Shown here: positions 1-64,000 of the stretch, piece by piece
Layout of the letters: each line of letters opens with the position of its first letter
Numbering within the stretch: position 1 is the stretch's first letter
Notes under the pieces: generated by a model
The model's database searches: none
The model's input: only the letters and a program-made list of their open reading frames with translations
Told to the model about the DNA's origin: nothing
Assembly (NCBI RefSeq): GCF_019649055.1
Contig: NW_026570385.1
Location: 62,001-126,000 of the forward strand
DNA length: 64,000 nucleotides
Direction of reading: 5' to 3'
Origin: Paramacrobiotus metropolitanus
Lineage: Eukaryota; Tardigrada; Eutardigrada; Parachela; Macrobiotidae
Translations under genes and position numbers: made by a program

Positions 1-3000
1 TCGCATCGCGCCCGAGTTGTTTGATGTTCCGTTTTCACGCCTCTGTGGAGTAATAGAAAGCATTTTTGAAGAACTGCTTAACAGAATTTTGGTGGATAAA
101 ATTCAGCCTTGGTATATGCTACGCGTGCAATTGTATAGCGATCATCTTCGCAAAAAAATTCCAATTTGGACGCCGTTAATGCGGCGGGACGAACTTACTG
201 TGGACCGTATCATGGCGCGCGTTGAACGGGTGATGCAAAATTCAACAAGCTTTCGCTTGGATGAAAGCTTCAGGATTGAAGTCCAGTACACAGAAACGCC
301 GGATGGGGGAGGTAATGACAATCTAGTGATTTCTGAAAGCGTTAAAAGGCTATTGAAGAACAAGATGTCTATCGTTCGTATAAAGAACGACGATAATTTA
401 TGTTTACCACGGTCCCTAGTAACGGCTAAAGCCTTAGCAGATGACGATCTGCAGCTATATTCAACGCTACGTGACACCAGGGCACATAAGCACCCAGAAA
501 AGCAGCATAAGGATCAGCAGACATTATTGGCGAAACAGCTGGTAATAGCTGCAGGCCTGACGGAGCGGCGCTACAGCCTGGACGACGTAGAGACATTTCA
601 GAAGTTACTAAGCGATTATCAAATCATAATTGTTGGACTGGAACAGCTTAACAGCATTATCTTTGCTGGCAAATTCAGGGAAAAACGCTTAATGCTATTG
701 TATTACGCCAACCGTTTTGACGTTTTAACATCTCTTCAAGGGTGGTACGAAAAAAGCAAATGGTGTTTTCATTGTGATCATGGGTACTCTCACGAAGGTG
801 ATCATCGCTGTAAATATACCTGCAAGCTTTGCTTGCGCAAAAGGTGTGAGATCGAAGCCAACTTTGCGCGATACTGTGCGGGATGCAATCAAACGGGCTT
901 TTGAAACAACGAGTGTTTTAACCACCACCTTGCAACGACAGCGAAAAACGCAAACCATAACAAAAAGAAAAGCATTTGCGAAAAATTCAAGGTGTGCATA
1001 GATTGCTCGGCATTCATAAAGACGAACGTGAAACGCGGATACTGGCCAGGCCATGTATGCGGTTTGATTTATTGTTCGGTTTGCCTGTGTTATGTATTAC
1101 CGGAGCACCATGACTGCTATATTAAACCAGAGAAACTTGACGACAAAGTATTAGCCAAGCACAAATCTGCCAGTTTCATGTACTTTGATTTCGAGACGTA
1201 CCCCAACGGTAATGGAAAGCACGTCCCAAATTTTTGTGTAATAGAAGTGCAGGAAGATGGAAAGCCCATTGAGACCCGCCAATTTCCCGAGGACATCAGC
1301 AACATTGGCAAAGACATTGCGAGCGATGTCTGTGAATTTATTTTCCAAGAAAAGCATGCTGGATTTTTTTGTCTGGCACATAACTTTAGAGGGTAAGAAA
1401 TTTTTGTTCTTCTTCTGTTTCAAACAACATGAAATGCGTTGAAAGTATACAGCTTACGGATAAAGTGGTGGGCTTTCTAGGTTCGATGGTTATTTTATTT
1501 TGAAATGGCTGCTTCAGAAAGGTCAAGCGCCTGACGTTATCATGAAAGGTTCCCAAATCACGCACCTGCGCGATCGGGGGTTTGGCATTAACTTTCGGGA
1601 TACGCTCAATTATGTTCCTTTGTCATTGGACAACTGGGCGAAATCATTCGCCGTTGAGGAAACTAAAGGTAAATTTTCCCATGTCCTGAACCGACCACAA
1701 TTTTGGAACACAGTTATTGACTATCCGGATATTGAAAAGTTCAACTACCGATTTATGAGCGATAAAGAAAAGCATGCTTTTATGGAGTTTTATAATGAAG
1801 ACAAAGCTTTAAAAAAAGGATTGTTTGACGTCAACAAGGAACTGGCTGCCTATTGCCACCAAGACGTGACCACGCTACGTTGTTGTGCAATACAGTTGCG
1901 CGAACTTTTTTTCAAAATTACGGATGGACTGTGTATTTTTCAATCAGGTTTAACCCTTCCAAGTGTTTGTCATTATTTTTGGAGGTCCAGGCTGCTAAAG
2001 CCTTTGGAAGTTGAGGTTATTCATATGCCCAGTAACAGAATATCCTCCAATAAGGCCAATTCATGGTTACAATGTATAAGCCAGAGCCAAGGCCTTGAAC
2101 TTGAGCGAGAATTCAAAATTGGTGCATTATTCATTGATGGGTACCATCTGGAAAGTCGAACTGCATATGAATTTTATGGGTGCGTGCACCATGGCCATCC
2201 AATATGCACGAATCCAAGTACACGCCACCCGCATCAGGACGCCACAATGGGTGAGTTGTACGAGCGAACCGTACGGCGCGAAGAAATGTTGAAGAAGCTT
2301 AAAATCAATATTGTGAGCGTTTGGGAATGTGAATATGACAGTCGCATTAAAAACGACGCTAATTTTGCTACTGCTATAAAAAACATACGGATTGTTGAAC
2401 CGCTTGACCCGAGAAAAGCATTGTTCGGAGGACGAGTTAATGCCCTAGTGTTGGACTATAAGGTCAAGCCTGGAGAGAAGATAATGTACTTGGATGTTGT
2501 ATCCGAATATCCATATGTCAATAAAAACAAGCGCTATCCGGTTGGCAAGCATAAAAGAATTACTAATAATTTTAAAACCTTGGATAACTATTTTGGAATT
2601 ATGCATTGCAAAATATTACCGCCTCGCAACCTGATGATACCGATATTACCGGCGCATTTCGATAAACTGATTTTCACGTTATGCCGCACTTGCGCTGAAG
2701 AAAAGAATCAGCAAGTTTGCACGCACGAGGATTCGGAGCAAAGAGCTCTGACGGGGACTTGGTGCACACTAGAACTACAAGAAGCCGTGAAAAATGGTTA
2801 TGAACTAATGGAAATTCACGAAGTATGGCACTATCCCGACAGCAGAGAGCGCTTTTTTGCTGATTATATTGATTTGTTCTTGGCGCTGAAAGTGCGAACT
2901 TCTGGCTGGCCGGCTGATATTAAAACTCCAGAGCAGCAAGATGCGTTTCTGGACCACTTTTTCCAAACGGAAGGCATCCGGTTGGACGGTTCCAAAATAA

Positions 3001-4028
3001 GCTGGAACCCTGGACTGCGGCAGCTCGCTAAGTTGTGCCTGAATAGGTTAGTGATTAATTTATTTTGTTTGTTTGGTGTCGGTAATATACTAAGAGTAGT
3101 TGTAGTAGTAGTAGTAGTAATTTATGCTATGGTGTTTACAGCTTTTGGGGCCGGCTGGGAATGAGCAATAACCTTCTCAGCACAGTTTTCGTGAACACTG
3201 TGAAGGATTTTCTGCACTATTCAACGTCTTCAGAATTCGAAATCCATGATTATGACGTATTTTCGGATGACGTTGTACAAATAATGTACACGAGGAAGGA
3301 TGCTATGGTTCCGACTAACGCGAAAACGAACGTGGTTCTAGCAGCGTAAGTGATAATAGTTTCAATTTTAGTGCTTCATTTAAATCAGGTAAATTAGACT
3401 TGTACTTATATTCTGCTGTCAGGTTTACAACGGCACACGCAAGATTACATTTATTGAAATTCACGCAAAGAGCGGGCGAGCGATTACTATATTTTGATAC
3501 GGTAAGAGCTGAAGCATTAGCGTAAAGCATATTAAACTAGAAGAAACGAGAAAAAAAAACATGGTTTTTAAATCGTAGGACAGCATTATCTTTGTTCCGC
3601 GTCCAGGTGACGAGACGTTTGAAACCGGGTCCACGCTGGGGATGTTAAGTAATGAGCTGGCCGAGGACGACTTCATTACGCGCTTCTGTAGTACTGGTCC
3701 AAAATCTTACAGCTACGTTACGGCATCTGGGCAGGAGGTCTGTAAAATCAAAGGATTTGAAATTAATAAACTTACAGGAACGGTGTTGAATTTTGATTCG
3801 ATGTTGAAAATCGCAACCCAACCTCTCCAAGATGAGACCGCCTCCGATAGCGCTCATGGTAACGTTCAGCCCGAGTCCCTTTCCGTCACATATGGTAGTA
3901 CTATTCGCCGGAAGAAACGGACATATGAAATCCAAGATGTGCCAATGACAAAGCGGTTCAGAAAGACGTACGACAAACGACGCATTTTAGATGACTTTAG
4001 TACTGTGCCATACGGTTACGTACCATAG
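1..4028 (+). pseudogene. polB: Protein-primed family B DNA polymerase (Polinton pPolB), 5' end missing, one in-frame stop
   Basis: This is the element's replicative polymerase. The frame is open at the left edge. Exons are <1-1392, 1481-3046, 3142-3345, 3423-3501 and 3579-4028, all joined by GT-AG introns that restore conserved motifs; the summed length is about 1,229 codons, usual for the family. Visible motifs are a Cys/His-rich zinc-binding stretch around 770-1120, exonuclease motif YFDFETYP (about 1180), HNFRG/FDGYF created by the first splice, palm motif A DVVSEYP (about 2495), NSFWG created by the splice at 3046/3142, and the catalytic YFDTDS created by the splice at 3501/3579. The third intron boundary restores the residues between these last two. 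A TGA at 902-904 interrupts the frame inside the zinc-finger stretch; the same frame continues with conserved-looking Cys and His on the other side. The second intron contains a TAG microsatellite. The 3' end overlaps a minus-strand gene by about 40 nt. Confidence 0.93.
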
Positions 4029-4259
4029 CCCTTTGATCTTGAACTTGAATGTTGGCATTGTGTCGTTATTGAAAGTAAAGTCCAGGGTGGTGTTGGCTTC
4101 GTCGATACTGGCGGCGGCTGATGGCCGATAGGGTAGAAAAGTGGTGACGGTTCCAAGAATAATGCCCGATAAAATCAGGACAAGTGCTAGCAGACTACCA
4201 AAAAAAGCAGTCGTAATGACAATGCATATCGCTTGACGCTTTTCCTCAGCAGGGTCCAT
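3987..4259 (-). CDS. Small predicted membrane protein, unknown function
   Basis: This 90-residue frame starts with an ATG and has one strong hydrophobic segment at about residues 10-38 (ICIVITTAFFGSLLALVLIL is its core), followed by a Ser/Ala linker and a Thr/Phe-rich tail with a possible N-glycosylation site (NTT). It is convergent with the polymerase and overlaps its 3' end by 42 nt. A TATA-like box on the minus strand at 4357-4364 lies about 100 nt upstream. No family is recognised. The membrane segment and promoter make it more likely real than a chance frame, but it could still be spurious. Confidence 0.45.
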   Translation of the reverse strand: MDPAEEKRQAICIVITTAFFGSLLALVLILSGIILGTVTTFLPYRPSAAASIDEANTTLDFTFNNDTMPTFKFKIKGLWYVTVWHSTKVI

Positions 4260-4271
4260 GGTAATGCAGGA

Positions 4272-4279
4272 TATATAAA
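4272..4279 (+). promoter_or_regulatory. TATA box (TATATAAA) for the ADP-ribosylglycohydrolase-like gene
   Basis: TATATAAA reads on the plus strand about 100 nt before the ATG at 4379. A start about 30 nt downstream would leave a leader of roughly 75 nt. It faces a second TATA box on the other strand at 4357-4364, so the two divergent transcripts would overlap. Confidence 0.55.
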
Positions 4280-4356
4280 CGGGCGCAATTTAGACAAATA
4301 AGAAACAGTTAGGTAAAACGAAACGTGCAACTGAAGTTTTGTCAGTTTTGCTGCAG

Positions 4357-4364
4357 TTTATATA
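4357..4364 (-). promoter_or_regulatory. TATA box on the minus strand for the small membrane protein gene
   Basis: The minus strand reads TATATAAA here, about 100 nt before the ATG at 4259. On the plus strand the overlapping TATATAG (4359-4365) lies only 20 nt before the ATG at 4379, so it fits the minus-strand gene better. Confidence 0.45.
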
Positions 4365-4378
4365 GTAGTCGATAGAAC

Positions 4379-5557
4379 ATGTCTGGATGTGAACCCGAAA
4401 ATGTTCGTTTATCATCAACATCGACATCGCCACCACCATCGCCCGGAACAATGGATGCCATTCAGCACATTATCTGGCAAGGTGACTGGCAAGGTGGATT
4501 GCACGATAGGTTAAAAGGTTGCCTCGTGGGGAGTGTTGTTGCCAGCAGCTTTGGTCGTCTGTTCAATACACCCTTCTACAGAAGCCATTTACCAACCTTG
4601 AGAGAAGTTCATGAGCGGTGTGCTGATGTGGCCAAGGATCCTTGTTATGTGCGTTGTGGGTTTAGTGGAACAGTTGCTCTGGTGGTTCTCGAAGTAACTG
4701 TAGGTTGCTATACAGTCGAGCGTGACTATATAGCCGATGGACTGGGTAAAGCGTTAGGATCATCCAACTACTTTGGGGGTAGTAAGCACATGGAGCGTTT
4801 ATTGAAAGAGTTTCATCGGCGATGGAATGCTACAAGCAGCGAGAGCAACTTTGCTCTTCGACGAGATGACGAAGCTTACGTTTGTGGGCCTGCAAGAAGT
4901 GCGCACGGTGGGCAGGGCTCTCACGGGTATCACGGAGCAGTGATGGCTGCAGCGGTGGCTTTGTACTACTGCCGCGAACCTAGTTGCTTCCTCCGGAGAG
5001 AAGTCGAGAAGTGTGTAGCCATCACACATACGCATCGTTTGGAGATTGATGGAGCTGTGCTGTTTGCCTTTGGTTTACAGGAAGCGTGTGATAGCGCCCG
5101 CACAGCTTCAGTGACGACCTTTTTGAAACGGCTAGAGGATTATGCTTCAACTCTTGAACCACCATTTGGAGAAAACATGATAGCTGCTAATTCGTTATAC
5201 GTAAACCATAGCGTACTGCGTTCGCCGGCAGACATTATCCGACTGTATCCGAATGTTAACTCGCGCGCAGCACAGGACTTTGTTCCGCTGGCTATGGTCA
5301 TGGCATTCGTGGGCGGAAACCTACAGTGGTGGTATGGATATAACATCATGTCACCTTGGAAGCGAATGGTCCAGAGCTGCATTGCCCTTGGAGGTGATAC
5401 GGATGGTCGCACGTTCATGGCAGGCGCATTACATGGGGCATTCTATGGACTTTCGTCTGACCAACGTGAGTTTGAGGCGATGCCCGAGATAACGGAAGCA
5501 AACAATGCTTGTACTTTAGCTGATGCATTGTATAAATGGTGTTCACCCGATGACTAA
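4379..5557 (+). CDS. ADP-ribosylglycohydrolase (DraG/ARH) family protein, probably inactive or diverged
   Basis: The 392-residue product matches the all-helical ADP-ribosylglycohydrolase fold over most of its length. Family landmarks are the N-terminal DRLKGCLVGSVVASSFGRLF (about residue 40), a Gly-rich stretch near residues 175-190, an HTHRLE segment near residue 220, and GGDTDGRTFMAGALHG near residue 345, which is the C-terminal metal-binding signature. ARH enzymes hold two metal ions with two Asp-containing motifs. Here the C-terminal Asp pair (GGDTD) is present, but the early motif that is normally Thr-Asp-Asp-Thr reads FSGTVAL and the N-terminal Gly-Asp is Ala-Ser. Known enzymes remove ADP-ribose from Arg or Ser; this one may only bind ADP-ribose. 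A second ATG at 4451 is a possible alternative start. It is an accessory gene between polymerase and capsid blocks. Confidence 0.85.
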   Translation: MSGCEPENVRLSSTSTSPPPSPGTMDAIQHIIWQGDWQGGLHDRLKGCLVGSVVASSFGRLFNTPFYRSHLPTLREVHERCADVAKDPCYVRCGFSGTVALVVLEVTVGCYTVERDYIADGLGKALGSSNYFGGSKHMERLLKEFHRRWNATSSESNFALRRDDEAYVCGPARSAHGGQGSHGYHGAVMAAAVALYYCREPSCFLRREVEKCVAITHTHRLEIDGAVLFAFGLQEACDSARTASVTTFLKRLEDYASTLEPPFGENMIAANSLYVNHSVLRSPADIIRLYPNVNSRAAQDFVPLAMVMAFVGGNLQWWYGYNIMSPWKRMVQSCIALGGDTDGRTFMAGALHGAFYGLSSDQREFEAMPEITEANNACTLADALYKWCSPDD

Positions 5558-5604
5558 AAAAAAGCAAGAATTAACATGCTGATGTTTTAACCTATTTAGT
5601 TGGC

Positions 5605-5612
5605 TATAAAAT
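5605..5612 (+). promoter_or_regulatory. TATA box upstream of the PC4-like gene
   Basis: TATAAAAT lies about 50 nt after the stop of the previous gene and 166 nt before the ATG at 5771. The distance is longer than for the accessory genes to the right, so either the leader is long or an upstream ATG-less exon exists. Confidence 0.4.
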
Positions 5613-5770
5613 GATTAGGTCGGCTCGTGTTTCAAATGTTAGTGCATACAGTTTGCGTATTCCTGCCTTCACTTTGATTTAGTTGTCCATTATTCTGTTT
5701 GCTTGCTTTGAGTTTAAAGCGTTATCGTACTGTTACCGTTATTTGGGAGTATTTTCGCATTTTCACCGCA

Positions 5771-7131
5771 ATGGCTGCAACGCGAAGCGTAAATAGTGTA
5801 TCAGGTAATAACAATGACCTTTTGGCTGCCTTGTCGTCATCACCATCGTTGTCGACTATTCCGGCATCACTTCAGCCTGTAAGGGCATTAGCTATTACTG
5901 GTACTAAGAAACGTAAGGTCACCGCGGACTCGCTTAAGCCCAAAACCGATGCAGTTAGCTTAGCACGGCGTGGGTTTACCCAGGGGCAGGTTGCATTTCA
6001 GTACGAAGGCGGGCCTGTAATTAAATTTGGAGGAGAAAAATTCATTGCAATTTACTTGATGAACAACCGTTTGCGATACATTATTGGGGAGTTTGATAAA
6101 AATCAGGAGGGTCAGTGGATTCCAGGTTTAGCGTCCAAGCATGTCGAGTTAGATGCGAAGCAGTTTGCCAGACTCATGGGTTTACAACTGTGTGGACAAC
6201 TGGAAAGATTGATCAACTATGACGAAGGCTCTACACCCATTACGGCAATGCATGACCTGGGCGGAGGTTACTTCTTCAACTGGGGATGGTAAGAAAGCCC
6301 TTTATATAACAGCCTTGTGCTTTTGTTTCTATGGCACATTATTATTATATTTCTGCGGTTGCTTCTCCTCAGGCTTGACGAAGTACCCATTGCCAACATT
6401 CGGGTTTACCTTGAAGCAAACTGCTTGAAAGAACCGGGAACAAAGGTGGTCATCGGCTCACCCAGTGAGAAACGACTTGCGATGAAGTGAGTGTTGTGTT
6501 CTAGTGATAGCAACATAATTAATATTAAATTTACTTATTTTTTTGGTTGTTTCATAACCGTTTAGCTTATTGATATTATTATTACGGCTGTTGTTGTTGT
6601 TGCAATTGTAGTGAAAAGAACTGGACGGCGTTCTGTGAACTTTTGGACAACGGAACCATCCTTAAGCATGCGTATGAGGTGCTGAAAGGACGATCCGGGT
6701 ACCCTACCATGCAAGCCTGCCAAGCCGACTACCAGGATATTTTTGAGAAGCTACCGTGGCCTATGATGGAGCGCTTTTGCAAACGCCTGACGCAAGAATG
6801 CAAGCTTTGCCACCTTATGGAGGATACCTTTGCTGATCCGCTGCAGCCTGGAGCTCATGATGGCCATACTGCATGCCGCTACTCGGATCGTATACAACTA
6901 ACGGACCGTATGCGGAGTTATGTCTGTAAGGATGTGGAAAAGACTCTGCTGGGGCTGTTTCTCAAGCAACTGCCGTACCGCTATGCTGACGAAGCAGCGC
7001 ACTCGCATCATAATGCGGAACGCAACTTGCTGGAGGCATACCACTTCAAGCCGGACGAATTTCTGGTAATGCACGGAGATCGACTGTGTGCTGAAACGTT
7101 TCAAGGAGCAGTTCAAACTGAACTAGTATGA
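5771..7131 (+). CDS. Protein with PC4-like ssDNA-binding domain, three exons
   Basis: Exons 5771-6288, 6373-6486 and 6612-7131 join with GT-AG introns and give 383 residues. An Ala/Ser/Thr-rich head with a basic TKKRK patch (possible nuclear signal) is followed at about residues 70-135 by a strand-rich domain. It reads GPVIKFGGEKFIAIYLMNNR and then the pattern IGEF, GQWIPGL and LDAKQFARLM, which is the layout of the transcription coactivator PC4 (p15) single-stranded DNA-binding fold. The last 170 residues, encoded by exon 3, are Cys/His-rich (CKLCHLME, AAHSHHNAER) and unrecognised. By context it may protect single-stranded intermediates during protein-primed replication or act in transcription; that role is inference. 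The start was chosen as the first ATG after the last in-frame stop that is preceded by no better candidate. Confidence 0.65.
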
Positions 7132-7138
7132 ATGTTTC

Positions 7139-7158
7139 TGTGTGTGTGTGTGTGTGTG
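7139..7158 (+). repeat. TG dinucleotide microsatellite
   Basis: About ten TG units lie just after the stop codon of the PC4-like gene. Confidence 0.9.
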
Positions 7159-7312
7159 CCTGTTTGGTTTTTCATCTTAGTTCGCTTAGGTAATTGTAAT
7201 CGCTATATCAGTTTGAGTGTATTCGTAATCATTTATTACTAATGTTATTTGCAAATATTTTTAGTTCGCGTTGGCGGCCCTAAGTCGATTTGTCATTTTA
7301 ATTGCCACGCGG

Positions 7313-7372
7313 GCCCTCTGCAAAACCAAAGGTGTGTGCGCGCAGCGCACCTCCCTTTGATTTTGCGAGGGC
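7313..7372. terminator. Long imperfect hairpin between convergent genes
   Basis: Arms 7313-7332 and 7353-7372 are 20 nt with about 17 pairs and small bulges. They enclose an inner GTGCGC/GCGCAC stem (7336-7341 and 7345-7350). It sits exactly between the plus-strand PC4-like gene and the minus-strand protease gene, where both transcripts end. No poly(A) signal is obvious on either side, so a role in 3' end formation or in stopping read-through is inferred. Confidence 0.55.
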
Positions 7373-7390
7373 AATATTTCAATTTAATTG

Positions 7391-7945
7391 TTAGTAGAAT
7401 GCTTCAAAATTATAAACACGTGTTTTTGCATTGAAAAAGTCATTAATAAAGTTACGAACCATCAAGTCGTTTTGAAATTGATTATCAATTCGATATAGGT
7501 TATGAATGATGTAGGAATAGGAAAAGCGACATACTGATCGCATTACTATAAAAAACATGCAGAGTCGAGCGCAGGTAGTGGACAATGGCTGTTGTAAAAC
7601 AGCTCGCTGTTCGTATAGGGGCAACGGTGGTGATGACGCAGGCTGGCCGATGAGTTGCGTTTTCAGAAAATTTTCAAGTGACTGACTATAATAGGCCACG
7701 GGTTTGCCGTAGGAATCGAAAACTTCAATAAATGAGGGGCACTTAACGTAGACGGCAATCCAATGTGTTCCGGGTTCGCTGGCTGGATCGGTGTTTACAA
7801 CAAACGCAGCAGGTAGGTTGGCCTCTGTAAGATGCTGCTGTTGTAGCTCATCTAGGGCGTAGACACCGCGAAACACCGACCTCAGCATGTGCGAAGCGGG
7901 GTTGTACTGTGACCACATGATATTCCGAATTTCCTGTTCGTTCAT
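7391..7945 (-). CDS. Adenain-like (C5/Ulp1-fold) cysteine protease
   Basis: The product of about 184 residues is the Polinton maturation protease. Catalytic-site patterns are in the expected order: His in EPGTHWIAVYV (about residue 65), Asp in EVFDSYGKP (about residue 80), Gln in VLQQPLS, and Cys in STTCARLCMFF (about residue 125). The start ATG at 7943-7945 was preferred to an upstream frame that overlaps the capsid gene. It follows the major capsid gene by 20 nt, the usual partner whose precursors it would cut during virion maturation. The reading frame is intact. Confidence 0.9.
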   Translation of the reverse strand: MNEQEIRNIMWSQYNPASHMLRSVFRGVYALDELQQQHLTEANLPAAFVVNTDPASEPGTHWIAVYVKCPSFIEVFDSYGKPVAYYSQSLENFLKTQLIGQPASSPPLPLYEQRAVLQQPLSTTCARLCMFFIVMRSVCRFSYSYIIHNLYRIDNQFQNDLMVRNFINDFFNAKTRVYNFEAFY

Positions 7946-7965
7946 TATGACGATTTGTTGTTTAA

Positions 7966-9276
7966 TTACGACGCAAAGTCGCAAATACCCTGGCGTAAAT
8001 TGGTGAATTCAATTAAATGGTCGCACGTTATCCAAGCCAGCATTTGATAGGCATTAGTTAGTGGTGTGTCAAAAGTTACTTCCAGGCCCACTGTCCCTGA
8101 TCGAATTAGTGTCATGGGTCCTAAGCCTGTAGCCGTTGGCGTCAGGTCAAAAGCGAACACTGTGTATCCTTTTGCGTATGTATGACGGTCCAGAATATGG
8201 GCTCCAGCTGGATGGTTTTTTTGATTCAAAACATCCAAGAAGCCGTCATAACACTTTAAATAGCGGTTGTTTGGAAAGTCACACATGTAGGGTACCGTTG
8301 GGTATTGTTTCCCATCCACATTAATACAGATTTGACGAACGCGACAATGATCAAATACAAACGGATTGAGGCTTGCTGTGCCATGGAAGCGGTCCGATTG
8401 CACAAAAGCAATAAATACCACCTTAGGTAGTTGGCCGTACTTGAGGTCGGAAAATGCTATAGTTTGGGTGCCAGCAGGAATAGCACGCGCTTTTAATTCT
8501 GCGCGTTCAATGTGGTATTTGGCTGTTGTTGTTTGTAACTTTTGTGTAACAGCGTTCATGAAATCCGGTGATGAGATATAGCGTCGTACGGTTATGCGTG
8601 GATGTTTCATAAATGCCTTGTATTCTGTTGCAGCCGTCGCACCGGTATTCCATGATCGTAAATAAAATTCTGAATTGTTAAAGTATAGGCTAACGTGCAC
8701 GGGGACGCCTGTGAGCAAAGGTTTTGATTGTACGCATAAGTCCGTGAAAATCTTTCCCGATAACTGAACGCTAGCACTTAAAGCAAATAGCTCCTTCCGC
8801 TTTGCTTCACCAGTGTTCTCTGTGGCATGTTCCATCTTGCCTGGTGTGTCGAAATAAAATCCGCCGCTCGTTAGCTGGCTTTTCATGGCATCTTCAGTAC
8901 AACTTGTTAGAACCTCCATTATAGCGCGATAGGGATAATAAGGTGAACAGTCTGAGATCACCTTGTTCGCCACAGTAAAATGAATTTGTTTGAACAAACT
9001 ATGCACAATATAATTAACAGGCGCTATGTTATCATTGATCTCTAGGTTCACCCATGCATTTGTGGCGTTCTTTTTCTTTATACTTAATTCACACTCAAAA
9101 CACGTATCCGTGAGCGAGAGCAGACCGTTGGATGACGGCGGGATAAAGAAAGACAGGTTACCGCTTAATGGTGAGTCTTCCGGAGGCGCCGACTCTGGTC
9201 CATACTCTTGTGTCTCATGGCTGAAACGTTCCGTTAACGATGCCGGTACGGAGAACAGGTTCATGTCACTAGACAT
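7966..9276 (-). CDS. Major capsid protein (double jelly roll, hexon-like)
   Basis: The 436-residue intact frame matches the Polinton/adintovirus hexon-like capsid protein. Typical features are an early FFIPPSSNGLLSLTD, then VNYIVHSLFKQIHFTVANK and YYPYRAIMEVL in the first jelly roll, and a strand-rich second half ending in an LTNAYQMLAWITCDHLIEF segment. It is predicted to form the pseudo-hexagonal trimers of the icosahedral shell. It is the middle of the minus-strand morphogenesis block, 20 nt before the protease and 52 nt after the basic core-like gene. No frame break is visible. Confidence 0.92.
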   Translation of the reverse strand: MSSDMNLFSVPASLTERFSHETQEYGPESAPPEDSPLSGNLSFFIPPSSNGLLSLTDTCFECELSIKKKNATNAWVNLEINDNIAPVNYIVHSLFKQIHFTVANKVISDCSPYYPYRAIMEVLTSCTEDAMKSQLTSGGFYFDTPGKMEHATENTGEAKRKELFALSASVQLSGKIFTDLCVQSKPLLTGVPVHVSLYFNNSEFYLRSWNTGATAATEYKAFMKHPRITVRRYISSPDFMNAVTQKLQTTTAKYHIERAELKARAIPAGTQTIAFSDLKYGQLPKVVFIAFVQSDRFHGTASLNPFVFDHCRVRQICINVDGKQYPTVPYMCDFPNNRYLKCYDGFLDVLNQKNHPAGAHILDRHTYAKGYTVFAFDLTPTATGLGPMTLIRSGTVGLEVTFDTPLTNAYQMLAWITCDHLIEFTNLRQGICDFAS

Positions 9277-9328
9277 GGCCGGCTCGATGGGGGTGGTAGC
9301 AGATATTCAGGCATTTTTGTAGTTTTTT

Positions 9329-9835
9329 TTAGAAAATATCGGGATACTTATCAAAAGAACCGTTACAAGTACGGTGCTTTCGTCGTTTCGTGTTCTTTCT
9401 CTTTTTTGAATGTTTAGTTGGGCGTTTGCGTTTACTTCCGCTACCAGTTTGCTGTTTAGCAGTCACGAGTTGAGGGGCTTCAGTAGAGGTTACTGCTGCG
9501 TCTGAAGGCTGAGCTGGCTCCAATATTTTTCCTAGCTTTTCAGTCACCTTTTCCGCAGCACTGGTGGCTACACTTTGAGCGGCTTGCTTCAGGTGAGGTT
9601 TTGCTGACTCTAATGCTGCTCTGGCGTGGGGTAGAGCACTTCGAACGAGCGGTGCAGTGAATTTGGAAACGCGCGAAAACACTGTTCGGAAAAAGTCTGC
9701 TAAGCCTGAACCGCTTTGTAGACCTGAACTCCGATATCTGCCTATTGGTCCATAACCAATCTGATTCTGTTCAAACAGCTCCTCAAATAGACTTGAATCA
9801 GGTTCAAAGAGCACAAGGTTATGGGGCGCAGCCAT
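9329..9835 (-). CDS. pVI/pX-like basic minor virion protein
   Basis: The 168-residue frame begins with an acidic head, then GYGPIGRYRSSGLQSGSGL and a helical amphipathic stretch (residues 45-100, Ala/Lys-rich). It ends in a very basic tail with several KRKR/KKRK clusters. This architecture resembles the membrane-lytic and DNA-condensing minor proteins found in Polintons and adenoviruses: Gly-Arg-Tyr motif, amphipathic helix and protamine-like tail. It lies between penton-like and hexon-like genes, as usual. Assignment rests on composition and position. Confidence 0.7.
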   Translation of the reverse strand: MAAPHNLVLFEPDSSLFEELFEQNQIGYGPIGRYRSSGLQSGSGLADFFRTVFSRVSKFTAPLVRSALPHARAALESAKPHLKQAAQSVATSAAEKVTEKLGKILEPAQPSDAAVTSTEAPQLVTAKQQTGSGSKRKRPTKHSKKRKNTKRRKHRTCNGSFDKYPDIF

Positions 9836-9859
9836 GATAACAGCTAGAGCTATAACGTT

Positions 9860-10795
9860 TCAACGGACAGGCCTAAAATGCAGTTTCACTAATGATTTTC
9901 CCGCCTGAAATTTAAAATCTTCGTCTTCGGAGCTCAAGTTGATTTCGATGGTTTCGATGAAATTACGTACTAGTGGTACATAATGTGGTTCCACAATGTC
10001 CGAATAAACATACATTGTTGTGTTGTTATGTTGCATGTTGGCAGATTTATTGGACGCTACTACCATTGGTACGTCCAACGTATCAGCATTCAGCGGTTGT
10101 TTTCTTTTGAATAGGTACCATAGATAAGGTCGAGGAGTAATAAAAGTACTAGGAATACTTCCGAATGGTTCAGCTGGCGTCCCATCTTCTTCTATCATTT
10201 CTTCAATATAGTAACGAAATTTTGAAGGAACACCGTCAAGATCTTTAAAGTCTAAAGGGTCTTTATCGTGTTGAGTCTGCACAAAACCAAGTAACCCTTT
10301 CAATCGGTCATCGTTTTCGGAAAAACGCAGCTCACCACGCAAGCTATTAAACGTTACTTCCGTCTTGAGCGTTACAAGATTATAACGTATATTGAACACT
10401 TTTGTGGTACTGTTATTTGTGCGAAGGCGTGATGGTGTAACATTGCGACCTTTTAAGTCTACCGAGTTTGGCGACTGTCGCACAATTACGTCAATTAGCG
10501 CCTTCAATGTATATAGACCTGGTGGAATAATGATCGTATTCTGAACCGATGACAGGGAGGTGTCACTGATGACATCGTACTCGTTAACAGTTAGTTCTTG
10601 CTCTTTTGGTATGTTGTAGATTGAGTTTGTATATTGCAATTCCACCAAACCTACTTCCCACCGGCCCGATAAAGATATTGGAATTTTTAGTTTTGTCTTC
10701 CACATTTGCGCACTGTTCTTGGGATACATGTCCATTGACGCATCGCTTGGTAGTGTCACGTAAAACGGTGTACCATTTCCAACAACACTAGCCAT
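9860..10795 (-). CDS. Penton-like minor capsid protein (single jelly roll)
   Basis: The 311-residue frame starts with a strand-rich module. It reads NGTPFYVTLPSDAS, then YPKNSAQMWKTKL and LSGRWEVGLVELQYTNS, a recognised signature of Polinton vertex proteins. The C-terminal part has TTMYVYSDIVEPHYVPLVR, also typical. It is predicted to fill the fivefold vertices. Its ATG overlaps the end of the integrase frame by 8 nt, which fits tight co-transcription of the block. The frame is intact. Confidence 0.88.
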   Translation of the reverse strand: MASVVGNGTPFYVTLPSDASMDMYPKNSAQMWKTKLKIPISLSGRWEVGLVELQYTNSIYNIPKEQELTVNEYDVISDTSLSSVQNTIIIPPGLYTLKALIDVIVRQSPNSVDLKGRNVTPSRLRTNNSTTKVFNIRYNLVTLKTEVTFNSLRGELRFSENDDRLKGLLGFVQTQHDKDPLDFKDLDGVPSKFRYYIEEMIEEDGTPAEPFGSIPSTFITPRPYLWYLFKRKQPLNADTLDVPMVVASNKSANMQHNNTTMYVYSDIVEPHYVPLVRNFIETIEINLSSEDEDFKFQAGKSLVKLHFRPVR

Positions 10796-11819
10796 TTCCG
10801 TCAGCTACTTTTGATAGCTCTTGCTCATAAAACTTTCCAATTACACTGGGTCCACCGTCGGCAGGTTCCACTTCATACACAGGTACGCGATGCTTGGTTA
10901 CCTTATTCACTCGATATAGCTTTTTTGTGTACTTCACGTCAGCGCCTTTCTTAAAAAGCTGCTTTTGCAAATGAAGACGCACTGTGTCTCCGTCCTTAAA
11001 TAGCGGTACCTTGGCTTTGCTTTTGTTATTATTGTTGGACTGTAATCGCTGAAACACTAAACGCGAATTTTCTCGATTGAAGTCATTCGGCGCCAATCCA
11101 TGCGCCGTGTGAGGTGTGCTGTTGTAGCTGTGAATAATGTCCTGTAACTTGTCATAATATTTTACACTCCCATCGCGAGCGGTTATCAGTCGCATGAGAC
11201 GCTCTCGTAACGTTCGGATGAATCGCTCTGCCATGTTAGCTTTAATTTCACAGTTCTCTTCAGAAAACATAACGACGCCGTTCTGTTTCATGTAGTCTTG
11301 AACTGGTTTGTTGTAAAACTCACGCCCTGTGAACGAATAATACAGTTAGTTTGCAACGCTTACGACGATTTCATCCTGTGTGTGTTTGTGTGTGTGTGTG
11401 TGTAGTACCTCTATCCACTTGTAAATATATAGGTGGTCCATACAAACGAGAAAGGTTTTCTCCAAGGCAGGAAGAACGTATTCACTGCTTTTTTTTGTCA
11501 GCATTTCGCATGCTACTTTCTTGGAAAAACTCTCCACACCAACCAGCAGAAATTTCTTATGTTTATACTGTTTTGCGTAACGGGACACGTCCATCAGGTC
11601 AGCCATGTACTGTTCACCGAACTGTATTGAAACTACCGGATTTCTGCGGAATTTCTGCCGAGACGGCTTATGTAAATTGTAGGCGTCAATTCCTTGCAGA
11701 AGCTTTAGGGCTTTGTCATGCTGATTAAGTTCGCTTGACACGGTTTGATGCTTCCGGAATCGTTCCACTACCCCCAGGCTTGCCACTTGCGCCGCACTCA
11801 CGTACTCCGCTTCTCCCAT
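10788..11819 (-). pseudogene. int: Retroviral-type (rve) integrase, one intron, one frameshift
   Basis: The gene inserts the element. The upstream part (11,819 down) carries the Polinton N-terminal pattern AYNLHKPSRQKFRRN and the first catalytic Asp in YMADLMDVSRY. A GT-AG intron at 11,327-11,408, containing a CA repeat, precedes an exon starting GREFYNKP. The second catalytic Asp lies just before the donor (QVDRG) and the catalytic Glu is in ANMAERFIRTLRERL. The C-terminal part contains a basic, strand-rich domain ending KFYEQELSKV. The frame that supplies the second Asp is one base off the upstream frame, so an indel lies at about 11,450-11,460. The full DDE triad is present in the DNA but not in one open frame. 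The start of the first exon is uncertain. Confidence 0.88.
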
Positions 11820-12005
11820 CTTTAGTTAGGTCAACTTGGACACTGACGTCAACTTTGTTTTTGTTTTGACCAAAGCTATTGTCTTTACTGACGTTTGATT
11901 CTTCCGAATCTTTATCTCCAGCACAGCATGACGAAATAAAGGTCAGCTTCATACCCTCTCCAAAGTTCAGACTGACTGGTATGCATCCCGCCATGCCTGC
12001 TATTC

Positions 12006-12700
12006 TTAAATAACTAACCACTTTAAGCGCTTGTGTTGCTGAAGTTTTCTTTGTCCAAAGCCCAGCTGTGGATCATCATATTTATTTTCAACTGCGTAAT
12101 AATCTACCCGATCTCGATTTCTTAAATTATGTATTTTGTTTAACGTTGTTTGAAGTCGCTTTCTTGATTTTGGATGGCCGATTTTGCTTGGCGTGATCAT
12201 GTCCTCATACACTTTCCGTTTTCCTTGTGACCTTAAAAGGGAACTTGCAGGCGTTGCGTACTGGCTGTTATCACCGCTTAACGGCTGTTCGCGCACCGGT
12301 GTACCGGTACCTGCTTTGCCAAATATACTGGCGGCATGCTTTTTTAAAAGCGACTGTTTTCGTCGAGCTGAAGTCCTTTTACCATCTGCTTAAATATAGG
12401 TTTCGGTTTACGAATTTTTTTCAAAGGCTGGGATCCTTCCTGGGACACATTAGGGTTGGTTTGGCCACCGCTCGTATCATCTAAAGCGTACGGCCGCAGC
12501 GCTAAAAACCGCTGCAGACTAGATGAAAGTAATTGTGCTTTCTGATATTCCGATAGGCTTTTGTTAGCCAAAGTTTCCGTTGTCAGCTGTTCTAGAGAAA
12601 GTATTTTGGAAGCTTCTGGGGGGACTTGGTTTAGTGCCAGCTCAACCTCCGTGCGCCGTTTCTCCGCTTGCCGTTTTGGTATTAGCATATAGGTTTCCAT
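12006..12700 (-). pseudogene. Conserved Polinton protein of unknown function, frameshifted
   Basis: Two minus-strand frames, 12,344-12,700 and 12,006-12,296 plus the stretch between them, read as one product. The first ends at a TAA in a T/A homopolymer (12,340-12,349). One frame over, translation runs on as LLKKHAASIFGK into the second part. The N-terminus METYMLIPKRQAEKR and a Leu-rich helical segment resemble an uncharacterised protein found next to the ATPase in other animal Polintons. The middle has a basic patch (KKIRKPKPI) and the end is strongly basic. No enzymatic motif is visible. Confidence 0.55.
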
Positions 12701-12720
12701 GTTGTTTTATCATATGCGTA

Positions 12721-13056
12721 TTAGCGATTTGCTGTCACTGCGCTTATAACTGCTGATGCTAGTAATGGTAATAGAGCGGGTAAGAATCCTCCTCGTTGTA
12801 ATAGTATACGTTTTTTCCTTTGAAGTGATACACTTGGAGATGCTAGAAGCTTTATGGGAGTCTTGCACCTTTTACACGCTGTCAGCTGATGAGGCTTTAA
12901 GGGGACTCGTCCTTTAATAAGGTTCAAGGCAAGCTCTTGAATACCCCTTATATGGTGTTTATCGCAACACTGTTTCAACAGTGCTCTTCGTTGCTTAGGC
13001 TTTGCCCGGTTAAGGGTAAGCAAAAACGGAGCAATCTCCTTCGCTTTACTTGCCAT
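12721..13056 (-). CDS. Small conserved Polinton protein with C-terminal hydrophobic GGFLPALLP segment
   Basis: The 111-residue frame has a basic helical N-terminal half (NRAKPKQRRALLKQC), a Cys pair (CKRC) and a hydrophobic tail LLQRGGFLPALLPLLASAV. This layout is shared by a small protein common in animal Polintons and adintoviruses, often considered a virion component. Function is not established. Its ATG overlaps the end of the ATPase frame by 11 nt. The frame is intact. Confidence 0.65.
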   Translation of the reverse strand: MASKAKEIAPFLLTLNRAKPKQRRALLKQCCDKHHIRGIQELALNLIKGRVPLKPHQLTACKRCKTPIKLLASPSVSLQRKKRILLQRGGFLPALLPLLASAVISAVTANR

Positions 13057-13750
13057 TTTTTGGGCTCAGTGATGGCAGATGATCAGTATAAATCCTCATT
13101 GTCTCTTTAGGAAACAAATGCGATCGCAGCCTTAAATAAGATGGACAAGCTGGGGTAAGGTCAATTAATAGCGGTTGATAGTTTTCTGACGTGCAAGCCG
13201 CGTACGCTTGTGCAGGGCACTTTAGTTTTGTTTGACGTTGTAAGATATCGATCTGGCCGAGGTCCCGAGCATTCTTAAACAGCACCATATACTGACAATT
13301 TAGTGTTTTATCACGCATCGCTTTTCCTTGTTTTTACAGGTTTTGGGTAATATAAATAACGCTCAGGTTTTTATGGTGAATTCCTGGCGTGAACAGATTA
13401 CTGGCCTGCTCATTTTTTGCCATCTCGTGTGCCAAATCATCCACAATCAGTAAATTTGTCACCTCCTTATCGAAAAAATCCTCGTCCGAAAAAAGGTCAC
13501 TCAGTCCTTTCACAAACTCTGTTTCTGGACACTGAACTTTCAAAGCATCGTATCCATTCTGCCACTGATTGTATGCATATACCACTCTTCTCGGAGTCGA
13601 AGTCATCATTTCTTTTCGTTGCTCGATAAAGCGGAAGACAAAAGACGATTTTCCAACCATTGTAGGACCGCAAATCATCATTCCAAAAGGAGTTACGAGT
13701 TTTGGCTGACTTTCCAGCTCCACGAAATTGTTTTGAATTACTGCTGTCAT
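13046..13750 (-). pseudogene. FtsK/HerA-type DNA-packaging ATPase, interrupted by one in-frame stop
   Basis: The product would drive genome packaging into the capsid. Walker A is GPTMVGKSSFVFRF (about residue 28) and Walker B is NLLIVDDLAHEM (about residue 115). A sensor-like VIYITQN follows and the conserved tail (AMRDKTLNCQYMVLFKNARD) continues in the same frame. A TAA at 13,334-13,336 separates the two parts; no plausible splice pair removes it. The start is taken at the ATG 13,748-13,750 (MTAVIQNN). That codon shares two bases with the ATG of the divergent TBP-like gene. Confidence 0.9.
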
Positions 13751-14268
13751 GGCGGCATCAATAAAAAATATAGTCGCAGTTGGTAAACTGAATTGTGGTT
13801 TGATCTTCAAGATATTGCAGACCTTCTCCAGATTCCGTACGATCCCAACATTTTTTCAGGACTTACTATTCGCCGAATGCGTCCATACAAAAGTCATTGT
13901 CAACTATACAGCAATGGTCGGATTACAGTAAACGGAGCTGTTACCGAGCGTAATGCTGAAGAGCTTCTCGAACTCTATTGTAACTATATGCACATGTTAG
14001 GCTATACCGATGCGTACGTTACGGACTTCGAAATAGTTAACGTAGTAGCGTCTTATGACATGTATAGACCATGAAACTAGATGACGTGTTTAAAAAGCTG
14101 CACTGCTACCGCCCATGTTATGAACCTGAACTGTTTCCTGGTCTAAGCGTCCATCTACCCGAAGCAACTTGTGTAATTTTTACCTCTGGTAAAGTTAATA
14201 TTTTGGGTGCAAAATCGGAATTGGCTGTGCGTACTACGGCAGCCGAACTTCGCTTGCTACTGTTTTAA
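13749..14268 (+). CDS. TATA-binding-protein-like (TBP) gene, two repeats, apparently in three frames
   Basis: Both halves of the TBP saddle are recognisable. The first has IKNIVAVGKLNC, then FDLQDIADL, IPYDPNIFSGL, QLYSNGRITVNGA and DFEIVNVVASYDM. The second has YEPELFPGL, VIFTSGKVNILGAK and a final helix. The four aromatic positions that wedge into the DNA minor groove are Phe (NIF), Tyr (QLY), Phe (ELF) and Phe (VIF), so all are aromatic. Core length (about 170 residues) matches the TBP core with no N-terminal extension. The frame shifts at about 13,795 and again at 14,070, where the first half ends in a TGA overlapping an ATG (ATGA) that can start the second half, exactly at the repeat boundary. 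AATAAA lies at 14,357-14,362. It is divergent from the ATPase, and an in-frame stop at 13,734 fixes the ATG at 13,749. TBP homologues are known in some large DNA viruses; I know of none as a standard Polinton gene. Confidence 0.85.
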
Positions 14269-14413
14269 TGTTCACATGAATCTTATCAAAGTTCATTTTC
14301 ATTTTTTTTGACTAAGTCTTCTCCGCTTTAATAGACCACTGCTCTGCCATAAACTAATAAACATACGAAAAAACGATATTCTTTTTTTTTAAACAAAACC
14401 GTCAGTTTTAACA

Positions 14414-14986
14414 TCAGTTTTCTTGCGGCGGGCGATCTGGTCTGCAGGACGTTCCGCTCTGCCAGTCATGCTCAGCTTGTGGGTCGTCATGCGGCTCCCA
14501 GTTTTCTAACTCTAGTCCACAATGAATACACTTCACTAGGTCACGCAATCCCGTGTAAAAGAAGCCGGCTCTCGCAAAACGCGCCGCTGACGGTGTACGC
14601 AGTGTCCAGTTCCTGTGTTGAAACGAATGCAGACGGTATACGAACCGTCTGAATTCACGTTGCAGCCGATAGCCTGCTGCAGCACGCCCAGGAGTCGCTG
14701 TGTCCGCTCTTCTGGTAGGCGCCCCCGGGGGATCCAACCAAACCAAAGTGTATCCACTCAAAGCGCCCAATGGTAGACGATATGGCCTATCCGCCGCAGG
14801 CGCTGAAGTCGACGTAGTTGCTGGTTCTGGCCGTAGCGGTGGTTGTGGCGGAGTTGGCGTGGCTGGTGACGCTCCGGTTCCAGCGCTTGGTACTGAAACT
14901 GAGTCCGGTACTTGCGGTGGAACAGATCTCGTTGAGCTTACTGGAGAATCTTGCAATTCGCCATGTTCAACCAGAAGAGTCTCCAC
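14414..14986 (-). CDS. Single-BIR protein (IAP-like, no RING)
   Basis: The 190-residue product has a long Pro/Ser/Thr-rich N-terminal half with no recognised fold. One C-terminal BIR domain (residues about 118-185) follows. It shows RLHSF, then ARFARAGFFYTGLRDLVKC, and the zinc ligands CIHC, H in AEHDW and C in GTSC with 16 residues between the second Cys and His. BIR domains bind caspases or other partners to block cell death. No RING follows, so it would act by binding. The stop is close to the end of the element's TBP gene. A TATA box sits at 15,053-15,060. Confidence 0.88.
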   Translation of the reverse strand: METLLVEHGELQDSPVSSTRSVPPQVPDSVSVPSAGTGASPATPTPPQPPLRPEPATTSTSAPAADRPYRLPLGALSGYTLVWLDPPGAPTRRADTATPGRAAAGYRLQREFRRFVYRLHSFQHRNWTLRTPSAARFARAGFFYTGLRDLVKCIHCGLELENWEPHDDPQAEHDWQSGTSCRPDRPPQEN

Positions 14987-15052
14987 TATCGTAGTCTTCG
15001 TTGACTTCAGACATTTTTACACTGCCGTACTAACCGCTTGCATGTTTCTCGG

Positions 15053-15060
15053 TTTATATA
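15053..15060 (-). promoter_or_regulatory. TATA box (TATATAAA) of the single-BIR gene
   Basis: The minus strand reads GGTATATAAACC, 67-74 nt before the ATG at 14,986. Confidence 0.7.
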
Positions 15061-15131
15061 CCGGCCATCGGAATGGTAGCGTTAGGGTCACCTTTATAGG
15101 ATCGATACCGTTCAAGGATCATTTCCCACCA

Positions 15132-15607
15132 TTACTGATAACCAGCCCGACGCGATACTATTTTACAGCAGTACTGTGCGACCTGCATGACTTTCCCAAC
15201 ATACAGGCCTAGGTCAGAGTCACCGTTCACAGGTCGGGGTAGCGGAAGCCGATAGCGACCTCTCAAAAACTGTGGCTCCCACCAGCTTGAACAATTCGGG
15301 TAAACTGGTAGGCTAGAAAAAAAATCTTCTGGCTTCTTAGGCTTGGGGACTTCATACCCCACGTGGAGAATTTTGCATAACCAGCCATCGACCATGATGT
15401 TCATACCCGGTGCCAAATCTAAACAATTGTTTTTTTTTATTTGACTTTCATACGACCTTCTGTTTTTATATTAGTTTTACCGTGAATTTCCGTCACAACG
15501 TCCCTGACAAACATCTCAGTGTCACTATTCAAGGTTGAATTATCAATTGCCCCACCGCCGAACACCGATGAAGCACACAGGAGGAAAACAATCGTCTTGA
15601 ACTCCAT
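15132..15607 (-). CDS. Predicted secreted protein, unknown function, possibly with a very short intron or frameshift
   Basis: The ATG at 15,607 opens a classic signal peptide (MEFKTIVFLLCASSVFGGG) followed by a short mature part. That frame stops at about 15,440. Another frame continues from about 15,425 to 15,132 with a Cys/Trp/Pro-rich sequence (DGWLCKILHVGYEVPKPKKP, then NCSSWWEPQF). A GTATGA...TTTAG pair of about 35 nt could join them, but that is unusually short; a one-base frameshift is equally possible. Three or more Cys and one NCS glycosylation site fit an extracellular protein. No family is recognised. A TATA box lies 54-59 nt upstream. Confidence 0.45.
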
Positions 15608-15660
15608 GGTTGTTTTTAATACAAAAAAAGACGACGTTCTAGAAACTTGCAGGTCGTTCC

Positions 15661-15666
15661 CTTATA
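15661..15666 (-). promoter_or_regulatory. TATA box of the secreted-protein gene
   Basis: The minus strand reads GAGTATAAGGG, about 55 nt before the ATG at 15,607. Confidence 0.55.
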
Positions 15667-15691
15667 CTCTGAAATCTGAACTCCTAAGGCC

Positions 15692-16165
15692 TTAAATAGA
15701 CTTTACATCTACAGTCGTATCGGTCTTTAGTGCTATCTTAATTTCTTCCAAGTAGCCGTGCAGTATTTGATACAGCATATACTGGTCGTAACTCATAAAG
15801 TGGATCGAAAACCCATGAGCGTTGACCAGCGCCATTCTTGAACAGTATAGGTCGTAGCCTATTTCCAGTGTCCATGGTGAACCCGGCTGTGTGTCTTTAA
15901 ACTTTTTAACTGTTTTGGCCTTTTTTAATAATTCATGGATGTCGTATGCTTCTGCAGCACCAAACGTCCGAAAAACGTTCGCTCCTGCGCGTTCGTCCAC
16001 AAGTTGCAACTGCTTAAAATGACCGCCCTTGCAGGTTATGATATTAACTTTTGTGCCGCGTTTCAAGTCCCAGCTGAGTTCGCATTCTCCCTGATTTAAC
16101 GGCTTAATCACCGCTCCGTACATTATGTCTGATGTACCGTCCATTGTGTATGCTGTACCGTTCAT
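15692..16165 (-). CDS. Unknown protein, paralogue A of a tandem pair
   Basis: About 157 residues from the ATG at 16,165. The sequence is strand-rich then helical: MYGAVIKPLNQGECELSWDL, NIITCKGGHFKQL, PWTLEIGYDLYCSRMAL, and a final YQILHGYLEEIKIAL helix. The neighbour at 16,273-16,701 has the same blocks in the same order: MYEA.I.P, SW or QWSL, N.ITFKG, an L.WDMEVE or PWTLEIG strand, TYCSK or LYCSR, and a final helix ending EI. No known family is recognised. A TATA box lies 53-59 nt upstream. The upstream extension of the frame has no TATA-compatible start. Confidence 0.7.
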   Translation of the reverse strand: MNGTAYTMDGTSDIMYGAVIKPLNQGECELSWDLKRGTKVNIITCKGGHFKQLQLVDERAGANVFRTFGAAEAYDIHELLKKAKTVKKFKDTQPGSPWTLEIGYDLYCSRMALVNAHGFSIHFMSYDQYMLYQILHGYLEEIKIALKTDTTVDVKSI

Positions 16166-16217
16166 TTTGTTTTGCAGTTTAAGATATTCTCTTAATAACC
16201 GATATATTTTTTCTGTA

Positions 16218-16224
16218 CTATATA
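16218..16224 (-). promoter_or_regulatory. TATA box of paralogue A
   Basis: The minus strand reads TATATAG, 53-59 nt before the ATG at 16,165. Confidence 0.55.
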
Positions 16225-16272
16225 CAACAACCACTTTAAATAGATTTTGTTCAATATTCCCATCAATAACAG

Positions 16273-16701
16273 CTAGCCAGCACACGCTTCAGTTATTTCG
16301 CGCTCATACGCCTGTAGAATGTTACACAACTTCTTTTGGGCCAATAAAGGCAGCTCCAGCACCATCTCTGGATGATTTAACAACAACTTTGAGCAGTATG
16401 TTGTAGTTTCCACTTCCATGTCCCAGCTTAATCCTTCGACGGTTTTCAGCCGGATGGATGTCTTTCGCGGAGTCAACGCTTTGTGTAGTTTCTTTGCCTC
16501 CATCGGTAGGAGATGGATAAATATTAACCGCTCTCCCTGTTGACCTTCAATCTCCATCCAATCAAACTTCCCCTTGAACGTTATCACGTTGGCCTTTACA
16601 TTTCCAGCCAAACTCCACTGCATTTGGCTATAGGAACCTGCAAAAGGCAAAATCTCGGCCTCGTACATTACCGCTAATGTGTTGTCGTACAGCTGCGCCA
16701 T
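16273..16701 (-). CDS. Unknown protein, paralogue B of a tandem pair
   Basis: About 142 residues from the ATG at 16,701. The frame also offers ATGs at 16,719 and 16,740, but the TATA box at 16,747-16,755 would place the transcript start near 16,725, so 16,701 fits best. Shared blocks with paralogue A are MYEAEILPF, MQWSLAGNVKANVITFKGKF, LSWDMEVETTTYCSKLLL and KKLCNILQAYEREI. The two are clearly diverged duplicates. No enzymatic motif or membrane segment is visible. They lie in the accessory block near anti-apoptosis genes; a host-interaction role is only a guess. Confidence 0.7.
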   Translation of the reverse strand: MAQLYDNTLAVMYEAEILPFAGSYSQMQWSLAGNVKANVITFKGKFDWMEIEGQQGERLIFIHLLPMEAKKLHKALTPRKTSIRLKTVEGLSWDMEVETTTYCSKLLLNHPEMVLELPLLAQKKLCNILQAYEREITEACAG

Positions 16702-16746
16702 GGTACTGACATGCTTCATGGTAGCCACAGTTGCAAACATTTCAGC

Positions 16747-16755
16747 TTTTATATA
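16747..16755 (-). promoter_or_regulatory. TATA box (TATATAAAA) of paralogue B
   Basis: The minus strand reads GGTATATAAAAGC, 46-54 nt before the ATG at 16,701. Confidence 0.7.
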
Positions 16756-16810
16756 CCAGTTACAACAAAGATAGTATCTGCCATTTCCGGTCAGCAATTC
16801 TCAAACATGG

Positions 16811-16818
16811 TATATAAA
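16811..16818 (+). promoter_or_regulatory. Plus-strand TATA box (TATATAAA), divergent from paralogue B
   Basis: GGTATATAAAGC is almost the mirror of the paralogue B box 60 nt to the left. It could drive the small ORF at 16,917 or a non-coding transcript through the tandem repeats. Confidence 0.5.
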
Positions 16819-16916
16819 GCCCAATATTTCCAACAGCAGAAATCAGTCGTCTTCCGTTCTTGAACCAACTTTGGTGTATAAAGTGGTTCAGAGTTGTTCG
16901 GTGCCAGTTGGATATT

Positions 16917-17084
16917 ATGGCCCTAGCGACCTTGTCTCGCCCGCCATTCCCCGTCACGGTATTGCTTGGATATTTTAGATCAGTTCAAAATGGATTGACC
17001 AAATCCTTTGGACTGACTACGATTACTAAGCAGGACCGTCAGCGCCGTGACCTTTTGGGCTCCATATTTTTTTTACTGACCTGA
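16917..17084 (+). CDS. Possible small ORF of 55 residues downstream of a TATA box
   Basis: An ATG about 75 nt after the expected transcript start opens a 55-codon frame (MALATLSRPPFPVTVLLGYF at its start). It has no recognised domain and runs into repeated DNA. It is reported only because of the promoter; it may be chance. Confidence 0.2.
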   Translation: MALATLSRPPFPVTVLLGYFRSVQNGLTKSFGLTTITKQDRQRRDLLGSIFFLLT

Positions 17085-17900
17085 GCAGGGTTCATACTAT
17101 AACCCTGCAGAGTTTACACTTGTTTCTTTGTTCATATATACGGTATTGCTCTGTAATCGTAGTTGAGTTAAACTGGCTTGATCGAATCCATGTAGCTTAC
17201 TACGACTACTGAGCAGGACCGAAACCAAATCAGTTAACAGAAACTGCTTTGAAACGAATTTGATCACATATCTAACCTGTTACAATCCGTAATTCCCGTT
17301 ACATTTTTATGAGAGTTGTACATTGCGCTGATAGTAATGGACATCACCGTAATTTCTACTGGTCATTTCCATTGTGACTAGCTCCCTGTTCATCTCAATG
17401 CGATTCAGAACTCAGGGTACAGGCTTTATAACTATGTCGCAGGTCTGTAGCAAGGAGCCATAATGTTCGACATTATCACACATTGGTCATATCCATCATT
17501 ATTATTGGTTCTTTGTACGTCCTGCAATATTTTTGAATGTTTGACAGGCTTTTATGAGAGTTGCTACGTAGTGCTGGTAGTAATGGAAGTTACCTCAATT
17601 ATAATTGGTCTTTTCCATAGCCACCAGTTCCATGTACACCTCAATGTGAATTGGAACTTGAAAAGTGTTGGCTTTGCAAATATGGGGAGGACGTGTACCA
17701 CGGAACTTCAGCAATAGACGTTACCATGTCTTGGTCATGTCCAATGCTGCTTGTTCCATGTACGTCCTGTAACAACATTGAATGTTTGACTAACTTCCGT
17801 GAAAACTGATACATAACGCTGGTAGTAATGCAACTGCTCTTAATTCGTATTGGTCGATTCCGTCGTTGCCGGTTCCTTTTGCGCATAGTGCGTTGTGGAT
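17000..17900. repeat. Degenerate tandem repeats, unit about 240 bp, about three copies
   Basis: Landmarks recur in the same order. TGAGAGTT or a variant followed by a GCTG.TAGTAATG motif occurs near 17,310-17,340, 17,550-17,585 and 17,800-17,830. ACGTCCTG followed by GAATGTTTGAC occurs near 17,517-17,550 and 17,762-17,792. CTACTGAGCAGGACCG or TTACTAAGCAGGACCG occurs at about 17,022 and 17,206. A short hairpin (GCAGGGTT/AACCCTGC, 17,085-17,092 and 17,101-17,108) lies between. The stretch has no supported gene. Copies differ widely, so the duplication is old. Confidence 0.6.
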
Positions 17901-17951
17901 TTCCAGTAAGTAATCAAATAGATGCAAAACTTTAATCAACTTTCACCAGAA

Positions 17952-18075
17952 CATGTTGTGGCTTACTCGTAAACTAATCACTTTTATAGGATAAGGTCTG
18001 GGGTTCAATCCCCTGGTAGCTTAACATAAAACAAAAAAAATTTCAGTAGCAAGCCACAGCTTGTTCTTTTTTTTT
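17952..18075 (+). ncRNA. tRNA-like RNA polymerase III unit (A box, B box, T-run)
   Basis: TGGCTTACTCG at 17,959-17,969 fits the A-box consensus and GTTCAATCC at 18,003-18,011 fits the B box. Their spacing (44 nt start to start) is that of a tRNA gene. The T arm folds (TGGGG, loop TTCAATC, CCCTG). The acceptor stem of a normal tRNA does not form. Instead TGTGGCTT (17,957-17,964) pairs perfectly with AAGCCACA (18,051-18,058), closing an RNA of about 100 nt, and a run of nine T at 18,067-18,075 follows. It may be a tRNA pseudogene, a tRNA-derived repeat, or a small virus-type Pol III RNA. The T-run touches the stop codon of the IAP gene on the other strand. Confidence 0.5.
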
Positions 18076-19299
18076 AACAAAAATACACTGGCAGGATTTT
18101 TTTTATGACGGAACGACACATTGGGCAACCATCACAGTCCCTCACACAACAGTTGCAAACAACAAAATGACCACATGGATATAGAATCTGTGTGATCACA
18201 TTTGTGTAACAAATCTTACACAGCTTTTCGTCTTTCAATTCGGTCAAATGATCTGCTGGAGAACGTAAGAAGATTCGTCGCCAGTGCTCTCTTACTGCCC
18301 GTAGATGTTCCTCGCTATTACCCTTCATTCTTGCATTTCTGTTAATACCACAAAACTGATTAACCGTTCAGCAATGCAGGGCTACTATTTTGGAGACAAT
18401 AACCTTTCACGCCTTTCGCTATCCCGGCAACCCTGTTCAAGCCAAGGAACGTGCCAGGGAAACCCCAGCTCTGACTGGGCCATGATTCTCGCACTCGGAC
18501 GCCGGCGTAAGGCTTCCATCACGTGCTCCCAACTACAGAACTGTAAAGCTTGTAGAATTTTTTCTTCTTCGGCCACGTTTTCTGGCCACAACAGCGCGTC
18601 TTCATCTACAATATCGAAAGCTTAGTTGTAATACGGTATTTACTCTTTACTGCCAATCTAACCTTCTTTAGATGCATTTCTATATTTGTTCTGTTTCTTC
18701 TGCCGAATCATATTTATAAAGCTTTCCCCCTTCTGCTCCACCAAATATGGACACTGCGGTCTTAAGGCAGCATGAATCTCCCAAGGGTCTTCATTTTCTC
18801 TCCAGCAATCTCTTCCCATGCCACAGTAAAAACAGCGTGTCAGTATACAATAGTTTATAAAGTAAAAACCCGCTGCAGCCATTTCTTGTGGATGTTGATG
18901 TGGACTGCTTGGCCAACGAGCAAAAGTAGCGAAGCGGCTTTCATAGGATTGCATTTTTGGGCAGTAAACATTGGTAATGATGTCCTTGCTGTACTCCTCG
19001 AATCCAGCAAATTCCTCCTCACTAGCCTCTCCATCATAAACGTCTGCGTCCGCTTCGGTGTCGCTACAGCTGGTAACTTCACTTTCTGATCTCGACATTT
19101 TACAATCCGGAAAATAAATTTTATGTGTTGCAGCCGGTGTACCCTTTATGTTCCGTGCACTTATAGTTCCAAGACCATAACTACACGTAATTAAGTCCTC
19201 ATAACTAGTACATTCAAAGCCAGCCTTAGCCAGTTCCAAAGGGGTCCAAGATGAATACCCCCATTCAAGGAACGATAATATACGATTGTACAAGTCCAT
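18074..19299 (-). CDS. iap: Inhibitor-of-apoptosis protein (BIR-BIR-RING), three exons
   Basis: Exons run 19,299-18,663, 18,620-18,404 and 18,329-18,074, joined by GT-AG introns of 42 and 74 nt, giving about 370 residues. The first BIR-like region (RILSFLEWGY, then LAKAGFECTSYEDLITC) lacks the second Cys and later ligands, so it is degenerate. An acidic linker follows. The second BIR is complete: RFATFARW, AAAGFYF, CFYC, His in EIHAA and C in RPQC with 16 and 6 residue spacing. The last exon encodes a C-terminal RING: CKIC, PCGHFVVCNCC and CPMC. IAPs bind caspases with BIR and ubiquitinate with RING. It is the last gene of the element and all exons are open. Confidence 0.9.
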
Positions 19300-19336
19300 C
19301 AGCTAGTAATTAACTTTCCGTCAGTTCCTATTCTGG

Positions 19337-19345
19337 CTATAAATA
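19337..19345 (-). promoter_or_regulatory. TATA-like box of the IAP gene
   Basis: The minus strand reads TATTTATAG, 38-46 nt before the ATG at 19,299. Confidence 0.45.
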
Positions 19346-19473
19346 CCACCGTTGCATTCAAGCTTTCATGTTCAAACACATTTCTCTATTTAACACATAT
19401 TTACCCTATTTTCACGAATTTTTCTAGGTCATTAGGAATTTTTTCAGAATTTTCTAAATTAATTTTGAAAAAA

Positions 19474-19509
19474 CGGGACGTCATCCCGGGACGCTCTTAT
19501 CAGCGTCCC
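19474..19509. repeat. Two adjoining GC-rich hairpins near the presumed Polinton right end
   Basis: CGGGA/TCCCG (19,474-19,478 and 19,484-19,488) is followed directly by a perfect 8 bp stem GGGACGCT/AGCGTCCC (19,488-19,495 and 19,502-19,509). Both share the GGGACG start. They could mark the element terminus or a recombination structure. Confidence 0.5.
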
Positions 19510-20084
19510 ACATCTAAATGCCGGTCGAGCCTAGTGTGTTACTACTGGTACTCACATTTGCCTCTACTCCAGAGATTGGGCGAGTACGAGCGCACGCGTT
19601 TGTGAGTTTTGCTATTTGTCATCTTGTATCAAGCCTTTGCGGCATTGCTCATGATGTGAAAAAAAATCTTAACAATTATGTCCCAGTTTGTTGTATTTGA
19701 AGACAAAAGCCAGTAGGAAATTGGCCTTTCAGCAGCAGTCTTTTGCGGTATGTCCAAAGATATCATGGATAAAAGGTACCTGATTTTATTGGCTGTTGAT
19801 CTGATCCTTATTGAAGTAGTTCGAAGATTTACTTTGACCATCAAAAGCATTAAACTTTTTTATGACGCCATGCAATTCTGCACTCATTACGAGGTACCAG
19901 TCTGTGTTTCACTTTTTTGAAAACCTTTTCCGCTTCAAAGATATATTGTGGTTGGGCTGCTGCAAAAGTTTAAAAATAGAAAATGGGACGATTTAGTTGT
20001 AAATTGTAACTAGCAAGCATGACGAAGCTGTTTATACTAACTATTCACACTCATATCCGTACTCATTTCCAGCAATAGTAGAAA
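19510..20084. other. No gene seen
   Basis: Only short frames without recognisable domains; nothing supported. Confidence 0.5.
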
Positions 20085-21380
20085 GGATGCGCAGAGTCAA
20101 AACGCGGACTTACTTACAACGTTTTTTACCCTTGACATACAGACATCGAACGCAAAACCGCGCCCGTTTATACGTCTTGCATGTAAGTATGTACGGGCTA
20201 AACTCGACCGCATGCGCACAACTGGTACGACATACAGACTGACATTATGCGTGCTGACATTATTCTACTAATTCGCAAAATTGTATCATTACTTTTAAAA
20301 AGTTAATGCCATATAATCTGTTGGAGAACACCAAAACAAGGTCGATTGGGTACATCTGCGCACTATTCTTTTAAGCTAAAATAAATGAAAGAAATACGGT
20401 AAACAGTGTTTCTGGGTAGCCAGAACAAAGCGGGAACCCGCCATGCGGTTATGCAAAGTATACAATTTGCTGTCATTAATACAGACGAAACATCAAAGGT
20501 GAGGTTATTCGAACAAAATAAATCATTCCAGCTCATACTTTGCTGAATTGACATGATAATAAAAATAAATTCTGGCTTACCATGGAAGGCTGTACAGCAG
20601 CATAAAATGTAGTCGGATATGAAATCAGGTTAACAACTCAAGCACAGTACGCAGTAAACTTCAAACAGCGCCAACAGCTGGGTAGCCAGCGAGCAGGGTT
20701 CCCTGCGATACGATGGCAGCTATTCACGACCAGTATACCACAAATCGTTAGAGGCAGCCTCAAGGATTTGTGAACCTTTTGGCAAGCTCCGATTCAGTTT
20801 GTAGTACGCCATGCAGGTGCAATAGGATATAAAATTAAATTCAAAGATAATCAGAAAACACACAATCAGTACACTGAGGCGCACCTGGCCAAATACTGAT
20901 ACTGCTCAGTCTGATCTGGATTCCCAGAACACATGCTTCCCTGCACTATAGATGCACATCAGTTTTATATTTCTGATTTCAACAACGAACAAGAAGGCAA
21001 GAACTAAAAAAAACTTAAAAAAAGACGGAAAACCCTGTCGTTTTACTGTTTAACCGTCGCTGTTAGCCCAAAGTATGGAGAAACGATCACGTGGTTTTGA
21101 ATTTTGCTATTGGCGGTGGGCAGCCTCGATCTAACTCAGAATGCTGACCCACCAATAAAAATCGCGGAAACGTGAAGTTTGTAAGTACCTGGGCGTCGCT
21201 TAGACCCGTTACAAGGTACGCCCATGTTCGTAACGGTTTTCGTCGACGCCCACCGACAGACATCGAGCGAAAAGCGACTTACAACGAAGCCCAGCCAATT
21301 GGAACTTGATACGCCTATTTCTCGCTTCGATGTAAGTCGCTGATGCTCGATGTAAGTCCGCGTTTTGACTCTGCGCATCC
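20085..21380. mobile_element. Non-autonomous DNA transposon with terminal inverted repeats
   Basis: A perfect 29 bp inverted repeat begins GGATGCGCAGAGTCAAAACG at 20,085-20,113 and is mirrored at 21,352-21,380. The element is 1,296 bp. Inside the right end, several copies of CGATGTAAGTC and its complement form extra hairpins around 21,265-21,355. No transposase frame is visible. A target-site duplication is not obvious. Confidence 0.7.
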
Positions 21381-22710
21381 TCTGGAGTGTCTAAACGTTT
21401 GCGGTTGCGCCAGCAGTTAACCAACCACCATTTCACTGCTCCCCACGCCAGGTAATTCATGGATCACATTTTTAGATCTTCTGATCTGGCGGAACTTCTG
21501 GCCTAAATCCACGCTTTACTACCGCATCCTGTTGTTACAGACTGCGAGGAGGCGCGAGAGATAAACTTTGTTTCATTTCAAGGCATCCGTTGGCGACTGG
21601 ATTATTCGTATACGGTAATTTGTTCCGTTCGATTCAGGCGCCTGGTATGGTACACTGATGTCCATCCATGAAATGCTCATGTATTTCCCCTGGTTGCTGC
21701 AACGTTTGTCTAGCCAGCAAAGTGCACGAAATAGTGGCACCAAGCATTACAAGCGCAAATACGTGACTGGCTGATGATAAATTCTCCCATGATCCTTTCC
21801 GCTAATGGTAAGGAACGTAAGAAACTTTTCGCCTTTTCAAAAACCCATTCAGTCGGAATCAGACTCGTTGCTAGTATCCAGATACTGCCGGTCCAGGGAG
21901 ATTTTCGGCATCTACATCGACTTTCGGCCTAGAAATTTTATTTTTTCGTGTTTTATTACAGCCCATGAGCATCAATTTTGAATGAGAGGGGTGTGGGGCT
22001 TATTATTTCCGAACTACGCTAAGGGGGGGGGGGCTCCAATTACGTGGAGGGCTTCTATATTTATGGGAGAAGCAATAATTCGATAATTACGGTAAAATGC
22101 GTCCGAGATAAATTTGTTATCCGTACAGTACCGACAGGTACTATATTTTACACACCATGGTCACTACCCACATACCCACACTGTTTGCCCGTTGGCCCGA
22201 CTTTTCCCGTGTCGTTGCTGTTATTCTGCATGGGTCTGTATTTCAGAGAAGCCTCTAAATGCAGAGAGATTTTAATTCATTACGCATGCTTAATGGATGA
22301 GCGTTTCGCTAAAACTCACGCTTCCTGGTACAACAGCAATCGGATCTAGCCGGCATTCTGGTCGCGCTCGCAACCCACGCACGGATTATATTTCTTTATG
22401 ATATGATTGTATAGTGTTGCGCAGTGGTGACATCGACGCCGCAGCGTCTGCTAGGTGGAAAATCCAAATTCGGCGGTTCTAAGGAGCAAAACAATCATTA
22501 AAATTTCAAGGAGCGGCAATTCAAACTGATCAGATTGGTAACGCATAAAAGGTCGTGAGAGCTTAAAGGTTGCAGCTGGGCGCCTTGAGGCCAATTTTTC
22601 CTCCTATGCGAAATCAGAAGGAGAATTATTATACAGCGTACAGAAATTATTACTGGCTGAAATCTGTGGCAGTTTTGCTTTACAGTTTTAAAAATAACTT
22701 GAAATAGCTT
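21381..22710. other. Non-coding; poly-G run
   Basis: I see no supported gene. A run of 11 G lies at 22,023-22,033. Confidence 0.5.
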
Positions 22711-22918
22711 GTGGATTTCACAATGTTGCCTGAACAGATACAGTGTGCAATTCGTAAGGTTTTGTCCACGAGGTGGATTTCGGTGCCTAATTCTACAGTT
22801 ATCGACTGCAGTCCCTGCATTTTAGTTCAAGTATTGCCAGAAGCAGTTAATAATACGGCAAGCAAACTACAGATTTTGAGTACCACAGAAGCCGCCGTCT
22901 TCCCCGCCCCGACCGGTA

Positions 22919-23217
22919 ATGGACAGCCTGCTTCTGCTGCTAATATGTATATATGATAGTGACGATAAGGACAATGATGCTGACAATGGTGAAGCTGACG
23001 ATGCGCAAGCGCTACCTTCCCGGGTAATACCGCGTGGATCTGGAACGTTGGATGATCACTATAGGAAGGACTTACCCCTGGGACGCTCACCGTATCAACA
23101 AGCCGAAGTCCAGGACAAGGAAAAAGAAGACACAACCCAGCAACGCCCTTCCGATTTGGTTATCGGGGTGGCGATTGGCGTTTCCATGTTCTGCATATTC
23201 CTTTTTGGTGAGCACTA
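22919..23217 (+). CDS. Possible exon of a single-pass membrane protein
   Basis: The frame has an acidic Asp-rich segment, a charged stretch, and a hydrophobic segment DLVIGVAIGVSMFCIFLFG close to a good splice donor (G/GTGAGC at 23,218). An upstream frame (22,711-22,954) with an NNTS site could be the ectodomain, but I cannot find a convincing junction. Family unknown. Confidence 0.3.
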
Positions 23218-25764
23218 CGATTATTAAGGATGTGCTAGTACCTAGTATAATAACAGAAGAATTTATCAACCGAATTAAATTATCGTAATAATCAGAACTT
23301 ACCTTGTCAGGTACGGGCGACACGGGCGGATTTTTACGTCAGCGAATGTGCACTGAGGTTAAGACAAAGTAACACAATATAAGTGATTCCACAACGTCGA
23401 GAATTCATGATAACTATCCACGAAAAAATGAAGGTTCCAGAAAAGTGGAATTAAGAAATTGCTATGCTTACTCGTACAGTATTTATGTTAACTGCTACTG
23501 CTAAAAACTTAACAGAAACCTTGTTTCACAATCGTTGTGATGACAGATAAATGACGCTCGGACGACACGCATTCTAAAGGAATAAATCAAAACCCTTGCG
23601 AGTACTAGTACAGATAATGTTTCGTTTATTATTATAATACATTTATGGGGTCCACTGTAACGTAGTCTGTAACAGTTTCGTTTTCTTTTGTTTTCCTGTT
23701 GCGTAGTTGTCTTTTCATTTGTCAATAAAATCACGGGGAGGAACTGATTTGTTAAAGCTGCTTCTAGGAATTCTTAGTCGTCGGCCGTGCCGATGTCTTT
23801 CGCTTGTAGAGAAATATGTCAACTGTGAGCGAAAGATTCGACGTATACAGGGATGCGCTTGCACGTTTTCTCACTCGACCAGTCACTCCCGCCTTCCACC
23901 ATTTCGTGGAATTTCTGCCGTTTTTCGCAGGCCCGTGCGCCTAAGCTCGCGGGTCAGAGCGTCAATCTCCACAACAAAGCGCCCCACACCAATCCAGCCT
24001 ACAGAGATGGGGTGTCGTCACCCTGCATGCCGGCGCGACTATTGAAGGTCTTTTATTTAAAACTTTAAATTTACTTTTGATCGTAATGGTTATCTTTATC
24101 CAATACTTACTACGTACGCCTGTTGGTAAACGTAGTTTGCACGACAATATTCAGCCGATCTACGGCAGACCAGCGTGAACGCCGTTGAAATGCGGCGTAA
24201 ATAAGGCGCGCGGACCAGCGCCCTAGTGTACTTGTGTCAGAAACAACGGTGGATATTGCGCGGCTATTAAAAGTGACTGACCCCGATGCTAAAAGGACAA
24301 CTCGTAAAATTGATAACAAAAGCTCTGAGGAACTGTATAATGCAGAGATGTAATGACTGACCACGTAAATGATATTTCTATGCCTAAGAGAATATGATGG
24401 GAATTTGCAGTTAATTATCCTGCCGGCTGGAATATCTTCGGTAGATATGTGACTATTGATAGTACCAAATAATCCACCAAGGAATGTTGAATGACAGAAT
24501 TTATTATAAGGTTAGAGACAAGGGGGTATCTCAGAGGTAATATCAGGTGTCAGGACGAAGAAGAGCATAATATCTCAGAGGTAATTTGGCTGAGTTCATT
24601 GCTTATATAAGAGGTTTGCAGTGTACGCCGCACCGATAATGACCTCCGAAATTCGTCCATTTGAAGTCCTCCACGGAGTGGGTTTTTTGTTCAACTGGGA
24701 TGTAAAAATTTAAAAAAATACCTGTCCATGATTCGCCTTCTAATGGGCTTTTATGCCAGCCCCTGCTGGCGCACACAAACTCATACGCACAATACAACAG
24801 AGCCGGCTGCCCATTTACAGCAAAGTCGGCAAACGGAACGATCCCGCGGACATGCATGGATGTCAGCGGGGAAATCAACACACAACAGCGCACGCGGGAT
24901 CAAGCAGCCCCGGCGTGCTATCGATCCACATACCACCTACCGGGCGTATACCATCTGTACGGCGAAACCCTAAAAACTCCTTTTCCACTCGCTGTTCTTT
25001 AATCATATACCTATCCGTTGATTATTGATATCCATTCTTGGCGTGCAATCAAAAACATGTCACTTGAATGAATTAAAACCGGTTAGATGGATCGCATACA
25101 TAACGCACGCACCTGGAGCTCCCTCCATTGGTGTTCGGGTATTTGCCCGCATAGGCTGTTCTGTTTCAAAAACTCACCCGTGTTTATTTAATTCACTCGC
25201 GGACGTAATGCCTAAATGTGCAATCAAGAAGATGCTACTGAAGCAATTTTTTCGTTATTTTTACCAGTGCAGAAATATGCTTGGTTACAAGACGGTAGTC
25301 CCGTAAACATATCACATTAGTTACTATTATTAAGTTTATGAAACAAAGAAGATCACAGGTGACAGAAGATCAAGAGCAATCACAACAAAAAATCACAAAT
25401 TCGAGCATGAATAACGGAACTGGAATAACCAGAACGACATCATTTATTCAAGACGCCATTTATGCATCGTCATTTATGTAGAGTTTATTATATTTATTCA
25501 TCATCACAATATTTATTCAAGACATAATCAATATTTTACGGCATGATTTAAACACTTTTTTCGCATTTGAGTCAGCCCGCCGGTCAGAGTGTTACCGCCC
25601 GAAAAAAGGGTTTTGCAGTGGAAATTCGGGCTGGTCCTTGCAATAAGCAAAAAGACTAGGTAAAGGTCAACGCTATAGTATAAAGTCGAAAGTGATGGTC
25701 CGGTTACCGGTGACATTACTAAATCGCAGAAGAAAAAACTATATTTCTACAGCAACATTGTGTT
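23218..25764. other. Non-coding as far as visible
   Basis: Only short frames without recognisable motifs. A 14 bp direct repeat ATCTCAGAGGTAAT occurs at about 24,528 and 24,571, and short ATTTATTCA repeats near 25,440-25,520. Confidence 0.45.
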
Positions 25765-26253
25765 TTGAATTGGATGAATATCCAAACGATGGGAACAGCA
25801 GCAGTCATTTTGCCTGCACCGAAGTTGAAAAGTTACCCAAAGACGCATTTAATTTCTACGTCGCAGTGTGAGTTCAACTCGGTCCAAAATGTCGTGTGGG
25901 AATCAGAGCAGAGTGTTTCATATTTGTATTTCTCACTTCCGTGGAATGATCCTGCAGTTCTTCCATGGGAACGGGCAATACTTTATGCGGTCGAGAGGTA
26001 CCGCAGCTTCATATTTTGTCGAAAAATCCATTTCTATACTGATCACTTCGGTATGCAATGGTTACAACAACTTCAAACTGAAAATGCGAAACTTGCTAGG
26101 TGGGCGCTACGCCTACAAGAGTTTACCATTCAAATTTTTCACAGACCGGAACGCAACAATATGGATGCCGACGTGCCGAATCGGTGCCCGCTTGGCCTTC
26201 AATCAAAGCCAACCATTGGGAGGCGTCTGCTGTTATGCAAGGCTGAACACTAG
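25765..26253 (+). pseudogene. Relic of Ty3/gypsy RNase H domain
   Basis: About 75 residues read as the RNase H region of a gypsy-type polymerase: AILYAVERYRSFIFCRKIHF, YTDHFGMQWL, LARWALRLQEFTI and the tail HRPERNNMDADVPNRCP. This last block corresponds to the conserved Asn-Asp-Ala-Leu-Ser-Arg end but is mutated. Nothing of RT or integrase remains around it. It is not part of the LTR element at 32.5-48.6 kb, whose own RNase H is distinct. Confidence 0.85.
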
Positions 26254-29200
26254 CGCAGTCATCATTGTACCAGCACAACTCCTGGTACATATCATGGAAA
26301 AATTTTCGTTTCTCATATCCCGGAAAAGTTCCACTTTTTCTGTCAACATAGGGGCGTATTTTACTTTAACTACGTAAATGTACTATGTGCATAATTTTTT
26401 ATACGCCCTGCAAAAAATATCCGATGTTCTGGAAGCATTGTTACGAGTTAATTAAATGGATTAAATGGATCAAACAATTTGTTAAATTTTATGAAGTTTT
26501 CGGTCCAACTTGATCCCCACTCATGCCGTCGAGAGGAATGAAGTCAGGTTTTGCCGATACCGTTATGCGCAAGGACCAGTCCAGAATTAATATTAGCAAT
26601 GTCGAAAAGGAAGAGTATAAGGCCAGCTGGATATTTTTCGACCTCGGCAGTTACCAGCGGTGTAGAAGTTGCTAATCCCGACACACGACACCTCACGATC
26701 CGGTTTGCCGTCGAACAAAGGCAGTGGAATACCAGTAGAATGGATGGAGTGGAATACGGAACGGATTTGTGCGTTGCTCCACAAGATCAGATACAAGGCC
26801 CCTTAGCAGCAGCGGAACAGCGGCACCAGTATCCGCCTGGAAAACCTTCATCTGCATCGTATAAAACCACATTTATCGACGACTGGTGATACCAGCCCAT
26901 ATTACGAGACCGAGTGCGGCCTTGATTAACCCAATGTGCAGCCACCAGTTTCGCGCACGCATATGGAGCAGTTTGGTCATTACTGGTAGGATTTCGTCAG
27001 CGGATGCCGTCATCTTAACTGCGTTTGAGCGACGTCGACGTTATAATGGCTTGCGCTTCATTTCTCGATCCGCGCCGCGCCAGGTGAAGATCCAGGTGTG
27101 CAGGATGTCCGTGCACCTGTCCGTCAATCAGAATGTTGCATCAGCACTGTGGGATGCTGTGGATTAGACGCTGCGTAGGCAACATCTTCAGTGGACAATG
27201 CCTAAAGTGCAGCATACACTACAGATAACTCGGGATGCACAGCAAACCGATGACAACTTTAAGATGGTCACTTGCATTGTAGAAAATGCCGGTGTATAGT
27301 ACTGTATACTGTCGGAAAACATGTTGATATTGTAGTGTTATATATAATAACAGCACATTTTCATCAGCTTCTGGACCAGTAGTGTGCAGAGATTGTGTGC
27401 GGTGCAGTCGGCCGATCCGCGCCCGATGGCCATTAACATGGGAAGAAGCGGTGCGTGGACGGTCTGCACGATGTGCAGTGGGATAGTTTTGTCACATGTC
27501 ACCGGATGTTTCCTCTCAAGGCTGACCGTGTATGATAAGATGAAAGGCTGGTGCCTGCGGCGAGGACTGGCGGTGAAAAATGAGACAAAATAACGAGATC
27601 ATGAACTAATAAGACTGGAAGGTTTAGGAAGTTAAATTAAAATTAGAATACTTAGGAAATTGGATGTAATGCTGATGAATTTAAAACTGGTGGTAATAAC
27701 TATAAATATTTTATTAACATGATTTATGGAGAGGCACTTTCTGTTTATCAATGTTAACAGAATCGGCTTAGTATGCTTTCATTGCAATTTAATAATCCCC
27801 TTTGTGAGACGTAGCTGCGAGGGTTACAGATTTACAGTAGTCCTGTTCAGCTAGATAATCGGCGATTGCAATGTACGCCTTGCACAAGCTTATAAATCGG
27901 TTCAGATGTGCAACATTGTGCTGTGAAGTATTACATACCTGGATAACCGTTGTATGGCTAATAGCATTATAGTAATATAAAGTACGAGCATCTGATCTGC
28001 AATACGCGCAGGCAAGCGCGGATGATATGTTCTAGCCTTGAGCTTTTTACCGAGTGCTGACACGGATATTTGCGCACTTTTGCCTAAAGCACTTTTCAGC
28101 GCTATGTGCTGACACAGCACGCGCTATAAAAAGCACTTCAATAATTGAATGTGAGAGTCAGCATATCCACGAATCTAAGCATCAACTCCCACAGTGCATT
28201 CCTGCTTGAAACCAAAAGTTAGCATCGCTGCTAATTTTGCAGAATTCCATATTTTTCGATATGCTGCAACTGACCCGCGTAATTTCTTTCAATGCCGCTG
28301 CGACGTTGACGAAACGGAAAGAACAGATACCGCACAAAGAAAGGGATGCGATTCACTGGCAGCTTCGGAATTGGCGACAAAATTGTATTAAAAGCCATCA
28401 AGAATTGGTTTCGGCAGCTGGCTCGTATAACTCTAGGTCGTCCAAAACCCGGCACTACATCCAGTGGTTTGAGACAAGCTAATTTCTTCATCGTACGCAC
28501 GAATAGAGTTACGGAATGCGACAGATGAGCAGAAAAAGACAAACAAACACGTTGTTTGGCCCATCGCTAGCATCGGAAAAGTACTGTATTGTACCAGTCC
28601 TATTCTTAATGCCAGCTCATATTTGCCAGGGTAGAAAGGAAGTTCGGTATTAGAATATTGCCTTCGTGGAGAAGGTTTCGAAAGTTTCCTCAAGATGAAC
28701 AAAAAAGCGGCGTCCGCTCCGCTGTTGTCGATTGATGGGGTTTGCGCCACTTAGCAGCGCCCGTGTATTTACTACCAAGACTTGTACGTGTAGCGATCGT
28801 TCCGTAGTCAAAGTTAAACTTTTACTGTGTTTTCGAGTCAACTTGCCACTTTTTATTACCGTGAGTTATCTGCTAATCGGATACGGCTCACTGTAAATCA
28901 AGGTCTCAAGTTGACTCGACAATGCAGTATTTCGAAGCCGTTAGAATCTGTGTGGGTGTGAGAGAGAAAGAGACACTGAGAGTGAACAACAGTTACTTTC
29001 AAATCGGCATGCAGGCTTGTTTATATCCGGCGATATGGCGGCTGCAGCAGCGGTATGTGCAGCACCGGCGTTCGCCATCCTGTATGGTACGGCACTCCGG
29101 ATCCGGCGGTGCTGTCTGTAATCGCATACTGTAGCCGCGCGATGAGTTTGCACTACTTTTAGATCCGGGCGCTACCTGCTTCCGGTCGGAGAGCGCCCAC

Positions 29201-29362
29201 GTACGTAGAGCGTGCTGCAGCGTGTGCGATGAATCCCGTATACCAGCCTCTGTGGTGCAAACTCATCGAAGTTAAGATAGGGTTTTCTTCAGCGGGCACA
29301 GGTGACAAATAATGGCTATGCAAATACCGGCTACAGTTAGACCAATACTGACGTACGCCAAG
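26254..29362. other. No gene supported; one long inverted repeat
   Basis: No recognisable coding sequence. A perfect 14 bp inverted pair CGATGAGTTTGCAC (29,140-29,153) and its complement (29,255-29,268) encloses about 100 bp. Confidence 0.45.
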
Positions 29363-29560
29363 TCAGTGTTCTGCTTGCCGTTTTTTCAGAAATTCTAATA
29401 TTGGATTACCAAGTTGATGCAGAAAAAGATCGTGGAGACGGTTTACAAAAGATTTTTGCCAATCTCCGCTTTCCGGTGCGACGGTTTTGTCTTCGACCGG
29501 CGCCGCGTGCACCACGCATTGCATAAACATAAAAACCCCAAAAATTCCCAAAACGAACAT
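29363..29560 (-). CDS. Possible small secreted peptide
   Basis: The 65-residue frame starts with an ATG and a convincing signal peptide (MFVLGIFGVFMFMQCVVHA, then APVED). A mature region of about 45 residues is amphipathic and ends in KKRQAEH, with a dibasic site. No family is recognised. Splicing to further exons is possible. Confidence 0.4.
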   Translation of the reverse strand: MFVLGIFGVFMFMQCVVHAAPVEDKTVAPESGDWQKSFVNRLHDLFLHQLGNPILEFLKKRQAEH

Positions 29561-30902
29561 TTTGCTGGTAAAAATCTAATTCCGTGGTCGAAAATTTAGT
29601 ACAGCAACGTACGGTAGCGGTGTTTAGTGTGTGTAATATTCGTCATTTGGGTTCCCAACGTTTCGTTATGAAGAAAGCACCTGCGCAAGAAGGTTTCGAT
29701 ATTTTATTTTTTTCGTTTTTTGCAACCTTTTTCTGGCCTTATGGGACGTAACCAGTGAGTGCGTATTTTTTTGTAATTGTGGAGTAATTTAACAAATTCA
29801 GTCCTATGGTACTGGTTTGTTTGCATCGCTCTGTGGCTATTCCTTACAATAATTTTGCCCTTGGCTGATACATTTCATGTCTGGCATAATATATGAACAG
29901 AAAAATTGAGATATAATTTGAATTATCCGAGCCGACCCTAATTAAACCAGAACAACCAAAACGGCTTAGAAGCAAACTCAACATCTTCCACCGCCTTGGT
30001 CTGTCGTTCTTCAGCTGGATTTCGGTGAATAAAATCATGGGGAAAATGTATCCAATGTTGTTCTTCTAAGACCGAAGCCTTGATAGTAAGTTGTTCCAAG
30101 ACCGAGTCTTCCTTCCACTAATGCGGAATCCGCAAACCCCGCCCCATAGGGGTATAGGGGATTATTTATCCCGTTTACGTTTCAATAGACTTCAACTGGC
30201 GGAGTCGTTTCCCAGCGAGTTAAAAGTTTCGCCCAATTTTGTACTGAGCACGCCGACCTTCGTGTAAAATTTTACCTCCATATGGCATTTAAGGTCACTT
30301 TTCACCAGTTCGGCGTAAATAAACCAACAAAGGCCGTCGTGCCGATCGATACTTGCCTGTTCCATGCCATTAAGCCAAGCCAGTACGTGTGCCGGATGTT
30401 TTTAATCGATATCCTCCGGCTTCTGTCGACTAACTACGTTTGTGGCCGCGTTGGTATATAACCAACGCGGCAGTGTGTAATAAAGTGGGAGTTCTTGGGC
30501 CAGGCTCTACGGTCTTAGGTTGTACAGTTTTCTGGATATACGGAATGCCTGAAAAGGATATGATTGGCCCAGCCTCGGTGGATACACGCATGTTATTCTT
30601 TTAGGCGTGGTGGGTAAGCTGACGACAATGTGGTGCCATCCAAATACTCGCCTATATCTGGCGCCAGAACTGTACATCGTCTATTTTGCATGTGATTTTG
30701 ATTTTGCATTGAAAACGCTACTGGACAGTCTGGACTGGACTGGACCAGTAGACTCGAGCGGGTATGATAATGCTGGTGATGCAGCGAGAGCTACGACATA
30801 TTATAAACGTGTACACTATAAACAAGGCCAAGCCGAAGAAAGAAAAGAACGACTGCCAATGCTCTCTCGTTTATTACGCTCTTTCATGACCATATATATA
30901 TC
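29561..30902. other. No gene seen
   Basis: Short unremarkable frames only. Confidence 0.45.
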
Positions 30903-31095
30903 CTCCTGTGTGTAAGACAGGAGCCGAAAAATCGATGATCACTCCGTGGCCATGCGTGTGCCACGGAGTGATCACGCATGCACGTCATCCTGCTGGAGCA
31001 GCACCGGGATCAATATTCCTTTCTGTGGCCATGCATGTGCCACAGAGAGGGAACCTGCCTACCAGACCGCAAACAGGTCTGTGGGATATCCCACA
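30903..31095. repeat. Cluster of five strong hairpins
   Basis: The stems are: 30,903-30,909 with 30,917-30,923 (7 bp); 30,936-30,950 with 30,960-30,974 (15 bp perfect, 9 nt loop); 31,022-31,029 with 31,039-31,046 (8 bp, same loop with one change); 31,063-31,068 with 31,076-31,081 (6 bp); and a 16 bp perfect palindrome at 31,080-31,095. The second and third share the core GTGGCCATGC.TGTGCCAC. Confidence 0.8.
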
Positions 31096-31738
31096 ATAAC
31101 GCGAACGCTTGCTCTGCCGGTCTAATGGAGTAAGGAAACACGGGCCACGCGGGGCAACTTTTTCGACATCGGAATTACATACAGTCGTCTGCAACTGTTG
31201 TCTGATAAACTGGTATTCTTGCTCCATTCTTCTCTCCCGGGATGTGTTGCCTACGAGGAAACCGCAAGCGCTAAGAGAAAGCGAGCACTTCCAGAATATG
31301 GCTGCAATACGAATTAGAAATGCCTAGGGCAAACGCAACAACGGCAGCGATTATTCAATCCCCAGACAGGTTTCCGCGGGAGCGCCGGACATGATCCCAA
31401 GACCAGTGTTCTACATTTTCCAGTGCACCACGTACTCAGTAAAGAACGACGGTAATAATGATACCGAATGGTGTCAGAATGTTGACGATAAGTACACCAA
31501 ATGTCACGTAGGGCTTATTGTCACATCATAAACCGTGACAACTCCAGGTCTCATAAACCGAAACCCGGTCTGCTGCCAGTATGGCAGCTCGCCCCATATA
31601 TCTGATGTGGGACTATTTACCTCTACATGGGAACGCACGGAAGGAAAATGGAAACAAGGCTTTTTATACGGTTCGTAATTTTACCGCCTCTAAACACACA
31701 AGCCGCGTTGGTTTTAAACCAATGCAAACTCTAACATA

Positions 31739-32300
31739 CAGCACGGGCTCTATGGCCAAAATGACGTAGGGCACAAAACAGGTTATACAATACTAACATT
31801 CACGTTTCTTGAATAACATTGTGAGTCGTCAGGATGACAGTGCTGACTACTACAACTGGATCGGTTTGTCTGGATACTGGAAAGTAATACCATCTATCGG
31901 CTGAAGATGCGAATTCTACGGTGATTTTGGGAAGACGATGGTTCCGCTGATGGCACCCACAGCCAGATAACTGAAACAGTGATGCCAATGAAATCTACTG
32001 ATCATTAGTCTTTGTACGATTTCAGTACCTGACCTTTGAAAACCATTGAAATTGGCTAACTTGGTTGTACCTTCTAGCACTTCTTTCAAAGAAATCGCTT
32101 GTGGCTACAGATACTTAACATGGGCTCTATGGCAGAAATGCCATAGGGCAAAAAAAATAACAGGAGACAACAAGGAGGTAGCCAGGAGGCTACTTACATA
32201 ACACATGGCACAAACGACAGGAGACAACAAGGAAGTAGCCAAAAGGCTACTTACATAACACATATTGTATGTAGTCAGCATGACAGTGCTGACTACCATA
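31739..32300. repeat. Locally duplicated sequence
   Basis: A block ACAGGAGACAACAAGGA(G/A)GTAGCC...GGCTACTTACATAACACAT is present twice in tandem (about 32,159-32,205 and 32,218-32,264). GGGCTCTATGGC occurs at about 31,745 and 32,123, and a GATGACAGTGCTGACTAC or similar motif at about 31,830 and 32,278. This looks like a decayed satellite or nested repeats. Confidence 0.6.
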
Positions 32301-32542
32301 CTACACTCCTTCGAGGAAAGGACAAACATATACAAGACAAGAAAAAGAATACTAAAAATACAATAAGGAAAATAATTACTCACATGCACTAACATTAGGA
32401 AGTTTTCAAATTCATAAGAGAAGTAATAATTATATAAAGTTACACGAAAACAAGGATTTCTCACTGTAGTCGTAGTAGTTGGGTTTCGCACTGTAGTCGT
32501 AGTTGTAGATGTAGCTATCGTAGACAGCGGTTGTTTGCTATA

Positions 32543-32546
32543 CTAG
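32543..32546. repeat. Target-site duplication CTAG (left)
   Basis: CTAG precedes the 5' LTR and is repeated at 48,602-48,605 after the 3' LTR. Confidence 0.85.
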
Positions 32547-32849
32547 TGCTAGGCGATCGGTGCCACCGCCCAGGATAGTGGTTACGTTTGGGCGTTTGGG
32601 GCAGCACCGAGTCTGCCGTGTTCGATCGTGTTGCCTTTTTTAGTTGGTTTTTTGCACGCTTCCAAATCTGGATAAAATTCCAGATTTGTCCCATTGTCGC
32701 CTTGAGGTTGTCTTTGCCGCCGTATTTCCTTTCTGGAATACAGCGTTTTCATTCGGGCTTTATTGTTCCTCTTTGCTAAACAATAAAGATCGTTTTGGTA
32801 GTGCCCGCGTATGGGCACATTTTTGTGTGGCAGTCGCAGGCCACTTTCA
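32547..32849 (+). repeat. 5' LTR (303 bp)
   Basis: Starts TGCTAGGCGATCGG and ends GCCACTTTCA. AATAAAG lies near the 3' side and could serve as the poly(A) signal. It matches the 3' LTR at 48,291-48,601. Confidence 0.95.
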
Positions 32850-32861
32850 TGGTGGAGATGC
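32850..32861 (+). promoter_or_regulatory. Candidate primer-binding site
   Basis: TGGTGGAGATGC starts directly at the LTR edge with the usual TGG, complementary to a tRNA 3' CCA end. The primer tRNA was not identified. Confidence 0.5.
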
Positions 32862-34648
32862 TAGTTCGATCCCCGTAATCCTGTACTGACTAGCAGATTT
32901 TCTTTACGGTTAGCAGGCATTTTGCCTTGCGCGCCGCATTTAGCCGATAATTTCATTTTAAATTAAATTGCCACCGTGTGTGCGTTATTAACTGCGCGCA
33001 CTTGCCGATTTTCCTGTACGGTCAAGCGGATTCCACGCTCTCGCTACAGCGCAGTGTGGAGTTGAGCCGTACCAAAAACCCGGAAGGCATCAGCATCGTC
33101 AACCGACACATCGCGGAGGACCGGAGCTGATTTCCCCACGCCATCAACCGATAGCTGGCATCCCCGCACATCGGACGAACGACCAGACCTTGGGCATTCA
33201 TCCGTGAGGGAGCAGCAAAGCGGATTCGAGATCCTGCGTTCCGGACGACAGTCGGAAAGCAGCACACCGAACGCACCGCACCGTCAACCGTTTCGTCACG
33301 CCTGTCAGGTAGGCCGCTCTGCTTTGCCGCAGAAATCGACGTGGTCTTCTGACCTATTTAGCCGAGCAATTTTCCGTAAGGATCATTGTTAAATTTTGCA
33401 AATTACTAGTCGATAACGGGAGCTGTTAAAAGCTACCGTATTTAACTGCCGTTTACCGTGAATGTGTCAACATTTCACGGTCGATTTATTTATGCCGTTT
33501 TCGCAATCTACTGCCGTTTTCGATCACTTAAAGAACTCTTGAATACTTCTAGAATCTTTGTAGAATTTTTCCGTGTAATTCTAGAAGCAATTGCTCTAGA
33601 ATTACTTAAAATTTCGCCGTGTGCAGTAGCTCTAATTGCTACTGCACTTTATCGTCGTTTTGCCGTATAGTCGTCACCGTCTTGTGGTAAAATAAAGCGG
33701 GATTTTCTCGTGAATTTCACTACCGTAAGCCGCAGATTAATTCACAATATTTTTGTGAAAAAGCCGAACCAATTTTGACCGATAGAATTAAAATTAAGCC
33801 GTACAATTTCAGAATTAATGTACGTAATAAACTATTCCGAAATTGGTGAATAATTCCACTGAAATTATAGTGGAAATTCCGACAAAAGTAGCCGATAATA
33901 TCAAACGAATTATCGTTTGATATCGCCGAAAACCACGAGTTTTATTTTAGTAAAAATACTAAATTGTCGAAGTAGGAAATAGACGGGATATTGCGTGTGT
34001 GAAATCCCGGCCTGTGTGTGATACTGTTCCGCATTATCACACTGGACCGTTGTCGATAATTATTCGAATTATTATTTCGAATTGCTGAAATTTTACCGAA
34101 ATAATTTCAGTAGGAATATTGAAATTATAAAGCCGAAAAACAAATCGAAATTATATAAACAAGAAATTATATCGAAAATTGCCGACGAATCTTGGAAATT
34201 CCCCAGATTCGACAGTGAGCCGTATACGGAAGTAACAGGTAACCGCGTCAGGTTACCGACCTATCAGCCGTATACATGTATGCGGAAGTGTTTAATTAAA
34301 TTGTACGTAACTGCGGTACAATTTTGCGACCGATAATTATTAATAATTGTTGGTCGGTACCGAGTTATATTGTAATCCGATAAGTTGTAATTGAGTAGTA
34401 TGGCATACCGAAAGTGCCAGTACAAACTAGCGAACCGAACGTGTAAATTGTAATTGTAAAGTATAACAATCGCCGAAATTAATCGATTATTGCCTTTTCA
34501 TTTCGATCGGAAGTCTTTTTGTGACTTAGTCGATTTCGCGCCGACCCATACATGGGAATTGGAAAACGACTTGCCGTTTGACTTACCGTATTCGTTATTG
34601 GAATACAACCGTAATAATTACCGTTTATATTTCGATAAAATTGCTGAT
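32862..34648 (+). other. Long untranslated leader of the LTR element
   Basis: About 1.8 kb without a supported gene. By hand I count about nine GCCGA pentamers here, plus many GCCGT, several-fold above chance. A frame without ATG from about 34,470 leads into gag and looks partly coding, so the original start may lie a little upstream. Confidence 0.6.
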
Positions 34649-37161
34649 ATGGAACGAACACCAGTAAATAAGGCGAAACAGTTCGCGAGTAATCTTTTAC
34701 GAACGGCTGATCGAATTATTCGAAATCAGCCGAAAGAAACAGAAACAAATGATAACGGAGCCCGCAATGTTACCCGCGGGAAAGCGAAACAAATAGCAGC
34801 CGGTGGTGATGAAGTAGTACATCAGGTACTACAAACAAATAAAAGAAAGCCGAAAAGAGCACCATTAGCCGATCTACCAGTACCTGAGTCGGTAGAACAG
34901 CCGGCCTCGCCAATGGTCCCTAAGGATCTGAACGAGGCCATGATCGAAGTAGAGACACAACCGAGTGTCGAACGAGTCGATAGCGTAACAGCGTCGACAA
35001 CGTCGACCGAATCGTCGGTATCGCTGATTAATATTAGCGAAACAGCGTCCAAGGAGTCGATCGACTCTTCGGACGAAGACGATGACGAGCCGACAACGGT
35101 AGTACCGTTAATGCCGAAGGCGCACTCCAGCCCGAGCCTTATCGATAAGGTTTTGGGAAAGGACCTGACGCCGGTCCTAAAAATTCCGATGATTCAGCAG
35201 TTACAGCCGACATTAAAAAGGGGGCCTCGGTTCAGCCTGTTAATGCAAGCTACCGATACAGTGGTAGAATTGCAGAACCAAGTATCGGACTTTAGAGTCC
35301 GATATGAAAAAGCCGAACAAGATATCGCAAAACGCAATAAGACGATTTGCGATACGAAAGCCGAACTGGATGATCTAAAAGAGCAAATACGAACGGCTAA
35401 AGGCTCCCATAATAAGGCAAGCGAAGCCGCTGTCGGGCTTGCTGCTCAGGTTAGACACCGTGACAATAGGATTGATAAACTAAAAGCCGAATTACAAAAG
35501 GCACAAGCCGAACTAAAATCCGAAAAGAATTCGTCGACCAACTTCCGTAATCAGTATCTCGAAGCTATACAAGAGAATGGGAGTTGAGTACGGAGTCGAA
35601 TGACCGACTCGCTTCGATCTCTATGCTGCAAGAGTCGAGTGAGAGATACCGGTCGGAATTTAACATATTAGCCGAAAAGTACAACCGCCTGTTGGCAACG
35701 CACCAGCAGATGATAGCTGCCGCCGAAAACCAAATCGATTATGAAGAACGGCCGCCTACGCGAATGCGTGCTGGCCAGCCCGAAACCATGCACTCCCGCA
35801 TGGAGCCGGCCCCAGTAGAACATATCAGCCGACAGCAGGTTTCCCAAGTAGAGGTAGTCGCAAATTGCGATGCCCTGCGGGAAGAACTGCGTAAACTAAG
35901 TAAACGAACGAGCCGAAGCAATAGTCCGTTAAGGAAAGCCGACCTAGCCGACGCCATACGACAGCCGGTTCCCAGGCCGTCGTATAATGGCAGTAAAGAA
36001 GACATTGATAGTTTTCTCATCAAGTTTGAGCAAGCCGCAAAAGAAAATCGATGGGTTAGCGATGAGCGTAAGATAGCCGAACTGGCCTACTACCTGAAGG
36101 ATGAGGCGGTCATCTGGTACAACGGCCTGCTCACGTCCCCAAATAAGCCGACTACGTACCGGGAGTGGCGTAACCAATTGGTTGCGCGGTTCGGAGATAC
36201 CAGACGCTCTGTAAATGCGTTGTCCGAACTCACGAACCGAACGTACCGACCAGGTCAGGAATCGCTTGAGAGTTTCTTTCAAGCGATGATGACGTTGAGA
36301 GATAAGGCCGGGTAAGCCGGTACGCCGGATCAATTCGTGACCTTTCTAATGAAGGGTATAAAGTCGCATGCAACTCTGCACGATAAGATCGAGGGCATGG
36401 ATCCTCGTACGCCGGAAGAATTCTTAGAGAAGATTCGCTAGTTGACGGCGAGCAATCCCGAAAAGTATGTGATTCCAGTCGGCAGTAAACGTAAGAATCA
36501 AGATGCCGACTCTGTGACCGTTCGTACGGTACAGACCCAGCCGAAGCCGGTGAGCTACGCGGCAGCAGCTGCTAGCCCGCCGCGCCCCAATAATAATGGG
36601 GAAAATCGCAGACCATACCGACCAGCTAATAATGGTAATGGTAACGGTAATGGTAATATTAGGCCAGCAGGCAATGCCAATAATAATAACGGCAATGTTA
36701 GGCCAGCCGGCAATAACAACAATAATCAACAGTCGAACCGTTCCCAGCTGTGGGCCGAGAACGCCGAACGTATTCCCGAGAATACTGACCGGACTCCACG
36801 GTTGGAGAAGCCGATGAGAAATGTTCAAGTAGTAGAGTACTGCCAGCAGTGCGATGTCTGCGGGCACTACTTTGAGGCATGTCAGTTTAAGGACGTGCCC
36901 CGAGCCGAAAATCCAATCTATTTGTCGTATCATGACCCGGTAACTGGAAATCGCCGGTACGCCCGAGATTTCCGGAGCCGAAGCCAAGCCGGTAGTGGAG
37001 CGGGTACGCCTAACAGCGGCCGCTCCCGAAACAATTCACAGTCGCGTGCCCAAGGCCAAGGCCGACCGATCGGTCCACGGCCGACGTCACGTTCACCGCC
37101 GCCGAATCAAAACGAATACGCCGCATCAGCAAGTAGCCAGGAAAACGACAACGGGGAGTAA
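34649..37161 (+). pseudogene. gag: Gag polyprotein with coiled coil, capsid domain and CCHC knuckle; disrupted
   Basis: The start is set at the ATG 34,649 (MERTPVNKAKQF). An acidic Ser-rich region is followed by a long Lys/Glu/Ala-rich coiled coil (about 35,230-35,720) that crosses a frameshift at about 35,580. The retrotransposon capsid domain lies at about 35,970-36,310 (SYNGSKEDIDSFLIKFEQAA, then EAVIWYNGL). In-frame stops TAA at 36,313-36,315 and TAG at 36,439-36,441 interrupt it; the same frame continues. The tail has an Asn/Gly-rich stretch and one zinc knuckle CQQCDVCGHYFEAC with CX2CX4HX4C spacing. Gag forms the particle and binds the RNA. Confidence 0.88.
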
Positions 37162-37181
37162 CTTCCGGCAGTACTCCCCGG

Positions 37182-38084
37182 TTGCCTGGTGAAATGCCGG
37201 ATACTACTGAGATAATAACTATTAGTGGTATCCGAATCACCGAACCGACCGACCTAAACGAGCCGATTATAAATGAAATCAATATCGATAAGTCTAACGC
37301 CGATTCAACTAAAGAGCCGAAGCGAGCACCACCGTTATTGGTGTGGGCTCGTATCCTAGGCACAACCGTAATGGTTATGATCGATACTGGAGCCGAGACT
37401 TCACCCATCTCGAATGAGTTCGTCGATGAGCTAAAACTAGAAAAACTACCGTTAGTTAAGCCGCTAAACATTAGAGGAATCGGTGGTATGTGTGGATTTC
37501 TAGTAACCCACTACTGCACGGTACCCGTAAAAGTATTTGGCGAACTAATCAGCCATTTTTTCTATATTAAGCCGACTGTCGACGACACTAAAGTGCTAGT
37601 AGGCCAGGACTTCTTGGCTGGTGCCAACTATGGTTTCCGCAATAACGAAGTACAATGGATCCGTAGGATCCACACTATTGTGGTCGAACCAGCAGTTGTT
37701 GAATCTATAAAGCCGAAGACTATTGAACAAATTGTTCCGATACCCGTGGCATCGGAACCAACTATTAATACTATTGATATTTCTAAGGAGCCGACCCCAA
37801 AAGCCGAAATTCTTCCGATACCCGTGGCAAAGGCCACGAGCAAGAGAATTAAGCTACCGCCGCCGAGAAAGTCGTTCGCTAAGTTATGGCAAGAATATCG
37901 AGTTTTTGTAACCGAAGTACAAGAACTGACGAAATTGTTCCATAAAACCCGACAAGATATCTTTGTCTTAGGAGACGACAGTACGCCGATTTCAGGCATT
38001 AGTCCTAAGGAAGCCGAGCAAATTGCAGATAATCTAGATTCTGCTTTTACAGCCGAGTATCTCTTGATGCTAGAGAAGCATTAG
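37182..38084 (+). pseudogene. pro: Aspartic protease (PR) region of pol
   Basis: The frame differs from gag, as expected for a frameshift-expressed pol. VMIDTGAETSPISNEF holds the catalytic Asp-Thr-Gly-Ala and VLVGQDFLAG is the downstream conserved block. A basic Pro-rich linker follows. A TAG at 38,082-38,084 ends it in frame with the next part. Confidence 0.85.
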
Positions 38085-38087
38085 AAG

Positions 38088-40720
38088 TTGAAGGAAGCAT
38101 TTGAGTACTTTAAATATAATGTACCGTATGTTTTGCGAGCCGATTTGGAAGAAATGCTTAAATTAAAACCCGAGTCAGCTGCCAAGCTGCCCTATCGATT
38201 AAAACCGAAATATAAGCCGAATAATGTGCCTCCCGAAACGGAGGGAATAGCTAAAGCTAACCGAGCGCCTCGGGCACACTTTCACCCAACGGCGACCGTA
38301 ATAGAGTTTAGCAAAGACGAGCCGACTACAGAATGTAGACCACAACTGGAACCGAGCGATGATGTCGCATGTAACAATGCGAATGTCGAATCAAACGAGC
38401 TGAATCTTGCCGATACTGTAGCTAGTAATGTACCAGACCTAAACGAAACTCTATCCAGTATTCAATCCTTTGACGCGTCTGATCTAATCATTGCAAACGT
38501 AGAGCCGGTAGTAAATACTGAATCTACGCCGATTAATAGGGAATCAGCTGAACCTGATCAGTCAACTGACCCCGCAGCTATTGATAAGACTTGGAAGTTT
38601 TCCGAGTCGCCTACTATTGAATCTACTTCTCGTAGCCCACGCCTCCAATCGATTAAGGTGTTCGCTACCGATAAAATTCTAATTAATCCTGGTATAAATA
38701 TGGCTGCAGTAGTAGCACGATTCGATCCAACGGAAGAATTTTCTACCGATAAGTTTATGTTCTTGCCGAGCCCACATGTTTACATGGAGAGGCATATTAA
38801 GCCGATTGAAGGAGTCGTAAGACCAGCCAATGGGAAATTTGAACTGGGATTGTTAATTTCCACAACAGCCGAAAGTCGATCAAGAAAGGTCAATTCATCG
38901 GTTATCTCGAGCCGTATGAAGAGATAGAAGATGATGAGATCTGTATTAATTCCGTTGAACTAGCCGAACGATCGCCGGAAGAACACCAAGAAATCCGAAA
39001 AGCCGTTGATACGCTTAAGATAAACTCTAAGCTAACAGCCGAACAAATAGCGAAGATCAAGGAAGTATTTCTTGAATATCCGGATCTATTCGCTACTAAA
39101 CGCCGACCTTTTGGTGACGTTACAATCGTAAAGCACCATATTGATACGGGTGATTCCCCGCCGATTAAATGTAAGCCGCACCGTACCTCCTGGCGGGGTC
39201 GGGAGATAGTCGAAGAGCATGTTAAAGAAATGCCCGAAAAAGGAATTATTCGCCGATCAAATAGAAACTGGCGTTTCCCAGTTGTGCTGGCTTCTAAGAA
39301 GAATCCAGATGGCACTATCGGTACGCGTTTCTGCGCCAACTACGTAAAGTTGAACGACGCAACGAAAAAGAATAATTACCCTTTGCCGTCACCGGATGAA
39401 TTACTTCAATCCGTAGCCGATAATGAATACTATGTAGGTGACGATTGTAATGCCGGGTTCTGGCAGATACAAATGGCCGAAGATTCAATCGAAAAAACTG
39501 CGTTTATCACGCAAGACGGTCTTTTTGAATTTTTGCGCATGCCCTTCGGTGTGTGCAATGGGCCGGCAACATTCCAAGAGACTATGAATAAGGCTCTTGT
39601 AGGAGTACGCAATGAGAATATCTTTGCGTATCTTGACGATATCACTGTAGCCGCAACAGATTTCGACGATTTGATTCGTAAGATCCGATTAATGTGTGAA
39701 TGCCTCGTAAAGGTCGGCTTCACGCTTAAGCCGAGCAAGTGCCATGTCGGTGAAACCGAGTTGCACTTCCTTGGACACATCGTATCTAAAGCCGGAATCA
39801 AAACCGATCCGGACAAAATCTCCGCGATTCAACAATATCCGAAGCCGCAAACTGAGAAGGATCTTCGATCTTTCCTCGGTTTATGCAATTATTATCGCAA
39901 GTTCGTTAAGGACTTTGCAAGCCGAACCCGAGCCATGTATGGCTTGCTAAAGGGTGAAATCGATGTGAAGATTAAATGGACAGCCGAACATGATGCCGAG
40001 TTTGTCGATTTGAAGAATGCGTTGATAAACGCGCCGGTTTTGGTCAAATTTGACCCAAATAAGCCGACCGTTATTGAGTGCGATGCTAGTACGGTAGGGA
40101 TAGGAGCTATCCTACATCAGGATGGTCACCCGATTGTATATGCTAGCAAACTCCTAACCGAAGCCGAACGTAAATATCCGATTACCGAATTGGAATGTAT
40201 GGCTGTGGTATTCGCATGCCGTAAGTTCCGACACTTTATCGAATACTCACATTTCTATGTACAGACCGATCATCAGGCGTTAACAAATTTGTTACGTTCT
40301 GTGTCGAGAAAAGAAGGCTTGAACGGGCGCCTTACCCGTTGGGCACTTCAGTTGAGTAGCCACAAGATGACTATTCAATATCGGCCGGGCAAACAATGCG
40401 ACAACGCCGATGCTTTAAGCCGTCATCCAGTCGGACCACCGGTCGAGACTGCCGACGATGATGACTGGGACGATATGAAAGATCGGAAGTTTAGTACTCC
40501 GACCATTCGAGTGGTCACTATCACCGATCCAGCCGAACATGATGAAGACGAAGATAATTTTAAGTATTATCGAACCGAACAGGAAAAGAATCCTGTAGTC
40601 AAAAAGCGAATTCACGCCCTTGAGGGCCGAGCCGAAAGTACTCACTTGATCAAGCGCGATCCATACTTTGTTATGGAATGGCGTTTTGTACCGATTAACC
40701 GAAAAAGACGGCCGCCTTGA
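38088..40720 (+). pseudogene. pol: Reverse transcriptase and RNase H (Ty3/gypsy)
   Basis: A pre-RT region rich in acidic residues runs in the protease frame to about 38,860, where a one-base shift leads into the RT frame (IKKGQFIGYLEPYEE). RT blocks are FPVVLASKKNPDGT, RFCANYVKLNDATKKNNYPLP, GFWQIQM, FLRMPFGVCNGPATF and the catalytic FAYLDDI. Then come the connection (FLGHIVSKAGI, RSFLGLCNYYRKFV), RNase H (VIECDAS, ELECMAVVFACRKFRHF, YVQTDHQAL) and the family tail DNADALSRHP. Another frameshift near 40,680 leads into the integrase. Confidence 0.95.
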
Positions 40721-42087
40721 CCGACGGTTCGTTGTGCCGAAGCATATGCGTGTCGATATAATGCATGCTATGCATGATACGCCGGCAAGTGGACATCTGG
40801 GTCAACTAAAGACGTATCAGGCAATTGCGCTTCGTTATTATTGGGACGGCATGGTTGCCGATATCGATAAGTATGTACGCAATTGTTATTTGTGCCAACA
40901 CCGTAAAACCGAACGGAAGGCACCGCCGGGTAAGCTACAGCAGATAGCTATCAGAGCCCCATGGTTCCGAGTTCAAGTCGACTTGAAAGGGCCTTAGCCG
41001 ATTACCCCAAGAGGTAATACATACATAGCCGTCGCTATTGACGAATTGACTAAGTTCGTAATAGCTAAGCCGATTCCTAATGCGAAAAAGGAAACTGTCG
41101 CCAGTTTCCTGATTCACGGCGTATTTCTGCCTTATGGCACGCCGCATATCTTGAGTACTGATCGTGGAACTCATTTCCACAATAAGCTACTTGAAGCGAT
41201 CAACCATCGTTTAAAGATTCAGCATCACTTTGGTGCTGCCTACCATCCAATTGGTAGAGGCTTAGTCGAACGCCAAATGCAAACAATTGCCGATTCGTTG
41301 GCAATGTATGCCGCCGACGGACGGGAAAAGAATTGGGATACCATTCTCCCGTTCGTAATAGCCGCTAAGAACCGAGTTCAGAATAAAACTATTCATATGT
41401 CGCCGTACTATATGTTGTACGGACGTGAACAGGTTATTCCAGCCGATACGGTCACTAAGACCAACATACCAGCCGACATGCGTCAGCTGAATACAAGGAC
41501 GAATTTCGCCATAATTTAGCACGAGCGCATGAGTTAGCCGAAATTTACATGAGAGAAGAGTTTATTAAAACGGCCGAACGTTTTAATAAAAAACGCCGGG
41601 AAGACGACTATCAGATCGGTGAACTAGTCCTTCTAAAGCGAGAGAAGAAGAAGGGTGAAACCGAATCTTTTCGAGATAAATTCGGAGGTAGAAGGGAAGT
41701 TACTGGCTTTCCGTATACCAATGCCGTCGAAATCGAAAATAAAGATAAGCCGGGAGAAACTCGCATCGTGAATTGCGAGCGTCTCAAACGCTACAATACT
41801 ACTGAAGAGAATCGTAAGGGAATAACCAGTACGATCTCCTGCCGAAATCTGCCGAAAACGGTTTAAATGTGAACGCTGAGCCGTTCATACCGGCCGACAC
41901 AGCAGAAGCTGTTGAAGCTACAGACGGAGCTGTTGAGAATAACGCCGACGTCGTCGTTGACGATGACCAGTGGGAACCCGAAAATGTGGTTGTCGAAAAT
42001 ACTAGCCGTAAAAATAATAAGAAGAAGCCGATTAAACTCAAGTTACATGTGCGCCGTAACAAAAACGGATACGTACATGTACGTTAA
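40668..42087 (+). pseudogene. int: Integrase (HHCC, rve core, C-terminal domain), disrupted
   Basis: The zinc domain shows H in GHLGQLKTY and CYLCQHRKTE. The rve core has DLKGP followed by an in-frame TAG at 40,995-40,997, then AIDELTKFVIAKP, STDRGTHF with the second Asp, and a Glu in GRGLVERQMQ. The third acidic residue is in place. A frameshift near 41,490 leads to the C-terminal region (MREEFIKTAERFNKKRRE, then GELVLLKREKKKGE), and another near 41,820 to an acidic, then basic tail ending at 42,087. Confidence 0.9.
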
Positions 42088-42331
42088 TTGCCTACTATAT
42101 CCCCACTACAGTGAGGTTCGTACCTCCCGCCGAATAAATCCCCACTAATTGTGTGGTCCATACCTCTTGTCGAAATTACCAGCCGCTCCAATCTGGAGAT
42201 CTTTCACTATTAATCTTGAAATTATTAGTGATTAGTCGTGCCGATTAATTACTGAAATAATTTTCGAATTATTCATGTAATTAATAAGCCGTACAACTCA
42301 CCGGGCTTACTGTGTTGTAGGCAAAGTCGGG
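42088..42331 (+). other. Spacer between pol and the extra genes
   Basis: Contains two similar short blocks with CCCCACTA and GTACCTC or TACCTC (42,100-42,180). A similar CCCCCACT...GTACCTCG recurs at 44,933-44,961, so each extra gene is preceded by the same type of motif, possibly a splice acceptor or internal signal. Confidence 0.4.
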
Positions 42332-44822
42332 ATGGAAGGCCAAGGCCAACGTCAGCCGCAGCGTCCGTCGGGATCAGGTAACACTATAACGCCGCGAACG
42401 CCGCCGAACACAGTCCGTCTGAATGTTGTGGCAAATGCCCAACCAGACGATGAGCCGGTCGAAATACAGACAGTACGAGTATCTCGTTCTGTCCAAACCG
42501 ATCCAGTAACTATTGTCGATCATGACCCGTTACATGAATTAATCAGCCGAATGCAGGAAGACGATGGCGAGAATTTTCCGCCAGAAGAACCGCCGGAAAA
42601 CTTGCGGAATATTCAAGCAGCCGAACCTAATGCTCAGTCGATACCAAACGCAGCCGTAGTACAGCCGAATGCTCGCTCGGCGGTAACACCAGTGCCAGTA
42701 TCATTATTGCCGATTAATTTAAACGTATCACGGAGTGAACCTCCGTCTACTCAGCAGGCACAAAATGTGCAAGGACAGCCGACATCAGATCACGGTGTGA
42801 TCTGATTGAACTACCCAGTGCCGCATGGGATTCGTCTCACAGAAACGCCGGTTATCACTCCGTACCCGCCTGTGGTACCTGGTGGGCCGCAAATGAATTT
42901 AGCTCGAATCACCATTGGTGATCAAAGGCATTCATTAATTGTGGGACCAGCGAATACCCACTACCGTCGTTTATGCAGCCGAGAATAATTAATGTTAGAC
43001 CGATTTTGCCGTGTCCTATACCGCCGGCACAGCCGCGTAGGGTTGTTGCCCCGCCGAATACTACGGTGCGTTATCGACCTACGGGTAGTAACACACCGTC
43101 ACAAGGTCGATATATTCTTTCGCCGACTGATCAACAGTTTCCTGTCAGTACTTTGGTACGACCGGGAGTTGTCAGAATAAGCACGCCGACTCGTATGCCG
43201 AATACTTTTGTACCACAGAGTACTTTGCCGGTGGCACAATCTGATCGTGTGCCCAAACAGTCCAGTGATGGACAAACATCGCCGAATAAAATACCACGGT
43301 TGTCTCCAGAAGGCACCGGCAATCATACATCCGAAACGGCTCTGCAAGAGTCCGAACGCCGACAGAAGTTGAGACAGGATAAAGAGGAGTTGCAACGGCA
43401 AATCTCCCAAGCCCGAGATCAACTGAATCGTAGCTATTTCAGTAGCGAAGATGAAGATGAGCCGAGACTCGTAATTGACGAGCCGACCGTCGAAGTAGAG
43501 CAGTTGGATCAGTCGATGCAAGACCAGACGGGGGAAAATATTAACATTTCCCCGACTGTTCGTGTACCGTCGCCGGAAATTCCGGAGTACACATCAATAA
43601 TCAAAAAGCCGTCGCCAGACAAATTGTCTGATAAGTCGTCAGATAAATCGCCGAATAAATCGGAAAAGTCTACGCCGTCTAGTGCGTCTCTCCATTTCGA
43701 ACAAGATCCACCTGCAGAGGAGCTACCCGTTATGCTCGATGCCGCATTAGCAGCTTTTAAAGAGCTGAAAAATAAGGAAAGAGCCGCTTCATTCACTTTC
43801 CTGTTTCAATATTATAAAGGAAGAGTGAATTATAATGCTAGCCGTGAACGGTTCAGATTAGCCATTCAGGGCGCCGTTAACCGAGGTAAAATGCTGGAAG
43901 TATACTTGCATTGGTCATATACCCCTATGTATTCGCCGACAGATCTACGCCGTCGCTGGTACGAGCGTATGGTTATTAGTACACCAGAAAGCTTTAGAGA
44001 AGCCGTTACTATCGCTATTCATGATATCCATAACAGACTTGGTTCGTCTGTCGCCGAAATAGCGAATTATATTACGCTAGCTATGCCGATGCGACTTGTC
44101 GCTGCCGCACAACAGTTTCCTCTGATGTTGGAAGCTGTCCACGAATTAGTCCGTAGGGAAATAATCGTGGAAATTGCTGGACTAAATGTGCCGCGTTATG
44201 CACTAGCCGATACCAATCGTACACGTATGGGCGCCGTCTCGGGTGTCTCCGTGAAGGACTTAGGTTTACCACCGCCGGATAAAAAACGTAAGAATGTTAC
44301 AGTAATCCGACCACCGCCGCCACCTCCAGAACCGACACATGCTGTTCTGGCAAACGCTATAGGACAGATCTTAAGATCTCGACAACAGCCGCTTTTAGGA
44401 AGAATTACCGATACGCTAAGACATCGGTATAATGCGCAAGCAGTAGCAGTTGCGCTTAATCGCGAATGGGAACAAGGCCGACTTCTACGACAGTTTAATA
44501 ATCGCCAATTAGCGGCATATTATACCGCAGCGCCGAATGTTTTTTTTCACAAGATTATCCGTTATTTGATGCCACTCAATAGCAAGAAGTAGTGATCCGT
44601 ACAATAGCCGAAATTAATGATCCGTTGGGATCGACAGTCGATGAAATTGTGCAGTATATTCGCAAGGTTCGTCCCGAAATGGGAAATCGTGTCGATCATT
44701 ATGTCGAATTAGCCGTGTCGGAGTTGGTATTCAACCCGCGTATAATTTTCGTTAAAGATCCGGAACGGGGCATCACCTGGCGAATTAATCCAGCAGATGC
44801 GCCCGGACCGTCACGCCGATAA
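42332..44822 (+). pseudogene. Extra gene 1: Pro-rich protein with four linker-histone-like winged-helix units
   Basis: After an ATG at 42,332, a low-complexity Pro/Gln/Ser-rich half extends through an in-frame TGA (42,803-42,805) and a frameshift near 42,975. An acidic and Lys/Ser-rich middle follows. The C-terminal half holds four units of the H15 winged-helix type. Unit 2 is clearest (AIHDIHNRLGSSVAEIANYI, then ELVRREIIVEIAG). Unit 4 shows DPLGSTVDEIVQYI. Units 1 (about 43,735-43,930) and 3 (about 44,340-44,530) are weaker. Unit 4 (44,592-44,800) lies after a T8-run frameshift and a TAG. Such domains bind linker DNA in H1; a role in chromatin targeting or DNA packaging is inference. It is not an envelope protein: no signal or membrane segment is seen. 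Confidence 0.65.
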
Positions 44823-45061
44823 TTCAATAATAAAAATAAAAAACCGATTAATTGCCGATATTTTTTCCGTGAAACTAGTCGATAATTAATTAACCAATAA
44901 GATGGTTAGTTAATTAAATAGCCGTTAATTATTCCCCCACTAAAATGTGGTTTGTACCTCGTCGCTTTCTGTTTAATTGATACAATGCCGATTAATTGAA
45001 TCGAAATAGCGTTAAATATCCGTAAATATGGTAAATTAACCGCGTAATTATTGTAGATAAC
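44823..45061 (+). other. AT-rich spacer between the two extra genes
   Basis: No frame; contains the CCCCCACT/GTACCTCG motif mentioned for the previous spacer. Confidence 0.4.
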
Positions 45062-48000
45062 ATGGAGCCGACGCAGTGTTATCGCTGCCGTTACAACACC
45101 AATCGCCGAAAATGCGCCAATTGTCTCTTCGGAGATAAGCTTTACAGTGAACAGGATAAGGATACCGTCGCGAGTCGATTGGTTAATGAAGTCCTGAACT
45201 GCAACCTTGATGCGTATGTCACACTTGGTGAGACGCATTTCGAGCCGGTATTCCAGGCCAAACCGTGGCTGCGTATCAGGATGAACGACGCTGCCCGGAA
45301 ACTCATAGCCGATCGCGAACCACAGTGGTGCGATATGCCACTGCCTGCCGACTTGCCGCCGCAGCCTAACTACGTTGCGCCGATGCAGCTGCCGATCAGT
45401 TATCCTGCACAAGTGCAGATGCCGCTTAATCAGGTAAATAATTCCGATTCCGAGACCGATACTTTCTCTTTAAGTGATTGGGAATGTATCCCATTAAATC
45501 GTGATATTCCCAGCCAGTGGGAAATAGACGCATTACAATTAACCGATAATATGCCGCAGGGATACACAACGAATCCCATGTCGCCGCAGCAGATGTTGCA
45601 ATACCAGCAATATCAACAGTACCAGCCGGCGCAATATGCGCAATACCAGCAGCAAACCGATGTGGCTTTCAATCAGCCGCAATATCAATATCACCGACAG
45701 CAGAATGAACAGGTAAATAGCCTAATAATTCCTGCTTGTCGATTATGTATAACACAGCCGTCTAATACACTGCTTTTACAGCAGGCGCCGAGTAGTGCTA
45801 GCAGTGCAGGGACTTCCGATCCTTGGCTGCATGAGCGCGGATACCGAGGAAATACTGCACAACAGCAGTATCCCAGCCGAGCTGCATCACAGCAGCGTAA
45901 AGTCGAACCGCAACCCAGCATGTCGCGTGTACAGCCAGACGTGCGTGTCGGATTGTCGAAACAAGTAAATAGTTTGTCTATCGACGACTCTAATACGTCG
46001 ATTAAAGAGCCGTCTTCTACGGACAGTAGCCGATCTGTGTTTGGTGCTCGACACCGTATCGAATATACGTTAGAGCCGTCTGAAAATCACTCCCATTCTG
46101 GCAAGAATATAGTGGTTGCCGGGAGAGATTTTCGATGTATGATACTAAAAAGTCCGCTGATTTGCAGAATCGCGGCAGACGGCGCGGAAACCAGTCGAAT
46201 ATTCGTTCTGCTGGCTATCAGCAGCGCAACGAGCCGAATAAACCACAGAATAATCAGCCGGCTGGATCTCATCAACCGCCGCCGCGTGAGAGTAATTCTC
46301 GCGATAATCGTGGTGTTCGACGACCACGTCAGCCGACCATCGATCCTAATAGGATTCTGCGCGATGTGACGCAGTATACCAGTGACTTGGGTATTTATAT
46401 ACACAAGCTAGCTACCGTCGCCGATATAGCGAAAACAAATGCGCCGGAGATGTTCTGTTTGAGGAAGATGATCCATAACGCCGTTGCGTTATTGGAGAAA
46501 ACCGGATTGAGAGATCGGATGATGGGGTTTGATTACTCCACTGTCGATCTGTCGCGTTCGTTGGAAATAATCACGTACGCATCCAGCCGTCGTAATAATC
46601 TCCGTACAGTGCTGGATAAGAAGCACTTGTACACGCCGATTACTGCCGTCGATATTGAGATTATTTCTCAATTCAAAATTTATGGAGATCCCGTAACTGA
46701 GAAGTTTCTCATGCAGTATATACTGCCACAAGCCGATCCCGCGAAGTTTTTCTTCTTCCGTAAAGTTGCTCATTATTTGAATCAGGAATTGAATGAGCGT
46801 AATATCGATTGGACGCTGATTCCCTATAATACCGGGTTGAAATTCGCCGCAATGAGTATTGCTGCCGCATTACTTGGTAGCCACAGCGCCCACAAGGCGA
46901 TCTACCAAAGTAAGGAGAGAGCCGAATATGCCTTGTTAAAGGACTTGATCGAAATGCTAGGGATGCCGCACACCGAACAGCAGGAAGCGCAAGTGTTGAA
47001 AGACACTCTAGCTGCCGCCGGTCATGTCGAAATGGACACTGACGAAGCCGATAAGTTTTACGACGACGTTAATATCCGTATGAAACGATACGGTGATCGT
47101 AAGACACAGTTTGACAAGGGCCAGCTGTACAAAAAGCGCCCTTTGCTCGATTCGCCAGATGCTCCTACGGGAAGCAAGACTGTACAGCCGGAACAGAAAT
47201 TCCGAAGTAATCGGAATAAACAGTCAGCAGGTGATCCTGCGTTGCCATCGTTGGGAGTGATGGGCGGGAAACAGCCTGTCAAGCCGACTGCTCCAGCGGG
47301 TATTACACAGCCGATTATTATTCCGCAGGTAAAGCCGAATTTGCCAATGGCGAAGTTTTCGTCTGCGCCGTCGTCGTTGAATACAACGACTGTGAAATCA
47401 TCTGGTACGAATACCGATAAGCAAGGTAAAAATACTTTGCGATCGCCGGCCAATGATGGCGATAAAATTAATAATGAGCCGAATGTTGTAGATAATGTGC
47501 GGACACAGCAATTGCCGACTGTTCCCACACCAGCCGAACCGATTGTTGCAGCTAATGTTGAACAACAATCAGCAGTTACTACGCAGCCGACACAAGTAGA
47601 GACAGTGCTTGCGTACCCGCCGACCCGTGAGACCTTCGACGAGAAGGAACTTGCGAAATTGCCGTTGTCCCGTATGAATAAAGCCGAACGTGACTTTTAT
47701 GTTACGACACAGTCGTATCAAGATCATGTTGAGCCGTCGTCCAATGAGTATGTGGAAACCATGCTCGTTGAGTTAAGAAAGAAGACGCTGAGACAGATGA
47801 CCGATCCCGAATATATGTTTTATATTCGATATGAAAATCCGGAGCGATTACCTGCTTGGACGGGTAGGTCGCCAGAAAAGCCGATTGCGCCGCAAGGCGA
47901 TGAAGCCGATGTTTTCCACGAGACAGTGGAAGAGTTGCCGGTCCGACCAGCACTTTCTGAGGTACTTGGCGATGCTTTGAACGCAGTCGCCGCAGCCGAA

Positions 48001-48078
48001 ACCGCTCCTGACACTACCGGCGCTGACGCTGACGTTGACATGCTGCCGGATGCGAGTGCGGATAAAGCTGCTGAATAA
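45062..48078 (+). pseudogene. Extra gene 2: large unknown protein with N-terminal Cys finger
   Basis: Two overlapping frames, 45,062 to about 46,140 and 46,135-48,078, probably form one product of about 1,000 residues with a frameshift near 46,100. It starts with CYRCRYNTNRRKCANC, a CX2C/CX2C finger. A Gln/Tyr-rich stretch (YQQYQQYQ) follows, then an Arg/Asn/Gly-rich RNA-binding-like region, a helical domain (about 46,350-47,100) and a long Pro/Thr linker with an acidic C-terminus. No known family is recognised. It could be a second structural or RNA-binding protein; there is no sign of envelope features. Confidence 0.55.
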
Positions 48079-48290
48079 AGTCGTGATGGAGGATAAAGCA
48101 AAGCCTCCGGAATGGAACGCATCATTTTGGAATGGATCTCATAATTTTCGCTATTTTCTCTGAATTTTTGTGATTGTTAATCCTAGTATATGCCGCCGAT
48201 TCGGTCGCATTTTGCTCATAATGTTGCTCACTGTTTTGTTCTGCGATTTGTAGCAGCCTCGGGGGGCCTCGGCCGTTCCGCCCCGTGGCA
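48079..48290 (+). other. 3' untranslated region of the LTR element
   Basis: No gene. A CGGGGGGCC purine-rich stretch near 48,260 is the only weak polypurine candidate; no typical polypurine tract touches the LTR. Confidence 0.5.
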
Positions 48291-48601
48291 TGCTAGGCGA
48301 TCGGTGCCACCGCCCAGGATAGTGGTTACGTTTGGGCGTTTGGGGCAGCACCGAGTCTGCCGTGTTCGATCGTGTTGCCTTTCTCAGTTGGTTTTTTGCA
48401 CGCTTCCAAATTTGGAATAAATTCCAGATTTGTCCCATTGTCGCCTTGAGGTTGTCTTTGCCGCCGTATTTCCTTTCTGGAATACAGCGTTTTCATTCGG
48501 GCTTTATGCCTTTATTGTTCCTCTTTGCTACACAATAAAGATCGTTTTGGTAGTGCCCGCGTATGGGCACATTTCTGTGTGGCAGTCGCAGGCCACTTTC
48601 A
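48291..48601 (+). repeat. 3' LTR (311 bp)
   Basis: Matches the 5' LTR except for about seven substitutions and an 8 bp duplication (CTTTATGC). Confidence 0.95.
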
Positions 48602-48605
48602 CTAG
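48602..48605. repeat. Target-site duplication CTAG (right)
   Basis: Same four bases as 32,543-32,546. Confidence 0.85.
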
Positions 48606-48927
48606 TCGTTGTTGTTGGTCCCGTTTCTGTGTATTTAAACGTAGATGTAGGGCAAGAACGGAATTCGGCATTGACCAGGTATTGGGAACCCGTAGGGCAT
48701 GTTGGGCCATTTTTAGCGTAAATTTTACCCAAGGTGTTGTCGTTGCACTCCTGCTTCAAAGCATTTATATAATTGCGGAAGAGACCCACAATGCAAACTA
48801 CACAGATGGCATGGTTGCATGGCTGAAGGGTTATAACTGGAATATGCTGCGGTATTTCCGTAAAGGGTTGTTGGCAAACGTAGCATATGTCATTGTATAC
48901 TTTTATTTGTGGCTGCGACAATGACAC
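48606..48927 (-). pseudogene. RING-finger protein, 3' end cut by the LTR element
   Basis: From the ATG at 48,927 the frame shows ICYVCQQPF, then PCNHAICVVCI and a later CPTG, a divergent RING. The frame runs into the LTR at 48,601, whose sequence supplies an artificial tail. Immediately upstream (48,953-49,459) is a Ser/Thr/Pro-rich frame that may be the N-terminal part of the same gene, one base out of frame. Left of the element, the minus strand has a Thr-repeat stretch (TTTTTVRNP twice, about 32,440-32,500), which could be the severed C-terminus. Confidence 0.65.
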
Positions 48928-48952
48928 TGTCTGTGGCGTTGGGCTACGGTGT

Positions 48953-49459
48953 CTAGGAGGAGTTCAGGACCGTCTTCTTTGGGGATGTAGTCGTCGGAGA
49001 CGCTGTGCTCGTCTTTGAATGTCCCGCCAGTTGGTTGGACAGGTACCTCCGTTTGGAGATGTGTGTCGTGATCGTAGTGTGTGTCGTTGTGTCGGCTGAA
49101 TTTCCTCTATTTCTGGGGATTCTCGCGAAGTTTGGAATTGTTGTGTGGAAGATTGTGTCACGGGTGTTTGGTGTGATATTTAAGGAGGTTGTTGAAGCGG
49201 ATTCGAGTGGCGATTGAATAGGTTCCGGTGTAGAATCGGGCGATTCCGCTGATGACATTGATAGTTGTATTGTAAAGTCCGACGACTGCGGTGATGGTAC
49301 TGTATCTGCAGTATGATGTACTGTTGGTGGGCGATAAGGGTTTAATCGACTTCTATGTCGTACTCGGTTATTGGATGCAGTACGAGTAGTAGAAATTGGA
49401 TTGGATGACGTAGTAGTACGACTGCCAGGATTATGCACAAGGGCGTTTGATTGTTGCAT
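48953..49459 (-). CDS. Ser/Thr/Pro-rich frame, likely N-terminal part of the RING gene
   Basis: The 168-residue frame starts with an ATG and is low complexity (many Thr, Ser, Asn, Pro). It ends 26 nt before the RING frame. One frame over, the sequence between is also Pro/Ser-rich and open into the RING, so a one-base indel near 48,960 would unite them. No domain is recognised. Confidence 0.4.
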   Translation of the reverse strand: MQQSNALVHNPGSRTTTSSNPISTTRTASNNRVRHRSRLNPYRPPTVHHTADTVPSPQSSDFTIQLSMSSAESPDSTPEPIQSPLESASTTSLNITPNTRDTIFHTTIPNFARIPRNRGNSADTTTHTTITTHISKRRYLSNQLAGHSKTSTASPTTTSPKKTVLNSS

Positions 49460-51021
49460 GAGCTTGTAGATGTCACTGTCCTAAGTCACGTGATTGATGG
49501 TTATCACGTCTTCCGGTGAGGGATACATTGCCGGATATGTACGGCTGATGGCAATAAACATTTGTTTTTCACTGAATTCCGAATAACAATCACGCAGGAG
49601 AGCATATTCGAATAGAGCGGATCGGGCCTAAAATAGCTGGAATTGAGACATGTGATGCTGCTATTTGAAAAACACGAGGTATGCGTGCAACAAGCAATGC
49701 CACATTGGATCGATCTGGCATATCTTAGTGTGGCAAAGAAAACCAATAATGTGTTCTAAAGAATAGTCGATTAAAGCTGTATGATGTATGTTGTAGCTAA
49801 CCGCAAAATTATATGGGTAATAAAGCAGGCTAAATGATCACCAGCTAGTAGTAACGCGATAAACCGCAACACTTGATAAATGGAAACTAGCTACTAACAC
49901 CTGAGACTGTTTTGTGCAGGCGGAAGTATCGGTACAGAAACAAAGCAAGGTAAGAAACTGAATGTTACGTAATTCCACCACCAAAAATTAATACCAAGTA
50001 ATAATCATATAATTATTTTTAATTATTTAGCTCTATTATATAACAAAACTAGTATTGCCGGAGGTTATTTTGTAAAACCGGCAGTGTTAATTTTACAATA
50101 AAAAAAAACCAAACATGCTAGCCAAAAAAGATTTTGGCGTAATCCCATCAACAATAAATTTACACCAGGTAATAAATGTTTGCCGCCATGCGGTCTTTCT
50201 CTATGATTGCGCTCTTTTCTTTATACTACAATGATGCGAATGCGAAAACTCAGGGCGTGCTGCTGGCGATAAATGTTTTTGATGCTGCCGGCGGAAATTA
50301 AAAATTCATGACGTCACTGAACGATTGTGATTGGCTAGCCTTTTTCGTCCCGTTTGGAATCATGTCTTGCTCGGCAGCATGGCTCTGGCAAGCAGCTTGT
50401 GATGTTGCCAAAAACTTAAAATTTTGGCAACATCGTTCTGGGGTGTGGGGGGACGCTGGGGGTTGTTGCCGAACATTTCCGAAATTCAGATTGTGTTTGT
50501 GTCATTGCTCACCTACTACCGTCTTGCAATTACGAATATCGCCGTTTGAATTTACAACTTTACCGTGCAGGTTCCTTTGGATTTTCTCATACGCACAGGT
50601 TTTTTTTAAGTAGAATTGCCTGCTTCTACAAAATTGAAGCTGCTTTGAAAAAGCTGGGCGTATACTGAATTAACGCTGCAACTTGAAATTTGCACTCAAA
50701 CGGCAGCTTGTTTTCGCATTCCCGTCAATATATCGCCATGTAAGTGGGGTGGTATTTTTTCTCTTCCACTGTTTATCTTTTTTATTTTTTGTCGCGTTTG
50801 CGAATCTTTTAAAATAAATTTATAAACTATTGGCGCTTTTGTATTTGGCGATAAGTGTCGCTTTAGCGATCTTTTTTCTAGTGCGTTTTGTCTGCAATTA
50901 AAAAAATAATACAAGAAAACATATAAGAAATATTATAACACAAGAAAACATAAGAAATAATAGATGTGTTTAATATAATAAAATGTCGCAATAATATACC
51001 AAGAACTATTAATAACTGCAC
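49460..51021. other. AT-rich non-coding with one perfect hairpin
   Basis: No gene is supported. A perfect 13 bp stem GATGTTGCCAAAA/TTTTGGCAACATC (50,401-50,413 and 50,422-50,434) with 8 nt loop stands out. Confidence 0.5.
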
Positions 51022-51327
51022 TCACACCTGTTGAGACCGGCATGCACAATCTTCTGGATGATCGTGAAAACCGCAATCAGAGCACCATACGTCATTATCG
51101 CATCGGTCTGCTGATAGTAACTCGTTCTTACATTCTGGGCATAGTATAGGGCAATTTTGTTTACAGTAATGGTAGCTTACACATGACAGGCGAAAGTTAA
51201 TATCCCAATCACGGGCTTTGTGCCCGAATCCATGACAGTTATAGCATATCAGAGGACAGGAACATATGGTACTATGGTGACCTAGTCCCCCGCAGTTGCT
51301 ACATCCTAGTGTTTCATACATATCCAT
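51022..51327 (-). CDS. CCHC zinc-knuckle protein
   Basis: From the ATG at 51,327 (MDMYETLG) the 101-residue product contains CSNCGGLGHHSTIC and CYNCHGFGHKARDW, zinc knuckles of the CX2CX4HX4C type; the second has Trp in place of the last Cys. Two or three more Cys/His pairs follow (CPEC, CSDCGFHDHPEDC). Such knuckles bind single-stranded RNA or DNA. It could be a host gene of the CNBP/ZCCHC kind or a retroelement-derived nucleocapsid. An upstream extension of the frame is hydrophobic and has no support. Confidence 0.65.
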   Translation of the reverse strand: MDMYETLGCSNCGGLGHHSTICSCPLICYNCHGFGHKARDWDINFRLSCVSYHYCKQNCPILCPECKNELLSADRCDNDVWCSDCGFHDHPEDCACRSQQV

Positions 51328-54300
51328 TGTAAGTGTGTTAGTTGGTTGAAAAAGGTATTTCAAAACTTTATGTTGGCAAACCAATTTTGAATTCTGAACA
51401 CTAAAAATTAACAATGCTATCTCGCGGTACTTATACTTCAAATTCTGTTGCTGTAGGGTTGTCGTAGGTGAGTTGCAAGTTTATTTTGCATCTGTTTCGA
51501 ACATGATATTCCTAAAAATTTTGTATGTTCATGCTGCTGCTAAAAATTACACAGCAGCTAACTGCTGACAGTGTCCTTAAGAGTATTGGCAGCAGTTTAT
51601 TTGGCATGGTCTATTTGAAACTGCGCCAACAAAACCTGTGAGTTACTTTCTCAATGCTTAATACCAGGTATAATATCACGATGGAATTATATCGTTGTTG
51701 CGCCTGCCTATGCACACACCGTGATAACATTACGTGTCCGGATGAAGACTACTCCCTATTAACTGTCAAGTTAGATCTGAATCTTTTTAGGGATGGAAGC
51801 ATTCGTCTGTCAAAGGCGAACCGGTAAAGGTATTTAAGCCAGTAAAGTTGTGAAACGTCGCTGGACCAGTAAAGGTGTGTAATATACTCCATATGAAGTA
51901 CTCGGTTTCTATGTTGGATTTGATATGCGCGTGGATGGGACATTTCAGTAGTTTGCTTTATCTGTCTTTCACGGCAGTATGCTTCCCGGAGAGACTGTAA
52001 TCCCGTAAGGCGATCAAGATCCACCGGCTGGCTGCCATTTATTAACTGATAATTTACGTACGATCTCCGCCATTTTGCAAGCGCTGAGATGCCCCTTTAA
52101 TGTCCGTATTTATTCTCCGCAATTATCATTGATGAACAGACACCGCATTGCGAGACGGACGGCCTTTCCCGGTTTCTCCTCCACCAAAATTGTTTTCGTT
52201 ATTCGTGTATGTGTAATCGTGTCACTCCGACCCCGCGATTGATTTGTACTTCCTACCAGCTGCAAGTTTGAGGGTTACTACTTCTTCCGCAAGGGCATCA
52301 ACTTTTGCCGCACATTCCGCAGAACAGCTCGCCAGAGGATCCTGACGGGTTTGTCTCATCAGGGCAAGTACAAAATGAATCCTGAATCAGAAACACACGC
52401 AGTACTTTTAACTATTTTACATCATCACCTTATACGTCTGCCGGATTTGAATAAGTTCGTTTTCCATTAAGATAACGTCGATACACCGCTACTGACCCTA
52501 CTGCACCAAGACCTATGCAAGGACAGCAGAAGTATCTTAAGCGTTTAAAGGCGCACGCTTAGAAGTGGTACTGTGGTTTCCTAGAAACTATGCACAAAAG
52601 CGACGAGTGGTGAAGGTTTCAAACTTCAAACTAACAAAACTGTTTCGTTGATCCAGCGCTCTTTGGTATATGCACTCTGCCACCTGGACTCGAACACGTG
52701 CGATACAGCGGGGTTGCTGCTTACCGCCGGAGAATAAGGCAGCACGGGTAAATGCAGCTGGTCATAAAGGGCGCAGGTTCAACGCCCAAGTACCGAGATA
52801 GGCCTTGATCGAAGACCAGGACTATCGGCCAACTATTTGCTTTTTTCCATATGCGCAAAATAGTTTTACTGACACGAAACAATCGAGAGAAGGAAACAGT
52901 CGAAACGTATTCAGAAGAACGGCCATCGTCAGAAGTGACTTTAATTAACCTGACTCCAAGGATCAGTCAATCTCTGGAAAACAAGGTTCAGCACAAAGGC
53001 AACTGGAACGATGAAAATTCGGAGGTGCATTGATTATTTTCTTGCTCATATCTTTCAAAATCTTTGGATCTCCTTGCTTGACAAGAAGTTAATACACTCT
53101 TGCGGTGACTCCACCCGCTTGGTCAATTCGGTGGGTCCAGTTACTGTATTACTGGTATGGCTCACTTCGTATGCCTCGAATTCAGATATGAACGATGTTT
53201 TTAGAAAAAAACGTTTCGGTACGAATGTCCACAAATTGCTACATTTACCAAAGGTGTATGAGTGTGGTCTTCCTCGGTGTTACGTGTTCGTTTGAATCAA
53301 ATAACGGTGCCAATTTTATTCCTGTAGACGGCTTATCCTCAACAGTCCTCACTCCTTATCAAAACAAACTACCGTGCCTGCGATGTAGAATACCAGATTT
53401 GAAAGATAAAGTTCTGATACTATTAAGAAATGGAAGTTCTTCGGCTGCTTATTATACAATTTCAGTTTTGCGAGCAGCTGATCAACCGGCAGTGGGTGCC
53501 GATTGCACACAGAGTTTGCAGTTATTTCGCCACAGCGTCTTTGCCTCGGATTGGAAAATATTTTACGCCAAACACGTTTTTGTGCGCTATGTTATTGTGC
53601 TTTTAAACGGTTAATACGGAACCATTCTGAGTTCTTCATCAGCGGTTCATCGAGGAAGAAAACTCCTAGTGCGAAAACACCGATGTAACTTGTGGAGCAG
53701 CGGTTGATTTGCAGCGCTGATTTCTCACTTTTGTGTGGGCTCTTTGCTTTAGCTTCTTGTTAAAAAACTTATGTCCGGAGTCTTTTGATTTCGTCTTTCT
53801 GTTTTCTTCGTTAATTCCGTTGTTTACCATCTTTTTGGAACCTTTTCGATAAAAGCTTTGTGGTATCTTTACCTGTGATGCCTCTTCTCTGAAAGCCACG
53901 ACGATGGACACTGAACGATCGCCACCGTCCGCGCCAAGCAAGAGGAATCGCCCCGCTTCCCCAATACGTACTAAGGCTGAACGAAGACAAAAACACGAAA
54001 TGTGGATATAACTGAAATGCACCTTTATGTCTGTCTCGGCTTCGGCTTTCTGAGAAAGCGATGTGTCCATAATCATACCAAAGTAAACTGCCTCGGACGG
54101 CTGGGCATGGTGCTAAGCGTGTTCCTGTAAGTACACAGTTGTTAACCAGCAATTTTAGGGTAGGAGAAACAGGGTCTCACACAAAGACACGAAAACATGC
54201 GCTCCATTTGATACTCCACCTCGGGTGACGGCAACAGCTTCGAACCCTTTGCAGATCCTCCCGCGCGTTCACGGGCTTCTTGAACAATGCTCAGAAATTT

Positions 54301-57300
54301 TGGAGGCAATGTCTGCCAAAATTATGCAAAATTGTATCGCTAATTTTGCCAACCTGTGTTTACATGTGTCTGGAGACCAGTGCTTACCTGTTGCAACAAC
54401 GAACTCTGCTTTTTTGTGGGATTATTTTCGCAAAATTCTTCCAATGCAGCCACCACAGGGGTTGCAAGGTGTTTCTCTTCGGCATACGCCACAGTCGAGA
54501 TGAACAAGGTCCAGGTTACCTCATCGGCATATCCCATCACCTCCCAGCACTCCCTCACAGCACTCCCTCAAGTTCGCGAAGAAATTACACAGGGACGACG
54601 GTAAGCCAGATTTTCTCTTGGAGTACAAGGCAATCATCCGTCCCTCATCCACCGTTACTGAATTCTCAATCAACTAAAATCAAGACACATATACTGCAGG
54701 ACCAATTAAAACATACATATGCACACAAAAAACACTTGTTTTTGTAAAGTTCTTGCCAACTTACGTCAACAGCGACTGTTCTATCTCGCTTTTTGTTGGA
54801 TATAACAGTCAGGACACCCGAAAACCCATATACTTGGTAACGCGGAGAACTCTCGTTCTGGATTGCGGGAAACACACCAGCCAAACAGGGATTTTCAAAG
54901 TGCAATGCATCATCGAAATTTTAAGCTTCCTAAGGCTAGTTAACGCACAGTATCCCACGTTAATTTGGCTGGTTTCTTATTGCAATACTCATTAACTAGA
55001 TCAGGGAGCGGACCACGAATGTTTGAAAATACTGGGAATCAAACATCTATAAATCGAAGTCAAACCGATGAACCAAGCCAACTCGGTAAAAACCTTCGGA
55101 ACTAAAAAATTTCTCCACAGCTAATACTTTTACTGGGCCTCGCGAGATATTTCAGGTAATACGATTAACCCCACGCATCAACGCCTTTTACATAAAAAGT
55201 AAATCATAAATTTCACTTGATGCCTTACAAAAGAGTCGCCAGAATTTTATGATGGTTTGGGTATTTTTTGCAGCAAATTAAAGTATTATCCGGCTTCAAA
55301 GACAGTGCAACTGTATAATGCAATTTACCAAAAGGTAACCGAAAGAGCTTACTGACGAAATGGCAGACTGAGTGAGCGTGCCTTTCAATCAATACCTCTA
55401 AAAAATACCGTTGGAATTTCCAATTACCCCATGCTGGCCATTATGCAGCCCGCAGTAGTTTTCATTTTGCCATTGCCGAATGCAATTTTTTACGCGTTCA
55501 TGCTGAGGTTTTCCCAAAGTTTGTTCCGGTACATTCCGATCTGTTTTTAATGGTCACAGTTTTTACCCGGCCAGGCCCCATTTCATTCATACATATACAC
55601 AACGAAGAGGGCTTGGGTGACATTGGATATGAGTAAAAAAACTATTGGACATGAGTGTAAAAACTTTAAAACTTTAGAGGCTAAGAAAATGCAAATTTAT
55701 TGGTTAACTCAGAGTGGTCGTAGTGACTACTGGCGCTTGGGAAGCCCTTTGGCTGAATGCGGCATCTGTCTTCACCCACAACTTGCCTTCCGGGCGATGT
55801 GGGGTGATTGGTGGTAACCTGCTTCGTATTCAGCGGCGCTGCGGATCTGTGGCCTTTCCTTTACGCCACTGCCGTTATGGAGCTCGATGGTGGACGAAAA
55901 CTGCACAGAAAAGCTCGCCTGTACGTGCTTGCGCCGCATAAACAAATAACGCAAGGAAAAATATAAAATTACCTTCACAGCTGTTTGCCTCGCCCATGGC
56001 CTGACTTTAAGGCGAGGTTGGCGCTGACGAAGAGGATTCCTCAGCGATGACCGACAGCGGAGTCCCGTCAGACGGCAGCTTCAAAAATTTGCTGTGGACG
56101 CAGGTGTGGAAATAAGCGCTTTTTTACTATGGTACCTAACTAAAGCTGTTCCCTTGAAACAAAGAGGCAGGCGATCAGCCATAAGTACTTTAGTCTAGCT
56201 CAGCGCCTCCGTTTTTACTTCAAAACCTTACAAAAATAATCCAATGTCCTCATCCGCTTCATCTGGGAAGGTTTGCGGCCCTACTGAGGTTAGCCCTTTG
56301 GCGCTGATGCAGCAATACTTTTAGCAATACAAGAGCTTCAGCAATACTTTCGGCAAAACGGTTTTCGTTAACATAACGAAATTAACCATAGCTCTTTGCT
56401 CTTAATCGTCTCCATATCGCTCATTATCTTCGCCGCGATTATCATCGCCGCTGTGCAATGAGTCACCATCCCGCAAGTGGTTTTTAGCGTCATGAACGCT
56501 GCCCTCGAGACCAGGATTCAAATTATCGTCATTTGCCAATTCTGGCTTGGTCTAATGCAATACCCTTCGGTTCGAATGCCCAGCCTGAATTGACTGAACC
56601 TGCTTGACTTGCCCTTATAAGGCGATTTGTGAAGCGCTATAATTATCTTCACCAGTCAGGCTGATTTTTCTTTAACTCCGTGCAAGTCGTATTTTAGAAA
56701 TTGATAACTCCCGCAAGCGTGTGCTTACCGCCCCTGAATTTGAACACCAAACCAGCAGGCCAAACCAAACCAAACAAATGGCAGAGATCGCACCTAGAAC
56801 AACACAGAGCGATAGCGCTAGTGACCACACCCTCCGGAAATTACTTACAACTCTACTAATTGCATATTGTAGGAAGTGCAGTTAACCCATCATTGTAGCA
56901 GAATCAATGAGTTAACCCAAGACAAACTGCAGCAATTTGCGATGAATAAATATGTGACATATGTTAGGTGAACTGCGACAAATGAAGAAGTTAAGGAAAA
57001 ATTAAGGCTACGCCGAGCTAGACTCTGTGAACGACGTACGGCGTGTTACGAAAAGACTCAGGCAGAGCAAAATATTACGGGTCAAAGATCATCAGAGTAG
57101 TAGCGAGTTTATTAGTCATATGAGACGTACAGAGTCAGGCAGAGCAGAAAAGTAGCAATGGAAGTAATGTATGTGAGTAGCGTAAAGAAGCCTGTATAAA
57201 TTTTTAAAAGTGCAACAGATGACAAAGTCTAATTGAGTAAGTAGATTAATCATACACAAAAAAGTCCGTTACGCAACACTTTCCTCCTTTAAGAGGACTG

Positions 57301-57885
57301 TCCTCAGTTTATAAACATGCAAGAAGAAGCAGGTCGGCCAGCCGATAAAGCTATTTGAAGCATTAAGAAAATTAAGTAGTATAGAAAAGTTTTGATCAAT
57401 GTTAAAAATTTGATAAAGGTTATGTGATAAAACGTTTGTACTGAGTAGTACTGGTCGATGTGCAAGAAGTTCATTGGTTTCTGATGCAGTTTAGTTGCAT
57501 CAGCTAAGAAGTTATGACTGCATGGCGATAGTAATTAGCAAATTGTATTAACATCTGCAACCGTGAATTGATACTAAAATTGCATTGTTATCTGATACGT
57601 CAGACACGGCACGTAAGGTCGTGTGTAGCTAGCTGTAACATTGTGCCGCTCATGTCGATGCAAACAATAAAATTTGCGACCTTGAACTGCATATCACTTG
57701 ATGCCGACTGTGTGCGGCCTGTTAATAAAGGAGTGGAAAAGCTCCAGGAGGATCGGCAGAGCTTTCGCGCTGCTGCCTCGCAAATGTCTTGCGAATTTAA
57801 AGCCATGTTGGAGAAATAATACCGGCAGATAAAACCAAACCAGCTTCACGCGGTCCAACTGAGGCGCAAGAAAACGAAAAAAACA
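51328..57885. other. No gene supported
   Basis: Several frames of 60-155 codons exist on both strands (for example 53,195-53,614 and 54,280-54,747), but none shows a domain, a convincing start context or splice partners. I list none as genes. Confidence 0.45.
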
Positions 57886-58286
57886 TTATTTATTAAACCG
57901 AATAAGTAATTCTGCCAATTCGGCAGCCTGTTCGTGCATTTCGTCGGTCATCGCGTTCACAAAGGCGCGCAATGGCACTACAACTTATACATATATAATA
58001 AAATGAAAAAAGCTACATATGTAAAGTACTTACGGTTTCCGCGGCGGGCACACTCCCGCAAGAACTGAATGTCTTGCTCCGCCAGTTCCAGGGCTACGAT
58101 TTCTTCGGGCAACTCCTCCTGGCCATCATGAACCTCTTCCTCGGCTGGAAGCTCCTCCTGTTCCTGGACTGGAATTTCTTCTGGCAATTCCACCTGCTCT
58201 GGCTGTTCATCAGGAACGGTGGAAGATACTTCATTATCAGAAGCGTTTCTAATGTGTTGCTTGCACCTGGCTGATTTAGGGAGCAA
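57886..58286 (-). CDS. Small acidic protein gene, at least two exons
   Basis: An exon ending at 58,034 has a good donor (ACC/GTAAGTA) and joins, across a 57 nt intron (57,977-58,033), to an exon at 57,976-57,886. This gives a continuous acidic product with Glu/Pro/Gln repeats (ELPEEI type), then DIQFLREC and a helical end FVNAMTDEMHEQAAELAELL, stop at 57,886-57,888. The 5' start is not found; no ATG opens the first exon, so another exon lies upstream. The family is not recognised. Confidence 0.5.
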
Positions 58287-60255
58287 CGACGTATTTTAAG
58301 AAACGAACGAAGAGGCTTCCATTTTGATATGTTGTCTGCGTATCCACTTAGCCAATGTATCATATGCCACATTTTCCCCTGGAATTTCTAAACTTTTCGA
58401 CGTGTTTGTTGAAGCCAGGTTACATTGCTTTCATGGGTTACAATTCCAGCACTTTTTGGAACTGTTCAACTTTGCTCGGAGCTTGGTCGTCCCTAGTTCT
58501 CGAACAACTAGGAAAAATTTTGCCAAGAGACTGTACACTGTTCTTTTTTGGCACAAATGCCCACGATATATGACTAGCGAAGGACATCACCTTGCCGGCT
58601 TTGAGACAAACATACAGCGGTAATAACTCGTCGTGGTACGTTGCTGAGGACTCTGGCTACAGTTTGTTGACCAGCCGAAATAATAGATTATGATAAGGTC
58701 AAGCTTTTTGTGCAAGAGAAAATAATAATTATATGATGTCGCTTGTGCAAGAGAATACGGATTCCGAATAAGCTAGAAAAACTGCTTAAATGGTATGTAT
58801 CAGGGCAAAAAGTCAGATTTTTAGGAACAGTCTACCTCTTTATAAATCGGTAATTTCGGGCGCTTGTTTGCAGAAGTGTTAACTCGAAGAAAAATTGGAT
58901 CGTTGGAATGATGCGTTTTCAGGTTTTGGTTTTGCTTTTTATACCCTTGGAGAGAACTTTCGTGCAATTCGTCGTACTGATTCATTGTTCTTACAATCTT
59001 GTCCAGTTTCCCTTTTGCAAAACTGTTTGGAGGGAATGTTTCTAGAAACGTTTTCTATCCAATGTAATTTTGTATCTGTCGCGTCAGGAATTTAGACAGT
59101 ATATTCACTGCCGAAATTAGGATAAACTGAACAATACGTCTGGACGATAGTTGATCCAGTTACCTACTGCTACCTACTGGGCTTTTGTACCCGGCTTGGG
59201 GATCTTACGAACTCCGTAATGCCGGAAATGCTAAAGCATGGTATGTTTTCCGCAGCATTCTGAAAAAAGAGTTGCAAAGTTCCAGATTTGTCGTCCACAT
59301 ATGTATTACAAGCCGTAAATGTGACACGAACAGAGCGCTTAACAAAAAATTCTTCTCATTCGTGATCCTCGTAGTTGAAGAAATGAGGTCCAAGAATCAT
59401 CGGACGTGTCCGTGCATGTTATAGTAGCGACATACATAACTAACTGTTGAATTATCTTCATTCATGCGGGTGATCATGAAGCACCCTTACACATACCTTT
59501 GTACCCGAACTTCAAGGGCACTGCGCTGGCTACCTGCGTGCAGCTTGTACTGTTTTTGCGTCGTAGTCTGTCCCAACTTCGACCTGCTTATGGTTTTCAA
59601 TCCGACAACAAGAAATATTATTTACATCCAGATCCCCAGAAATACGTTCGCGTTACCTAGAAGCTAGTAATACGACGTTGACGCCACATTATTTGTCAAC
59701 ACGGCACATGAATTCCGACGCTCTATATATTGCTAATGCGTGTGCGTGCTGCTTCAGGCTTCAAAAGCACAGAAGGGCAGAGCTTTCTAGATCTTCTCTT
59801 CTTGCTTCCTGGTTTGTGCGATGCCAAGTATATGGCTCTTCTTAGCGCTGACGTACAAACTCGTTCTCATTCGGATGTTTTTCCGTACGTAAGAACACTA
59901 AATCCTCCACGCGGAAGCCGACATTCAATCGTTTCTGGTTAAATCGTTCGGATTCAGTTTGGCAGTTTGCTCGATATACTGTATATTATTGCTAATTTTT
60001 GGGCTCGATGCAGTTTCCACCGCAGACTTTCCAAATAATTAGCAAATGGTTCGTATTAGCAACCTCAGCGACTGACACAACTTGACCGCCGTCGTCGCCT
60101 TTATTTTTGAGTAGAAAAAATGTTGCAAACATATCGCGCCAGAAAACGTTAATGTGGTTTAGGATGCCCACACCTGAAATTGTGCTTATAATGCTGCTAT
60201 AGCTATACTGGAAAAAAGTTGACTACGTGCGTGTCCTACATAGACATGTACACTT
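58287..60255. other. No gene supported
   Basis: Short frames only. Confidence 0.45.
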
Positions 60256-60600
60256 CTAGTGTTCTGTGTTTAGGGAAACGTTCAGCGTAGCCGGAGCATT
60301 AGCCAAGCCAAAAGGCATGACTTCATATCGATAAATATTTTCTGGTGTTAAGAAAGCTGTTTCATTCTTGGAGTTTTCAGCTGAAGGAACAGTACAGTAG
60401 ATATTTACAAACCAAATCAAATGCTGAAAAATTCCTTGACCCACAAAGGACACCAAAACAATCGATTTCTAATAGCGGATATTGGCCTTCGATTGTGACA
60501 GAGTAAAGGTCTATATACTCAACGGGTGTGTAACCTGTCGTTTCGGGTATCAGTACAATGCTGAATCGTTGACTGCCTAAAAAGCCTGGCATGGCGTGAT
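60256..60600 (-). pseudogene. Relic of a Ty3/gypsy reverse transcriptase
   Basis: Minus-strand fragments in two frames read YPLLEIDCFGVLCGS and FSAFDLVCKYL (the block before the first catalytic Asp), then TAFLTPENIYRYEVMPFGLA and NAPATLNV. This is the RT palm of a gypsy element, broken by frameshifts, with no other element parts nearby. Its sequence differs from the RT in the 32.5-48.6 kb element. Confidence 0.85.
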
Positions 60601-60895
60601 AATTCCCACGTCGAGCAATTACCTGACCTGCTTGTCAACTTACTATTTTTTCCCAAGGCGCATACCTTCCTTATAAGCGATGACGAGGGTCACTGTCTCT
60701 AGTATCAATAACGTGCTCCATACACAGCAGGCGCGTCCACTCTTTTTCCCTTCTGAAGGAAACAAATGTCTGTAAGTGTACAACAAATTCAATAATCAAG
60801 GCGTTCATTCGAACTTACAGACAGGACCACTTAAGGCTTCTTGGGCGACGCAATTCCGGCTCTGATATTCGGTTAAAGCAACAAATATCTATAAT
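60601..60895. other. No gene seen
   Basis: Nothing supported. Confidence 0.4.
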
Positions 60896-61096
60896 TACTG
60901 TATCCTAACCCTGCACTTGAAGGAAATTTGTACAGTGCAGCCACACGTACTTGTACGACCGCATTCACCATTCACATACGCGGCTTGCAGCTCGTGCATG
61001 TTAGAACGTGAATTGGTTGAACTTTTATCCGGCTATACAGCACCGTGCCGCTCATAGCGTACAAATTTCCTTCAAGTGCAGGGTTAGGATACAGTA
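60896..61096. mobile_element. Palindromic MITE with TA flanks (Tc1/mariner-like)
   Basis: A 36 bp inverted repeat starts CTGTATCCTAACCCTGCACT at 60,898 and is mirrored, perfectly by eye, at 61,059-61,094. The 197 bp element is flanked by TA on both sides (60,896-60,897 and 61,095-61,096), the target duplication of Tc1/mariner transposons. No coding capacity. Confidence 0.85.
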
Positions 61097-64000
61097 TGTA
61101 ATCTGCCGTTATTCAGGGCCGCATGGACCTTTGCCTACAAAACTTCCGAGTTCTATTATCTACCATTATTTTTGCTGCGTATAAAACCACAGATATGCAC
61201 GGCCAGTTAGCCCGCCAAAGGTAAGGTTCTTTTGATATTTTCATCGCTCGTTTTGAAAGCGGAAGTTCTAGGTTGTTTACGTAGCCGTTTTTTATGTTGC
61301 ACTTTTTTAAAAGAAACATAAATTAATCATACTTTTTGTTAGAGTAGTGTTGATTAATATTGTTTTTAGGCGTATCAACCGCTCCCTGCCCTATTATCAC
61401 CATCGGCATATCAGCCGTTGCCTCTTGCACCATCACCAGCGCCAGAACAGCTCTTGGTTTTTTGTTTTTTCTTCGCGATAAAAACGGGAGTTTTTGTTGG
61501 AGGAGCAATGCATTCAACAAATCACCAAAAACGCAATCGGTAAGTGCACGAAAACACATACCAATACATGCTAAGTCTATGGAGAAAGTAAATCGGAAAA
61601 CTAAACGTTTGTGAAATGGAAAACTACGTAAAAGTTTTAATCCTGCACGCCAAATCGGTACTTTTGAGAAGATATCTTCTGGAAAATTTAAAACATCGCT
61701 ACCACCGTTGTGACACTATGCAACATTTTTTTAACATTTTGTGAAAGCAACAACAGCTCAGTGGTAATAATAACAAAAACTATGAGATATTGCGCTGATA
61801 TGAGTGTAGAAGAACTGGATGCACTGCTCAAGCAAGAGATTTGAATAAGGCTGATGCAAGTTGTGCAGTACTAACATGTATTCCAAAAACTGTTGCGGCA
61901 AACAAGTAACCGGTAAAATGCAAAGATATTCAAATGCATACGGATGATGATTCATAGCTGAATATTCTTGTCGGTTGTACAAGTGCTACAGATAGAATCC
62001 TTCGCAACACGGTGTTATGTTTGTTGCACGTATTTTAAAAACCTAATACGGTTGTAAATTAAACAAAAACTCATGGGAATACTAATCATCCTTGCCCGTA
62101 CCCTTTTCTCGTTTGAAGCAAATAATCTCAGTTACGATGAACCGGTTTTTTAAAAAAAAAGTTTAGGTTAGTATTTGGCGCTTCAAATACCATCTATGAA
62201 GCCAGCTTCTACTTCACTAATTTTCTGCTTTAAAATAGTGCAGCTTTTCTCCAGCTTGGATCCAAGACTGCAAATGCACTTGACATGGACCAATGGTCGG
62301 TTGTAAGTCTGTTGTCAGGGGCGTGATGCATAGTACTCTACTACCCATCTAACGCACCTTCACACAAAAGTGTCCTTCAATTTACAGTACTTCTACATGA
62401 ATTAAGTAATAGCACCGTACTTGGTATATGACTACTGAGCATCTGTGCCAAGGACATCGGCCCCTCTCCTTTGAGGCAAAGGATCTCGGCTTTTACTTCA
62501 CCGATTTGTTTTTACTTTAAAGTACTGTACTTTAAAAAATCTCTAGCTGTAGCGGCGGATTCAAGATTGTTGACGTTTTGCCGAAATTATTTGTCCAGGT
62601 CCAGTGGTCAATTGAAAGCTTTTCACCATGGACGCGATGAGAAATGCAAGCTATTCTAACACAACATGACCCAGAACAGTATAAATATCTGGGCTGATAT
62701 TTAACAATAAGTACGGTGCCATGAAGCAGCAAGGCGCCGGTGACGTCGGCTCGCTTTTCCAATCTAATTGGAAGCATGGCCAAGTGCCGGACATTCTCAG
62801 CCGCTTAGGCTGGAGATTCCACATTTGACCTTGTAATCATCCGTCATCTATTAAAATGTCAATCGTGTAAAACTAAAAACCTTCAGCCAATATTGAAAAC
62901 AAATCTGCGCAACAATAGCATACATTAATAAGATTGCCGGCCCTAGCTAAGGCACTAATACAATAGGCAGACTTTGTACAATTAGGAGATCGCTTGTTTT
63001 CTTACTTTCTTTCCTCAGACGCGTCAGATATAAAACAAATTACTTTTTAAACGTGCTACATTAGTAAATCTGCAAAAGACCAGATTTTTCAGTAGTGTGG
63101 TATTATGGCGTAAATTATCTGTGCAAGCGAAAAAGCAAACCAGAATTACTTGAAAGATTTTTTAACACGAGAAGTTGTTGTGCTCGAGCCTGACAAAATC
63201 TAAAAAAAAACTAGGGTTGCGCTCGCTCGCCATACTCCGCTTAAATAGGTCAGTATTCAGACAAATTTTATATTGTGAAAAACTGTTAATTATAAATTAT
63301 AAATTACAGCTTTGAGGCCGCATTTTACTTCTACTGCAGCAAGCCAGTTGATTTTCACTTTGGTTTCGTATTACACGATGCATCGTGGTCAGTCGCAGTG
63401 GCATCATTGTTGCAGTTTATCCTCACCATCTTCGCCTTGTCATTAGCGATGTGGCTGCAGATGCGATCAAGGCCCACGGCAACGGAACTGTGCTGCAGCT
63501 GTACGGTGCCCATTTGGAGGTCCTTGTAAGGGAAAAATACCAACCAGTGGCTGGTAAGGGATAAAACTGGTCTTGTCATTCCTGCGTGTTGATAAATTTC
63601 GTAACAGATTTCGCATAAACTTTTTTTATTGAATATTGGCGTAACGCGATTACTCGCGTGATTTTACGAAAATTTGTACGACTAGCAATGTCTGAAGGAA
63701 CGACTAATGTCAGCCTACTCGATAAATGAAGTGGCTGTTTTCAGCGTAGATTTCCTGCTTTGTATGTTCGGCACCTCCAATCTTTTATTTTGTTTTATAA
63801 CAAAAAAATCTTAAGCTCACTAGTGGCAGAAATTACACAAAGGTTTCATTCAGTGTTACAGGCATTCCTTTTTTGTGTTTTTTTCAGTTTTGCTGCATTT
63901 CTCACTTCTCCTAACTACGTGTAATAACCACAGTCTTGTGTTTAGAAAGTACCGTACGGCGTTTTTAGCTGAATCACGATTCCGTCCAGTTCCGAAACTT
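61097..64000. other. No gene supported
   Basis: Short frames on both strands without recognisable motifs. Confidence 0.45.

Follow-up and report, generated by a model that had tools for sequence, protein, structure and literature searches.

A gene in the first part of the window is a degraded copy of a gene that looks close to core in the Polinton-type elements of this genome and that encodes a complete two-repeat TATA-binding protein (TBP) core. The window is the whole 64-kb stretch of DNA that was analysed (contig C165:62001-126000), and the genome that was searched around it comprises 169.8 Mb on 533 contigs. We consider it probable that the element TBP works on TATA-like promoters of its own element, together with TFIIB and RNA polymerase II (Pol II) supplied by the host. 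Polintons are commonly positioned close to the origin of many eukaryotic DNA viruses, and are generally assumed to depend on the host for promoter recognition.

The first 19.5 kb of the window is a Polinton-type element, because it carries a family-B DNA polymerase, an adenain-type protease, weak integrase pieces and a pX-like gene, and a homologous element contains a better integrase (an open homologue at L026:6162-7103, Pfam rve E 3.1e-11, over cut-off). The features of the element that matter here are the following.

1500..3164, forward strand: part of a family-B DNA polymerase (Pfam DNA_pol_B_2, PF03175, E 1.2e-36), which we take to be of the protein-primed type
5678..6289, forward strand: partial homologue of a PC4-domain protein found in the element at L026 (BLASTP 3e-9; positions 4-124 of 160 of the iterated HMM)
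7391..7984, reverse strand: adenain-type cysteine protease (Pfam Peptidase_C5, PF00770, E 2.5e-5, over cut-off)
7966..9276, reverse strand: major-capsid candidate, recurring beside ATPase and TBP
10788..11819, reverse strand: retroviral-type integrase in two pieces, one with a weak rve_3 match (E 0.042, under cut-off)
12721..13056, reverse strand: adenovirus-pX-like small protein gene (Pfam Adeno_PX E 1.7e-5, exactly at cut-off), downstream of TATTTAAGG
13046..13318, reverse strand: C-terminal piece of the ATPase, containing CPSYLRLRSH
13130..13138, reverse strand: TATTTAAGG, a TATA-like word within the C-terminal coding piece of the ATPase, 82 nt before the start codon of the next gene
13334..13750, reverse strand: packaging-type, A32-like ATPase with P-loop GPTMVGKS, open over 138 codons, head-to-head with TBP
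13749..13799, forward strand: TBP N-terminus, 17 codons, MAASIKNIVAVGKLNCG, frame 1 (family HMM E 0.02, weak)
13787..14071, forward strand: TBP repeat 1 with wedge residues F and Y, frame 3 (Pfam TBP E 4.4e-9; family HMM 1.7e-34)
14071..14268, forward strand: TBP repeat 2 with wedge residues F and F and the YEPELFPGL stirrup, frame 2 (Pfam TBP E 1.5e-10; family HMM 1.2e-20)
14414..14986, reverse strand: BIR-domain accessory gene adjoining TBP (Pfam BIR E 9.9e-17)
19495..19551, no strand assigned: 57-bp inverted repeat (89%), paired with a stretch about 1 kb to the left of the window and so spanning about 20.5 kb

The inverted repeat is possibly the remnant of a terminal inverted repeat; no target-site duplication was found at the ends of the element. 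The capsid label is our assumption from the size of the frame and the gene order, as the candidate had no Pfam match and, with a profile of five sequences, no PDB match of note. The ATPase matched Pfam Pox_A32 weakly (E 0.04 for the window copy and 0.024 in another scan, both under cut-off); the window copy has relatives elsewhere in the genome that are up to 98% identical and have longer frames. A PHROGs search with four proteins gave no match.

Several other genes were observed in the window. A second BIR gene (18658-19299, reverse strand) and a RING gene (18077-18328, reverse strand) lie at the right end of the element, and the genome as a whole is very rich in BIR domains, with at least 150 scored (150 of 491 candidates). 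The element also contains an ADP-ribosylglycohydrolase-like gene (4379-5557, forward strand, E 3.7e-17), and at L129:1067-2287 (reverse strand) this domain (E 5.1e-29) shares one frame with a BIR domain. Further along the window there is a Ty3/gypsy-type retroelement (35584-40717, forward strand), in which the matches to reverse transcriptase, RNase H and protease pass the cut-off and those to gag narrowly miss it, and a 539-aa frame (42973-44592, forward strand) whose match to linker histone narrowly passes the cut-off (E 1.3e-5).

The TBP-like gene starts with the ATG at 13749 and its stop codon ends at 14268, the last piece being read as 14071-14265 before the stop. The reading frame changes twice, as the three-frame translation places the N-terminus, repeat 1 and repeat 2 in frames 1, 3 and 2, and this copy is therefore broken, with open copies found elsewhere in the genome. 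The original prediction, that both TBP repeats lie at 13749-14268 with all four wedge aromatics kept and no N-terminal extension, between the packaging ATPase and accessory genes, was borne out. When the pieces of the three-frame translation were searched separately, repeat 1 and repeat 2 both gave a clear Pfam TBP match (36.5 and 41.2 bits, cut-off 22.9 bits), the aromatics F, Y, F and F were read in the open near-copy L009, the gene has no N-terminal extension, and it stands with the divergent ATPase on one side and BIR-domain genes after it. Because it is frameshifted, the window's own copy cannot act as a promoter-recognition factor, and what follows concerns the family to which it belongs.

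A scan of the genome with the Pfam TBP profile, in which 150 of 493 candidates were scored and all 150 were over cut-off, gave at least 122 TBP loci after merging, the host TBP included; this is a lower bound, since the window copy is not among the 150 scored. The corresponding searches scored 150 of 351 ATPase candidates and found 103 capsid-candidate matches, which merged into 93 loci. At least 94 of the 122 TBP loci lie within 15 kb of an ATPase and/or a capsid candidate, where about 5 would be expected under a crude random placement. Among the 122 listed loci, both neighbours were present within 15 kb at 48, the ATPase only at 27, the capsid candidate only at 19 and neither at 28. Seventeen of these 28 loci without a nearby scored hallmark were sampled, besides the host TBP, and 16 encode proteins that are 54-100% identical to TBPs from element loci. 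The exception, on contig C66, showed 21% identity. This highly divergent TBP-like protein (L042, C66:349000-349900) falls outside the Polinton clade on a very long branch, and may be a TBP-related factor of the host. Contig C4 carries the canonical host TBP, in which reading of the frames places an intron within the TBP core. A trichomonad host, which genome size and copy number might have suggested, was rejected in view of the BIR genes and the animal-like character of the canonical TBP.

Starting from the other hallmarks, at least 67 of the 93 capsid-candidate loci lie within 15 kb of a scored TBP, and all four loci sampled from the 73 ATPase loci that do not contain a scored TBP at this distance have a TBP-family frame (best E per locus 3e-30 to 7e-14). 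On these best-scored lists and small samples, TBP therefore seems to be almost a core gene in the Polintons of this genome. The gene was thus found beside the ATPase in related elements, and its placement recurs: for the 75 TBP loci that have a scored ATPase no more than 15 kb away, the arrangement with the neighbouring ATPase is divergent at 20; at 38 the two genes share a strand and are 7-8 kb apart, and at 10 they share a strand at a distance of about 1 kb or less. In the window the two genes are divergent and their start codons overlap in CATG. This head-to-head overlap was seen at seven of ten loci examined, representing four lineages (the window, L009, L011 and L012 together forming a single lineage, besides L013, L016 and L018); at L017 the two starts are a few bases apart, and at L019 and L045 there is no ATPase start at that place. 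Because the start codons overlap, there is no intergenic promoter between TBP and ATPase.

In several lineages a gene of about 145-167 aa, with a start like M..VLDADWF, stands immediately upstream of TBP and nearly overlaps it or does so in part; three of these proteins were tested and gave no Pfam match over cut-off. It was read at the following places.

L020:5016-5513, reverse strand: 145-167 aa gene upstream of TBP
L026:1078-1512, reverse strand: the same gene
L028:5437-5892, reverse strand: the same gene
L023:8276-8776, forward strand: the same gene

In one lineage the TBP is extended at its C-terminus by a long tail and reaches 355 aa (L024:4677-5741, forward strand). The TBP domain was found as two stretches in L024 and also in L129.

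When 5.8 billion proteins were searched with a profile, 1676 matched, and the best 120 of these were examined. The best 66, with the exception of P0062, resemble the element family (E at most 6e-40, mostly 40-54% identity to the first query), and from P0067 (1e-39) onward the matches among these 120 are ordinary TBPs. The relatives come from jgi, ena, ncbi and other sources and are known from protein sequence alone; we take them as mostly metagenomic, because their contigs are mostly short. Five scans of viral_contigs with element TBPs or the capsid candidate, using strict peptide patterns of limited sensitivity, confirmed no relative, and a scan with P0070 found none. A scan with a general TBP alignment gave 15 viral loci, which were used as references.

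A tree (IQ-TREE) was built from 63 rows, hand-chosen from the loci read, the 120 listed proteins, 80 further loci and the 15 viral loci; host_C66 and vir_L141 are long branches in it, the host TBP row is without its first part, and ASFV and Megavirus are not included. Twenty element TBPs and 16 database proteins, interleaved with one another, form one clade (support 99/100) on a stem of 1.12 changes per column. The host TBP lies outside this clade, beside two eukaryote-like viral TBPs (95/85), and eight of the 12 viral TBP rows form a group in another part of the tree (82/87). Among the IMG/VR TBPs, the pair that most resembles those of eukaryotes, L133 and L134, is placed outside the Polinton clade. 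The element TBP is thus quite different from the host TBP and forms a single clade across many divergent Polinton lineages of this genome. It is also under purifying selection, with dN/dS at 0.06-0.30 in all 14 pairs with measurable dS among 18 pairs of open copies (Nei-Gojobori), dS being saturated in the other four. The gene is present in related copies, it matches the TBP profile and it is not nearly identical to the host TBP; the element TBP is not a chance host insertion.

Structure prediction was carried out for P0008, a database member of the clade, rather than for the window copy. The AlphaFold2 model (pLDDT 97.3, pTM 0.86, from an alignment of 42 rows) has the pattern strand, helix, three strands, helix, twice, and predicts that a member of the family folds as the TBP saddle. 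Foldseek returned 44 PDB matches to this model at E 0.001 or below, and all 44 were TBPs or complexes containing TBP. The best was the human TBP core with DNA (1cdw_A, E 8.7e-17, TM 0.90, 30% identity).

Key residues were tabulated in 36 clade rows, in what we take to be yeast numbering and with the roles that we presume from TBP structures and mutants. Like cellular eukaryotic TBP, the TFIID subunit, the element TBPs have the two-repeat saddle, the wedge positions (F99 in 35 rows, with Y in one; F190 and F207 in all 36), the minor-groove Asn residues (N69 in 31, N159 in 35) and the TFIIB stirrup (E188 in 34, E186 in 19, L189 in 23). Unlike cellular TBP, they have Tyr as the second wedge residue (Y116 in 32 rows, with F in four) and both minor-groove threonines are replaced, Thr124 by Asn and Thr215 by Leu, each in 35 rows; S118 is replaced by Asn in 33. 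The basic face of helix 2 is not kept, the net charge averaging +0.4 (range -4 to +7) in the 36 rows and +2 in the host and yeast proteins. The open copies read have no introns and the N-terminal region is missing. We do not take the altered threonines as excluding membership of the TBP family, because the fold, the repeats and the wedges are those of a TBP and the cellular row P0067 is also altered at both positions (L and V).

Some elements encode a PC4-domain protein, as judged from profile matches. The L026 protein (L026:1855-2565, forward strand) contains a PC4 domain at residues 186-236 (PF02229, E 1.9e-8, over cut-off), and the Pfam PC4 profile gave ten matches in the genome: a strong one at C41, which is taken as the host gene, eight near listed TBP loci, which include further ones over cut-off, and one other. 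With an iterated L026 profile, homologues were found in eight of 45 stretches, all of them among the 25 long ones; for those in L022 and L023 the match to Pfam PC4 fell short of the cut-off (E 0.04 and 0.006). The homologue in the window matches only the first part of L026, with the Pfam-PC4 part mostly outside its frame, and itself matched nothing in Pfam or the PDB. On visual inspection, there seems to be a resemblance to PC4 in the first half of these proteins, too. PC4 binds single-stranded DNA. The element proteins share PF02229 with the PC4/p15 coactivator and differ from it in being very divergent, the best PDB match having E 0.52. For TFIIB, the genome search gave six matches at three loci (C28, C45 and C100) and none at the listed element loci.

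The TATA-like word TATTTAAGG lies within coding sequence for the C-terminus of the ATPase, 59 nt upstream of the following start codon in L013 and 82 nt in L011, the two lineages measured. In nine lineages the Tyr-Leu-Arg codons that contain it are TAT in 8/9, TTA in 9/9 and AGG in 7/9 (AGA and CGT once each), and in the genes of the elements these codons make up 0.53, 0.21 and 0.09 of the codons for their own amino acids. Across 62 conserved columns of the ATPase C-terminus, the most frequent codon has a mean share of 0.56, and this share is at most 0.56 in the other ten Leu columns and at most 0.44 in the other four Arg columns; some two-codon columns elsewhere are equally uniform (Tyr 9/9, Asp and Gln 8/9). 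The nine lineages are related to one another, L026 was added by a looser pattern, and lineage L021 is without the word. The window, L010, L011 and L012, as near-copies of L009, were left out of the codon test, and all four read TATTTAAGG; the C-terminal motif was not found at 12 other loci (L014-L018, L024, L025, L028 and L129-L132), which are hence outside the test. Because the three codons are more uniform than the average conserved column, we read this as probable selection on the DNA word itself.

Simple enrichment of TATAWA was rejected as proof of promoters, as 21 occurrences against about 15 in shuffled sequence in the region from -100 to -21 is only mildly raised. A k-mer screen upstream of element genes yielded TATTTAAG. 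Part of its signal is homologous coding sequence, and therefore the codon test was used together with a redundancy-cut, composition-matched test. The pattern TATWWAAG, which was picked after the k-mer results and so is not an independent test, came first of 60 composition-matched patterns in the region from -120 to -15 (7 of 111 genes, median 1, identity below 55%), with seven sense occurrences and one antisense. With the identity cut at 75% (155 genes) there were 12 sense and two antisense. At 40% (71 genes) the near-promoter excess is gone, with two sense and one antisense, and seven sense and no antisense occurrences are found from -240 to -120. The related word [TC]ATTTAAG is upstream of the ATPase in five of six aligned loci (L020, L021, L022, L026 and L027, and not in the L023 stretch), and in L013 it is inside the TBP coding sequence.

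It was originally predicted that the element could make its own promoter-recognition factor, and for the open copies this would fit with the selection on the gene, the TATA-like words and the PC4-domain gene. The element TBP would bind TATA-like words of the TATTTAAGG/TATAAAAG type in the promoters of its own element, bend the promoter DNA and recruit host TFIIB and host Pol II. Host TFIIB is proposed because stirrup residue Glu188 is kept and no TFIIB gene was found at the elements. The minor-groove floor with Asn at 124 and Leu at 215 could give the protein its own sequence preference, the altered helix-2 face could free it from part of the host control (TFIID, NC2, Mot1 and TFIIIB), and the PC4-domain protein of some elements may assist as a coactivator. 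The binding, the specificity, the use of TFIIB and the timing are what we infer from sequence, and against this reading, the TFIIB residues Glu186 and Leu189 are conserved in just 19 and 23 of the 36 rows, and host TBP could use the same TATA-like words. Going further, we would only tentatively suggest a private Pol II initiation system, by which the element would control its genes independently of host TFIID and in which the TBP with its altered DNA-reading surface is joined in some lineages by the PC4-domain coactivator and acts on a private TATA-type word, TATTTAAGG, that lies partly in coding sequence.

The same residues could also be explained by a decoy, in which the element TBP competes with or poisons host TBP or TFIID and stops host transcription during the active phase of the element, with no initiation on the element. 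A protein that keeps the wedge and has lost the basic surface of helix 2 could occupy promoters without normal regulation; however, the conservation of Glu188, the position of the TATA-like words in the elements themselves and the PC4-domain gene of some elements all argue against this, and we regard it as unlikely. The saddle might instead serve in integration or replication, either by bending DNA so as to direct integration towards promoters or by shaping the element ends or packaging, with the PC4-domain protein as a single-stranded-DNA binder. The head-to-head arrangement with a packaging-type ATPase points in this direction, as does the DNA binding of PC4 beside the elements' own family-B DNA polymerase. 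The residues that are kept, however, include the TBP-specific wedge and stirrup, beyond what bending alone would involve, and the words are upstream of genes, which makes such a role improbable.

That the element TBP drives element genes with another polymerase system, that of a co-infecting virus or Pol III, is improbable in our view. This reading is consistent with the lack of a TFIIB gene at the listed element loci and with the example of Megavirus, which, according to PMC11464507, encodes RNA polymerase subunits and a TFIIB beside its TBP, unlike the Polintons here; against it, the part of the ORFs that was scanned showed no gene for an RNA polymerase. The frameshifted state of the window copy would agree with chance capture of a host TBP that has no function in the element. 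For the family as a whole this is ruled out by the many lineages, the single clade apart from host TBP, the purifying selection and the recurring placement, and as an account of the gene it is very improbable indeed.

The elements share with Polintons/Mavericks and adintoviruses the family-B polymerase, the adenain-type protease, the integrase, an apparently A32-like ATPase and the pX-like gene, and differ from those reported in having TBP and PC4-domain genes. We found no report of TBP or PC4 in Polintons in the accessible, mainly open-access, literature on Polintons, Mavericks, adintoviruses and virophages, and none of TBP in Polintons in the available parts of PMC10675990, PMC10328495, PMC11244446, PMC11071296, PMC11071308 and PMC10120064. 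Virus-encoded TBPs of large DNA viruses are already known: ASFV pB263R and the Megavirus TBP have been proposed to serve viral transcription (PMC5825884 and PMC11464507, in the parts available), and a paper on mirusviruses also contains the term TBP (PMC10132985). The nearest case appears to be the sporadic TATA-binding proteins in elements of putative mirusvirus origin, as described in the available part of PMC10675990. As far as the literature searched goes, therefore, it is the presence of TBP in Polintons that is new.

To summarise, an element-borne TBP that is under selection and unlike that of the host suggests that these elements help to direct the transcription of their own genes. It also provides a naturally occurring TBP whose minor-groove surface has been rewired, and with it a candidate DNA word, for studying how TBP specificity evolves. 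The retention of TBP in many Polintons of one host suggests that an element of about 20 kb can carry part of the machinery that initiates transcription without also supplying its own polymerase.
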